From: Laccaria trichodermophora
Taxonomy: Eukaryota > Basidiomycota > Agaricomycetes > Agaricales > Hydnangiaceae
Direction: 5' to 3'
Length of the DNA stretch: 64,000 bases
Assembly: GCA_018417955.1 (NCBI GenBank)
Contig: JACTVC010000016.1
Location: 744,001-808,000 of the forward strand
Part shown: piece by piece, positions 1 through 64,000 of the stretch
How positions within the stretch are numbered: position 1 is the first letter of the stretch
Layout: the number at the start of each line of letters is the position of its first letter
Translations under genes and position numbers: made by a program
The notes under the pieces: model-generated
What the model saw: the letters and a program-made list of their open reading frames with translations, nothing else
Database searches by the model: none
Told to the model about the DNA's origin: nothing

Positions 1-403
1 GTGTTTAAGAAAGCATCGGCGAACGTTTCTACTTATCAACATATAAAAAATGGCCTCCACCTCCGCGATATATTTGGCAACGAAGATGGTGGACCCCCTT
101 TCACTTTCGGCATTGCGACAATCACCAAGCATGACAGTGGAGAAACAGCTCACAAATTACCATATAATTTATATATCATTGTCACAGAGGGTGCGTGTTG
201 CTGCATTCAAGGGAAAAGTTGGACTGACAATAGCCGTAGGCGAGATATCCATGGCAGATGATGCCAAACCTGGAGACATCTCAGTCTTGAAGCCTGGCGA
301 CGTTGCCCGCGTCGATAAAGGTACAATTCTCACCTGTTTCTCCCCGACTTCGGGAAAAGGCACGTTGGGATTTATTGCTGCATACCCTTGGTGTTCAGGC
401 TAA
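1..403 (+). CDS. Cupin-like (RmlC-fold) protein, copy 1, cut by window start
   Basis: Coding is join(1..190,240..403), and the 5' end lies outside the window. A 49-nt GT-AG intron (191-239) has a CTGAC branch-like motif, and joining across it restores the glycine of the VTEG-GE turn. The C-terminal half (GDISVLKPGDVARVDKGT) resembles the second half of a single-domain cupin of the EutQ/RmlC-like type, where GD and P-G mark beta turns. A near-identical second copy lies at 3399-3858. This copy ends differently: after the LGFI segment it runs into PWCSG and stops, whereas copy 2 ends KAA. No metal-binding histidines are evident, so enzymatic function is not assured. Expression and integrity cannot be judged because the start is missing. 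Confidence 0.5.
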
Positions 404-734
404 TGTTTCAACTGGACAGCCTATTACGTTGGCCAACATGAATTTGGGAGTGACCAGAAGGAACATCTTGTTTGAACGGCCCTGCACACGTTTTCTCTTT
501 CTGTGTTGTTGTGCTATTCTCTAGCCATGAACGTAATGTGCGCCTGAAATATCATTTTTATCGTTGTCCTATCGCCATGAAGCTTGGTTGTGAGTTAGCT
601 ACAGCAATTGAATGCACGATGACACAACCATCACATGGAACACCGTCGAATAAGGGCCACGATATGATATACCTGACAGTTTGATAAGCGTATTGACATT
701 ATAACCTCTTATAACCTTCAATACTTATTTTGAG

Positions 735-1115
735 AGGTTTGATTAATTCTTGAACGTTTGAACCCCAGCTCATCTTCTTCAAGTATCGGTCCGTAGGGGG
801 CAGCAACACTGATGACCGAGACGACGCGCCACTCAGATCCACGCGATTGTGATTGAACATGGCAACCCCATGAAAATATATCCCAGGGACTGAATCTGGG
901 CTGAGGTTCGGATATGAGTAATACGACTCTTTCGAAGTCTCGTACAGGGTGGATGAATAACAAAGTGCTTCCTCCTAATCCGAAGTAGATGACGTCATTG
1001 TAGCTATCGTTGAAACGAGCGTCTACCCACTTGAGTCTTCGAAAGACTATGGATCCATCCACCCCCAGGAGATAGATCACTGGCCAGATTCAAAACAGTT
1101 ATTTTTCCCTGGGCT
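735..1115 (-). pseudogene. Fragment of microbial-type PARG (DUF2263) gene, copy 1
   Basis: On the minus strand this stretch matches, nucleotide by nucleotide with scattered differences, the middle of the intact PARG-like gene at 12713-13728. It runs from the glycine-rich GGGW region through the first intron and most of exon 2, to the EDEL motif. The intron sequence is retained, so this is a DNA-level copy and not a retrocopy. The glycine motif is altered (LGVDG in place of PGGG), the reading frame is broken, and both the N-terminal third and the last exon are absent. It lies antisense and just downstream of cupin copy 1, the same arrangement as the second fragment at 4811-5065. Confidence 0.7.
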
Positions 1116-1489
1116 TTTGCGTTGTACTTCCTGATATCACTCGCCGCAGTGAAGGAATCCGAGTCCACGGCCGTCGTCCCTCCCCACGTTAGCTTCGGAC
1201 ATGCAGCTTGGTCGAGCGGAAGCAGCTCAACCGCTCTTACATGTCATAGTTGGACGGATTTGCTTCAATATAGATAGACGATCAGCGCAGGCAGCTGACT
1301 AGCGGTCCATTGATTGTGTTCAGACGTGAAATGGGACACTGTAGTAAGTCGTCCAGCGGTAGAGCAGACTTACTGTGGTGGGCGATTCGACGAGAAGCGC
1401 TGGCAGAAGTGTACTTTATGTTTAGTTCAAATGTGACAAGATGTAAATATAACTCACCTTATGTATCTACTAGAAAGAAATATATGTGT

Positions 1490-2156
1490 TCATAGCCGGC
1501 GAACAAGGTGGTATTTGACAACTCGTGTATTGTCGTCGATGGTAGAGCTGTCATCGTGGTCGCTCGGCGAACTCTTGACACGTGCAATGAAGAGCTTTGA
1601 AGACGGACAATCTTCCAGCGGGGAATTCATCATTTCCTCTCTGCTCTAACAATTCCAAGTCGTGTAGGGGGATGGACTTTGAAACCAGTTTACAAGATAT
1701 TGCCCCCAACGAATCATGGATTATCGGCAGACCCTCCTCCGAAAGCGAATAAGGTATCGAAGAGAATGGTTCTGGGTACAAGTCCGGTCTTGAAAATTTG
1801 ACAGAAATGGAGGCTTGCTCCGCAGAAAGCAAGTTCACAACCATGTGGGATGCTTGGTCTGGCTGGGCTGCGTCAAGCGAAGATGCCATTCGAGAAGGCA
1901 TGCGCAGGGCAAATGCAATGAGGGGGTGTGGGTCCATTGCTATGGACGTGAATGACGACAAGGTCGCGCCATGAAAGGTGTGCGAGATACTGGAGTAGTC
2001 GGGTTGCATGAAGGACGTGACGACGGCGACGGGCTGCGCAGTTTCGCGTAGAAGGGCTCGCAGTTTGTCTTTCACACTCTTTGAGGCGATGTGGTGGCTT
2101 CGAGCTACAATTTTCAAGGATTTTGAGGCTGTCCTGGTCCCGGTGATTCCGATCAT
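1490..2156 (-). pseudogene. Flavin reductase-like (FMN-binding split barrel) protein, frameshifted
   Basis: The first ATG in frame is at 2156; an extension upstream without an ATG is also open. The N-terminus is basic and Ser/Thr-rich, as in mitochondrial presequences. It is followed by a flavin_reductase-like domain: VKDKLRALLRETAQPVAVVTS, then FHGATLSSFTSIAMDPHPLIAFALR, then HMVVNLLSAEQ, then LGAISCKL. This is the usual order for the FMN-binding split barrel seen in oxygenase-coupled reductases. Near 1640 the frame changes. The expected C-terminal strand (SSKLFIARV) continues in the next frame to a stop at 1490-1492, while the first frame runs to 1551. No GT-AG pair near the switch fits cleanly, so a one-base indel (real or a sequencing error) is most likely. 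If the indel is an error, this is a normal gene. Confidence 0.65.
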
Positions 2157-2219
2157 AAAGCTAGATTGAAGGCTTGAAGTTTCTAGTCGCCTTCGTATCG
2201 CGAGTTTCAAGCCAGAGAG

Positions 2220-3390
2220 AGATTATCGATTACTTCTTGCGTTGAGTATTGTGAGTAGTATGAGCACCACTTGAAGTTGAAATCTGGTTGAGCGGAAGTT
2301 GCCGAATTACTTTCATCATCGCTCACCGGGCAGCTTTCAGGCAACCGTAAAGGGCTTGACTTACTTGCTACTTACTTGGGTCCACTGCGATGAGCGCATA
2401 TCTGGCGTCATATGCTATTCCTGTCAAGTTCGGATACTACATAATGGAATGCGAACGACTCCGATACTATCTCTTTCTTCTTCAACTCGCGCCTCCGACC
2501 CACCAATGCCTTTTTTCAAAGTATATCGGCCTTGAAGCTTGAGCGTCTGTGGTGGCAGCCTCAATATAGGTCAATCCTGCATCGTCTCAAAGATGTGCAA
2601 CTAACCCTTTTTGCGTCATCTTAGGCCAAGTGACTCAAGATGTCCATCTGCTCGTCTTTTTCTATGAGAATACAGGTCACCTCCTCTCATGTCTTGCCTC
2701 CTCTAGTGAACTACCGACATCATCGACTCTTCCTTCGATCTGAAAGTCGGCTTCCTGCACACAGAAATCCACTGTAAGAAACGACGCAACTAACTTTAGT
2801 CTTTCATCGTCAACGCGCTCAATTTTTTTTTTGTCCATAGGTCAATTTCCCGCATCAAACAAGCTACAAATGACGCAATTGACCTTCCCAGGCGCCATTA
2901 CTCCTCCAATCCTCCAGGCAGTTCCATTATCGCCCTCGCAGTTGATCCGGAACTGCAGTCGTTTACCCTGATAACGTTATTCGTCAATTAGGCTTTTCAT
3001 GACGTCGTTGGCCAATCTCCTCTCATGTCGTTGCATGTACGCAGGGGGCGTTTTGTTTGTACCTGAGAAGGTCGATTCCTTTTATTGGACACACTCCCAA
3101 ATGGCAAAAGATACGGTCATGGGACGCTGAGTTAAAATTTTCAGTGCAGCTGGTCCTTATCTGTTTCAATCTGCACCAGTCACCAGACAATCCTATCCAA
3201 CACGGCATCACAAGGCCCCGTTAGATAACCGCCACATAGAAGTTATCCCACTTTCATCCCACCATCCTACGAATTTGGGGTTGCGACGCACACACGTCTG
3301 CGAAAGGAACGCAACAATCTTGAATCCGAATGCATAAAAACCTCTTTGACAAGCCGTTCATCAGAAGATCCCTGCTCTGAACTTGAACTG
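2220..3390. other. Intergenic DNA without a supported gene
   Basis: Short frames of up to ~78 codons on both strands show no recognisable domain. A poly-T run and splice-like AG sites around 2823-2840 suggest remnants of an intron-containing gene, but no coherent protein could be built. Confidence 0.4.
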
Positions 3391-3398
3391 TCGCTGCA

Positions 3399-3858
3399 AT
3401 GCCTGTCTCCGTTGGTACAACGATTCTTATGTTCAACACATCTCTGACGGTCTTTGGCAGGTGGTCAAGAAAGCATCCGCGAACGTTTCTACCCTTCAAC
3501 ATTTGAAAAATGGCCTGCACCACCGCGATATATTTGGCAATGAAGCTGATGGACCCCCCTTCACTTTCGGCATTGCGGTAATCACCAAGCACGACAGTGG
3601 AGGGACGGCTGCCAAGGTACCAGGCAATGTATATGTCATTGTCACAGAGGGTTTGTGGTACTGCTTTCAAGGGAAAAGTTGGACTGACGATAGCCGCATT
3701 CATCCATAGGCGAGGTATCCCTGGAAGATGCGGCCAAACCTGGAGACATCTCAGTCTTGGAGCCTGGCGACGTTGCCCGCATTGATAAAGGTACAACTAT
3801 CACCCTTTCTTCCCCAAATTCGGGAACAGGCACGTTGGGATTTATTAAAGCTGCATAA
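3399..3858 (+). CDS. Cupin-like (RmlC-fold) protein, copy 2
   Basis: The ATG at 3399 begins MPVSVGTT and runs to an LTVFG segment, but the conserved continuation VVKKASANV starts in another frame at 3461. Either a ~50-nt intron ending at the CAG of 3458-3460 is removed, or one base has been lost. From 3461 the protein matches copy 1. A clear 59-nt GT-AG intron lies at 3651-3709, with CTGAC near its 3' end, and the last exon is 3710-3858. The C-terminus carries EPGDVARIDKGTTITLSSPNSG and ends LGFIKAA. The overall length would be about 120 residues, right for a small single cupin. It resembles EutQ-type cupins but shows no obvious metal ligands. The first-exon structure is uncertain, so this may be a mildly broken copy. 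Confidence 0.5.
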
Positions 3859-4114
3859 CCTTGGCGTTCATTACTGATATTTTTACTGAACAGTACTTTA
3901 CGTTGCCCAACATGAATTCGGGAGTGATCAGAAGGAAAACATCATTTAAACGGCCCAGCTCACGTTTTCTCTTTCTGTCTTGCTGTGCTCTTTGCTAGCC
4001 ATGAATTAAATGTACGCCTGAAATATGATTCCTGTCGCCGTGAAGCTTGGTTGCGAGCTAGCTACAGCATTTAAATGCCCCATCACATGTGCATCACATG
4101 GAACACCATCGAAT

Positions 4115-4719
4115 TAGCGTTGCCTAAGTTCAGTTCAGTCCGGTTCAGACCCCCTTTGGTCCAAACCTGAACCTGAACCTCCTACAAATTTTCCGAGCCT
4201 GAACCGAACCCGAACTGTGTGTTCGGTTCAGGTTCGAACCTTCTGAACCTTGTAAATTTTTTAAATCAAAATTTTCACCTTTTTTTCGTGTCCAAACGCT
4301 TCGAAACACATTTCTAATCTCTAAAAATCAGTTATTTATGCAATGCCGTCGCACAAACCATGTTTGATAAGCCAAATAGATATTATACAACAGACCCCAA
4401 CAAGTGCATGTGTGGGAAAGCAACCCAAAATATGGCCATCAACCATCACCCAGATGAAGGATTGATACTTTACATTTAAATACTGTAGTTGTTACAGATC
4501 ACAATAGTTTTGAACGAAAAAATTGCAAAAAAAATGTCCAAAACAGAGGGAAAGTAGGCCCCCCAGTGGCTAAAGGTTCAGAGGTTCGGTTCAGTCCGAA
4601 CCTGTTCTCCAGAAATTTTCTGGGGCCCGAACCTGAACCTGAACTCGAACCGAACTTTGTGTTTGGTTCAGAGGGTTCGGGTTCGAACCGAGGTTCTGGA
4701 CTGAACTTCGGCAACGCTA
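4115..4719. mobile_element. 605-bp hAT-type MITE with perfect 8-bp TSD
   Basis: The element starts TAGCGTTGCC and ends GGCAACGCTA, a perfect 10-bp terminal inverted repeat. It extends to about 24 bp with few mismatches (AAGTTCAGT inside both ends). It is flanked on each side by CATCGAAT (4107-4114 and 4720-4727), an 8-bp target-site duplication as made by hAT transposases. The paralogous segment at 640-665 lacks the insert. The interior has no transposase frame but many GGTTCAGGTTC / GAACCTGAACC words in both orientations near each end, which look like subterminal transposase-binding repeats. It is therefore non-autonomous. Confidence 0.9.
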
Positions 4720-4810
4720 CATCGAATATTACCAGGGGGGCCACGATTTCAGATAACTAACAATTTGACAAGCGCACCGGCACCACAAACCCCATTACCT
4801 GTTTCAAGAG

Positions 4811-5065
4811 GTTCGATTTGAATACTTACCAGCCCATCTTCTGTAAGTATCGGCCCGCGGCGGGCAGCAACTGGTATCACCGAGACGACGCGCCTCCCTC
4901 TGGAAAATCCACGCAGTTGCGGTCAAGATCATCTTTGTGGATGATACTAACCCTGGGAAAATTAATCTAAGCGACTGAATCTGGGCCGAAGTTCGGCCAT
5001 GGGTAATTAGCACGACTCTTTCAAATTCTCGTGCAGGGTGGATGGATAACAAAGTGCTTCCTCCT
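4811..5065 (-). pseudogene. Fragment of microbial-type PARG (DUF2263) gene, copy 2
   Basis: The minus strand matches exon 2 of the PARG-like gene at 12713-13728, from just after the QEE position (GAAGCACTTTGTTA) to the GPxLTEDxL region. It has small insertions and frame changes, so no long frame survives. It is shorter than fragment 1 and lacks the glycine-rich loop. Its position antisense and downstream of cupin copy 2 mirrors fragment 1. Confidence 0.65.
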
Positions 5066-5350
5066 TCTCATACATATTTCCCAAGTATCCTGCTGGTCAA
5101 ATACATAAGAAAATCTGCATATATGTAGTCCGTTTCTAGCTTTATAATTAACGACAGAACAAGGCGAGAGTATTTGAGGTCCGTAGGTGGTCGAATTTAT
5201 ATTGATTAGAAACTTCAAAAATCCGAAGTATAATAATCTAAAGTAACCGCAAATTCGTCACGTAAACTTGGTCAGAAAAATCTAGGCAAGCGACACGTTA
5301 ACTACTCACCAACTTCAGACCAGGAGCGCATACGCGCTTCGCGTAATTGT

Positions 5351-5704
5351 TTAGCAAGGAATCGCACTGGCGGGGCAGAAAGCGTCGATGGCGTTGTAGA
5401 TCAACGTGCCGTCAGCCTAGTCAAGGCCGTCAATAAACATGTGGTGGTAAGAGTGCGGTGAATCGCTGTGTACCACTTTGTAATCACAATAATAAACCAC
5501 TCCGTCTTCCAAGAATTGGCAGTGGAGTGGGTTGCTTCCAGCCTGCTGTTGGAACTTGAACTGTCCTTGATCGGACGGGCATTTCCAGCAAGCTTGAGCC
5601 GCCGCCGCTTGGGCTTTAGGCGCCGCTTGGCCTTGAGGTACCGCTTGGGTGGATGCGAGCAAGGTGGTCATGAGGACGGTGACAATTGCATTGAAGGAAT
5701 GCAT
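5351..5704 (-). CDS. Small secreted six-cysteine protein
   Basis: Coding is complement(join(5351..5416,5477..5704)), 97 residues. The ATG at 5704 opens a signal peptide (hydrophobic MHSFNAIVTVLMTTLLAST, small residues near the AxA-type cleavage). A Gln/Ala/Pro-rich linker follows, then a cysteine-rich domain with CWKC, HC, YYC and, after the intron, FC and a C-terminal PC. Without splicing the frame ends at a TAG (5417-5419), but a 60-nt GT-AG intron (5417-5476) with TTGAC near the acceptor joins YYCDYK to ADGTL and restores two cysteines. An alternative donor 3 nt downstream is also in frame. The pattern fits effector-like small secreted proteins of basidiomycetes; no function can be assigned. 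A TATA-like box lies about 90 bp upstream. Confidence 0.7.
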
Positions 5705-5793
5705 TTTCGAGCTTAGTTATGGAAGTAGTGGCTTTGTTTTGAGGAAGGAGTGAAGGGTTTGTTTGATGATTTTGAACTGGAGAAGTGAAGCGG

Positions 5794-5802
5794 TTTTATA
5801 TA
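5794..5802 (-). promoter_or_regulatory. TATA-like box of the small secreted protein gene
   Basis: TATATAAAA on the minus strand, about 90 bp upstream of the ATG at 5704, a usual distance for a fungal core promoter with a ~50-60 nt leader. Confidence 0.5.
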
Positions 5803-5829
5803 GAATCCTTCATGCATCGCCAACTTGAG

Positions 5830-7170
5830 TCGGAATTTTCGGGAGAAACTGTTCATGCCGAAATGCTTTCGGAATGGTCATCATACAGGGTCAAGCCCGC
5901 AGTGACCTATTGAAACGCAGAATCCGCCCAGGTCAATGTTTGATGCTTCTCGCGACGCGAATTACTGCGCGTCAAGAATTTTGATTGTTTCCAGTATAAA
6001 CTGCGATATGCCGCAAGTCTCAAATATTCTTCAAGAAAAAAGACACGGTTGGCGGCTTACCTCGATTGCGTGGCGAATGTGAAGTAGAGAATGAGAAAGT
6101 TGAGATCTGTGAGTCGCAGTGTCAATAGATTTCAGAATTCGTGATACTCAATGATCATACCTCGGGTCACGCCTCCTTTTACAGAGATTCTGCAGTTTTT
6201 CAATGCGTGATCTGGCGGATCCGAAGAAGAGTGAGCTGCGCAGCTACTCCACCCACCGCGTGTTTGAGCAATTGCACGCAGCGGAGAATGCGCCGATTCA
6301 CAGTCCAAACTTGGTCCAAACTCTCAAAGGAGACCGAATTTGCTGCGTTCAATAACGAATCCGAACTGCAACATCCACCAATGAGTTTATGGTTCTTTGA
6401 ATAGAGTGCAAATTGCTTACCCTAAACGACGGTTCGCCCAAAGGGAGTTCTCAAGTTGTCCATGTCACTTTCACAGACTCGTTACAAAGTCTTGGATGTT
6501 GCTTGATTCCTTCAAATCGGATGCTATTTTTCAAAACCGGAGGTTATTAATCGTCTGGCGGTGTAAAGTGGCCGGCTCGCTATCAAAAATAAGCCTCGTA
6601 ACGACAGATGTTTCTGTCTTTCGGATTTCCAATGCGTTGGCTCCGGAAGCTGTCCGGCGACTCACCATCGCCCGTATATCAATCAAACAAGGAGAATTCT
6701 GTTTGCCAATGAGTGAGTTGAATTGGAGACATCGCGGGAAATGTTACCCGCTGTTGGTGTTTAAAATTTAGTGAGCCATAGCGGCGCTGCGCAGCACGGC
6801 TAGTAGAGACCCGCGTTTCACTTGAAAGTTGGTAGTAGAAAAAAAATGTAAAGAAGCCTTCGATTTCCAAGCAAAGAACCCGAAGCAACCCCTCTGTGTG
6901 AAATGTGAACCACTCCTTGAGAGTCCATGGCTTTTGGAAGTTTTGAGCGGATTTGGTCGTTCTGAACGTGCCCTCGTGACTAGTTGTTGATAGTTGTTGA
7001 ATGTCAAGGTCCCTGGCCATGACACCACGAACAATAGGGGACGGGAAGAACAACATGAGAAATGACTCATTTTGAATCAAAGTCCAAAGAAACTATTTCT
7101 CACAGTTCAAAAGAGAAGTGTTACCAGGCTATGGATACAGTTTAGGTATGTAGGGGTACAGCAAAAATAT
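5830..7170. other. Intergenic DNA, no supported gene
   Basis: Plus-strand frames around 6140-6410 (for example one starting at 6203 and rich in charged residues) look mildly protein-like but match no family and have no clear splice context. Minus frames at 6679-7080 are low-complexity Phe/Thr-rich. Nothing here is annotated with confidence. Confidence 0.35.
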
Positions 7171-7177
7171 CCTCAAA

Positions 7178-8265
7178 TCACTCCAAATCAAAGACCAACA
7201 ACTCAGCAGCTCGGTCGCCCACGTTCTCCACCTCCAAGATGGCACCCTTCTGCTTAACGTCCACATAAGCCCCGTCCCCCTCTCTCAACTCCACCTCATC
7301 CCCACCCTTGGTACTGAACTTGATACTGGCGCCGGTCGCCTGCAGCTCGTTATAACCACTCGTCTGGATAACATGCACATAGGCCTTCTTGCCCTCCAAA
7401 GACCGGCTAAGCGCCTTGCCCGTCCCAAGGATCGACGCGTAAAGGGTCAATGCGCTCTGTACCGGGGCCGGACCCTCGCCCTCCCTGGTATCCTTAACGC
7501 CATCCGCCCACGCGGGCGCTACGACCTTGGCCCACTTGTCCGTCTTATCTTCGTCGGTAAAGTGCCGAGTGAAGTACTTGGGCTGCAGGCGGGATGTGGC
7601 AGGGAGGGACCAAATCTGCAAAAAGTGGACTTGTTTGGCTCCATGGGCTTTTTCGGAGTGGGATATGCCAGTGCCAGCGGAGGTGAGTTGGAGGTCACCA
7701 CGTTTGAGGATCTCGGTATTGCCCATGGAGTCTTTGCTGAGGTTGGTAGATACGTGAGATAGATGGATACGAGAAATGAATAAAAAGACGTACTGCTCAA
7801 GCTCGCCGGCGACGACGTATGAGAAAATTTCAAACTCGCGGTGCGAGTGGGTTCCGAACCCTGTGCGGGGCGCAACTCGGTCTTCGTTGATTACGCGCAA
7901 AGGTCCAAAAAGCTCGTGCTTATGATCTTGATACCTGAAGTAACAAATTAGAATGTTGACTTCATAAAAGGAAAGGGAAAAGAAGATGCGTACATAGCAA
8001 ATGAGAAAGTGTGGAATGTTTTGAGCCAGCCGTGATCGGCGTTCCCTCGTTCTTCGCTCTTCCTGGGGGTAAATTTCAACGAACTCATGCTGTCCGCGAC
8101 AGTAGATAGATTGTTGGAAATAGCTGCGAGGCGTTGGGCCCGGAGGTTGGCTTTTGCAAGTCTGAGTAGTGAGGTCAGGTTGGGAATGAGGTTGAAGTAG
8201 ACGACGACGATTATATAGACGGGGATGAGGGCGATGTGAAAGAAAAGACGGGATTTGGGTTGCAT
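7178..8265 (-). CDS. Pirin-like bicupin protein with N-terminal membrane segment, copy A
   Basis: Coding is complement(join(7178..7736,7794..7934,7994..8265)), 323 residues, with introns of 57 and 59 nt. Residues ~9-30 form a hydrophobic segment (IALIPVYIIVVVYFNLIP), then a linker, then the pirin fold from ~residue 66. The metal ligands of pirins/YhhW are visible: THSHREFE (His120, His122) and GISHSE (His164, Glu166); GELEHKDS and the MSxGNxxxLKRGD strand pair are typical. Bacterial relatives are quercetin 2,3-dioxygenases and eukaryotic pirin is a nuclear Fe co-regulator, so the substrate is open. The membrane anchor is unusual for the family. Copy B (14543-15620) has identical exon lengths of 272, 141 and 559 nt. 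The gene lies upstream of and codirectional with the acidic-partner gene. Confidence 0.88.
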
Positions 8266-8779
8266 GACAGAGCCCTAAGACCAGGTTGTAATAAATAGGG
8301 CGGCATCGTCAGCATCCTCGAGTCAGATTTCCTCTTTTGTGTCGCGACAACCCACGTAGACACGTGCCACTCCGAAAATTCCCCTGTTGCTGGAACAATG
8401 CTTACTGAGCTCGCAGAACATGGGCGTATAGTACACCGGTAGTGGCATTTCTGTGCACTCTTAGGCCGCCTCCAAGACTAGTATTTCCCCAGGGAGGTCG
8501 ACGTAAAGAATTCGGGCCTCCGACCCAACTCCGACCGGCCAGTATGCTGCCACGCCAAATCTGCTTGTCGATTCATCGAGAAACAAGTGGGTCCGTCGTC
8601 CGCAGTGGCTGAGCGCGTGGGGTGGGAGGCGGAGGAAAAGTCAAGATGGCAGAGCAAACAAGGTTAGATAAAAGCATGGCTATTTTTGGGCTATTCATGT
8701 TACATGTACGCCAACTGTTCTGCCAGCCGCTCTGCTTTGAAAACAACAATTATACAAATCGCAACTGTCTTATGGAGGG

Positions 8780-9607
8780 CTATCGAGACTCATTCACGCC
8801 TGACACTTCCCCATTCCAAAACTTCCATCCTGCAAGGCTAGTTTGCGCGACGATTTCCTCGCTACTCAAGTCGCGTCGCTGCGGGTTTTCGAGGGTAGCG
8901 ATTGTGAACTATAAAATGTCCGTTACGTCAAGACACAAGGGCAGCTGAGTGGTAGGTACCTTGAGCAGTGGCTCGTCTTCCTCAGAGACCCTCAATCCTT
9001 TCAAGGCTTCGAGAACCTGTTCCGGCGGGTCACACAGGTACGACGTTTCCAGGTCGCTGTAACCACCCAGAAGCTGCAAGCATGCACCAGCCACGCTTGT
9101 GCTAGCCAACTCATCCGTCTCGTCGGCGTTCCAGTCAAGGTAGTCCGACAACTTCAAGCCATCGCTGATGGCTGCGACGCTACTTGAGTTGCTTAAGACA
9201 TCAAGTCCCATGCAGCGCCCCGACAAAAGAGAGGCGGCGAGAAATTCCGGTCGATCCGATGGCCCCGCTTCAATATTCGCCCGCATTCTGTCTCTGAAGT
9301 CAGCATTGAACAGCTCAGCGAATGTTGCAGCTGGTCGATCTGAGGTCCAATATGCAGTCGGTAGTGATTCGTCGGCTCTTGCATGGAGCACAACGTGGAG
9401 GATGGTGTCGACATTATGGGGACTGAAGCGGGATGCTTCGAAAAGGAAATCACCCAAGTCGCAAATGATCGCACTGTTGGGATCCTCTCGAAAGAGATTC
9501 AAGAATGGGTGGTTGGTGATCGCGACGCTATTCGTCGAGCGGAACGAAGTGCGGATGGCTTCAAGGGTGGGGTCATAGTCGTAGAGGTCTGATGCTTCTT
9601 CGGTCAT
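8780..9607 (-). CDS. Acidic cytosolic protein of unknown family, copy A (partner gene)
   Basis: Coding is complement(join(8780..8908,8960..9607)), 258 residues with one 51-nt phase-0 intron. The start at 9607 is chosen because copies B, C and D align there (MTEE/MSEE). No signal peptide or membrane segment is present. Asp and Glu are frequent, with acidic clusters (DETDE, SEEDE). Conserved blocks shared by all copies: LEAIRxSFRS, NHPFxxxFREDP, GLSDFLFEVSR, RPAATFGE, FLAASLLSGR, DGLKLSxYxEWN, TGVAGACLQLLGGY, then after the intron RRDLSSEEI and LAGWKFWNG. I do not recognise the fold; secondary structure looks mainly helical. It is divergent from the secreted lysine-rich gene at 10504, an arrangement repeated at three other places in the window. 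A protective (immunity) role is my inference. Confidence 0.75.
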
Positions 9608-10503
9608 CTTCAAGATGTGTACGTGTGCATGAAGATGATCGTGGTCAAATGTTCTTATTGTTGGATCTTACCCGATTTACTTCTCACAAAGGTGCAAGCA
9701 AAGGCGGCGCTTGCCACTCTCCCCTGAAACAAAACATGATCGCCGTTTGGAGAACGCTGAATCGGATGGCATCACAAGGACCTACTTAAGGTGAGCACCT
9801 GTGGGCGCCTGGGCGGCGCCGCCTCCGAGTCGGTTCTATCTTGGTTCTATCCTTGGCAAGTTGCCTGGCAAAGATGCGGTGTTACTATGGAGGTGTCGCG
9901 GGCCTCAATACATATTCCTCCAAAAACTCATACCAGCCCTCTTCGATCGGGTTCTTCGAAGCTCAAAATGCTCGTCATTCCGACAACCAAATTACGTCCG
10001 GGATTTGAAAAGTGGGTGTCGTGCCTGTTTTCCCTCATCCTCTACTAATTTGTATTATCTGGCGCTTGAACTCGCTTGAACCTTCGCTGGCCGGTGCCCA
10101 CATCAGGGCCAGCCGGTGAGGGCGCGACATGGGAGAGTGGAGCTTCATCGGGAAGGTTCAGCGTCTTGTATTATCGTGTCAAAGCCGTTGGTCGCCAACG
10201 AAGATGATCGGCGTTTTGCCCAACCTTCATGCTTGGTCTACCTTCGGCATATGCCTAGCGCTCAAACTTTTGTTAAAAGGTGCAAGTCAATTCCCAAATA
10301 CCCTGAGCTGGTCTCCAGACATCCTTTTTGCACGCTATCCACCCCCCGCCTTCAGCTTTAAAACCCACCCACCCCTCTCCGGAAAATTTGAAGCTGGTCT
10401 TCACGACATTTACAACTGACAATCAATTTCGAGGAATTCACAAGGCGCGCGTCTGACCGACTTATCATTTTATGAATACTTGAATTCTCACCAACAAGTA
10501 GAT
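9608..10503. promoter_or_regulatory. Divergent promoter region of pair A, with conserved ~37-bp motif
   Basis: About 0.9 kb between the partner (minus) and secreted (plus) genes. At 10190-10224 lies a motif close to GGTCTCCAACGAAGATGATCGGCGTTTTGCCCGACAT that recurs in the same place in copies B, C and D. It is followed by other shared blocks (TCTACCTTCGGCATATGCCTAGCGCTCAAA and GAAGCTGGTCTTCACGA). Conservation of this non-coding stretch across diverged copies suggests shared cis-regulation of both genes. Confidence 0.6.
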
Positions 10504-11875
10504 ATGACACGACTTCGTCGCATCCTTCCTTTCTTTTCGGCTCTATTACTACTTGCTCTCTTCTGTGATGCCCTACCCGTGCTTGAAAAGTCTGCTGCGC
10601 GGCAACTGTTCGACACTCGCAGTTACGGCCCTCCGATTCTTGGCCAACGAATCACAAGCGTACGTTCACCGTCTAATATTCCACACTTGTCTCTTTTCAC
10701 AATTGATATGTCAGGTTGCACACAATCGTCGGCCACTAGCGGGTGAGCACAGGCTTGAGGCGCGCTCATCCGAGTTCTCAGCCCCCGCTGGACGCGTGAA
10801 AAATGGGTTCAAGAACAAGACCCAAGCTCGCAAGGCGAGGAAAGCACTCGGCGAGGCCCGTCCTACGCCCAAGCCAGGTCTTGGCCATAACGGCTTGACC
10901 AAAGGTCCGGCCTGTATCAACAGCAAGAGGAACAGATGCAAAGAAGGGGGTACCTCATTAGCGGCAGCGAAGAATGCCAAACAACGACCTGCTGGTTTGT
11001 CTCTTACTGTAAAGAAAGAGAAGAAGGTCGCGGATCGGAAGGGTAATCGACAGATGGCTGTAAAAATCAAGCACCAGAACTTCGTCAAGCAACAAAACGT
11101 CGGCCAGCCGAACCAGAAGCTTCAGCAATGGAAGATTGACCCGAAGACTCATGTCGCTCAACGTGCCAAAACTGCTCAATCAATCAAGAATAGTTGGAAC
11201 GGGGGGGTCCGAGAAGCTTATTACAAGAAGTTTGAGAAGACGGGCCCCTCGTTTTCTGCCAAAAGCCAACGACTCACAGAATCAGCACTTCTTAAGGGAA
11301 AGGATCCCAAGAAAGAGCAGTATAAAATAGCCAAGGCTGCATACGACGCTTCGATCAAGAGTGGGACCTTTCCTGGCCGCAAGGCAATCTTCAGTACTCC
11401 CCAAGATGGTCAGTTTTTTGTACTGCTCTAGGGTTCGGTCCGAAAATAAATGACAAATTCTGCAGGGGCTTACAAGGGCAAGGATATTCGGCAAGCTCTT
11501 TTCAACGCTCACTTACACGATCAGCCTGGTAAAAAGGTTGGCCACACCGTCGACGGCAAGCCCGAGAGATCCAACGACCGTAAACACCCCAAAGAGTTTC
11601 ACAACAAACCTAATCGTGGGCACGGTCAAACTGTTCCCCTGCCTTGGATGAGTGATCGAGGGAGGGAGTATACCATTATGCGTGATCATGCTTTGGGCCA
11701 TCATGGAGTGAGCCCAAACCCGACTGCTACGCGGCTCATCACCCAAAAACGAAATGGTGTCCACAAGTTCGAAGGGGTTGTTTCTCACCCAGGACAGGGC
11801 AATGATCACGTCCAGGTTTCCCAGAATAAAGAGGATTGGAAGTATAATCTTGGGCCTTTACCTTGGGTGAAATGA
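10504..11875 (+). CDS. Secreted lysine-rich protein with possible ribotoxin/RNase T1-like C-terminal domain, copy A
   Basis: Coding is join(10504..10659,10715..11408,11466..11875), 419 residues; introns are 55 and 57 nt. Residues 1-~25 are a signal peptide (hydrophobic FFSALLLLALFC), followed by a propeptide-like stretch. Residues ~65-280 are strongly basic (many KK, KN, KxR). The last exon (284-419) is the best-conserved part between copies A and B. It carries GREY (Glu351), TATRLITQ (Arg373) and GVVSHPG (His391), with His301 and His310 upstream. Order and spacing (Glu-22-Arg-18-His) resemble the catalytic Glu/Arg/His of the fungal RNase T1/ribotoxin fold. No disulfide pattern like classical ribotoxins is seen, and the resemblance is by eye. 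It is divergent from the acidic protein at 8780-9607. Confidence 0.7.
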
Positions 11876-12712
11876 GTAAATCGTTCTCGTTGCATGTACC
11901 AGTCAAATAGTTACAATAGCGAGGGTTTGATGATGTTTTGACAATTCTGAAAATTATGTGTCAAGCCTTTCGGCACTGCAGCTTGATAGGATGGGGCGCC
12001 TCCGGCTTCGCCGCTCTTGTCACAACGCCATTTATGATAAATACAAACTTACATAAACTGCTCAATTAACGTAACCTGCAGCCTGCAGGAACTTTCTGTA
12101 AAACCGGGCCACTTGGCACCATCAATTGCTCGTGATCAACTCGTGATGTCGGCTGCGCCTCGCAGCTCATAAGAGCCCACTTGGGCTCATCAATTCTGGA
12201 CCTTTAATTGGTGAATGGCAATCGAACCTAGCGAAACCTGGCTACGCGAAGTTGATGAGGGTCTTGTAATTTGTTGAGAATCGCAAGAAGATTTCTTTGT
12301 TTGGCCAGGCTTGGTGGATTGTTTATTCCTAAGCAAATCATGAGCACCTCTCGTCAACTCAAGCCATCAATGGGATTCTCTATTTTGTTTCGTCATGAAA
12401 CAAGATTTCCTACTGGGGATGTTCTATGATTTTCCGCGACGCAAACAAGACACATATTATTCACTAATCACAAGATTAGGAAGTTCTTGAAACGTTGACA
12501 AATAGTATGCAAATAGTACCCTTAACCTCACCATTCACGGCCATCTCTTCGTCATCATAAGACTTTCGTTTCAAAGTGTTCCTTCCATTTCTATCAGACT
12601 CCGGAAATCGAATTCGATTTAGGAACACAGCAGAAAGCGGTAGCCCGTGCTCCCTAATATATTATATCACAGATCTCACATTGGTTAGACTCCTAACCTA
12701 GATTTTGCGCCT
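11876..12712. other. Intergenic DNA between secreted gene A and the PARG-like gene
   Basis: AT-rich, with no frame of interest. A small perfect palindrome (CCTGCAGCCTGCAGG) occurs near 12076. The PARG gene's leader presumably starts within the last 200 bp. Confidence 0.4.
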
Positions 12713-13728
12713 ATGACTCCAAGGTTCATCTCCAGTATTCTTCGACGTCCCAAGGCTACATTCGAAAGGGCACTCACGGAGCGTCAGCAAGAACTGGCCC
12801 AGCGGCAGACGATAGCGCAGGATACCCTTGATCGCACCCATGCCATCATATCTAAGCACCAGGATCAAGGTGCTACCGCTGACTCAAGCTTCATTTCTGG
12901 GGACGAGCTGCTGCCGCTCGACCAAGATGCGTGTCCGAAGCTAATGTGGGGAGGGATGACGGTCTTGGGCTCGGATTCCTTTACTGCTGCACGGGATATC
13001 ATGAAGGACAACCCAGAAGCCCAGGGGAAAACAACTGTTTTGAATCTGGCCAGTGATCAACATCCCGGGGGTGGATGGATCCATAGTCTTTCGAAGACTC
13101 AGGTGGGTAGACATTTGCTTGTTTCAATGATAGCTCAATGACGTCATCTTCTTTGGATTAGGAGGAAGCACTTTGTTACTCATCCACCCTATACGAGACT
13201 TTGAAAGAGTCGTATTACCCATGGCCGAACCTCGGCCCAAATTCAGTCGCGGGGATTTATTCTCCTGGGGTTGTAATCTTCAAAGACGATCTTGACCACA
13301 ACTGCGTGGACCTTCCGGAGGCAGAGAGGCGCGTCGTCTCGGTCATCACCGTTGCTGCCCCTCGCGGGCCAAAACTCACAGAAGATGAGCTGGAGTTTAA
13401 GAATGAATCAGACCTGGAAGACTTGAAGGGGAAAATCAGGCTGGTTTATCGTATGGCTGGACATTATAAGCAGACATATCTCGTTCTTGGTAGGTTTTAC
13501 CTCTATGACCACGGGTAAGACGCCGTATTCATCTTAAATCAAGGTGCTATGGGGTGCGGTGCATACCGTTGCCCCCCTCGGTTAGTTGCAGAGCAGATGA
13601 AGTCGATTCTCCTCGAATCAGAATTTCAGGGATGGTTCTCGCAAGTTGTGTTCGCTGTTTATGGTCGCTCGGGACCTGCCGCCGCCAACTTTCAGATATT
13701 TTCGAAGGTCATGAGGTCTAGAGGGTGA
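12713..13728 (+). CDS. Microbial-type poly(ADP-ribose) glycohydrolase (DUF2263) protein
   Basis: Coding is join(12713..13102,13162..13489,13544..13728), 300 residues; introns are 59 and 54 nt. The catalytic signature of bacterial-type PARG (macrodomain-related, TIGR02452/DUF2263) is present: HPGGGW (Gly119-121), then after a short loop Gln130-Glu131-Glu132, with the QEE split by intron 1. Other family features are VLNLASDQHPGG, the AGIYSPGVVIFKDD strand, RRVVSVITVAAPRGP, and the C-terminal GAMGCGAYRCPP with FxxVxFAVYG. Known relatives hydrolyse ADP-ribose from modified proteins or chains. N-terminal residues 15-60 form a helical region common in fungal members. It is the only intact copy here; two antisense fragments lie at 735-1115 and 4811-5065. 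Its neighbours are the two pirin/secreted-protein clusters. Confidence 0.9.
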
Positions 13729-14542
13729 GAAACGTTGTAATAGTGCTGCTGTTACTCGCCACTATGAGCTATGGGAACGTCACGAGGATAAGCTAGATTT
13801 GCGAGTGCACAACTTGAACCTCTAACACATCACAAATGCAGACACATGTTTCACAGAAATTAAATGACTCAAGTATGAAAAAGATTATAAACGTTAGATC
13901 CAAACTGTGATATTCCAATCCGGTACCTCAACTCTAAAACGTGTGTAAGTATCAACCAAAATTCACAGCATGGCTCCTTCATTTCTATCTCGCCCATCTC
14001 CAAATACTTAAGGTCGTGCAAATATAGGAGCCTGCGATTTCGACTTGATGGAGGCATCTCTCCGATCTGCTATATCAAGTTTCAACCCGTTTGCCCCGCC
14101 ATCCTCACCCTTTCCCTCCTTTTCCCATGCCTCCTACCTCATGCTCTCAGTCACTGTGGGCGACGGACCGACTCAAATTTTAATGAGACGGAATAAAATG
14201 CAAGAACCTCATCAAGGAGGTTTGGCTTTCTCGTCGTTCAGGCAAAGCTGGCTGGAGCCTGGAGGCCCGAAGTTTTTGCGGTCGACCTTATTGGGGAAGA
14301 TTGGTATCAGTACTATGAGTGTGCAGAAACGTTATTAGCTGCTATTTGGTAGATTAGACTTGGATAATGTAGACGCATGCTTGAAGCTTTTCTCAGTAAC
14401 AAGGGTGAGCACGTGCCTACGTGAGTTGTAGCGACACAAAAGAGGAAGCTGACTTCAAATCAACTTCAAATCTTGCTTCCATCATTTCGAGGATGCTGAC
14501 GATGCCACCCTATGTATTACAGTCCAGTCTTGGGGCTCTGTC
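13729..14542. other. Intergenic DNA; pirin promoter duplication at its end
   Basis: No supported gene: a 97-codon frame at 14045 has no domain and no copy elsewhere. The last ~150 bp (14400-14542) share blocks (GCACGTG near CCTACGTG, GCGACACAAAAGAGGAA, GCTCTGTCATGCAACC) with the upstream region of pirin copy A, so the duplicated unit includes the promoter. Confidence 0.45.
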
Positions 14543-15620
14543 ATGCAACCCAAATCCCGTCTTTTCTTTCACATCGCTCTCATCCCCGTCTATATAATCG
14601 TCGTCGTCTACCTCAACCTCATTCCCAACCTGGCCGCACTATTCAGACTTGCTAAAGCCAACCTTCGTGCCCAACACCTCGAAGCTATTTCGAAGAATCT
14701 ATCTACTGTCGCGGACAGTATGAGTTCGTTGAAATTTACCCCCAGGAAGAGCGAAGAACGAGGGAACGCCGATCACGGCTGGCTCAAAGCTTTCCACACC
14801 TTCTCATTTGCTACGTAGGCATTTCTTTTTTTCCCTTTATCAATCAAAAATCTAATTCTTTACATTAGGTATCAAGATCATAAGCACGAGCTCTTTGGAC
14901 CTCTGCGCGTAATCAACGAAGACCGAATTGCGCCCCGCACAGGGTTCGGAACCCATTCGCATCGCGAGTTCGAAATTTTCTCATACATTGTCTCCGGAGA
15001 AGTTGAACAGTACGTAGTTTTTTCCATCTACCCCCCACCCTATCTAATCCAATCACCTCAGCAAAGACTCCATGGGCAACACCGAGATCCTCAAACGCGG
15101 TGACGTCCAACTCACCTCAGCTGGCACTGGTATATCCCATTCCGAAAAAGCACGTGGAGGCAATCAAGTCCACCTTTTGCAGATTTGGTCCCTCCCTGCC
15201 ACAGCCCGTCTTCAGCCCAAGTATTTCACTCGGCACTTTAGTGACGAAGAGAAGACGGACAAGTGGGCCAAGATAGTCGCGCCCGTATGGGCGGATGGTG
15301 TTAAGGATACTAGGGAGGGCGAGGGTCCAGCCCCGGTACAGAGCGCGTTGACTCTTTACGCGTCGATCCTTGGGACGGGAAATGCGCTCAGCCGGCCTCT
15401 GGAGGGTAAGAAGGCCTATGTGCATGTTATCCAGAGGAGTGGTTATAACGAGCGGCAGGCGACTGGTGCCAGCGTCAAGTTTAGCACCAAGGGCGGGGAT
15501 GAGGTGGAGTTGAGAGAGGGGGACGGGGCCTACGTGGACGTTAAGAAGAAGGGTGCCGTCTTGGAGGTAGAGAACGTGGGCGACCGAGTTGCTGAGCTTG
15601 TGGTCTTTGATTTGGAATGA
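14543..15620 (+). CDS. Pirin-like bicupin protein with N-terminal membrane segment, copy B
   Basis: Coding is join(14543..14814,14869..15009,15062..15620), 323 residues, with the same exon lengths as copy A and introns of 54 and 52 nt. It has the same N-terminal hydrophobic anchor and the same metal-binding motifs: the HSHREFE pair in exon 2, and ISHSE in exon 3. Differences from copy A are mostly conservative (IVSGEVE for VVAGELE; ARGGN for AHGAK). Both copies are therefore open and under constraint. It converges with the secreted-protein gene B, whose stop is 322 bp away. The pirin copies are in opposite orientation, part of an inverted duplication around the PARG-like gene. Confidence 0.88.
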
Positions 15621-15941
15621 TTTATGAAAATTCTCGCTGTACCTCCTAATACATGAATTGTACTGCTAGCCTTGTAACGAACCCTCTTTTACTCGCAAGA
15701 GTACGCGTGCTTATAATAAGTTCGGTCTTTGGTCTTTGGTCTCTGATTTAGACTCTATGTACCTGAGTGAGCTCAAGCCTTTTCCTTCAAGCTTCATACA
15801 TTACACCGGGCACCGCGAGGCTTAACGAAAGAAGACAAAACTGATAAGTATCGACACCGGCACCACACAATGTTAGATTTGAACTGATAAATCTTGGAAC
15901 ACTGGTTCGATGATATCACTAGTACTGACATCGAGATTAAT

Positions 15942-17328
15942 TTACTTGATTGGCCAAGGCTTAAGATGATACGCCCAATCAACTTTATCATGAAGAACCT
16001 CGACGTGATCCTTAGAGTTCTTCGCTGGATGAGAAACAACGCCCTCGAACTTATGAACACCATTTTGTTCTTGGGTGATGAGCCGCGTAGCGGTCGGGTT
16101 TGGGCTTATCCCGTGATGGCCCAAAGCATGATCTGGCATCATGGTATACTCCCTGCCTTTCCCCGTCATCCAAGGCAGTGGAACAGTCTTACCCTGCCCT
16201 TGATTAGCAGCGTTTTGAAATACTTTGGGATGTTTCCGGTTATCGGACTTCTCGACCTTGCCGTCCACAGTGTGGCCAACCTTTTTACCAGGTTGATCAT
16301 GTAAATGCGCGGTGAAAAGAGCTTGTCGAACATCCTTGCCCTTGTAAACTCCTGCAAATCATATCGTATATTTAAAAAAACCTGAACCTTAGAACGTTGC
16401 AAAAGACTTACCATCTAGGGGCGTCTTGAAGGTTGCCTTGCGATCGGGAAAACTTCCAGTCTTTATCGAAGCATCATATGCAGCTTTAGCCAATTTATAC
16501 TGCTCTCTCTTGGGATCTTTTCCCTTAAGAAGCACCGATTCTGCGAGTCGTTGGCTCTTGGCAGCAAAGGAAGGGCCCGTCTTCTCAAATTTCTTGTAGT
16601 AAGCCTTTCGGATCTTCTTGTTCCCGTTCCAACTCTTCTTGATTTCTTTAGCAGTTTTGGCACGTTGAGCGACATGAGTCTTCGGGTCAATCTTCCATGG
16701 CTGAAGCTTCTGGTTCGGCTGGCCGACGTTTTGCTTTTTAACGAAGTTCTGGTGCTTGATTTTGACAGCCATCTGTCGATTACCCTTCCGATCCGCGACC
16801 TTCTTCTCTTTCTTTGCAGTAAGAGACAAGGCAACAGGTCGTTGTTTGGCGTTCTTCGCCACCGCTAATGAGGTGGCACCCCCTTCTTTGCATTTGTTCC
16901 TCTTGCCGTTGATACAGGCCGGACCTTTGGTCAAGTCGTTATGGTCAAAACCTGGCTTGGGCGTAGGACGGGCCTCGCCGAGTGCTTTCCTCGCCTTGCG
17001 AGCTTGGGTCTTGTTTTTGAACCCCTTTTTCAGGCGTCCGGCGGGGGCTGAGAACTCGGGTGTGCGCGCCTCAAGCCTGCCCTCACCGGGCAGTGATTGG
17101 CGGTTGAATACGACCTGATGAATAAATCATGAGCAGGCACAACTGCAGAACAATGGGTGAGCGTACGTTTGTGATTGGTTGGCCAAAGGCTGGAGGGGTA
17201 TGACTGTGAGTGTCGAACAATTCCCGTGCAGTGGACCTACGCTTTTCTAGCACGGGTCTGGCATTACAGCAAAGCCCAAATAGTAGCAGAGTCGAAAAGG
17301 AAAGAAAGATCTGATTGAAATGTGTCAT
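15942..17328 (-). CDS. Secreted lysine-rich protein with possible ribotoxin/RNase T1-like C-terminal domain, copy B
   Basis: Coding is complement(join(15942..16351,16412..17114,17167..17328)), 424 residues; introns are 60 and 52 nt. The last exon is exactly the length of copy A's (410 nt). The signal peptide is IFLSFSTLLLFGLCCNA. The basic middle region has small indels relative to copy A, and the proposed Glu (GREY), Arg (TATR) and His (VSHP) are all retained. A TATATAA box on the minus strand at 17349-17355 is only ~20 bp upstream of the ATG, so the leader would be very short unless another promoter is used. It is divergent from the acidic partner B (17847-18628), with 518 bp between start codons. 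Confidence 0.7.
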
Positions 17329-17531
17329 GTCTGTTGTGGGTGAGGGTTTTTATATAACGAACAGTCGGGGATCGTGAAGGCCAGCTTCAAAGAATTCTAA
17401 AGAAGAGGGGTGGTGAGGTTGAAAACGGGGCATGAATGTCTGGAGACCAGCCCAAGGTATCCGCCAATTGACCTGCACCTTTTAACAAAAATTTGAGCGC
17501 CAGGCATACGCCGAAGGTAGACTGAACATGC

Positions 17532-17610
17532 ATGTCGGGCAAAACGCCGATCATCTTTGTTGTGGGAGACCATGTGTCAGGCAAAACGCCGATCACCTTC
17601 GTTGGAGACC
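17532..17610 (-). promoter_or_regulatory. Two copies of the ~37-bp shared motif, divergent promoter B
   Basis: Two adjacent direct copies (17532-17571 and 17574-17610) of the motif found once in promoter A, both reading on the minus strand toward the secreted gene as in the other clusters. The core is GATGATCGGCGTTTTGCC. Doubling here and in copy D, against single units in A and C, suggests expansion of a regulatory element. Confidence 0.55.
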
Positions 17611-17846
17611 AATGGACGAAGATACAAGACGTTGGACAGTCCCAATTGAGGTTCTCGAGGCAGGTTACCAAAGATACCCAGAACCGACTCGGGTCCACCA
17701 AGTGTGCCATGTTGCTAAGTCGAACCAAGTGCTCAAAGCACTAATATCCTCAAAGGGGCAAGTACAGCCTTTTCGAGAAGAATGACAATCGGCTCGGGCA
17801 TTCAGAACACTTAACCACGATCACCTTTGTGCACACAACTTGAAGT

Positions 17847-18628
17847 ATGACCGAAGACCACTCCGACGACGACCCCGTCCTTGAAGCCATCCGCTCCTCG
17901 TTCCGTTCGACGGATGCCGCCGCGACCACCAATCACCCATTCCTTGAATTCTTTCGAGAGGATCCCAATATTGCGACCATTTGCGGCCTGAGTGACTTCC
18001 TTTTCGAAGTATCGCGCTCCAATCCCCGCGACATCGACAGCGTTCTCCTCGTTGCGCGCTACGCAGAAGCCGATGAATCACTACCGACTGTGTATTGGTC
18101 CCGAGAGCGACCAGCTGCAACGTTTGGTGAAGTATTCTTTGTTGACTTTGGGGATAAAGTGGGAGCGTATCTTGACGACGGGCCATCAAACCGACAAACA
18201 TTCCTCGCTGCCTCTCTTTTGTCGGGTCGATCCAAGGGGCTTCATGTCCTTAGCAGCCCAACTAACGCCGCAGCCATCACCGATGGCCTGAAGTTGTCGA
18301 ATTACTTCGAGTGGAACGATGATATAGCTAGCACAGGCGTGGCTGGCGCATGTCTGCAGCTTTTGGGTGGTTACAGAGACCTTCCTCACCCACCGGAAAA
18401 GGTTCTCGAAGCCTTGAAAAGCTCGAGCGTTACCAGGGAAGATGAGCCAGTACTCAAGGTACCTTCATGTTCCATTCGGCTGCACTTGTTTCTTTGATGT
18501 TGATGTGACAAACATTTTTGTAGTTCACAACAGCCATCCTTGAAAGCCCCCAGCGACGCGACTTGAGTAGTGAGGAAATCCTCGCTGAAACTAGCCTTGC
18601 AGGGTGGAAGTTCTGGAATGGGGAATAA
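17847..18628 (+). CDS. Acidic cytosolic protein of unknown family, copy B (partner gene)
   Basis: Coding is join(17847..18458,18524..18628), 238 residues with a 65-nt phase-0 intron. It starts MTEDHSDDDP and keeps all blocks of copy A: FRSTDAAATTNHPFLEFF, LSDFLFEVSR, RPAATFGE, LLSGRSKGL, GVAGACLQLLGGY, and in the last exon RRDLSSEEI and AGWKFWNG. It ends 20 residues earlier than copy A because a TAA follows the NGE. The acidic N-terminus (eight acidic residues in the first 15) contrasts with the lysine-rich product of the divergent neighbour. There is no signal peptide and no recognised domain. The 3' flank carries a tandem duplication of its own last-exon tail. Confidence 0.75.
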
Positions 18629-18880
18629 AATCGGGAAATGTCAGGTGTAGATGCTGGACAGCAGCCTCCATAAATTTACAGTCGTCGTGATTTGTACAAA
18701 ATGTTGAACGTTTGCAGAGCGCGGCGTGTGGCATCATGCATGGCATAGTTAGTTCTGGAATGGGGAATAAAAGGAAATGTTGGCGCACTCGACAGCAGCC
18801 TCCATAAAACAGCCGTGATTTGTATGAATTTGCGGCCCAGAGCAGCGTGGGGTCCAGGTGGCATAGTTTTTCTTGTTTGC
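18611..18880 (+). repeat. Tandem duplication in the 3' flank of partner gene B
   Basis: Two direct copies of ~130 bp begin with TTCTGGAATGGGGAATAAAA (18611 and 18753). They share GACAGCAGCCTCCATAAA, GTGATTTGTA and the GTGGCAT...GGCATAGTT ends. The first copy contains the stop codon, so the duplication involves the coding tail plus 3' UTR. Confidence 0.65.
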
Positions 18881-18899
18881 TCCGCCATCACCCACTTCT

Positions 18900-20980
18900 C
18901 CAGAATCTACATCCTCGATGAAGCGGCTCTTCTATACTGACCTTTCGGTCGACAACGCTGTCAATTTCTTTTAAAAGCACTTGAACGTCTACGAGGTGAG
19001 TGTTATAATCCTTCCAGTGACAGTTGGCTGACTGGAATTGCCAAGGATTTAGTAACGACGAAAAGCCTGAATGATTTCGGAGAGAAACAACCTTTGCATC
19101 GATCAGCTTCATAAAGCCTGAAGACAGTGCTCGATCTGCTCGGCATCGCTCTGAAACACGCTGGGGAAGGGAGACTCGGAAAACTCGAGAACTGCACACC
19201 GAGTCAACAACGAGATATCTACCTGACTTTGGCGTTAGCAGGACCGTGATAGTAAAAGCGGGGAACTACGTCTGCAACTGCCAAAATCGAGCGATTGAAA
19301 ATGAGAATGAAGAGTGCGTCCTGCTCAACAAAGACTTCAGGATTCCTAGGCGTAGTCGTCCTGTCCGGGTCAACGCAACCCGCGCTTGACAATCGAAACA
19401 TTCGCAATGTACTTGTTAAGGACAGGTTGGTAAAGCAGCCTCGGATCTTCAGTTTCGAGGCAACACACCATCCTCCCAGATACCTTACACGTGGACACGC
19501 GTACGTGTTCCTCTCCTCTACTGACATATGATCGTACTAACTTTCCACCTGCAGACGCCGCTCCTTCTGGACACCAGCCAGAAGTTACCGACGAGAGAAT
19601 CAAACGGGTATCAAGCCAACTTGTCCTCCGCTGGCGGATGTTGAGGGAAAGCAATGCCTCTTCGTCCTCGTCAGGAGCGGCCAGCCTCCGGAATCTGAAC
19701 ACCTTGCGACTACCAATCTTATTGGGCGAATACATAAACTCTGGTCACGGACAGACGGGACAATACCCATTCAATCAAGCACGGCCACGCAAGCCTCGTC
19801 TCTTCAACTCAATTCCTTCAGCATTTAGATCGACTACCCTACATTCGTTTGGTGACGAAGGAGTGCGCAAAGCTCATGATCGGCTACTGCTATAGCATAT
19901 GCAAGGTCAGTTGCATCACTACTCACTTGCTTATTGACTTAACCTTTGCCAGGTTGCCATTGTAAACAAGAGTTCTCCTTACTTCGTTTGCCTGAGTGCA
20001 ACCACCCCATGCCATTCAGTTTTCACTGTCGTTCCTTGTCAGACTTGATGAACGAGTTTAACTTCAAGTGCCTCAACTCCTCAAAGCGTTGAAAGGATTC
20101 GTATCGCACGGGTCCTTGGGCTATGAAGCACAATTGGGCGGTTCTTAAGACTCATAGCTCTTCGCGTCGAGGTACAAGATAAGATGCCTTATCGGTGGTG
20201 GTCGAAGCTTTCAAACGCAAACATAGAGGCTTTAAGCAACCGAGTCAACCACATCTGACGTTTCCCCTTCCTCGTGGAACATCTCAACAGTGCTACCAAG
20301 AACGAAAAGCGTCAACCGCAACTCGTTGCCACAAGTTCAAGCCTTTCCGCATGCGAGTTTCTTCCTGACCAAGCCAAGAATGTCCAACAAGAAATCTAAA
20401 CAGCCATACCTGAGTTGCCTTCAAGTTGGCCATTGCAGAACGTTGAAATGCTCCTCATTTTGACCCAGCGGTCGACTGGTTCCGAGACAAGTTGCTCCGC
20501 CGAACATATGAAATCTGGCGAGGTTAACGACAGGCAGACATTCAATCAAGCACAGTCACGCCTTGTCTGCGCGATTTGGTTTGCAACTTGAAGAGAAGGA
20601 GCCCTCGCAAAGGGCTACTGCCATAGCCAAGGTAAGGTCTGCAGTCGCATTGTAATACGTATGTGTTGACTCACCTTCCATCAAACCCAGCAGCACCAAT
20701 GGTTGACATGAAGAATCTCTGTTTTCTTGACCGCTTGCGACCACCGGAAGCTTTCCACTGTTAGAGGCCTTATCGATGCGTCTGGCCCTAGCCGAACACG
20801 AAGGTCCCAAGCGACTGAAGCGACTCTGATTTCTCCTTGTCTCTATCACCTGCTCCCCTTTGTTCGTACTTACGATGACTCAGAATTATCAAACACTGGC
20901 TATTCGATTTACATACATCTACATGCTACGGATACATATACAAAAAGAGTTATTACGAGGAAGTACAATGTTCATTACCA
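18900..20980. other. Region with gene-like fragments but no coherent model
   Basis: A convincing intron (GTACGTG at 19501 to CTGCAG at 19554, with TACTAAC inside) precedes an open plus-strand stretch to 19895, and minus-strand frames over 18888-19735 are also protein-like. Blocks around 19745-19910 recur in degenerate form at 20525-20640 (ATTCAATCAAGCAC...GCTACTGC), so an old duplicated gene may lie here. No domain or start could be assigned. Confidence 0.3.
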
Positions 20981-20990
20981 TACAGCGCCC

Positions 20991-23884
20991 TTATGCCTTT
21001 ACCCTCGAATTCCGACTCAGGAGCTCACTGAGTTTGTTTGCCGCAACCCCCTTCGACAACCTCAAGTCGCTCAAACTTTCAAACTCGCCCAGGCCTTGCC
21101 CCAACCCACTCCCACTTTCACGCCTCCCAGATAGCACGAGTGAGAACTTCCTCGACCTACCAGGCGTCCCCGCAGCCTCCTTCGTAGGAGAAGCCGTAAC
21201 GCTGGTGTCCCCTGCATCCCCAGCATCAATCGTTGTACGTGCAGTAACGCTGGTGTTCTGCAATGCAATGGCAGGAAGGGAGAATCGTTTGCTCCTTCTG
21301 GCCGTGTCCTCTCGTCTCGCCTTGCGTGGCGAAGAGGCTGGGGAAGAAGCCAAGGAAGGCGTAGGGGTGAACCAAGCTTCTTCACCCTCCTCCTCATCGT
21401 TGCCTTCCTCATTGTCCTCCTCCTCTCCCTGCCCGGCCTGCAGCCTCGCCTGCTCCTCAAAATCTTCTAGAATCTGATGATAGCTCCTCAGTCTCTGATG
21501 CGGTCGTAGCCTGAGTCTCCCTTTCTTCTCTCTATCATCCGCAGTGGCGTCACCATCGAATGAGGCATCGCGGCTGGGTGTGAGGTCCAATGCCATCAGT
21601 GCCTGCGGTTGCTTGTCCACAAGGAGTGTGGGCATAGACACCCATGACGGGAGGCTCGATAGGGAGGTGATTGTGTCTGTTGAGTTTTCAGGCAGATTTG
21701 AAGAGCGTTTTTCTGGAGAGGGTGGGTCGAGAAGCGGGAAAACGGTATCGTAGCACGCGTCACAAGCACGTGCAGGTTTACTCGACTCGCTTTTAGAGTT
21801 CGAGTCTGAGATGAAAAATGTCTGGAAATCCATTAGCACTGTGCGAAGCGGGGGATGGAGCACTCACCCTTCCTGAACAAGCAGCACAGACGCATCGTCC
21901 ACAAAGTCGACAGTGATGCCTCCGTCTCCGCCATCCAAACATCTTTCCGCAGCGCATGCATCCTTCCGTTTTGCCATCTGGGATCCAGATTGCTGGAACC
22001 CAATGCTCCACCCTGCCCCGTCGCTCCTTCTTGTTGTCCTTGGCCTTCTTCCCCTTCTGAATGCTGTCGTCATTTGCACGCACAGTCCCAAGTCGGTCGT
22101 CGGTCAGTGGAAAGGGGAGAGCTTGAAGCGAACGGCGAACATGATTTGTGGAAGTCGATGACGTGAGCGTCGAGTTTGGGTTGGTGATGTTCAACGACAC
22201 GAGCAACTGGGCTTTAGCTTGTCGAATTTCAGAGCCCCAGTCGTCTCGCTGCTCATCGGTGCCAGCATATAGGACGAAACTCCCTTCAGGGCCAAGAAGG
22301 TCGAGCCTCCCCAGCTCGTCAGGGCTAATGATCACTTCTAAATCCACAAGCTCTGCACGTCCTTTATACACCCACCGCTCTTCTGCGCTTGTATTACGTT
22401 TTATGGGGCTATGGAGTGGTGGCTGGAATGACTTGCGTTGAGGTTTGCTCGGTGTAACCGGTTTCGAAGGGGTCCCGTCCGTTGTGGACGGATTGAATGT
22501 CGGAAGCTCTGCCTCACTCTTACTCCTGGTCCTAGCCATGGCATGCGCACTCGTCTTACTCCAGTCCCATGAGGTATCAGAGGCGTCCGCGGGCGCCAAC
22601 CACACAAGGCAATCAGAGAAAAGGAGAAATTCACGCTCCTTGGGTGATTCACTCCGCTCCATTTGGAGGAGGGGGCCACGCTTAAGGAGGGTGCGTCCAG
22701 GGGTAATGAGCTGGAACGGAAGATTTTGGGTGGCACGCTGCAATGCAAGGAGGGCGAGAGTCTGTGCATGAGTGTGCAGGGATGTATTCAATGAGAGGGT
22801 TACTATATCCAAATTAGTGAAAAACCATCAAAGAAAAAACGCGTTTGACTCACTTTTTGACACGAGACTATGAACAATTACAAGGCGGCCATGTTCGGGG
22901 TCGTCTCGATCTGTGCAGTTGATCAGATCCTTCAAGAGGAGTAGGTAGCGTGGACAGCGTTGCACAATGGACAAAAGCCAGTCGCGCAGCTTCAGTTTTC
23001 CGCAACGAGGGTCCGCTTCCTGTGACTGGAGGAATGATGCAAATGTTTGGTTGTAATGTGGGTTTGGGCGAGTTGTCGTCGGTGGCGTGATAAGTTCATT
23101 CAGGGCAGAAATCGTGGATGGAAATGCGGTCACAAAGGGGGTGTACAGGGACAAGTAAGGAAAATGTGAAAGAAGGATGGGAGAGAGAGGTGGGGTATCT
23201 TGGAAGGAATTTGATGCAGTGGAATCAGACAACAAAGTGGTCAATGCAGAGAGAAAAGAGCGATGAAGATTCCATATGTCTATGAAATTTGAAAAGACGG
23301 ATGTGAGTGCTGAACGATTCAGCAGAGGTTCCGGGGTATCAAGAGATGCGATGATTGGTGTGAGGAAGTGCTGTGAACCGCTTTAGTTAGAAAGCAAGAT
23401 ATGACAACGCTACAAATCTCACCGAATATATTAGTTCCAACCCATCAACGTAAGCTTTCTCAGTCGCGTGAAACTCTTCAACGACCTTCTGTCGTTTGGC
23501 GCTGCGAGAGTTATCGACAGGCTTCACACTTGAATCGCGACGTCTGACTCTTCGTCTCGGTGACTCGACAGATGTAGGTCGCCCATTGAGTCCTCTACTA
23601 CCATTAACGCTTCTCAAGAGACTTGGCGACGCCTCATCTTCAGGGAGGGATTCAAATGACGCAACGCTGACGACAGACTGTCGGTGCATCAACGAAGGTG
23701 CACTCGGGAGAGATATCCTCCGGAATGGAAGATATGTGGACCTATGTGGTGACTGAATCGGCCTGATTCCTGCTTCAGAACCGGGAAAGTTCACACTCGA
23801 CGGCGGGGCCGTTGTTGCTAGATATCAAAGATGAGAATGGCTGCCATATATCGTCACAGTCCAGCTAAACTTACCTGAGGACAT
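20991..23884 (-). CDS. RhoGEF (DH) - PH - FYVE zinc finger protein
   Basis: Coding is complement(join(20991..21821,21868..22802,22854..23370,23423..23817,23875..23884)), 895 residues; the first coding exon is only 10 nt (ATGTCCTCAG). Introns are 46, 51, 52 and 57 nt. The DH domain spans ~110-310, starting RQKVVEEFHATEKAYVDGLELI and including LRDWLLSIVQRCPRYLLLLKDL. The PH domain runs ~335-505 (LLKRGPLLQM...FLLFSDCLVWL, ending DDWGSEIRQA). The FYVE finger is ~580-645: WIPD, the paired cysteines CMRCG, the basic RRRHHCRLCGRC, CAACSGR, and ACDAC after the last intron. This matches the FGD-like architecture: a Rho/Cdc42-family exchange factor targeted to PI3P endosomes. The C-terminal ~230 residues are Ser/Glu-rich and disordered. 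Confidence 0.92.
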
Positions 23885-26800
23885 TTACCGCGAATATCAA
23901 TGCCCTGGTCGCGTTTCTTGGGGCAACTTGGCTTGAGAGCGGAGTATTCGCGACGATAATCCCTCTCAGCATGAGGCAGACCTCAGCCGACTCTTTTTGG
24001 AACTCAAGATTCGATTGTCTATCATGACCTTTACAATCAAACACGCCGACCTTGTTCAAATGAAACAAACACGCAGTTGTTGCGCAGTTGAGGGGAATCG
24101 TCAGTTCAAGTCTCGCCACTGTGGAATTGAGGTTTCAAAGCGACAGGTATTGTCAATGTGACCACAGCATTAATTAGTACTTACATGCCAATTGAACTAT
24201 ATTGATGCTCCAGGCGCCTCCCTGAGTGTCCACTTGACACCCGTCAAATCCCTTAAAAGGGACTTCTTCCCTTCAATACCCCCTTCAATCAAATCCTTTC
24301 ACATCGAATAGATAAGACTAGTACTCAAGAGGCGGTCTTTTACAGGATGCATTCAGAAGCGTTGACTAAGATTCCGACGTGGGTCGGGGAGTACTCGGAT
24401 GTCGCACCGTTGAAAAAGCTTCTTGCTTCACACACTCGCCCAGAAGGCGACCCAAGCATAGGAGTTCCGAGTAGTACTGACAAGCTGCGAACCGATGGCA
24501 TTCGTCGGCGAGATATCGGTGAAATGGGGAATGAAGCGTCCACGAAGGCTGGGAGCAATGAATGCTTATTTCGGGTTCCCTGTCAATATTATCAGATAAA
24601 ACAATATAAATAACCTTCCATCATAATGGTTTCGTGGATGGGGATGAAAAGCCTTTCAGGAGGATCAACACAGGAGATGGTGCAGGAAAAGAAAGACGAA
24701 AGAAGAAGCATACGGCGTAGAATATTTCACCGTGCACACACACATGGTCCCATGGAGGCTTTACGAACAGAGACGCTTGTGGACGATTGAAGCCGGTTCC
24801 AAAATTGCGTCGCGAAGATTCTCAGAAGAGCGCTGCCTAGAGCAACGAATGTGACAGAATATTCATATGTTTTCCTAGATGTTCCACCATCAAAGATTTC
24901 GAGATATAGAACATTGCCTAATAAATCTTTTCAAGTGAATTTCCCACTGTGATGTGGAAGTATTACTTACCCTCCTCCATGGGAATTTAGAAGCCCATGT
25001 CTGAGAAATAAGCATCGGCAAGAGGGAAAACGCTAGCCGCAGTTGTTTTCCCAGACAAGCGCTTTGCCAAGAACGGTCATCGATCATCGTCGGAACACTG
25101 AAAATCCAAAGAGTCGGTTTTAACAGCAAACTTTGGCTTCATACAGCCAAGACGACATGAAAAGAAAGCCAGCAAAGGGCGCTGAGAAAATGTGGATGCA
25201 ATCGGAAGGGAGAGGCATAGCCATGAGAATTATCCACTTTGAACACCGCGGCTGGCACAACAAAGTTCCAGGGCCCAGAGCCTCTTTAGGTGAAATTGTG
25301 TCCGTGATATTTTCTTGTCACCGCAAGAGGGAAGCCGTAGTGAAGTCGTGGAGGGCATCAGGGAAATACCAACAGGGCCGTAGTCTGCCGTAGTGCGGTA
25401 CGGATCGATGCGTTCATTCACATGTAGTTCTCGTGAAAGCACACGTAAATGAATGAGAGGAGTTGCTTCAGGCTCTTGGTTACCTTGGAAGACCTTCAAC
25501 TTTTCCGTCGTTCATCTTTTTTTTCGTGTGGATCGAGTGATCATCGGCTTGGAGGGGCCGAGGCTTGCTGACTGAATTGGGGCTATTCCCAGCACGCTGA
25601 AGGTACAGGGTTCGGAAGGCGTGAAACACTTTCTCTCAGGCTCAAAGGAGACCGTTTTGCCCAAGTTTTGCCTCAGGTGCTGTGTCTCCACGAGACGATC
25701 CAATTTACACAAATGGATCAAGTTTCAAGGGATCCAGGAGCAGACGGTACGTATTGTCGAGGGTTCTGTAAGAATTTTCAAGGTCAATTGAAGGAAGACT
25801 TTCGCACTGGGAGTTGTTAAGGGCGTCATGAATGTCGTATGGTGAGAACGGCGCGCGCCTAGTTGTGTCATCTGGCAAAAGACGGAGACTTTTGACGCAA
25901 CTCCAAAGATCTATGAGAGATTTCTTCCGGATGTTTCTAGCGGTGTTCCCAAGACGAATGACCCCAAACCCATTTTCCTACCGATGAAAATGCCACAACT
26001 CCAGGAGTGAGAAGATTCACACACCATAGACAAGGAGCGCTATTCCAATTTGACATCCATCATCATTATGCGCGCAGCCGCTGTTGTGCTGCCTGGCAGT
26101 TGACCTGAACCTTGGATTTCCAATTCGCAGGGGGCCTGATGTCGTCGACAGCGCCATTGAGGCGAAAGGCAGGTCAGATGACGACACCGAAACAACATAT
26201 GTGTTTTCAGCACTTTCAGGGCCTCAAATGTCCGTTTCCTGTGGCAAGTTGATTGTTTGCCGGCGCCGCTAAATAACTGAGTTACCGTGCCTCACAGGCG
26301 CCCCTTGAACCCTACCTGAGCTAACGGATAAGATCAAATCTCAGGGTCACGCTTCCGTCCGATGTATATCATTTTCGGCAGAGCTCGCTGACCAATTACG
26401 GAACTCCGTTGGCGGGTGAAGCGTTTAGCGCTGATGATCATCTCAACCGTACGTTCAACGTCCAACGCTAGCGCTGATCGATGATCCACCATCATGATGC
26501 AACCTTCACGAGCATGGGCCAGAGCACCCGAACTGCGGTAGTTGGTGGTGGTGCAGATACTCGGGAAGAGACGTCGAAGACGCCCTAAAGTCCTCATCAC
26601 CCACCCAATTCCCTCAGCCCGTCGAACCGTGGCATCCAGATGTCACTGAAAAAAAAAACCGAGGTCCCGCCATTCGGACACGATCATAGCTCACAATCTA
26701 CATCTCGAAATCTACACACGATGTTGGCATGTCCGATATTCAATGATCATGACCAGCCTTGGATTTGCGACATATCGGCCTCTCAATCTCTCCCCACAGT

Positions 26801-29519
26801 ATTCTAGGCCGAGGAAGACACCAGGACGCCTCACCTTTTCTCTCTAACGTGCTTCCCTCGCGTTCAGATTGGGACGGACTATTCCTTTCGCGTGCTTGTT
26901 TCTCACAGGCCGCCATGATATCACCAAATGCGGAGCAACTCTCTCACTGACCTCTCACAAGACTGAAAGAAAACAAAGGCTATCACTTGGCCTTGCAATA
27001 GGTCTAAAGCAGGGTTTGGGGATCGTCATCAATTGCGCCACATATGGATGGCCTTAACGGGCGCAGCGGTGAGAATTCAAAGTCATCAAGTTGTATGAGC
27101 TTACTGAAAAAGGCGCACTGCGAGGATCTAATTCAACCCGCGGAAAAAGACAACGTCTGAACGTGGATGGGGTGCTTTTACAAATCTCTGCATACGTCAT
27201 CAAAATCATGCAAATACAAGATATTGCATTTTGCGTCAAGTGCCTGTGGGCAATCGATTAATCAAGGACCTTTGATACACTGATATGATAGCGACGCGGG
27301 CGGTGGGGGAGTGCACAAGCCTTCAATAGGACTCAGGAGGCTCCACTACCATCGAAAACCTTGGAAACCCCGCACTGTCTGCCACCCGACGCTATGGGTA
27401 TCCTGTCTTTGAAAGTTATCGGATTGTCGCGAGATCATGATCGCAAAATCAGGAAATGACTAGGCATTTTACAAAGCATCTGGACTACTCAAGTCGATAT
27501 CGATGGAAGGTGCGATCATTGTTCGCGATAGCCTCTGGAATCTACCCCTTCCACAGTGATACTTATAGCACAAGGAGATGAAGTTACTCGATAGACGTTC
27601 TTAGCCTCGTGTGTAGATCGTACCCCAATTCGTGTAAATCGGCAATACAAGGTGTGAAAAAAAATCACAATGCCAGGGCTACAATATCCACAACATGCCT
27701 TCTTTGAAAATTCCCCTTGTCAAATGCTATAACAAATTCAAGCCACAGCCAGTGCCTCACGCCTCATTGCGAACAATGCCACACACGAATGTGAACGTGG
27801 AGCTCCGTTTAGTAAGCACAAAGGAATATCACGGTGCAGTCCGAACTTTGTCCTCCAAGTACAGCTTAGAACGCACACGAACGTGTAATCATCCGCGCGT
27901 TCCGCCCGTGCATATGGTCACCTCGCGAACGCGTCTTCTCTGCACTGTGCGAAGGAGCTGATGTGGTTCCCTGCGCACCGGTCGGCCCGTCCCGCGCTGT
28001 GGGAGTAGGTTAGCATATACATATACAGATTCTCTTCCTTTCGAGCAACCTACTATAACGCGTACGGACAAACTGCGGCGCATACTCGCCAGCTCCTACT
28101 TCATCTCATAGAGTAAAATTGAGTTAGAGCGTATCACTATCAGAGAATGCAAAAAAGTGGCGATAGCAATGGAGAGCGCACTTGAGATTGGGGCGTACGG
28201 CGAGAGAGCGCCTGATCTTGAATTGAGCGCAGATTGCTTACTTGGGCACATACCGTGACGCGGTGATTATCAAATTTTTCAGTGGCAAGTGCATGGGAAA
28301 GGTCTTGAGCTCCGAGTCGCGCTTGTATTGAGGGGCCAGGGGAAGGAGGGGGGCTGCCAAGTTTCGTATCGCCCCGAAATCGAATGAACGCCATGACGCT
28401 CAGTTCCGCTAACCTCGCTTCGCCCCGACCTCGCACGCTATTGTCCTTCCTTGTTGCGGGCACACGCGCACACGAAAGTGTCCTGATTGCATAGAGGAAA
28501 ATTTTTGACTAAGCCCCTTGCCTAGATTCGAATTTCGACGTGGGGACGTCTGCTGACCAGCGAAGCTTGAGAGAATGCGCTGTCTTCGAAAAATCGAAAA
28601 AAGCGCTACTTGGGGCCTGGGCAGATGACCAAGACCAGGGGAAGCGGTGTGGGCGTTTCTGACGTTGTCTTGTGAAAGTCCCTTTCGTTCACATCCCCAG
28701 AAGGGGTTGTACACTCATTATCTCGCACTAAGGTTGTAAAGAAAACGGACTTTGGGTTGTTCCGAGGCATGCCGAGCGGAAGTGTACACAACAGCAAGTA
28801 CAAAGGCGCCCACCAATGGGAGTTCCAGAGGGCAGCCATGAGCGTGAGTAAGACGCTTTTCCCATGGGATCGCACGAGGTTCGGGTGGCAGACATCGTCC
28901 TTGTCATTTTTTTTCTTTACCCTGGAAGTTTCTTCGGTTCTGGTTGTGTGCGTAGAAAACGAGGAGTGCCTACGTCAAGTTCTGACTTGACTTGACTGGA
29001 GGCAAACATTCCAGTATAACATCCCTCAAGTTTATGGCTGTGTGCCGAGCAAGTTCGAAAAATCGTGTGCATTGCATGCTCGAGCGTTACGTTTTGATTT
29101 GAATGTATATATACGGTAGCTGGATGCCACATTATAGGTAAGAATAAGTAATATGAAGTTGATAAATTTGGGGTGGTTCGTAAAAAAAGGCGTTTTCGAG
29201 AAAACAGCGTGAATGATGGTCGGAATAAATGCATTGTGTGAGAAGAGTGTGTGTGGTAGTACAAATGCTGATGATGCTTTTTGGTGGTGCAAGTTGAGAA
29301 TGCTGGGTTCTAAGTGATGATGGTGTGTGTACAGATGTGACCAAGACGAATTGCGGTGATTAGCACGAAAGCCTAGTGCAGGATGGATGGGCTTTTGAGG
29401 TAAAGTAGATGTAAACGGCCATAAGGTGGGCGATGCAGAAGGGGGGGCGAAGAGGGGCCAATAGCCCCGGGGTTGGTAGCCTTCACAAGAAGACGATGCA
29501 AGGAAGAAGGGTAGGTGGA
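23885..29519. other. Gene-poor 5.6-kb region
   Basis: A minus-strand chain of open stretches (24558 to 23871) ends in a TAA overlapping the splice donor of the RhoGEF's first exon; it may be upstream leader or a decayed gene. The rest holds short frames without domains, splice-consistent joins or repeats. The last ~500 bp are presumably 3' UTR of the zinc-finger gene. Confidence 0.35.
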
Positions 29520-30348
29520 TCACTCGAAAGCGTATTCCACGGCCACGGAGCAAGCTTCGTTGGCTTTGGCATCTAGCCCATGTTGTCGCAGACTTTGCTG
29601 AGTAAAAAAAGATGCGTCGCATGCAGGACAGGAGTGCATCCCAAGCGAGACTGCGCTAGCCGCCCCCTGAGATGATGCCTGCGAACGTGATCGTTTGGAT
29701 GTGTGGGATACCTAGAGAAAGGTCAGTTATTTGATGTTCTCCACACGTAAAGACGCGGGGTGGACTTACGTTATCATCGTCCTCCTCATCGCAAGCGAGC
29801 TTGCGCTTCAATGATGATGGTAGGTGGGGTTCTAACAAGCGAAAGGGAATCAGCAAGCGAACGCAAGGAACTACTGTAAACGCCGACCTACCTGAGAAAG
29901 TGGCGCCGATGGGTGAGGAGAAATTCTCGCGCCACGCAAGGATGCGTTTCATTCTGACAGAGTACGTTTCTGTGGACGACTCTGCTCGTGTCTGCTCGTG
30001 GGCTTGGGGTGATGATTCTAGATGTTCTGGTGGCATGTCCGAGGAGCAATAGGAGGAACAGGATGGTTCCTCAGTTGACAGCTGCGACGCAGAATCTGAA
30101 GAAGAAGAATCGTCACACGAAGAGGAGGCGGCAACTGAGGAGTCGTTGATGACGGAGGTGATTCGACGAGGTGGGGGTGGTGGACCTTCGACGAGTTCTA
30201 TAACTTGTACGGTATGCTGCTGGCGCAAGTAGACGTGGCCTGGAGAGAATTTTTGCTGTGGCAGGCTGCGGAGGAGAATGTCGGAGGAGGCGTCTGAGAG
30301 GGGCATGCTGGGGACAATCATTCTGCTGTGGTGGTGAAGAGCGAACAT
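29520..30348 (-). CDS. Small protein with C-terminal C2HC-type zinc finger
   Basis: Coding is complement(join(29520..29711,29770..29831,29892..30348)), 236 residues; introns are 58 and 60 nt, both GT-AG. The start at 30348 is the first ATG in frame. Residues ~75-135 are Ser/Glu-rich and probably disordered, with a PPPPPRR motif at ~65. A basic cluster (KRKLACDEEDDD, then SKRSRSQ) looks like a nuclear localisation signal. The C-terminus holds CPACDASFFTQQSLRQHG followed by a final Cys, a Cys2-His-Cys finger in which Cys replaces the second His. Reading straight through the introns is also open but loses the finger, so the spliced form is preferred. It may be a DNA- or RNA-binding regulator; no specific target can be inferred. 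Confidence 0.72.
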
Positions 30349-31011
30349 GGTGTTCTTGAGAGAGCTTTCTTGAGAGAAGAGTGTGTTCTTTTGAGAAAGC
30401 AGGGTTGGCACGCTTATAGCATGCGTATTTTGTAGTAGTTCTTAACCGGAGTGACTTCTTGGGTGACCTCTTGGGTGCATAGCAAAAATCTGGCAGAAGA
30501 TTCATCTGACATGTCCACGATTATCCAAGAGTCCGATCGAAGATTCAAGATTTTCTCACGTGCCCTCGTTTCCTTTCTTTGCCGCTTCGGGTTTAGTCGC
30601 TGAACCAGGCAACACGTAAATCGAGATCCCCTTATCAGATTTCCGTATTTGGTTCTATGACCTCCTCTCACCTGATCCTTGCTCATAAAATCCATATCCT
30701 CCGGATTCCCACTCAACAAACAAACCCACAACTTGTCCTCACGCTCGACAAATCCAGGGATGCCCAATTTAAATCACCCGTCTCCTTACTTACCGTACAT
30801 CATACATAACCTCACTTCCGTTTTGCCGACATGAAATCATCAACGGCGCGCCCCAAAGGTTCGCTGGTAACATATCAACATGCATCACCATCTGGCAACC
30901 TGAAGCGCACATCGCAACTTCCATATAGCGTGATAATCATGAGCCCCTCCGACCAACGCCTGCTTCCCACGCAACATCTTTCGCCCCCCACGCTTACCCA
31001 GAAAGGTGTAA
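30349..31011. other. Intergenic DNA between zinc-finger and Mkt1 genes
   Basis: Contains the promoter of the zinc-finger gene and the 3' side of the Mkt1 gene. A 117-codon minus-strand frame (30414-30767) lacks an ATG start and any domain. Confidence 0.4.
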
Positions 31012-33767
31012 TCATGGTCTCATTGGGGCAAGCCACACCTCCGCCGCCTCAAATTGGTCAATCAACTCGCGCAGAACGGCTCCTTCGGAATGAAGCTGCC
31101 TCATCGCTGTCAGAGCCTGCAGGGAAAAGGCACACACACACACACGACCCATTTCAGTTATATCAATTAACAATAAGAAAAAAACCGTGCCGCGTACCAC
31201 GTCCCAGAACCTGAAACCCCTCTCTACCTCCAGCTTGGGATACTTGACACCCGTGAACGTTTCCTCGCAAATTTCGAGGGCCAACGCTTTGGCCTCCTTA
31301 ACGCCCTCAGCATTAGGATCCCGAACCCTAGTCCGGTTGTTAATGTGAGTCAGGGCATCAAGATACACCTTGGCGAGAACGCCGAATCCGGTGTTAACCT
31401 CAGTTTGGAACGGAAGTGAGAGTGTGATGTCTAACAAATCATCCCGTGCTCGTCGAGCATCATTTCGGAGGAGCATATTCAGCGAAGTGACTTCCAGCAG
31501 GGTCCTAAGCGCCCGTGTGAGAGACCGTACAAAGGAGTTGAACACCAACAGCTCTCGAGACAGAGGCGCGGACCAAGGTTGCGGCTACATGAAAAAGTTG
31601 CATGAGTAACCGTTGCTTATACTGAAGCCCGTACAACCCACCTTGAAATTGAGCGGCACAATACTAAGCACCCGCATCACAAGGAGCATTGATGACTTTT
31701 CATCATCTAGAAGAGCCGAATTGTCAACACAAGTTCAATTCTCGTAAGAGAATGATTGAAACGCACCTGTCCCAAAGCTCGGCCCACCACTGAAGGCTCG
31801 GCCAGACCAGAGATGGCCATGCATTACTCCTGCCCTGACGAGCTCAAGGAACAAGTAAAGGGGGTCTTGGAACTTGTCATTGACGCGGGCCAGCTTAATC
31901 GCCTGGTTCATCGCACGCGCCAGCGGAGAATGCGTATGCGAGTTCAACAAAAATCTGTTTGCAATTGTCAGTCTATTTCGGGAGCAGTTAAATATAAACC
32001 CACCCTCGTAGTTCCAAGAAACGCCAGATGACGTTCGCCACAACCTCATCCTTCTTTTCGAGGGGGATAGGGGGGCTGCTCTTGACCTTGGTTCGCGCGG
32101 CCAGGCGTTCCGTTGCCGTCGCACCCAAACACAAAGCAAAGTCGATGGTGGATGACTGAGACCGGTTGAAGGTCAGCTAACCACTCATGGACGATTCTTC
32201 TCAAGAAAAGAGACTTACGTTTTGCCTCCTCAATTCCTCCTCCACGACCGAATAACCAACGTTCCAGCCAGCGACCCGTTCGGCAAGCTGAGCCGTCTGC
32301 GGAGAGTTGTGCTGGACGGGTTTTTGGTTGTGTCCAGTAGGCTGTTCAAACCAAAAGAAGCCCTGCACTTTCTTGTTGGCCCAAAAGTTGAAAGCAACGC
32401 TGCTGATGAGGGCTAGCGCCGTAGCTCTTGGCCCAGTTTGGCCATCGGTGATCACCTCCTTGACGAAGCGTTTGTACTCGGTAGTTTCGCCGTTGTCCAA
32501 AGGGGGGTTCTCAATGATCTGTCCGCTCGTCAGCCAGACGAGAGCTTGGGGTCCTAACAGCCCACGAGAAAGATAAAAGTATATCTCATCCGGCAACCTA
32601 TTGGTGAATATCTCGTGGAGATCCTGCGGAATGTCTGCAGCGGTCGGATGGTGAGGATGGTGGTTTGGGTGGCTGTGGGTAGCGGGAGAGGTGATGGCCA
32701 GTGGGAGTGGTAAAACCGTGCCTTCCGATGAGAGAATGAGGGAGTATTTGATCATGGAACGTGTCCGAGCATAGTGGTCCGAGTATTGGATGGATTTTAC
32801 GGCGGGATGTTCGGCGAAAGCGGACACAGCGGCGTGTCCCGACTTGTAGTATTTGACCATGTCGACTGTGGCTTTGAGTGCTTGTTCATGGATAGTTGGT
32901 GGGAAAGGCGGCGAGTGATCAAAGCCAACGAGGATACCAATGTCGAGGAACTGATCCTCCGATACTCCTAGGTCTTGTAGGAAAGTCCGCTTTGAGGTAT
33001 ACTGGAAGGAGGGGCTGGCCGAGGTTAGGTCGAGGGAGGTGATGAGCTTGTCGACGCTGGGGTAGAGGAGGGTATCCGTTGGCCCGTAGATGGCATGTAT
33101 GTACGACTTGGAGTGGCGTTGGAGGTAGATTAACTGAAGGGGGCGAGCAACAGGTCAGAATATATCACAAATTCGCAGAGTAATCGACCGCATACCTGAG
33201 CCCAAGCGACATAGGGAGCAATGATGAAATCCACGTTCCTATGCCGGAAAACCCTAAGCACCATCCTCCAAAGGTCCCACTGGGCGAAACTACTCCGCCC
33301 CTCAAACAATTTTGTTGCGGCCTCCTCCTGACCAGCCTCGTATTTTGCCCACGCGTCACGTCGGTCTCTGCACGCCTCTGCATGCTCCAGGTGGTGGTTC
33401 TGCTTCCACCGCTTGTTAGGGATAAGGCCAGGGAAAACGAAAACGGGTTTAATCCGCAGTTTTTCGAGGGCGCGCAGGTCAGATTCGATGCGCTGTGTGA
33501 GCGCCAAAGGCAAACCGCCAGTGGCAGCGAGCAAGGGCTCCCTCGAAGGAGGGTTGTCCGTCAGTTGTTGGAGGTAATAGGACGCATCGATACCAAGTCG
33601 GGAATCTGAGAGTACGGAGAGCGGAAGCGTTTGCAGGTGTTTTCGTTCAAAGAGGTAGTCTGTATCACAGTAAAAAAGTCAGCGACGTTGTCTTTCTGGG
33701 TTGACTGAGCAAACCAGATGCCATGTCATGGTTCACGACTCTCACTTTCAAGATGCTTGATAGGCAT
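31012..33767 (-). CDS. MKT1: Mkt1 family post-transcriptional regulator (XPG-like nuclease fold)
   Basis: Coding is complement(join(31012..31116,31198..31584,31642..31706,31767..31954,32004..32155,32219..33133,33196..33659,33746..33767)), 765 residues in eight exons; the first is 22 nt. The N-terminus (PIKHLENYLFERK, then SRLGIDASYYLQQL) and KLRIKPVFVFPGL, WDLWRMVLRVFRHRNVDFIIAPYVAWAQ and YGPTDTLLYP follow the XPG-N/XPG-I order of Mkt1, which keeps the flap-nuclease fold but not all acidic active-site residues. The C-terminal part has the conserved FLxxHTHSPLARAMNQA segment and the LVFNSFVRSLTRALR helices. In yeast Mkt1 binds Pbp1 and acts on mRNA translation and stability in the cytoplasm. 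Intron 7 contains a (CA)n run near 31133. Confidence 0.93.
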
Positions 33768-34207
33768 TGAGGCTGGTGGACGCTCGTCAGCGAGTGGTCG
33801 ACGGCGAGGAGGGTGTGGTCGTTGTCAACGACGATGCAACGTCAACAACTCTTGTGCTTACGTAATGAAGGTTGAAACTGACGCTCACCACTCCATTCAC
33901 TTTCTTCCTCCCCGTGGCATCATCAACTGGGCGAGTGATTGGAGTCGCCGTCTCTCTATTGACCTCCCAACGAAAAAAAGTGTTGTTGAGTTTTCTTGTT
34001 CGTTAACCCTTGAGGCGGAATTTCCAGCGGAACAATCTTGACGCTTGGGGATCCCTCAATGAACTAACTCAACAACTCCGCGATGCGCTGTTGTACACAG
34101 CTTGTAACAACGTGGCATACGGAACAGTGTCCATGCAATTGTATTTAAAAAATTTTACCCATTTTCTCCGTTGAGTTTTTTTTTTCTGAGGGCATTTCTC
34201 CAATTTC

Positions 34208-34640
34208 TCACCAGGCGTAAACCCAGCTGTCCTTGCCATCCCACGATTGCTCTACTTCATCCTCAACCCTATCCGTTGACGTCGGATTCCATGGAGCTAT
34301 GACATCTGTTTCTATTCGCGCGAACTCAGACACCTGTGTACTTTTTTTCCCACTTGTTGGTATCAAAATTATGGGGTACCTGATATCCTCGACACCATCT
34401 TCAACGGACTTCGGATTTATCTGTCGGATGTCCTCCTTCGTGTTTCCTGACTTGGCACTGCACATTCCAAGCACATTCCGTTGTCTATGCACAGCAACGT
34501 TCCATCTGGTTGGCTCATTTACATCTTCTCTTCACACCAAAGCTGCACACTCTTCCCAAAATTCACACGCAAATATCGCCGAAACAACAGTATCGGACTC
34601 GTCTCCCCTGCATTCGAGCACCCTCACTAGCGACCGGCGT
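34208..34640 (-). pseudogene. Unassigned open frame interrupted by one in-frame TGA
   Basis: On the minus strand one frame stays open from ~34640 to a TAG at 34208, apart from a single TGA near 34537. The upstream half is rich in acidic and aromatic residues (DESDTVVSAIF, CEFWEECAALV) and the downstream half reads like normal protein, ending DGKDSWVYAW. No ATG in a good position, no splice pair that removes the TGA cleanly, and no domain recognised. It could be a decayed gene or chance. Confidence 0.25.
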
Positions 34641-35254
34641 CTTAAAGCGCTAACTCGTCATTAATAATTTCGGCAAGACAACATCTGGTAATTTATTGAA
34701 CTATTATAGATCATGCCGTTTTGCTGAACCTGAACCGTTCCTTCCTCACAGGTTTGCGGTCTAAGAATTACTACTAACTCACCCTTGCTGTGATTCGGCA
34801 GGTGTTGTTGTGTCCAAACTATCCACAACCAAGATACATACGTCGGAGATTTATCGGCGCAGCTGTCTGTAAGTTTGTGACCAATCGCTAACACGGATTC
34901 AAACGCTAACTATGTACTCCTTATTTTACGGAGCGATAGCGCCGAGGCCGCACCGCATACTTGAGGCTGGCGATTTGATTGTTAGATTACAGGTCCAGCG
35001 ATCCAATTTCGAGTTATATCCTTCCCATTCACAGAAAACCCATCGATTTGATAAGCTCTGGGATTCAAGTCGATCATCGGGAAGATACTTTCGTGCATAT
35101 GTACTCGCCCGAAAATTCAGCACACTTCAGTACCAATCACACGCTATCATTGACATTGCGCGCTCATTTCGAGGAACCTCTGTGGCAATTTTTGATCCGA
35201 CGAACGCAGGTATTTATATGCCGCGGAACCGATGGGATTGCGCGCCAACCTCAT

Positions 35255-35424
35255 ACATTTTTCTATGTTTCTCTCGTTGATCCATCCGTACCATCCTCTG
35301 AGTGTTCCCATGGTTAAATCAGCGGCGCGTACCACCTTACACATTTTTCTCTGCTTCTCTCGTTGATCCATCCGTACCCTTCTGTGAGTGTTCCCATGGT
35401 TGAATCAGCGGCGCGTACCAGTAC
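35255..35424. repeat. 86-bp tandem duplication
   Basis: Two head-to-tail units beginning ACATTTTTCT (35255 and 35341). They share CTCTCGTTGATCCATCCGTACC, GAGTGTTCCCATGGTT and AATCAGCGGCGCGTACCA with a few substitutions. Not in frame with any gene. Confidence 0.85.
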
Positions 35425-38400
35425 ATTGGTGACATACTGAATGACGATTCCACGTCAAAAATAAAGGAGATCCGTCAATTGGATTGCCCTTGTGAGTTGT
35501 CCCTGCATTTTCAGAAATACGGCGCTTTATTTATAAAAATACTTTGAAAGAGTCTGCGAAACTTGAGATGATGTCAAAGAGCAAAGGCGGTGCTAAAATA
35601 TCCTCCCACCATTGATTAGTTCCGTTTCTCAGCGGCTCTGCAGCTACTGCCAGGTGACTAGAGTCAAACAGGCAAGTGTTTTTTCGGCCTGCATCCCTGC
35701 ACGGTAAATAGACTTTTCAGTGTTAAGTTGTTTGAAAGTCACTCGAGCGAGACCGGGTAAGTACTTGCTGTCAAAAAAATCGCCGCATCACATGGATTAT
35801 TCGTGTGAGCACTCTGATAAATCTATATCAATGGCGCTGTGCAAAACACAACACATGGAGCTCTATGGCGGAAATCATCGCCACAAGGGGATGAACCAAT
35901 CGTTGCCGAATACCGCATTAAATTTATCGAACCTAAAACCTGACTTGAAAAATGACGACGCACACGGATCCGTGCTCCGTCAAAAGTCTCCCACTCAGCT
36001 CAATTCGTAGTCAAGACTTTTCTCCGGTTTATTCAACAAGTGCCGTGGTGGGCGCATGCGCAGTTGATGACTTGAACATTTATTACACCCACATCGGCCC
36101 AAAGAATTGGGGCGGGAATTCGCAACGCCGTCTCACTGTCCTAGATTCGAACTGAACGACGAATTTATGTGGCTTTTTTTTGAACTCAATATACTGTGAG
36201 AGGGAATTTGCAGTTGGGGAAGATGTAGAACTTTGGCTCGTAGTAGTAGTGGCATATCTTGAAATCAAACTATCGCGAACAATAAATCTTTTCTTGACGC
36301 CCCCTAATTAGGTCGGTGCGGGGAGCCGACGCGAATTATTGACCCATAAGGCACAGAAAATATTTCCTGTTTTCGGAGACCATCTAGAGTGATTCTCATG
36401 CCCCAAGAAGTCGCTTAAACTGGTAGGATTTGGTTTGAATTGGAGGGAAGATAACCGCGATCCCGCAGCGATAGACGGTCGGATATCGTCGTGGCGTCCC
36501 CATGAGATAGATCATCCGCGAGGATAGAATAATTCCGGAAGTTTTCAAGGCCTTCGGCGGCCACTGGTGAAGTCTACAGTCTTCGTCTTGATGATCACGC
36601 GAACATGATTCTTGCAGGTAAAAACCCTAAACATAGCCGATAAACCAGCTTGTTGCGGGACGCCGGGCACTCGCTGTGCACATATTCTTTGATGCAGGAC
36701 ACGCCTGAATACTAAGAAGTCGTTACTATCCTTTATCAATAGGACATTTACGGAAGAGAGTGAACAGAATTTATCTCTCTTCGCTCAATGAGCTGGTCAA
36801 TCTTGAATAAATACATCCCTTCAAATTTCTGGAAGAGTTCAGGGGGCATGAACAAATGGAGTTCATAGCCCCACCTGGTATACTTCAAAAACAGCTGTGA
36901 GACATTCAAGATGTGGCATAACTTGAGAATGAATCACCAACGTTCCTAACTCCACAGGCACAGTGCGGTCGCAAGTGGGCACTGCAATAGCCCAGGCCAT
37001 TGGACTGTAAAGGCGCTATGTGACGAGATAACCTTCAATGACAATCAGAAAGCCTGCGAGGGAATTGGAAACAAACGAAGAGCCTTCGATGTATCTGTTG
37101 TTGTTTATCATATGCAGACCGCAACGATGACCGATGGGATAAACCGCAGATCCAGTGGATGTGGGGAAGTGTCCCTGATCAAGCAGTTTAAGCTCCAGTC
37201 TTGCAGTGCCAGGGGAGCAGAGACATGTCAATTCCGGAAGGCTCATAAGCAAGATAGCGCAGCGTTCCAGATTAGCGGGCGCAATCAAGCAACCATCACG
37301 AAATTGACCAAAGAACGGTGAAGGATTGCGAACATACCAACGTCGAAGAGAAGCCGTATTTTTTTGTCGGTTGACAAGACCTGTTACTTCTTTTCAATCA
37401 GTCGAAATACTATAGCTGCAAGTTCGACGGAGGAAACGGACCAGACATGGACCTTTGAACCTGAACTAAGCTTGAGAAGCTTATCATCAGGGACATTGAC
37501 ATGTCATGTCAAGGTTGGCGAAAAAGGAGGGCCAGGGGCCCTCGAGGGGAAGTGCTTAATGATAGGCGCACGTTGGTAAGTGGAGGTTGTGAGGAGGAGT
37601 TGAAGTTTTCGGCATTCGCCGCACGAAGTTCAGACAATTCGCTTCCCGCTTTCGACCCAGCTCCCAACTGCTCTTCATCGTCGGGCGTCGGTGAGCAGCA
37701 TTTTACGAGAAAATATCAAGTCAAAAATACGTGAACGTTTGTGTTCTTTTACCCATGTGCCTCAAGCGTAGATTGAGAGGAAACAAGCACGGTCACACGT
37801 CTTGTCAAAATTAACTCAATGCTCAGCTCCTTTGATTGTGGGTTAAATTAAATTGAGTCAGGAAGCATGCATTTTTAGGTGGGTTCTTGTGAATTTCAAG
37901 GGATATCAAGGGAAGTGGTGCAAGCACTAGGGTTTGGCCTGGCAGCTAAACATCTTCTAGATTTTCTCGAACTCATAATACTTCCGTAACTTGTATGTTC
38001 AGTCAAATATGTAGAAAAAATAAAAACGGACAGTGCGACTTGATTGGGAACATGAAGTGGAAACGTGACCTTATCTTCTGACACTGTCCAAGGAGTGCCC
38101 CAGATGCATTCAGTTTTTTCCCATCCTTCGTCGCATCAAGGGAATTTTACTCCTGCTCGCGGCAATCACCAATTTGAGCTCGAAAGGTGGAAGAAAGCAA
38201 CAAACAGATCAACTAAGTCACCTTACCCTCAGGCTGGGGCTGGAAACCATCTTCAACCGTCAATAACTTAACAAATTCTCAAATGCGACCATATGATATA
38301 TTACACAAGCGAGGCTCTCCGCCGTAACCCACAAGTCCCCATTCTGATATTTTTATAGCTCGACTCGGTGGCCATGGTAATTACAAAAAAGTATCCTCAA

Positions 38401-40979
38401 CTTCTCGCCAATCAAAGACGGTAGAAAGGTCAACCTCAATTTTTGTTTCCCGTTCAATCGAGGTGGTACAATCAATTCATGATTGTAAGGAAATCTCATA
38501 ACAATAAATCTCCCATCTCGAATTAAAATTATCAACTACGTTGAAAATATCGGAGTCATGTTTGACCAGCTTGACGTGAGGACCTAGCGTCATCAACACG
38601 AAACACGGAAACTCAAGTGCCAGGGAAAAAATAATGCCGCGTTCAAGAATCTGCATGGGCGTTGTGTGTAATCATAAAAATGCAATCCAGACGCGATCCG
38701 TGAACAAAAACCCACAAAAAGAAACAAAAAGAAAAACAACACAATTTGAGCGTTCGGACGTCTCGGCCAATTGATAATATGGGCCGCACTCTTCGCAGCT
38801 CGCATGCACACCCACTTACTCTGCGGGACACAACTAATGCCGACACTTAGTCACCCCCACCGACCCTCGGACGGTAATGTAAGTATGTACTTCCCACCGG
38901 CAAATATACGAAACAGCGACTCGGTTGGCGTTTCAAAATAAATTGAGAACAGGAACTCGAAGCAAACATGTCCACAATCTCAGAGCTCGGCGTATTACTA
39001 TCTGCTGACCTACATGCGACTAGGAGGCTAACTCAGTGCCGACCTTAGGCGTACCCAAAAAAAGGAAGGAAATAGATCTGGATGAGGAATGCAGGAAATT
39101 TTGTACACGGTTAGCCTCACCATGGATTGCTATATATATAAAATGACCCAACCGTGAGTGGGTAAGTTGGGTCTGGAAGCTGAAGGAAAAACTCGGATGG
39201 GAGGCTGGAAACCGGAGTCCCGCTGTCGTTCCAATTACCATCTTATGCTTATCCCTCAAGCGAGGAGTCTTGAGAAAATACTTACCTTGGCGAGGCAACA
39301 GCGCGGGTAAAAGAAGTCGTTTCGATTGGTTGGGTACGAGCGACGTCAACTTGAAAGGAAGTGTATCCGATTTGCCTTTGGGCTCTCTCAGGCTCTCACA
39401 CGAACGAATGATGAAAAGATGTCTATCACTTAGCATGCGAAGTCTGGGGACCTCAAAAAGGGGTAAGTACAAAGTCGGCGTGTACTCCAGGTTGGGAAGA
39501 ATTAACCACGCCCACACCCACAGCGCGGTGCGGTGCGGGCGCAGTAGCGTGTAGTATGTATGCACATAGACAGACGGCCGCATGTCTGTGAATTTTGCTG
39601 CGTTCATTCTATTGCTCAGGGATTAATATTCACAGGGAAATGGGGTCCAACTTTCGCGATTACGCGCCAAACCGCGGTTGATCGTGACAAGCTCGGCATT
39701 CATGGGAGCGAAAATTGTGCAGTGTGTATTTTACGACTGGCGGAAAGTACGTCCACAGAAATATTAATTGAGAGGAAAACGGATGTGTAAGGTTACATAT
39801 GGACCGAAACATGTAAAAAAAAACAGGAGAATAGATAAACCAGCGTGAACAATAAGTAAAATTGTACATGTTGGGCATTTTTGGGAGATAAAAAGAATTC
39901 GCAAGGGTGTTTGAACTATTTTTAGACCTTGCATGTTGAACATAGGCAATTCCCATTCCCAAAGCCAAACGGCGACTGTGTATCAAGCATATAGACAATA
40001 TAATTATCAAAGCATATGTATCAAGGAACTATTCATACACAAAGATTAAATTTTTGATTTTGATATGTACGCAGTCCAAATTCACATGTTCGTGCGTACA
40101 TATGTACTATAATGTAGCCCCACATATCCGGTGCTATCTGAAGTCTATATATAATTCTGTAGGCTGCGCGCAGTGGGTTGCGCAGCTTGGCGGGATTTTT
40201 TTTTTTTGGCTTTTCTCATGGTACCTTCAAAACCGCCTCTGCAAACGTCCACGAACCCAGGCGTCATTGTCGAATTAAGATGAGCAAGGTGGAACTTACC
40301 GAATAAATTTAAAATTGAGGCGTAGGTGTGGGGTCTGTGAGATGTAGAAATACTTATTTGACTCACGCTTGCTGCGGTTAACTTGATCATGACGAGCTCG
40401 GCGAGCAGACGTGGGTGAACATGGGAAGAAGGATGATCGATGACGACTGGCACTGGTAAATACTACATCCAGCTTGGCGTGTTTAGCTAGGATCTTCAAC
40501 ATGTGGAGCCTAGCGTAGGAAAAAGATCCTGCAAGGCTGCAAGCCAAAGGGATCCGGACTTGGGGCGTTCGCTTGGAAAATGGCTCTCGGAACGGATCCG
40601 CGTTAAAACGTTGACCCCAAAAATCCTGACAAGACGTTAAACAATCCATATAATTGCACACTGAGCAGGTTATACCATGAGTAAAGTGAAAGACATGTAC
40701 AGCCCAACGAATAAATTCAAAGCGCATCTGCGAACTCATAAATCCGGATTGTTCAGTAGATACATGCACACGCCTAATTAAGATTTACTTGCGCGCCGAA
40801 CCGCGGTTGCTTGCTTGTGGTTAGAACTCGGCACGGCATGATCAACATGACGCGCGATATGGAAGATAGAAGAATGCCCAGGTACTAGTAGGTTGTGTGT
40901 TACGACTGGGATAAACGTATACTTATCCTGCTTGGCTAGGGGCAACCTTCGATCCAATCCAGGATGTGGAGTATACAGA

Positions 40980-42900
40980 AGATCTGCAAAAGTAGTGCTT
41001 GGACTTCGCAAAAACGCCAAGGGTGTCACTAAGTATCACGTGTGAGTGCATGGGCGGTCAAGCTCCTGACCTTGTGTGCCCGATGAATAGTGGATCCGTT
41101 ACCTGGGAATACTCCTTCGAGTCTTCGGGGCGCTCCCTGGGGAGACTCCTCAAGGAGCTACCTGGGGATACTCCTTCGGGGTGCAGCCAGGCGATACTCA
41201 CCCCGGACGCACTCGTTCATTTAAGATCTGCGAGATTAATCTACATTCAAAACTGGCGCACGCCGTAGAGGATCTACAAATCAAATGTAGGATGCTCACC
41301 AAGAGGACGAACGCCAGTGGTGCGACTTGAAAATCTATAAACGTATCGACATCAAGCTCTTGACTTGGTGGGATTTACGAGTCATTTCAAGTCGGGACTC
41401 GAGACCGATGAGTTTACCCGGAGGTCCTCCAGTGCATGCTCCCTGGACATATTTTACCAAGAGGAGGGCACATCTATGAACTGTCACAGATGTGTAAACG
41501 TATAGACGTCAAGCTCCTTGACTTTGTGGGAAGGACCGACGGTTTACGAGTCATTTCAAGTTCTTGAGGGTCTTCCAGCGCATACACCCCGAACACACTG
41601 TTATTTCGGGCACAGCTCGGAACAGAAAGTGAGCAGAATCAACAGCACGGTCGAGTGCTGGTGTTGCTGTTATCTTGTGAGAGATTTGAATGGTTCTAAG
41701 AAGCTGAAGTCTGTTGCCTGGGAGTACTCCTTCGGGGCGCTGGCTGTAAACTCCTTCGGGACGCCGCCTGGGAATCCTCCTTTCAGGACGCACTCCTTCA
41801 ATTGGAGTTGACAGTAGTATATATAGAAGATCTGCGAGAGTTATTAATGTACATTTGACAGAAGCTGGCATAGATGATCCAAGAGGACGAACACAGGGGT
41901 GCGAGTCAAGTGGTGTGTTTGTAACGTATCAACGTCAAGTTCTTGACGTCGACTTGGTGGGGAGAACCGACGTTTTACGAGTCATTTCAAGTTGACGTCA
42001 AGTTCTTGACTTGGTGAGAAGAAACGAATCATTCCAAATCCTTTTCTGTGCGAGTGCCGAGCAGGGGGGCGGGGGGCGGAGGCCGATGAATATTCCTTCC
42101 GGGGACAGCTCGGAACGGAAAGTGAGCAGAATCAACAGTACGGTCGAGTTCGGTGTTGCTGAGATTTGCATGGTTCTAAGAAGCTGAAGTCTGTTGCTTG
42201 GGAGTACCTCTTCGGGGCGCTGCCTGGGACACGTTCCTTCAATTGAGGCTGACAGTACATAGAAGATCTGCAAGAGTAATGAACATTTGAACAGAAGCTG
42301 GCATAGAGGATCCAAGAGGACGAACGCAGGGGTGCGAGGGTCACATCATCAAGTGGTGTGTTTGAAACGTATTGACGTCAAGCTCTTGACTTGGTGGGAA
42401 AAGAGCCATTTCAAGTGGGTTTGGAAAAAACGAATTTGACGTCAAGTTCTTGATTTGGTGAGAAGAAGCGGGTCATTTCCTTTTCTGTGCAAGCAGGGAG
42501 GGGTCGAGGCCGAGGCCGATGAAGTATTCCTTCCGGACACAGCTCGGAACGGAAGGTGAGCGTATCACTGGCGTATCAACACGATAATGAGTCGATGACG
42601 CGCGTGGGATTAGCGTACGATCGACTTCGTCGTTATCTTGTGGTTCTAGCTTCTAATCTTTGCGTCTCCTCCGTTTGTAGTCAAGACACTTGATATTTTC
42701 TGTGCCCGAGGAAAAGCTGGCGGAAAGGATCTACAAAATCAAGGACACATCTATGAACGGCCAGGGGTAGATGCATATCTATAAACGTATCGACGTCAAG
42801 GCCTTTGACTTTGTAAGAAAGGAAGGACCGACGGTTTACGAGTCATTTCAAGTTTGTGAGGGTCGAGACCAATGAGTGCACCTTGCCCTCCGAGCAGCAG
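40980..42900. repeat. Degenerate tandem array, period ~420-440 bp in its later units
   Basis: Recurring markers: a GACGTCAAG...CTTGACTTGGTGGG block near 41347, 41505, 41932, 42374 and 42794; CCAAGAGGACGAACGC near 41298, 41879 and 42311; AGAAGATCTGC near 40978, 41825 and 42260; and AGCTCGGAACGGAAAGTGAGC near 41609, 42109 and 42541. Units differ by indels and point changes. Short sub-repeats of the type CTGGGAATACTCCTTCGGG occur inside. There is no coding frame. Confidence 0.75.
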
Positions 42901-42911
42901 ATCCATCATTA

Positions 42912-43127
42912 CAGTGCCTTGCATAATGCTTTGCAGCGTGAATTTTTTAAAATCGTATTTGGCTGTGTTTGAACTGGACCTGAGATGTCACACTCTGGCC
43001 TATTCCTTGCCTATTCTGGACAGGGATCATTTCATTTGGCCTTAGTTGTGACATCTCAGGTTCACTACAAATATAATCAAATATGATTTGAAAAAATTCG
43101 TGCTGCAAAGCATTATGCAAGACACTG
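42912..43127. mobile_element. Foldback Tc1/mariner-like MITE, 216 bp
   Basis: Ends CAGTG...CACTG are flanked by TA on each side (42910-42911, 43128-43129), as for Tc1/mariner elements. The inverted repeats are ~95 bp long: CAGTGxCTTGCATAATGCTTTGCAGC, then GAATTTTTT, then CCTGAGATGTCACA, with scattered mismatches, leaving only ~25 bp of loop. There is no coding capacity. It lies at the end of the tandem array, next to the unit sequence TGACGCGCGTGGGA. Confidence 0.8.
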
Positions 43128-44566
43128 TAATGACGCGCGTGGGACTTGGGGTACGGTCAAATACGGTGTTCACGTCGTTCGTTATCTTGTGAGAGATTTC
43201 GAGGGTTCTAGCCCTCGAGTCTTTTCCTCCGTTTGTGGTAAAGAGGACGAGCTAGGACGAGTCATGACAGAAAACATCCCAGGATCACCGCCACGATCTT
43301 ATCTTTGACGGATTGGCGCGCGTTCCCCACCAGGGCCTAACGAAAGAAGGGTTTCGATGTTGTGTAGCGCGCTTGAGGTGGATGGCGCGAATGATTAGCT
43401 GATGCAGCGACTTGGGCGGAGGCACTCGAGTCTCGATAGAGATGGGTTTCTCTCTCTCCCAAGCATGGTCGGTCCGTACAAGGGGCCAAGCTCCAGGGGT
43501 GGGGTTGTATCGTGTCAAACGTCAAGCAAGTGGTACTCAGGAAATGAAATGAAATGAATGGAGAGAGCTTTTTGTGGAGGTATGAAATTGAAATCAGGAG
43601 CGAAACCCGTGACGCTGTGTATTTTCCCAAAAGATTTCCAGGACCAGGAGTGCGCCTGCAATAAAACAAAGCATGATCCATACATGAAACTGAGCTTGAG
43701 CTTGGATGGACCCCTACCCTACATACATCGGTCCGTAACCGCGTAACTGTGAGAGCCGCAGTGTCGTTTTTAATAGGTCCTTGGCTAGTCTAAGGGCGTT
43801 GCATGAAAAAGTGGTGATAAGGGCGATAATAACGCAACATAGTGGGAATTTTCAGTTGTGGAGAGTCACGGGGTACCACGCTCGAAAATTGAATGGGTAT
43901 CAAATAATACGCCGACCGACAAGACGTGGGTTTGACGGACGGCCGAGGCGCTAGGCGTGGTAAGGTCGTGTGCATGGGCATGTTACAAGCTTTTTTTTTT
44001 TTTCGGATTGGAGGCCGATTCAGAGGTGACGTTGAGGGTGGTAGGTAGAATGACATGGATAATTCTCGCGATAGCACAACAACAGCCTGATTGAGTTCGG
44101 GGGGATGGTCAAGGGAGCAGTCAATTTTGGTTGTTGTTGTCGCAACAACACCGCCAAGAGATGTTATGTTTCAAGAAGTGCACGTGATAACCAATGACAC
44201 AATGCAGAAAGAATGACAGTCTGGGAAATGCGCAGGTGGTGGGGCTCTCATGAGAAAAAAAAAAGGGGCGTGGGGGTGACAAGGTGAATGGATGTCGATG
44301 GGCAAGAAGCAGGGGAATGAAGAAACTTGAAGTGGTGAGCCGGAGTTGTACGGGATTGCGGAAGTGATCGGGAGGCCATCTTTAAGCACCAGTTGTGCAC
44401 GGGTCAATTTTTTAACTTTTTCGCAGAGTGCACAACTGGCTTTTACTTGTTTCGTCCCCTCATTTGCTCACTTATAACAATCTGGCTTCCTCGTTCTCAT
44501 CACCAGCTCGACAAACGCCCCCTTTACGGTTTACCATCCCCAGTGCCTGTGTCGTGTGCCGCCAAT

Positions 44567-46138
44567 ATGAAGGGATGTTTGAAATGGCAGCACTCTCCCT
44601 CGCCGAGTCCCGGGATAGAGTGTACCCAGTCACATAAAAGCGTGGCTTTTGGAGCGCAAATCTGTGAACAGGTGTATACGGCGGACGAGTGGGATCGTAC
44701 CCCAACCGAACCCGCTCGAAAGCTGTCATATCAGTAAGTCGCTAATTCAGCGGCATCTGCTTTTCTTCTTCTTCTCGTCCTCCTTCCTTCATTCCATTGG
44801 ACAACCTGTTGACTAAAGAGTACCAGGGACCTCCTCGAGCTCAAAGAAATCCAACGCTCACTCCCACACGCAAACCAACCAGCAGACCCACTCTCGGGCA
44901 GGGCAGGATCACACTACCTCTCCGCCGTACCCATCGGGCTCTTACCCCTCCTAGCGGAAAACAACAGTGACTCCTCAGCCTCGTCATCGCAAAACTCATC
45001 ACCCGTAACTTCACCCCCACCCACACCCAACTGGTCCTCCCGCTTCTCACCACCACCAACCAGCTTAAGACAGGCGCCTCCAATTCAGCAATGGCACCCA
45101 CCCCACCTCGCTCACCTCCTCCCCGCCCGGCCAACCCCACAGCGCCAAAAACCACGTTTCGCGTTTTTGCCGTTGTTGGATACACCGCCTACCTCGCCGT
45201 ATCCTTCTAATCCACCCACACCCTCCCGATCGCCCTCCCCGGATTTACATTCAGACATGGACCCGCCGACGCCGTCGTTGACGAATGCGTCCTTGGATAG
45301 TAGCCCTATATCACGCGCGTCGTCTTGTTCGCCTGAGCCGCCTTCGTTGAGGTTGCCGCCGCCTAGGACAGGGTCTCCTGTTAACTCTCCTGGGAACCAG
45401 TTTAGCAACAAGCACGGAGGAGGCGACTCGTATTTTCCCACTTTCCCTTCTTCGGCGTCGGATGAACAACCACAACCACACCCGGGAATCCACCCCTCTC
45501 TGGCAATGACGATGAGCATGAGGCTTCACGCGGTACCTTCACCGAATTTGGTCCCCCCTTCGCCTTTATCGCTTGGTCCTTCGTCCCTGGGCATGGGAGG
45601 AGGGGAACCCCCCAAACCACAGAGGAAGCTTAAGAAGAGGAATTTTATCGTGGTTAATGATATTGAGATTGAACTTGACGATGACGACGAGGAGGAGGAG
45701 GAGGTGAAGAAGGGAGAGGAGGTGTTGAAGCCCTCTTCGGACGCTGATGTTGTTGTTGTTACGCCTGTACCGGAGAAACCAACGACGAATCAACCACCAG
45801 AACCTTTACTCCCCTCTCCGCCCGCCCTTCCTCCATCCCCATCGTCCGCAGCTATCCAACCCCCACTCACCACCACCACCACCACCCCTCCCACAATTTC
45901 CGTTCTTCCCCAGCTCCCACCGCCCGCCAACCCCAAAATCAAACCTGCTTCACCTCCGCCGCCGCCGCCGCCAAATCTAACGGGGGCGTTACACGCCCCT
46001 ATCTGTTTTAAGCGTAGCAGTCCTTCCCCTTCCTCGTCCCTATGTAAAAACGGAAGTGGAAGTGCGTCCCCCAAGAGGTGTGCATCGCCAATGGGGTTTT
46101 CGTCTACGAGTCCTATGTTGGTTCCTTCTGCTTCGTGA
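44567..46138 (+). CDS. Pro/Ser-rich protein with candidate PP1-docking motif
   Basis: Coding is join(44567..44733,44827..46138), 492 residues; the 93-nt intron has a TTGACTAA branch-like motif. The N-terminal ~75 residues look conserved: KGCLKW, then HKSVAFG (Lys-Ser-Val-Ala-Phe, a match to the RVxF-type protein phosphatase 1 docking consensus), VYTADEWDRTPTEPARKLSYQDLLELKEIQRSLP. The remainder is low complexity: proline/serine runs, a KLKKRNFIVVNDIEIELDDDDEEEEE segment, poly-Thr and poly-Pro. The family is uncharacterised; a PP1 regulator is plausible because KxVxF lies in the conserved part, but the motif is common by chance. The stop is TGA followed by CGG, and the frame stays open for another 114 codons (see next entry). 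Confidence 0.75.
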
Positions 46139-46483
46139 CGGTTTGGCGGGCCTGGTGCTTTTGTTTTTGCTTTGGAGGGTGGAGCAGAGTCTTCTGAGGG
46201 CGAGCCGAATCTTGTGGGCGAGCCAACCTCGACTTTTGAAGGCGAGCCAACCTTGACTCCAGAAGACGGACCGGAGTCTACGCTTGTGGGCGAGCCAGCT
46301 TCCACTCCAGTAGGCGGACGAGAGGTTTCTCTAGAGGACAACACGCCAACAACAGCATCAGCATCAGGAACGCCAACTCAAACGCCAACTCCAACGCAAA
46401 CGCATATATGGTCTTTCAGTTTTTATATTCTATTCTGGGGTTTTTGGTTGGTGGGTTTATTATCTTGGTGGGTGGGGAGATAG
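46139..46483 (+). other. In-frame extension after TGA-CGG: GEP repeats plus hydrophobic C-terminus
   Basis: Immediately after the TGA at 46136-46138, and in the same frame, 114 codons are open to a TAG at 46481. They encode a repeat of GEPxSTxx(E/V) units (46196-46310, also a DNA minisatellite with GGGCGAGCCA words), a Thr/Pro stretch, and a C-terminal hydrophobic segment (FSFYILFWGFWLVGLLSWW) of membrane-span length. TGA-CGG is one of the known leaky-stop contexts. The extension may be a readthrough isoform, a formerly coding tail, or chance. Confidence 0.4.
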
Positions 46484-46861
46484 AGTGGTATGGTATTACC
46501 TCGGTTTTTTTTCATTCATCATCTTATTTATTTTAGGGTTGCTTTTTTACTTCCACCTCCATCGACCACACCTCGACTCGACGATACTATATAGTATATT
46601 CCATTTTCCATTTTATTTGCATACTTCGTATTTTCTTTTCCCCTGGTTCTTTGGCATCTTCCCTCCATACTCCCTCCCTCTCTCCCGTACGCTATAATAA
46701 CATACATACATGAAGATCTCCTTACATGTTACATTACATCTTTCCCTCCTTCCCCAATCAAAAATCATCGGTTAGCTCGTATAGTTTCTGTTGTACCCCC
46801 GGATTTCATTTTCTCATTCTCATTTTCTCATTTCCTCTTTCCCCTCTTCCCAGTCATCCTA

Positions 46862-47490
46862 ATCATCGCCTCGACCTCTCTCCCCCTCCCTTCTCCGTTC
46901 CCAAGAGACATTCTAGAACGTAGATTTGTCTTTTCCTTCCTCTCCTCTCTCCTCTCTCCTCGCTCTACTAAATCCTTTCCCACTGGCACCTTATTATCGT
47001 ACATACTAGACGAAGAAATTCCATCGTGCCTCGCTCGCGACTCGGCGTCAAGTTTATGAACTCATGACTAGGTAAGCGTCTACTCACTCGTATGGAAATA
47101 GGGTTGCTTCGCCAGCGCCTCTAGTGGCCCTCTACAACAACAGCTTGACAACAGCATTTTTTCGGAGTCAGTGCGCGTGTGCCTTTCCGCTCAATGCCAA
47201 TTTGAAATTGGATCCAAGGGACCTTCGGCTCGTTTCGCCATGCTCGCCATATTTTCCTTTCTCACCACGTTGTTGATCTTGTACCCCGGTAATATGCGAC
47301 TCAGCGTCAACGTATAGCGAGAGCAAGAGCAAGAGATTATGCTTCGACACGTGCAGCGTCGCAAGTTTCCAGATACATAAATCTATCGGACATGTCTCGC
47401 AAGATCAACTCTACGAAACGTCGCAAGTACAATCGCCTCTCCCTCGCCCTTCTCCGTTTCCAAGAGACGTTCGAGACGTAGACTTGTCTT
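46862..47490. repeat. Interrupted tandem repeat, first unit
   Basis: Non-coding unit starting with a C/T-rich CGCCTC...CTCCGTTCCCAAGAGAC block and GTAGA(T/C)TTGTCTTTTCCTTC. It continues through TATTATCGTACATACTAGACGAAGAAATTCCATCGTGCC, the GCGTCAAGTTTATGAACTCA block, and the core ACCTTCGGCTCGTTTCGCCATGCTCGCC to CGCAAGTTTCCAGATACATAAATCTATCGGACATGTC. It then restarts the next unit at ~47430 and stops abruptly near 47490. The continuation of the unit is found ~2.5 kb away at ~49993. Confidence 0.7.
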
Positions 47491-47516
47491 TTCCTTCGGC
47501 ATTCACCGTAGTCGAT

Positions 47517-49448
47517 CTACTCAGACAGCGGACGTGGCGTGACCCTCAACTGTCTAGTCCCAGCATCAGACATCCCATCGTACACACATCCCATAGTATT
47601 AGACCAAGTCTCAAACGCCAATTTGTTCGTTTCGTGTCCAGGTTCCATACCGTGAGCCACACCAGTTGCCTTCATCAACCACCACGGAGCTATATCCACG
47701 AGGTCGTACCGAGCTCCCAACGTCAACATTGTAGACATGCAAACAAATGCACAAAGAACACACACACCCAATGCCAAAGCAGGCGCGACAAGTATCTTTG
47801 TCGCCTGGATATACAGCTGCGGTTGTCCCTTGATGCGGTACGGTGTATTGGTGACGAACCCTTGAATGAAGTTATTTGTGTACATCATCAGCGCCCACTG
47901 GTTCCGCATGTATATGGCGATGTAGTCCGCGAAATTATCCACCTCTGTGGTCACATTCGCGATATAGGAAACTGAGCCTCCAGGGAGCGAATTGCCTGAA
48001 ACGGGATTATATTGCCAGGAGGGTCCATAATTCAAGAAAGCTGTGCTGATATCGATGTCACCGTTGTATGGTCCCTTGCCGAGCATGACATTTGTAGTCG
48101 TGGGAGCAGGCCACGTAACAGAAGGCCAGGTGCCTCCCGTTGACGCAGAGAAGTTGCAGTAGGCAGCTGCCCCCAGGACACCTTGGAGAACTGGGGCACT
48201 ATAACCATGCAGATCGAGGAATGAGTTGCCAAGATAGCTGGTGGCGCTTTCGGATAACCGCTGCATGTTTAAGCCGCCATTCCTTGCGAGCATCACCATG
48301 TACCAAGGGCTGAGACTGCTAACCGGACCTGTTTCATTGGCTTGGTGGTACAGTTGCACCTGAGAAGACCACGATGGCATTTCAGCGACGGTGAGTGTGT
48401 CCGATTGTCGGTTGTCGACGAGCAGGAAATTGGTGGTTGAAGAGCCATTACCAACCACTGTCAATGACAGCACGACGTTCCTGCAACTAACATCGATCGC
48501 CGCCCATGGTGGCGTTGGATTAGTGGGAAGGCGTAAATTGGCGGGGGCGGATGTGAGTGTCACGTTCGCAGACATGGTGCCTGAGGTTCCGTTGGAGCGT
48601 ACTACGTTGCCTCCATCTCCGCTGTTGACGAGGTCAATGTAATCCCATTCTGCGCCGATGGTCGCAGCATTGGCGTTGCCAGAGCAGGCGTAACTTGTAG
48701 AAGTCACCAGCGAATAGTTACATATAGACACGAAATCAGGGCCTGAATATTCCTGGATAGCTGTTCCTGGCAGAACAATATACTTGAATCCAGCAGAAGT
48801 CGACGTCATGAGGATAGTAACGGCTGCACCAATCGCAGCAGTAAGCCCTATCCCGCGCGTAGGTGAAGTGTGGATGTGGCGAATGCGCGAGAGACTTCCC
48901 TCTTTGCCGCATGCGGCGAGTAAAGAGCGGAGCTGCACACGCTCTTTCGAAATCAATATGTGCGTCCACTGCACACGCAGGCGCAGCGTCACAATCCAGA
49001 GTGCGAGTCCAAGCGCAACCTTTGACGCGATGGATATGATGATGTTGGTGATGCGGGTATCCTGGTGTGGGACTAGCTTCGGTCCACCGATCATCATCCA
49101 ACAAACGACCGCGACGCAGCTCATCAGGTATAGACACGCCAAGCCCAGGTACTTGCCATCCTGAGGCATGTGGCGTGTAGCGCCATAGAGAAATGGGTCT
49201 GCTTGGCCAGTGTTTCGGGGGTAGTAAGGTAGGAACTGCGTTGGGGGCTAGGGCTAGTTCTCAACTGACAAAACTAGCGATAGATAATGTGCACTCACGT
49301 ATTCTACTTTATCAGTAGTCCAGTTCACACCAGCCTCTACATGTGCAGAATGGAATGGGTTGAAATCCTCGTCAATGACGGGCTGAGACTCTTGGAATTG
49401 GGAAACGTCAGGGATTGGGTTTGGAGGGCCTGCACTTGAGGACGCCAT
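47517..49448 (-). CDS. Multi-pass fungal membrane glycoprotein, unknown function
   Basis: Coding is complement(join(47517..49235,49299..49448)), 622 residues; the intron is 63 nt. The ATG at 49448 gives a soluble N-terminus (MASSSAGPPNPIPD). Three membrane segments follow at ~80-100 (LACLYLMSCVAVVCWMMI), ~110-135 (IIISIASKVALGLALWIVTL) and ~175-195 (IGLTAAIGAAVTILM). A large extracytoplasmic domain with several N-x-S/T sites (NGTS, NVT, NGSS, NET, NFS) comes next, then a last span at ~535-560 (VAPALALGVCVLCAFVCM) and a cytoplasmic tail. The topology is typical of an expanded class of basidiomycete hypothetical membrane proteins. The whole gene lies between two parts of a tandem repeat, as if inserted. 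Confidence 0.8.
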
Positions 49449-49990
49449 GGCAATCGAGGGTATTGAAGACGATATCCAGCAGGTTAAGCTACCTTGCCTG
49501 GAGGGCGTTCCTGGATCCTGCACATGGGCATACTGAATTATCTAGATGCTCAGATGATCCCTGTTCAAGCGCCAGGATAGGCGCCGAGTCAAAGTTCAAA
49601 TCCAAGACAAGATTGTTTCCCGCTTTTGTGTATCGCCCGAAAACCTTGAAGGCTTTCAAAAATCTGGGCGGAGGTTGCCGCATAGAACGTTGAACGTCGA
49701 GTACTTTAAACTTTTGAGTACTGAGTGGTGGCCGATGGTGCGGTTCGGTCCAGGCTCCAGCCAGAGTTTGAACATGTGTGTGTTAGGTCCAGGCTCAGGT
49801 TCACAAGATATTTTTACCAAATTTTTATGTTCTACAGACCACGTGGCATTTCGTCATACCATCATACCATCGTCTAGCATCATCTTCTGTCTCTCTCTCA
49901 CGACGCCCACCTAGAACCCCGCATCGGATTTCGAAGTAGTGCGGAGGAACGCCGAGGATATTCTATATGTTATCAGGACACTTGTAGTGT
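49449..49990. other. Upstream flank of the membrane protein gene
   Basis: No gene. A stretch near 49740-49800 (GGTTCGGTCCAGGCTCC, GGTCCAGGCTCAGGTTC) faintly resembles the subterminal words of the hAT MITE, but no terminal repeats or target duplication are visible. Confidence 0.35.
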
Positions 49991-51420
49991 GGGCCATCTT
50001 CTCTCCTCTCTCTTCTCTACTAAATCCTCTTCTTTTCCTCCTCTGCACCCAAATCTTATTATCGTACATACTAGACGAAGAAATTCCATCGTGCCTCGAC
50101 TTGACCCGGCGTCAAGTTTATGAACTCACGGCTAGGTAAGCGTCTGGGGAGGGCGTCTACTCACTCATGATCAATGGAAATAGGGTTGTTTTTTTTGCTT
50201 CGCCAGCGCCTCTACTACAACAACAGCTTGACAACACCATTTTTTCGGAGTCAAAATATGCGCGTGTGCCTTTCCGCTCAATGCCAATTTGAAATTCCAA
50301 GGGACCTTTGGCTCGTTTTCGCCATGCAGCCCATGCAATTTTCCTTTCTCACCTCGTTGTACTTGTACCCCGGTAACCTGCAACTCGAGCGCCAACGTAT
50401 TGCAAGAGCAAGAACAAGAGATTATGCTCCGACAAGTGCAGCGTCGCAAGTTTCCAGATACATAAATCTATCGGACACGTCTCGCAAGGTCAACTCTATG
50501 AACATGTCGCATAATGCTCAGTCAAATAAACTTTCGAGGAACCTTCGGCTCATTTTCGCCATGCTCGCCAACCTTCCTTTACCACCACATTGTTGTACCC
50601 ATTATCAGCAATTCAACGCAAACGTTCAACCTAAGGTGCAACGTCGCAAGTACAATCGCCTCTCCCCGCCCTTCTCCGTTTCTAAGAGACGTTCGGGACG
50701 TAGACTTTTCTTTTCCTTCCTCACTCTCCCAACACTCTCTCCTCTCCTCTACTAAATTCTTTTCCTCCCAATCTAATATATATCGTACATCCGATTCGGC
50801 TCGCCACCCAGCGTCAAGTTTGTATTCTTTTATCTTTCAACATGTGCGATTATTTACTTGGTAAGGGTCTGAGGCCCGGCATCTACTTACCCGGCCTTTA
50901 TTTTAATATTTCCTTTTTCTTCTTTTGCTTAGGGTTGTGTTTTCCGCCTGCCGCCTTCCTGTGCTTGAATCCTCATTCTTCGGGGTCAGTGGCCGACCGC
51001 GGTGTCTTTTTGCTCAGCCAAAGAAACTTTCGGCTCGTTTTCGCCATGCTCGTCAGGCTTTTTTTCCCACAGCGTTGCTGTACTACCCCGGTACCTGCAA
51101 CTTGCAGCTCGAGCGCGAACGTATCGCAAGGGCAAGAGATTAGGCTTCGACAGCTGCAGCGTTGCAAGTTCCCAGATACACAACATATCGCATAACGTTC
51201 AACGTTCAGCCAATTGGACTTTCAATTTCGGCCCATTTTCGCCATGCTCGCCAAGTTTCCTTTCCCACCACGTTGTTACCCCCCGGTAACCTGCAACTTG
51301 CTTAACTCGAGCGCCAACGTATCGCAATTATCGCAAGTGCAAGTGCAACCTCGCAAGTTTCCAGACACACAAATCTGAATGAGAATAGTTCAACATGTCC
51401 TACAAGGTCAACTTGCAATG
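49990..51420. repeat. Interrupted tandem repeat, remaining units
   Basis: Second and third units of the repeat that begins at 46862. The core ACCTTCGGCTCGTTTTCGCCATGCTCGCC...CGCAAGTTTCCAGATACA occurs near 50290, 50540 (shortened), 51020 and 51215. The pyrimidine-rich restart block (CGCCTCTCCC...CCGTTTCTAAGAGACGTTCG) is at ~50650. All are in the same orientation as unit 1. They contain no open coding frame; a poly-T run follows at 51528. Confidence 0.7.
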
Positions 51421-51708
51421 TTAATAAGCGTTAATCGTCCCATTCACGATGTTCGCATATCCAGATTTCTATTCAGATTGTGTCTCCTGTTTTCTATGAA
51501 TCCGACTTGAATCCGACCTAGCACTCTTTTTTTTTTTTTTGAACTTCTAGAAGACGGGCGACCGCCCACCTGTCTCGGTCGAAATACCAGTCGGTCGTCT
51601 CAGATCTACTGGGATCTCAATACACACGAACTCACGCATGAGGAAAGGGCGGCCCCATGACGCCGCCCGTACATCATTTCAAATGAAAGAGCTCCGTAAG
51701 ACACTTTT

Positions 51709-52098
51709 TCAATGTAACGTGGGTACTGAACTGCATGAATTTAGATAACAACATATCTCGAAGCCTCTCGCCACAGCACTAGCGTTATCTAATATCTTTC
51801 TGAATAACCAGGCAACATCCGTCATCTCGCCCGTACAATCTACACCTCTCTTGACGTGTCCTCTAGGATGGTCTGTGGAGAACTCTGTCAACTACGAACG
51901 GTGGAGATTGTTCAGGCTTCCATAAATCAACGGCCCGACATTCCGCTCGAGTTGTGAAAGAGTTCCCAACATCGAACCCGTGGGCATGCTGGGATCCGAG
52001 GTTTCAAATCGCTGTACAACCCTTGCGGAATCTTCTGGACCGCCGGCGGGGCGTCTTCTGAGGGTCGTAACCATGTTGAAAGCCGACTCCGAGTCCAT
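51709..52098 (-). CDS. Small hypothetical protein, possible in-frame TAG
   Basis: An ATG at 52098 in good context (CATAATGGA) opens 68 codons (MDSESAFNMVTTLRRRP..., ending SLNNLHRS) to a TAG at 51892. The same frame stays open for a further 60 codons to 51709. No domain, signal peptide or paralogue is seen. Coding potential rests only on the start context and ordinary composition. Confidence 0.3.
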
Positions 52099-52099
52099 T

Positions 52100-55000
52100 A
52101 TGATGATGAGATGTTGATGATGGTTCAGGACCGCTGCTTACCCCAGTAAACTGGCGAGTCCCTTCAACCATGACCTATGACGCAATTTCGGGGAAACTCT
52201 GGATCGTTGCAGGCTTGCGATTGATCCGAGCTTGCTACCCTCCCTGGGCGCTACCTCGTCTTGGACGTGGTATTGACTATTTGGGTCGTTTTTTTTGGTG
52301 AGTGAGGATGTGAGTAATCGCGATATCGATGTGATTCTCCATCGAATTCTGCTTCTGTGCGACGCAAGCGAGGAGTGAAAGATATAGATCTTGGTGGGTA
52401 AATAGTATCTACTATCAGGCGATTGTGCGGGTTGCTGACAGGTTTCCTGAAGGCTGGATGGAAGGTGAAAGAATGTATGTATCCTGATATGTATGTGTGC
52501 AGAGTGACTGACGAATCGAGTATCTATAGGCGTGGATTTCATTTCTTTCAGATTCAGGGTTACTTCCGGGTTGCCTTGCGTTGTAATGTATCGACATCGG
52601 GCCGTCTGAGTATCTCCTTCCTCGCCCCGCGCGGCAACGTATCGCATAGTCGCGATTCAAGGTAAGGTCAGGTAAGGTAGCAGGGCAGTGGTTGATTCCG
52701 GCCGTAAGAGCGTTATCGTTCTTTCGGAGATTTCGCAGTCTAATCTTTCTTTCAGCTTCATGATCAATCGTCTTCCAGGTAGACTCATGCATTTCAAGGA
52801 AATGAAAACCGCGTTGGTTGACAGGTCGAAAAAGTAGAATAACAAGCTACACGATTTGACGCAACCTTGATGTTGGACATTCAAACAAACCTTGGAATGG
52901 CGGTCATTGTGTATCGTCCACCTCAAGTGCGATGATACTTGCTACGAGATTGTAGATGGCCTCTGTTGAAACGCCACTCCTCCAAGCTACAACTTCCAGC
53001 AGGTTTCTCTTAGTAAAAGGGACGAGATCGGAAGTCTAACGGCAGTAGATCTTTTTTTCCGAACTCTACAACCCACTAATTGGCAGCGCTCCACGATATT
53101 TTACTTTCATGCCATGTAATATGCCGTTCAATATTCCCCAGACTTTCCGCCATCTTCCAACCAGTCCCTCGAACCTCTGCAATTAAAATACTGAATACCC
53201 CTTCATATACTTCATATGTTCTTATCTATCTACCAACGCCACACCTTCTCCACGTTCATGTATATGGATCAATCGATCGAATCAATGAAATGTGCTGAAG
53301 TGAAATGGTAAAAATTGTATCGGAATCAAGGGTAGTGCTATGTTTAAAAAGTCGAGTTGCCTATTAAATATAGGCCGATCGGTAAAGTTAGGAATAAACG
53401 AAGGATGGCGTGTGTGCCCTGAGGCAGAGGTGGTATTAGAGGCGGCGATGAGACGGCCGATGAGGTGCCTGCTGGGGTATACAATTCAGCGGCGCAGAAA
53501 AAATCGAATGGCTTTTTTAAACATGCAAAACAAATCCCAGGTGTTCCTATTTTTTTCGAGGCAACCAAGTGGCAACACGATGAATCCTGATGTGCGGAAA
53601 CTCGACTGAGGTCGAGCGACTCGGATAGAACGTCCAAACCGAAATCTTCAGCTGTCAAGAAAGATGCTCACCTTTGTTTTTCTTGCATATTTTATACTTC
53701 CGGCAAGTACTTGGGCAATGCGGGCGAGCGCGTTGTTGTGTCGTAACTGCAAGGAGGTTACCGGTGGGTAAGAACGAGGTACATAATATGGGAGAGGTGT
53801 GCCTTGCTACAATTATAATGATGAAGGTGAGTTAATAAAAAGAGATGTGCATGCATGAGGAAACGTACTGGGAAGGGTGGAGGAGCATCTTGAGGCTAAT
53901 GAGCCACGAAACACGCTTTGTGGTGAACAGTGCATGCGAGGGTGTATTCGGACGAAAATGCAGCTGATGGATGGTCGAGCACGTCAGCTTTGAGGCGAGA
54001 TGTGTGTAGGTGGTCCTTTCTGCTTTGACCTGGTTCATGTAGAGGTAATGTCGGGTTAAATTGATTTATTAATTGAAGATACTACGACGTTTGTATATGC
54101 GCAGCTAGGCCCATGCGACTTGAAGATATTATACGCCGTATAGGAATGACGTTGCGCAACTTGTGCCCCAGCAAACTCCTTGTTGAGTTCCTGCAACTCC
54201 GACCGGCCACTCCATGATACCTGCATAGGCTACTTACGAGACCTCGAAGACGTCCGTGGTGGTCCGGAGGAGGTAGCGCATAGCATGAGGGATATGGGGG
54301 GGGGAACGCCGCCATGGTTCTAAGTGAGGACATTGCAGAATCTGGTTCGTTATTATCCATGGTTGACATAATGGTGTTAAGTGGAAGAGGTTCGTTTGTT
54401 TACGAGTCTGAACTTTTGTTGCGGAACCATATCCCAAATAAAGATAGTATGTGGGTTCAAGACAGAGGGCTGCGCTAGAAAAGATGCTGGGACTTTGATA
54501 AAGTCAGTCCTTACACCGCCATTGTAACTGACAGGAATGAAGATAGACTTACTAGAAGAGATCAACAATCAAGCCAAAACCCTCATCCCACGTCAATGGA
54601 CGTTGGATAGAAATGACCCTTGTAGATACCCGTGGGCGCTCCTTCAAGCACGTCATAATCTTCGCAAAAAAACCTTGAAGTTCAGCCTCCCAGCATAGCT
54701 CATCGCATCTTTAACTACACGCAGAAGCCAGCTCAGCCGGGATGGGTCATCATTGCGATGTAATTGGGTATAAGGTTCGCTCGGATCTGTTAAAGGCTTT
54801 TACAAAATTAAAGCGGCCAGCTGCTAGATCGTCGATTGGGCCATGAAAGGCATTGACATTGGTATCGAGAGAGCATATGGACGTCGAATCACCAAAGGGT
54901 ACGTAGAGCTACAGGTCGACTTGCTTGTGAGCATGTTTCCTAGAATCATCAAGAGAAAAAAACGACTCACAAGGGGCCGCTATGACCAGGACAAAGGTAC

Positions 55001-55250
55001 CCGGAGACGATGGAAACGAGTTGACAATATGGCGAGCAAGATCCAAGAACGACAGTCAGACTGCGCTCGGAGGGCATCGCGGATGAGGCAGCGTGATTGG
55101 GAGGAGAAGGAGAGAAGGGATGGCGGGTATAGTGGTAGGAGATACTTGACAGGTGATATCTTCTGCGTTTGAGGCATCGACAACTAACGTATATGTCTTC
55201 GAGACCGCCAAAATAGTCTTATTCTCCTGTCCCACCCCCAACGAAAAACC
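52100..55250. other. Gene-poor region
   Basis: Frames of up to 169 codons (52138-52647 minus) look like translated leader sequence. Around 54230-54570 on minus there are plausible splice signals and short protein-like pieces, but no consistent gene. Confidence 0.35.
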
Positions 55251-55259
55251 TCAAACCTC

Positions 55260-55700
55260 GCTTTCGTCACGTTCCTCACTAGTTTGTGCGATCGTTGAGG
55301 TGCTCCAATTCGATTGCGGCATCGAGCTAGGACTTGAGGAGGGTGAGATGTCGGATGTCGTCTTGCAACGCTTGGTTCAGAGATTCTCCAGTCCGTTCGC
55401 ACCGCAAATCCACCCCACTCCTAAGAGACCTGAGAGGGAGTAACATCATCGGCTACGCGAGGATGACCCTCTACCCCACTGACGTCGGTTCCAATCAAAA
55501 GAGATCGGAGTCCGAGGCTCGTCGACCTTACAATCTCATAAAAAGACTGCCAACAAAGAGAACTGGATGTCAGCTTGAAGAACGCAAACTGCGGAAATGC
55601 TAGAGCGCAGTTGGGTCTGCATGAAGATTCCGGGGTGTACAAGAGGCGGGATAGGGTCCAGTTTGGGTTAAGGAAGGAGAGTTTTTGAGCCATCGCTGGG
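55260..55700 (-). pseudogene. Decayed unassigned coding sequence
   Basis: Minus strand. An ATG near 55695 (MAQKLSFLNPNWTL) starts an open stretch to 55421. About 80 bp further on, a coiled-coil-like piece reads ESLNQALQDDIRHLTLLKS, a TAG, then LDAAIELEHLNDRT in one frame. Splice-like AG sites lie between. I could not assign a family; an in-frame stop in otherwise good sequence points to a dead gene. Confidence 0.3.
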
Positions 55701-55807
55701 ATGGTGATGGAGGAAGAGGTGGGGGTGGAGGATTGAATGAGGGCGGAAATGGGGTGGAGGGTAGTCCTTCGCCTTCTGCTCGCATATGTTTGGCGTAAGA
55801 AGTGCAA

Positions 55808-56737
55808 ATTGTGGAGGCCGCAGTTGTGAGAATTGGACGGCTGCTAAGTAATGGGGTGGAAGACGGATATCGATTCAAGGGGACAGAATGTTGCGTAGGT
55901 GCTCGGCTGCCTGCCCAACGTTTCATTTCCTTTCAGATAATGCCTTCGGCAAGATTCGATTCTGGTCGCTGGAGGGTCTGTTGTTTCCTGTCAGAGAAGT
56001 GGCTTGTTACTCAAACTATTAGATTATTGGTGAGAGTAGAGTAGAGTGGTGAAGAAGTAGGTCTCACAGCGAAAGTTTTCGGTGGAGGTTTTGATCTTGT
56101 TTAGGCGAACGTTCCTGACACTTGTAAACCCCTACTTCAATCGCTGGCAACCAGTGTTTTGTGATGCCGGCTGCGCATCGTAAGTCTCCTTGGTGATTAC
56201 TCTGGTGGGATAAACATGTAGTCCTCAATTGCGAGACGACGTTGATGAAAACGCTTTCCAGAACGGTTCGAAGCAACTTACCGAATGCCTCCACCGTCCA
56301 CTCATGAACCTGCACAATCCCGAAGACTCCAGTGGCTCGTGGCGCCAATTGTGCGTCTCAACTCGCGTCCGTATCCACTCAATGAGTGGTCAGTGCAGTT
56401 GACTCGCGACGCGCGGCCAAGTCCGTACTTAGTGGATTACCACGAATCGCTGGCGAGACGTTGCAAAATTTTGCCATCTGAAATTTGAAATGAGATAAGT
56501 ACTCGGGTTTTCTTCATGACTTAGTGGCTCCGTCACCCGCAGTGTCTGAGCGCATGAGGGGGAACATGGTGGAGGATAAAGCCAAAGGGTGCTGGGTGAT
56601 GGCGGTCACCGGAGCCAGTAAAGGTGAAATATTTCTCGCAAACAACGTTTTATACAAATCGCGACTGTCTTCTCAAGATTCTTCTCAACTGCTGGTATCG
56701 AGACCAGGGACCATACTACACCTGGCACTTCCCTATT
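55808..56737. other. Intergenic DNA; shared 3' flank of partner genes at the end
   Basis: No gene. From ~56520 the sequence (GTGTCTGAGCGCATGAGG, TTTATACAAATCGCGACTGTCTT) matches the 3' flank of partner copy A (8600-8775), marking the edge of the duplicated unit. Confidence 0.5.
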
Positions 56738-57551
56738 TCATTCCCCGGGCCCATAACCATTCCAAAACTTCCACCCTGCAAGGGTAGTTTCCGCCAGGAT
56801 TTCCTCACTAGTACTCAAGTCGCGTCTCAGCGGATCTTCAAGGGTGTCTATTGTGAACTGTAAAAGACGCTTGTTACAGGAACAAGTGCAGCACATTGAT
56901 GCGAGGCATACCATTTGCAGAGGCTCATCCTCCTCAGAGACGCTCGATCTCTTCAAGGCTTCGAGAGCGTTTCCTGGCGGGTCACGCAGATACGAGGGCA
57001 GGCCACTGTAACCACCCAGAAGCTGCAGGCATGCACCAGCCACTCCTGTGCTACCTATCTTACCCTCCCATTCGAAGATGTTCGACAACATGATCAGGCC
57101 ATCATTCAAGGCTATAAAGATTTCTGAGCTGCCCATGACATCAAGTCCGATATCGACCAGCTAAAAGAGAGGCGCCAAGGAATGTTCGTCGATCCGATGG
57201 CCCCTCTTCAAGATACCCCCGTAATTTGTCCCTGAAGTCAACGTTGAATACTTCACCAAACGTTGTAGCTGGTCGCTCTCGGGTCCAGTACACAGTCGGT
57301 AGTGTGTCATCGGCTTTTGCGTGGCGCGCAACGTGGAGAATGGCGTCGACGTTGCGAGGATTGGAGCGCGACACTTCGAACAGGAAGTCAGTCAGGCCGC
57401 AAATGATCGAAATCTTGGGATCCAGTCGAAGGAGATCAAAGAATGGATGGTTGGCGGTTCCGACGGTATTTATCGAGCGGAATGAGGAGCGGACGGCTTC
57501 AAGGACGGGGTCGTCGTCGTAGAGCTCGAGGTTTAAGGCTTCCTCGCTCAT
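56738..57551 (-). pseudogene. Acidic partner protein, copy C, frameshifted
   Basis: Starts MSEEALNLELYDDDP at 57551 and follows copies A, B and D up to LGASLLAGR at ~57150. There two bases appear to be missing and the frame ends. The rest of the protein (GLDVMGSS..., STGVAGACLQLLGGY, RRDLSTSEEI, LAGWKFWNG) continues in another frame to a TGA at 56738. A GT-AG intron (56858-56911) is preserved at the same place as in the other copies. Only the frameshift disables it, so the loss is recent or the base is wrong. The divergent secreted gene on its other side is a first-exon stub. Confidence 0.7.
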
Positions 57552-57831
57552 ACTTAAAGTCGTGACCGCGCAGGTATGGTGAACCGGTGATCTGAATGTT
57601 GGATCTCAACCGACTGACTTCTCACAAAAAGGGTACTTTCCACTTTCCCTTTGCTACAAATCGTGGTCGGGGAACGATCGGCCTAACAGGAACATTAGAT
57701 CTGCCACACCTGCCTGTGGGCGACTCGGAGAGTTTACTTCCTTGTATTTTCAGGTCATTGGAACTCTTCGGGACCGTCACTGACAATGTGCAACGCCTTT
57801 TATTTTCCTGTCATAGCAGCGAAGAACCATC

Positions 57832-57868
57832 AGTCCCCATTGAAGGTGATCGACATCTTGCCCAACCT
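57832..57868 (+). promoter_or_regulatory. Shared ~37-bp motif, copy C promoter
   Basis: One diverged unit (CCCCATTGAAGGTGATCGACATCTTGCCC) at the same place between partner C and the secreted-gene remnant as in the other pairs. It is preceded by the shared GTGCAACGCCTT...TCCTGTCATAGC block. Confidence 0.5.
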
Positions 57869-58118
57869 ACATCCTCAATCTACCTTTAATGTATGCCTGG
57901 TGCTCAAAATTTCGTGAGATGGTGCAGCTCAATTAGCGGATACCTTGGGATGGTCTCTAAACATTCTTAAAAGTGCGCGACATTCATCCCTTGCCTCCAA
58001 AACTCACGCACCCCTCTTTAGAAATTTCGAAGCTGGTCTTCACGATCCAGTTCACGACATCCACAAGGTATGCGATATCCGACAGACTTTTCGTTTTAAA
58101 TACTCACCGCGAATAGAC

Positions 58119-58168
58119 ATAAAACGTTTTGATCGGGTCTTCTTTTCCTTTTCGACTCTGCTACCATA
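58119..58168 (+). pseudogene. Remnant of secreted-gene first exon, copy C
   Basis: Downstream of the shared promoter block and the GCGAATAGACAT context, the signal-peptide start of the secreted gene is recognisable. However, the start codon reads ATA, the frame stops within the signal peptide, and the sequence passes directly into the 3' flank of partner copy D. The rest of the gene is deleted. Confidence 0.6.
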
Positions 58169-58254
58169 AAACTATGACAGCTTTGCCACACGCCACTCTG
58201 GAGTCTGTATCTGCAAACAACATTTTGACAACAATTTATACAAATCACGACTGT

Positions 58255-59074
58255 TTACGGAGGATGCTGTCGAGCCTCTACGCCTGACATTTCCCCATTC
58301 CAGAACTTCCACCCTGGAAGGCTAGTTTCTGCGAGGATTTCCTCACTACGAAGGTCGCGTCGTTGCGGGCTTTCAAGGATGGCTGTTGTGAACTACAAAA
58401 TGTTTGAGTCAACATCAAAAAAACAAGTGCCACTGAATGAAAGGCACCTTGAGCAGCGGCTCATCTTCTCTGGATACGCTCGATCTTCTCAAGGCTTCGA
58501 GAATCTTTTCCGGTGGGCCAGGCGGGTCTCTGTAACCACCCAGAAGCTGTAGGCATGCGCCAGCCACGCCTGTGGTAGCAATATCGTCGTTCCATTCAAA
58601 GTAATTCGACAACTTCAGGCCATCGGTGATGGCTGCGGTGTTACATGGGCTGCTTAGGACATGAAGCCCCTTGGATCGACCGGATAAAAAAGAGGCGGCG
58701 AGGAATGTTCGTCGGTCCGATGGCCCCTCTTCAAGATACGCTCGCACTTTATCCCCAAAGTCAACAAAGAATTCTTCACCAAACGTTGCATCTGGTCGCT
58801 CTCGAGACCAATACACAGTCGGTAGTGTTTCATCGGCTTTTGCGCAACACGCAACGTGGAGAACGGTGTCGATGTCGCGGGGACTGGAGCGCGATACTTC
58901 AAAAAGGAAGTCACTCAGGCCGCAAATGATCGAAATCTTGGGATCCTCTCGAAAGAGATCAAAGAATGGATGGTTGGCGGTCCCTACGGTATTTATCGAG
59001 CGGAATGAGGAGCGGACGGCCTCAAGGACGGGGTCGTCGTCGTAGAGCTCGAGGTCTAAGGCTTCCTCGCTCAT
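58255..59074 (-). CDS. Acidic cytosolic protein of unknown family, copy D (partner gene)
   Basis: Coding is complement(join(58255..58392,58448..59074)), 254 residues with a 55-nt phase-0 intron. Starts MSEEALDLELYDDDP; all conserved blocks are present (NHPFFDLFREDP, LSDFLFEVSRSSPRDID, TGVAGACLQLLGGY, RRDLRSEEI, LPGWKFWNG). The coding frame is uninterrupted even though its divergent secreted partner is reduced to one exon. The protein-level similarity to B and C is higher than to A. Same acidic, signal-less character as the other copies. Confidence 0.75.
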
Positions 59075-59297
59075 ACTTAAAGTTGTGACCACGAAGGTAT
59101 GGTGAACCAGTGATCTGAGTGTTAGATTTTGACCGACTTACTTTTCACAAAAAGGGTACTGCCCACTTTGCCCTTTGCTACACAACGTGATCGGGGAATG
59201 AGTGTGCAACGCCTTGTATTCTCCTGTCATAGCCATCAGTCCCCATTGAAGGTGATCGGCATTCTGTCACCGCCCAACGTCCTGTATTTTTTTCTAT

Positions 59298-59373
59298 TGG
59301 TTTTCAACGAAAATGATCGGCGTTTTGCCCGACAATTGGTCTCTAACGAGGATGATCGACGTTTTGCTCGACA
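59298..59373 (+). promoter_or_regulatory. Two shared ~37-bp motifs, copy D promoter
   Basis: Units at 59298-59334 and 59337-59373 (core GATGATCGNCGTTTTGC), plus a poorer third unit near 59240. A TATAAAAAA-like box at ~59529 is about 25 bp from the remnant's ATG, as in copy B. Confidence 0.5.
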
Positions 59374-59554
59374 TACATGCTCAGTGTACTTTTGGTGTAT
59401 GCCTGGCGCTCAAGTTTTTGTTCAGACGTGCAGCTCAATTCGCGAACACCTTGGGCTACTAGCCTCCAAACGCCTGTTCTTCACGGCGATATTCACAAGA
59501 TATGCGATATCCAACCAACTTTTCGTTTTATAAAAAAGCTCACCGCGAATAGAC

Positions 59555-59767
59555 ATGAAACGTTTTGATTGGGTCTTTTTTTCCCTTTCAATGCTGCTAC
59601 TATTTGGTTTTCTCTGTAATGTCAGACCCGTTCCGGAAAAGTGTGATTCCACTGTGCTTTATACAAAGAAGGGCGCAAGAAGTCCCAAGCGCCGTGCGCC
59701 ATCCGTCTATTTTTTCCATCTGGCTGCCATCGTCATAATCGGTGAATACTCCCTGCAGCCGAGGTGA
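59555..59767 (+). pseudogene. Truncated secreted gene, first exon only, copy D
   Basis: An ATG with an intact signal peptide (FFSLSMLLLFGFLCNVRP) and the following PVxEK match the first exons of copies A and B. Then similarity ends and an unrelated 40-residue tail runs to a stop at 59767. The basic middle and the conserved C-terminal exon are absent. The next feature is the 3' end of the PBI2-like gene. Confidence 0.65.
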
Positions 59768-59952
59768 AGTGGGGCGCCTTTCCGGAGGCAAAGTGAAAGA
59801 GTACCCAATTCAACATATTTTTGATGCATACATTTCATTAAAATTCTTGCGAATACACAAAGTATTTCAAAGGCGCATAGTGAAATATGGATGCAAGACG
59901 TTGATCTAATTACATAGTGGCAAGTACATTGACTGAGCTGATCTATCACTAT

Positions 59953-60412
59953 TTACTGGGTAGTGACGATGCAATCGGGTTCTAAATTGAGGTTAGTCGC
60001 GCATACCGACCTGTTATAAGCCTGGATGCACAAACCAATATAGGCGATCACACCGCTTGTGAGAGATTGGAAAGATTGGAGAGACTCCGGAGTCAATGTG
60101 GCCGCAAATCCCTGCGAGAAGCTATCAGCATCTTCCTTGGAGGTTGTTGGACACTTGACTTACATTGAGGACTGAATCGTAGCGGTGGGTGACCTCGCCG
60201 CCTACAAGTGCCAGTGTGTAGGAGATCGTATTTGATCTTGAAATGATTGTAGCTGACGCACCACTGGTGTTAACTTCATCAACGTATTTAGTGATCTCAT
60301 CTTGGGTGACTTCTGGTTTGAAAACAACGATGAATCTTCCAGCTAGAAAGCGAGGAGGGCATTATCAGATCGCGACTTGGTGTGTGATAGAGCAACAAGA
60401 CAAACCCGACAT
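59953..60412 (-). CDS. Proteinase B inhibitor (I9 propeptide-like), PBI2 type
   Basis: Coding is complement(join(59953..59981,60036..60111,60164..60201,60262..60342,60406..60412)), only 76 residues in five exons; the first coding exon is 7 nt. Introns are 54, 52, 60 and 63 nt. The spliced protein has the inhibitor_I9 pattern: GRFIVVFK near the start, a helix (VTQDEITKYVDEV), GGEVTHRYDSVLNGFAATL, a second helix (PESLQSFQSL), and EPDCIVTTQ at the C-terminus. Yeast Pbi2 inhibits vacuolar proteinase B and aids vacuole fusion; the family is the stand-alone form of the subtilisin propeptide fold. Leaving the 60-nt intron (60202-60261) in would also be open but inserts 20 residues into the domain, so splicing is preferred. 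A TATATAA box lies ~75 bp upstream. Confidence 0.9.
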
Positions 60413-60484
60413 GATAGCACTATGAATCGTAACTGTTGTGGTGTGAAAGTCTTGGATGGGTTTGGTAAGAAGAAGCTGGACGAG

Positions 60485-60492
60485 TTATATAG
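60485..60492 (-). promoter_or_regulatory. TATA-like box of the PBI2-type gene
   Basis: TATATAAC on the minus strand, about 75 bp upstream of the ATG at 60412. Confidence 0.45.
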
Positions 60493-60832
60493 ATGTTGAC
60501 CGCAGTCTAGGTACAGTCTAGGGCAGTGTGATAGCCACTCATCATCCTGGAAGTAGATGACGACGCCGGAGCATAACCGGCCCGATCCGTCTTAAGCGCT
60601 TAAGCGGTAATTCAGAACGAATCTTCAATCTCCTTCCCCTGGCATTACAGAGGATCCTCAAAAACGTAGTACAGCTATGTCACTGTAAGTAACTTTATGC
60701 GAATGAACACAAGAGAAAACGCACCTCGACAAAGCGTCAGGTTCAAATCGGAATTTCCCGTGATGCAGCTGACAAATCCAACCGCCGGATGGCGGGCAGA
60801 AATTCCAAATCCGAGACACCAGTATTCAGTCA

Positions 60833-62225
60833 ATGCCCTCGTCCGACTCCGACATCGTTCCCGACGACCATGTTGCTTTGGTTCTTATTGAAGAATCTGA
60901 GGATTCTTCGTTCTATTTAATGATCCCCTTAACCAAAATCCGTGCCTTATGTTTGAAGCCACTCAAGTATCTCCTCTACCTTGGCTGGTGCATTCTGGGC
61001 GGCGAGGGCGTCCTGTCTCTTGAACATGATGATCATAATGGGATTAATACCGATGAAGATGCTGATGGTGGCGAGATATACTACTATGTTCTGCATCAGC
61101 CCCTAGGTACGTTTCTCTCACTGTTATGAGTCCACACAGGACACTTACAACATGTCGTCTATCTATCCACCGAAGATCCAAATCAAGTTGTCGACCTCGA
61201 TGTCATCAAGGCCAGGACTGAAACTCCCTCTGAATCTTCCGCGAGCCGTGATTCATTCCGCACTGCTCTGCTGAAGCGTGATGTCCGATGTGTGTGGACA
61301 GGAACTCAGTATGGCGGGGACGGTATGCACATCATCCCCTATAAACGGGGTTCCGAAGTATGTCCCACAACTTTTTGCAGGGAAGGGTCTGATCGTCTCC
61401 CTTCGGCTAATTCAGTGGTTACAGCTGATTGTGGAGAATCGTCCATCCTACGACGAGGAGGTGGAATCACTTGAGGATATTGATGACATCCGGAATGGTG
61501 TTTTCGCAAGCATGATGATAAATCGCATATTTGATCAACGCCTTGTAGCGATCCTCAAAGTTTGTCATTTTTGTCTGTCCTTTTGTACTTTTTCTGATCC
61601 CTTTGCCGCCACCAATCACCAGACCCCCAACCATATTCTTGAAACTGGAGACATTCCCCCACATGGCAACCGAACCGATCTTCTGACAGATGTCATTTAT
61701 CCATCTCATAGCCGGTATACCCTGCAATGGTTGATAGACCCACCCCCGGGCGACATGAACATGGCCCCAAACAATGGTGATGCTGCTTTCAAGAAACATA
61801 CCAAGAAGGCGAAACCATCGGACCTTCTACTACACTATACATATGGTGCTGCAGCCATCAGACGCTGGGGGCATAATATGGCGGTCCTTACAGCATTTGC
61901 CATGCCTCCTCGTCCAGGGGTGCCTGTTCCGGTGCCAGCAGGACCAACGAAAACTATACATGATAGGCATGCTACCATTCTAAAGTGTTCTGAAGCCCAG
62001 AGCACTGGTGAAACTGGTTCTGGGAGTTCTAAGGCTTCTAAGGCTGGGGCTGGGACCAGGGGAGTGGTGGAATCAGAGGGTCAGGCGATCTGGGATGAGG
62101 ATGACGTCATGCTTTTTTTTGGGGGAAACTCAAAGACTGCAAAAGAACGCAATCTCAAGAAAGTTGGTGAGAAGAGTCAGCGTTTGGAGCAGTGGAGGGG
62201 TGGCGTGGCTCAGGATTCCGTTTGA
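60833..62225 (+). CDS. HNH endonuclease-like (HNH_2) protein
   Basis: Coding is join(60833..61106,61140..61357,61416..61559,61623..62225), 412 residues. The HNH_2-type core is in exon 2 and the start of exon 3: LLKRDVRCVWTG, GMHIIPYKRGSEW, then VESLEDIDDIRNGVF, matching the beta-beta-alpha metal layout with His in HIIP and the DIRNG helix. Downstream YPSHSRYTLQWL, DAAFKKHTKKAKPSDLLLHYTYGAAAIRRWG and PPRPGVPVPVPAGP are hallmarks of a large agaricomycete protein family with this domain; its role is unknown. The first proposed intron is only 33 nt, at or below the usual minimum, so that junction is less certain. Introns 2 and 3 are 58 and 63 nt. The C-terminal ~90 residues are Ser/Gly/Lys-rich. 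Confidence 0.87.
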
Positions 62226-62377
62226 CTCTGCTGTATGGTTAAGAAGTGATAGGTACACATCCATTCTCTCACGAGGTTTTGTACTGTAGTTATCTTCTCA
62301 AAACGTTTGCAAAACGTAGGCAAGAAGTAGTCATGTACGATCCATGAATGAAGATAAATGAAGAAAATGGACGGGCT

Positions 62378-64000
62378 CTATTCGTCAAACCCACCCATAG
62401 CACGAATACCCTCTACTATCCTTCTATAATCTCGAAGTAGTTCGCCTACTTCCGACAGGCGAAGTTCGTCGGCGGTACATGTTACAAACCGTTGTATCGG
62501 AGGTGCCAAGCGCGAAGAAAAGGGAGAGGCCGGTCGAGACGGGGGCGGTGTAGTATGTGGGAGTTGAGATATCGGTGGTTGTAGCAGCGATGATCTCCGA
62601 GACGTAGGAGGCGAGCCCTGCATGTATAACAAGATGATGAGAATCGAAATGTGGGGGTAAGACAATTACAAACCTTCAAACTCGCGAGAGCCGACATGTT
62701 CGCCAACCGGTCTGATAAGCTTTTCCTCGTCCCTCGACCTGGACTGTTCTTCCCTTTTGGCCTGACCTTCACCTTCTTGCTTTTGCTAGCACTCATCATC
62801 GCCTCAAAGCTTCGTATACTCCTCGTATCACCACCACCAACACTAAGCGCATCATCCCCATCCTCATCCGCATCTTCACCTTCTTCTTCATCCCCCGTCG
62901 CCTCGCTGTCATGCGCATACGGATCCACATCTTCTTCCTCCTGGCTCTCCTCCCCATCGACCTGAACTTTGAAAGAAGACCTTCGAGACCTGACTGACCC
63001 CGGCTGCGAAACAGAGACCAACTGCTGCCCTGCCTCTTCGGCGCCCGTCGTAGGTTTCCTGGACGGTATAGGCAACGACGCAGCGATACTGGCGATAGAA
63101 AACCCGCTTTCCCGTCTCAGCAAGCCGAGCCCTGGCTTTCCCCCACTGCCTGGCTGCTGTTGGCCAGGGGTGGTAGGCCTCTGAGCAGCTGCTGGGTTTG
63201 GAGCGACGTTGTTTTGTGGTAGGAAAGAGCGGAGGATACCAAAGGAGGAGTCGACGACGCCCGTTATGACCTTGTTTGCTGAATCGGCAATGGCGTCTAC
63301 CTGCTGCTCCATTCGACCGCGGAGGCTGCCCTGTAGACCTTCGGCTAGGGATAATGGGGTCTCTGTTGTTACTGGACTTCGAGTAAGTGGAATTGGCGTC
63401 AACTCCGCTGCACTAGAAAGTCGAGATGCATGATCAGAATGAAAAAGTTAAAGAGAAAGGTAAACACAAACCTCATAACCTTATCACTGTCCACCAGCCC
63501 AAGAGCTGCCAAATCGACGTTCTCCAGGAAGTCGGCAACGGCCATCAAATTGATCAAGCAGTAGCTCTCTTCTCCCCCAATACTCTGATTCCGAAATCTC
63601 TGCGTAAAAAGGAGGTTGGACACAAGGTGTGGTGGATTGGCCTTAACCACGGAGAAGATGATCATAGGTAACAGAACATCGCCAGATACCGGTGTGGGCC
63701 CCTTTACTGGCGATTCCAACTTCAGAACCGGGCGTGGAGGTGCTGGGGGTGCTGTCCCTGTGAGAGGGAGAGGTGATGGTCTATGCTTGGCAGGCGCATT
63801 TGAACCCTTGCCTCCAGAGTTGGCTGCGTCATCTGGTGTTTTCTCCAAAATATGCTCGTCTTCTGCAGAAAATGCAACGTCTACAACAATAGGAAGTGGA
63901 GAGGGTGATTCCGATTTGGAGGATGAAGGTATAGCAGAACCATCCACGGAGGATTCCCTGGAAGACGTTGCCTCGGCAGCTGGTATCTTCAGATTTTCCT
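62378..64000 (-). CDS. VPS9-domain Rab5-type guanine nucleotide exchange factor, partial
   Basis: Coding is complement(join(62378..62617,62674..63412,63472..>64000)); the 5' part lies beyond the window. Introns are 56 and 59 nt. The exon at the edge contains the second half of a VPS9 domain: VSGDVLLPMIIFSVVKANPPHLVSNLLFTQRF, then GEESYCLINLMAVADFLENVDL, including the conserved Asp and Tyr that contact Rab5-class GTPases. It is followed by a ~300-residue tail with an acidic stretch (EESQEEEDVDP...), a basic KSKKVKVRPKGK segment and Pro/Ser-rich sequence. The ending DELRLSEVGELLRDYRRIVEGIRAMGGFDE is helical. Family members act on early endosomes in vacuolar sorting. The phase-2 join (ATG AG|T) at the first intron fits. 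Confidence 0.9.

Follow-up and report, generated by a model that had tools for sequence, protein, structure and literature searches.

How do fungi that secrete ribosome-destroying RNases avoid harming themselves? A linked candidate protection gene addresses this question in a window of 64,000 nucleotides (the whole stretch of Laccaria trichodermophora DNA that was analyzed). In this window a gene for a lysine-rich, probably exported protein (the secreted gene) is arranged divergently with a gene whose product is acidic (the acidic gene), and the first-pass annotation had read the pair as a toxin/self-immunity module.

Divergent pairs and their neighbors

Table 1. Predicted genes, remnants and shared intergenic regions of the window
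Feature	Position	Strand	Description	Basis
Secreted gene, copy A	10504-10659, 10715-11408, 11466-11875	+	419 aa	splice signals and homology
Secreted gene, copy B	17328-17167, 17114-16412, 16351-15942	-	424 aa	splice signals and homology
Acidic gene, copy A	9607-8960, 8908-8780	-	258 aa	splice signals and homology
Acidic gene, copy B	17847-18458, 18524-18628	+	238 aa	splice signals and homology
Acidic gene, copy C	56740..57551	-	frameshifted inside exon 1	homology
Acidic gene, copy D	59074-58448, 58392-58255	-	254 aa, intact	splice signals and homology
Pair A shared intergenic region	9608..10503		one exact 17-mer ATGATCGGCGTTTTGCC at 10204	
Pair B shared intergenic region	17329..17846		17-mer at 17538 (exact) and 17580 (1 mismatch)	
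Secreted-gene remnant facing acidic C	57843..58167	+	promoter and exon 1 scrap, no start codon	
Secreted-gene remnant facing acidic D	59283..59656	+	promoter and about 34 first codons	
Pirin-like gene, left copy	7120..8321	-		likeness to right copy
Pirin-like gene, right copy	14487..15678	+		Pfam Pirin, E 1e-9
Microbial-type PARG gene	12716-13728	+	between the duplicated blocks	PF10021, E 3.2e-18

All gene models were predicted from splice signals and homology. Sequence and gene models confirmed the two intact divergent pairs (A and B) of the first-pass annotation and also its statement that exon borders are kept: the secreted gene has three exons with intron phases 0 and 1 and the acidic gene two exons with phase 0, equally in both copies. 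The six introns of these two pairs are 51-65 nt long.

The intergenic DNA of pair B was used to search the genome and, among the best-scored candidates, matched only the places of pairs A to D. The 17-mer ATGATCGGCGTTTTGCC gave 17 matches genome-wide at up to two mismatches, five in pairs A, B and D and 12 elsewhere; all four matches with at most one mismatch fall in pairs A, B and D, and each of the 12 outside them carries two. No 17-mer was found in pair C at up to three mismatches. Gene order is divergent at all four promoter copies of the genome, a secreted gene or its remnant faces an acidic gene in every case (4/4), and four of the five acidic genes have such a gene or remnant opposite them. 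The four pairs descend from one shared ancestor. The fifth acidic copy, at C12:1267383-1268125, is broken, no secreted gene was found beside it, and by eye it is nearer to the P0020/P0028 subgroup.

The secreted gene is intact at only two places in the 59 Mb, 77-contig assembly, in which the window is C8:744001-808000. Its exon 1 peptide had three genome matches (the two intact genes and one remnant), a genome search with P0004 recovered just the two known genes, and no further paralogs with different C-termini, as in a polymorphic set, were found in the genome. Near acidic copy D, secreted-gene exons 2 and 3 had no match in 55001-61500. The secreted gene was lost in two of the four pairs, of which three acidic genes are intact; of the two acidic genes that face remnants, D survives and C is frameshifted.

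The two pirin-like copies share 88.2% nucleotide identity over 1204 columns and lie in inverted orientation. In the left block the pirin 5' end points toward the acidic gene, and in the right block the 3' end points toward the secreted gene, so the pair remained together as a block although its arrangement with respect to pirin was altered. Elsewhere in the window, frames with MKT1_N and XPG_N matches (32204-33678, minus strand) probably form an MKT1-like gene.

The two predicted proteins

The secreted proteins have a pI of 10.6 (copy A) and 10.3 (copy B) and a net charge of about +52 at pH 7 in both copies. Exon 2 encodes 15.5% and 18.7% lysine in the two copies, in agreement with the lysine-rich middle described earlier. 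A hydrophobic N-terminal stretch is present in the secreted protein and absent from the acidic protein: the 12-residue Kyte-Doolittle maximum near the N-terminus was 2.72 (A) and 2.12 (B), in contrast to maxima of 0.93, 0.78 and 0.53 in acidic A, B and D. This difference agrees with the signal-like N-terminus that had been assigned to the secreted protein only, and from its sequence the protein is probably exported. In copy B the stretch is followed by a KR dibasic site, which we take to be Kex2-like.

The RNase T1-like domain of secreted copy A begins at about residue 271. Alignment with a T1-type RNase profile (hhalign) gave P 1.7e-5 and a probability of 78%, and none of 600 shuffles reached the score. 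Residues E351, R373 and H391 are in register with the catalytic Glu, Arg and His of T1-type RNases, presumably Glu58, Arg77 and His92 of RNase T1, and K326 and H324 occupy what we take to be the His40 and Tyr38 places; all are invariant in nine aligned rows. The relatives were drawn from a protein search scoring the best 8000 candidates, and the alignment omits 9 of the 16 (P0005-P0013), in which the predicted protein stops short of exon 3 or departs from its reading frame. A weak structure model, obtained for the full-length single protein, leans toward the T1-type fold. Judged from these features, the C-terminal domain looks like an RNA-cutting enzyme of the T1 type. It resembles RNase T1/N1/U2 (PF00545) in the profile alignment and the Glu/Arg/His register, and differs in the lack of a Pfam PF00545 match (0/9 aligned rows at E up to 10), the Lys at the His40 place and the long basic region before the domain. 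The genome has three PF00545 RNase matches above the cut-off, all within about 5.3 kb at C10:710564-715870 and away from the pairs.

Other searches were negative or weak. Pfam gave nothing for all four proteins and NCBIfam nothing for the two of them that were searched; a PDB sequence search gave no match for the secreted protein and weak, chance-like matches only for the acidic protein, as did PDB searches with both family profiles. For relatives of the RNase domain, 30 stretches in viral_contigs and 44 in genome_contigs fitted a pattern and none was confirmed. A region search with P0015, one of the distant relatives P0014-P0016, recovered, among 106 candidates, itself and P0014 alone, and is considered insensitive since even P0016 was missed.

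The same domain could belong to an RNase-dead, RNA-binding effector with an unrelated neighbor. The RALPH effectors of powdery mildew are secreted T1-fold proteins and occur among the VIA matches listed for the secreted-protein model, but they lack the catalytic triad according to the excerpted text of PMC6464244, whereas Glu, Arg and His are kept in the nine aligned rows here, which makes a RALPH-like protein very improbable.

The acidic proteins have a pI of 4.3 and 4.5 and a net charge of -25 and -18 at pH 7 (copies A and B), as expected from the earlier description of an acidic partner. A protein search yielded 14 matches, two of them from L. amethystina. The predicted fold of P0020, a relative 61% identical to acidic copy A, is of the MIF4G type (HEAT) and all-helical save for two 2-residue strands; its structural neighbors, among the matches listed, are translation and RNA-processing factors, and barstar is not among them. 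Neither Pfam MIF4G (PF02854) nor the Barstar Pfam family matched any of 16 acidic-family members. Descent from eIF4G by sequence is not supported, since hhalign of the family against eIF4G-type domains (two tried) scored 11.3, below the shuffle mean of 13.9, and 127 of 150 shuffles reached that score. The acidic protein shares no detectable sequence similarity with the MIF4G domains of eIF4G, CWC22, CBP80, NOT1, PAIP1 and UPF2, and it is unlike known MIF4G domains in being free-standing, small and very acidic. Elsewhere in the genome, MIF4G matches occur at four sites in a 55 kb stretch (C7:1202345-1256869), and an eIF4G-like match lies on C77; two domains of this type were compared with the acidic protein and showed no sequence likeness to it.

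The first-pass annotation had held that unrelated housekeeping folds together with no confident interface would speak against a toxin-immunity pair, and this objection applies by half: one of the two folds, the predicted MIF4G-type fold of the partner, is of that kind. In an alternative explanation the secreted RNase is an effector with an antimicrobial or symbiotic role, and its promoter also serves a MIF4G-fold protein of translation or RNA handling, the two being perhaps co-expressed without binding and self-protection being achieved by secretion alone. The structural neighbors of the acidic model fit this explanation, and producers of ribotoxins are thought to be guarded by a signal sequence and compartments, as the consulted excerpt of PMC5331450 has it. 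We nevertheless consider it somewhat unlikely, given the strong opposite charges of the two proteins, the lack of a sequence link from the acidic protein to eIF4G or Pfam MIF4G, and the retention of the pair despite its changed order relative to pirin.

History of the pairs

Copies A and B share 77% protein identity in the secreted gene (dN/dS 0.133/0.361) and 68% in the acidic gene (dN/dS 0.189/0.453). Divergence is uneven along the secreted gene: codons 70-209 have dS values of 0.085 and 0.12, codons 210-279 a value of 0.65, and the codons from 280 on (the RNase part) values of 0.57 and 0.45. Within aligned codons 77-166, 39 consecutive fourfold sites are identical, a run reached in 4 of 10,000 permutations, and the identical tract spans about 10790-11060 in copy A and 16770-17040 in copy B. 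Such a pattern resembles the effect of gene conversion on the basic middle region, with the RNase domain and the partner staying diverged. Gene conversion is perhaps also why the whole-protein tree unites secreted copies A and B; when only the RNase domain is compared, copy A shares 77.7% identity with P0002 and 72.3% with copy B.

A second species, L. amethystina, carries both families and is the source of all named relatives of the two proteins, which would place the genome in or near Laccaria. In the acidic tree copy A clusters with P0017 of this species to the exclusion of B and D (100/99 support). The A and B lineages therefore seem to predate the species split, and from these sequences the pairs seem to have stayed together since the two lineages separated. 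Checking whether the families co-occur in other genomes, as had been proposed, gave a divided result. Of the contigs above 10 kb in the match lists, two of four appear to hold both families and two only one (37,805, secreted; 92,346, acidic). P0002 and P0022 of L. amethystina, both on contigs of 99,643, and P0007, P0008, P0012 and P0024, all on contigs of 291,923, are in each case inferred to lie on one contig; because it is deduced from equal contig sizes, and for two of four long contigs, linkage in other genomes is only suggested.

These data bear on whether the genes are chance neighbors carried along by local duplication. One ancestral pair could have yielded all four pairs of the genome, and the orphan broken copy on C12 and the two single-family contigs would fit, but the apparent age of the A and B lineages, with pairs together since, and the recognizably conserved intergenic DNA, found at pairs only among the best-scored candidates, make this quite unlikely. 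A selfish poison-antidote element (a meiotic or nuclear killer), which is not a weapon and spreads as loss of the antidote harms, is also unlikely. Local multiplication, the loss of the poison from two of four copies while three of four antidotes are intact, and the several lineages seen in both families among the matches are in line with such an element; the signal-like N-terminus and dibasic site indicate secretion instead, and all copies bar the broken one on C12 lie inside one 64 kb window. For chromosomal killer systems in general, the genetics has rarely been established, as stated in the part of PMC10427833 available to us.

A candidate protector and known systems

A secreted RNase with a linked protector fits best because of the kept catalytic-type residues, the opposite charges, the lasting linkage and the loss of the enzyme with one of two protectors surviving. 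The toxin/self-immunity module of the first-pass annotation stood in part, through the T1-like profile alignment, the divergent linkage (4/4) and the presence of both families in a second species. What we infer is that the protein is secreted, has RNase activity and harms other cells, and that its partner binds it and protects the producer, and the MIF4G fold could equally mean translation or RNA handling, so we give a secreted T1-type RNase with a linked cytosolic MIF4G-fold protector a probability of only about 0.4.

The secreted gene would encode a pre-pro-protein with an N-terminal hydrophobic signal and, in many members, a Kex2-type site, in which a very basic middle region precedes a C-terminal T1-type RNase that would cut RNA with Glu, Arg and His. 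The divergent acidic gene would encode a MIF4G-fold protein of the cytosol; as an acidic helical solenoid it would bind the basic enzyme, and may shield the producer from RNase that was not secreted or that returns from clonal neighbors, much as barstar acts on barnase, with another scaffold. The back-to-back pairing suggests a poison kept with its antidote. A basidiomycete chromosomal system of this kind, in which a free-standing MIF4G-fold antidote neutralizes a secreted toxin of the RNase T1 type that has a basic middle region, is conceivable though doubtful. If true, it would be an antidote made from a translation-factor scaffold, and no earlier case of self-protection by a MIF4G-type fold is known to us. 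Among the open-licence papers searched, the listed titles and abstract beginnings described no pairing of a T1-type RNase and a MIF4G-fold protein, which does not imply absence from print. With the linked candidate gene and its predicted fold, self-protection can be tested on just two proteins of small size.

In Bacillus, barnase is a basic secreted RNase and barstar its acidic cytosolic inhibitor. By analogy, the present pair would combine a basic secreted RNase from that superfamily and an acidic partner in the cytosol, although this partner is predicted to be all-helical and MIF4G-like. The secreted gene is also somewhat like bacterial polymorphic toxins, whose parts for delivery and for toxicity evolve separately, in that its middle appears homogenized by gene conversion while its RNase domain and the partner diverge. 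The portion of PMC3482391 consulted proposes that bacterial toxin domains serve fungi as weapons, and it lists HEAT-repeat immunity proteins of bacteria.

Fungal ribotoxins (the alpha-sarcin group) carry a T1-like fold. They are extracellular RNases, and the excerpted text of PMC5331450 ascribes protection to secretion and compartments and names no linked protein; the present system would share the fungal extracellular RNase and differs in its linked candidate protection gene. An RNase toxin and a linked immunity gene are described together for fungi in PMC4431711, in the anticodon nuclease systems of yeasts (PaORF4, KlORF3 and DrORF5, with immunity proteins). They reside on cytoplasmic virus-like elements, whereas the present pair lies on a basidiomycete chromosome and would combine a T1-like RNase with a MIF4G-fold partner.
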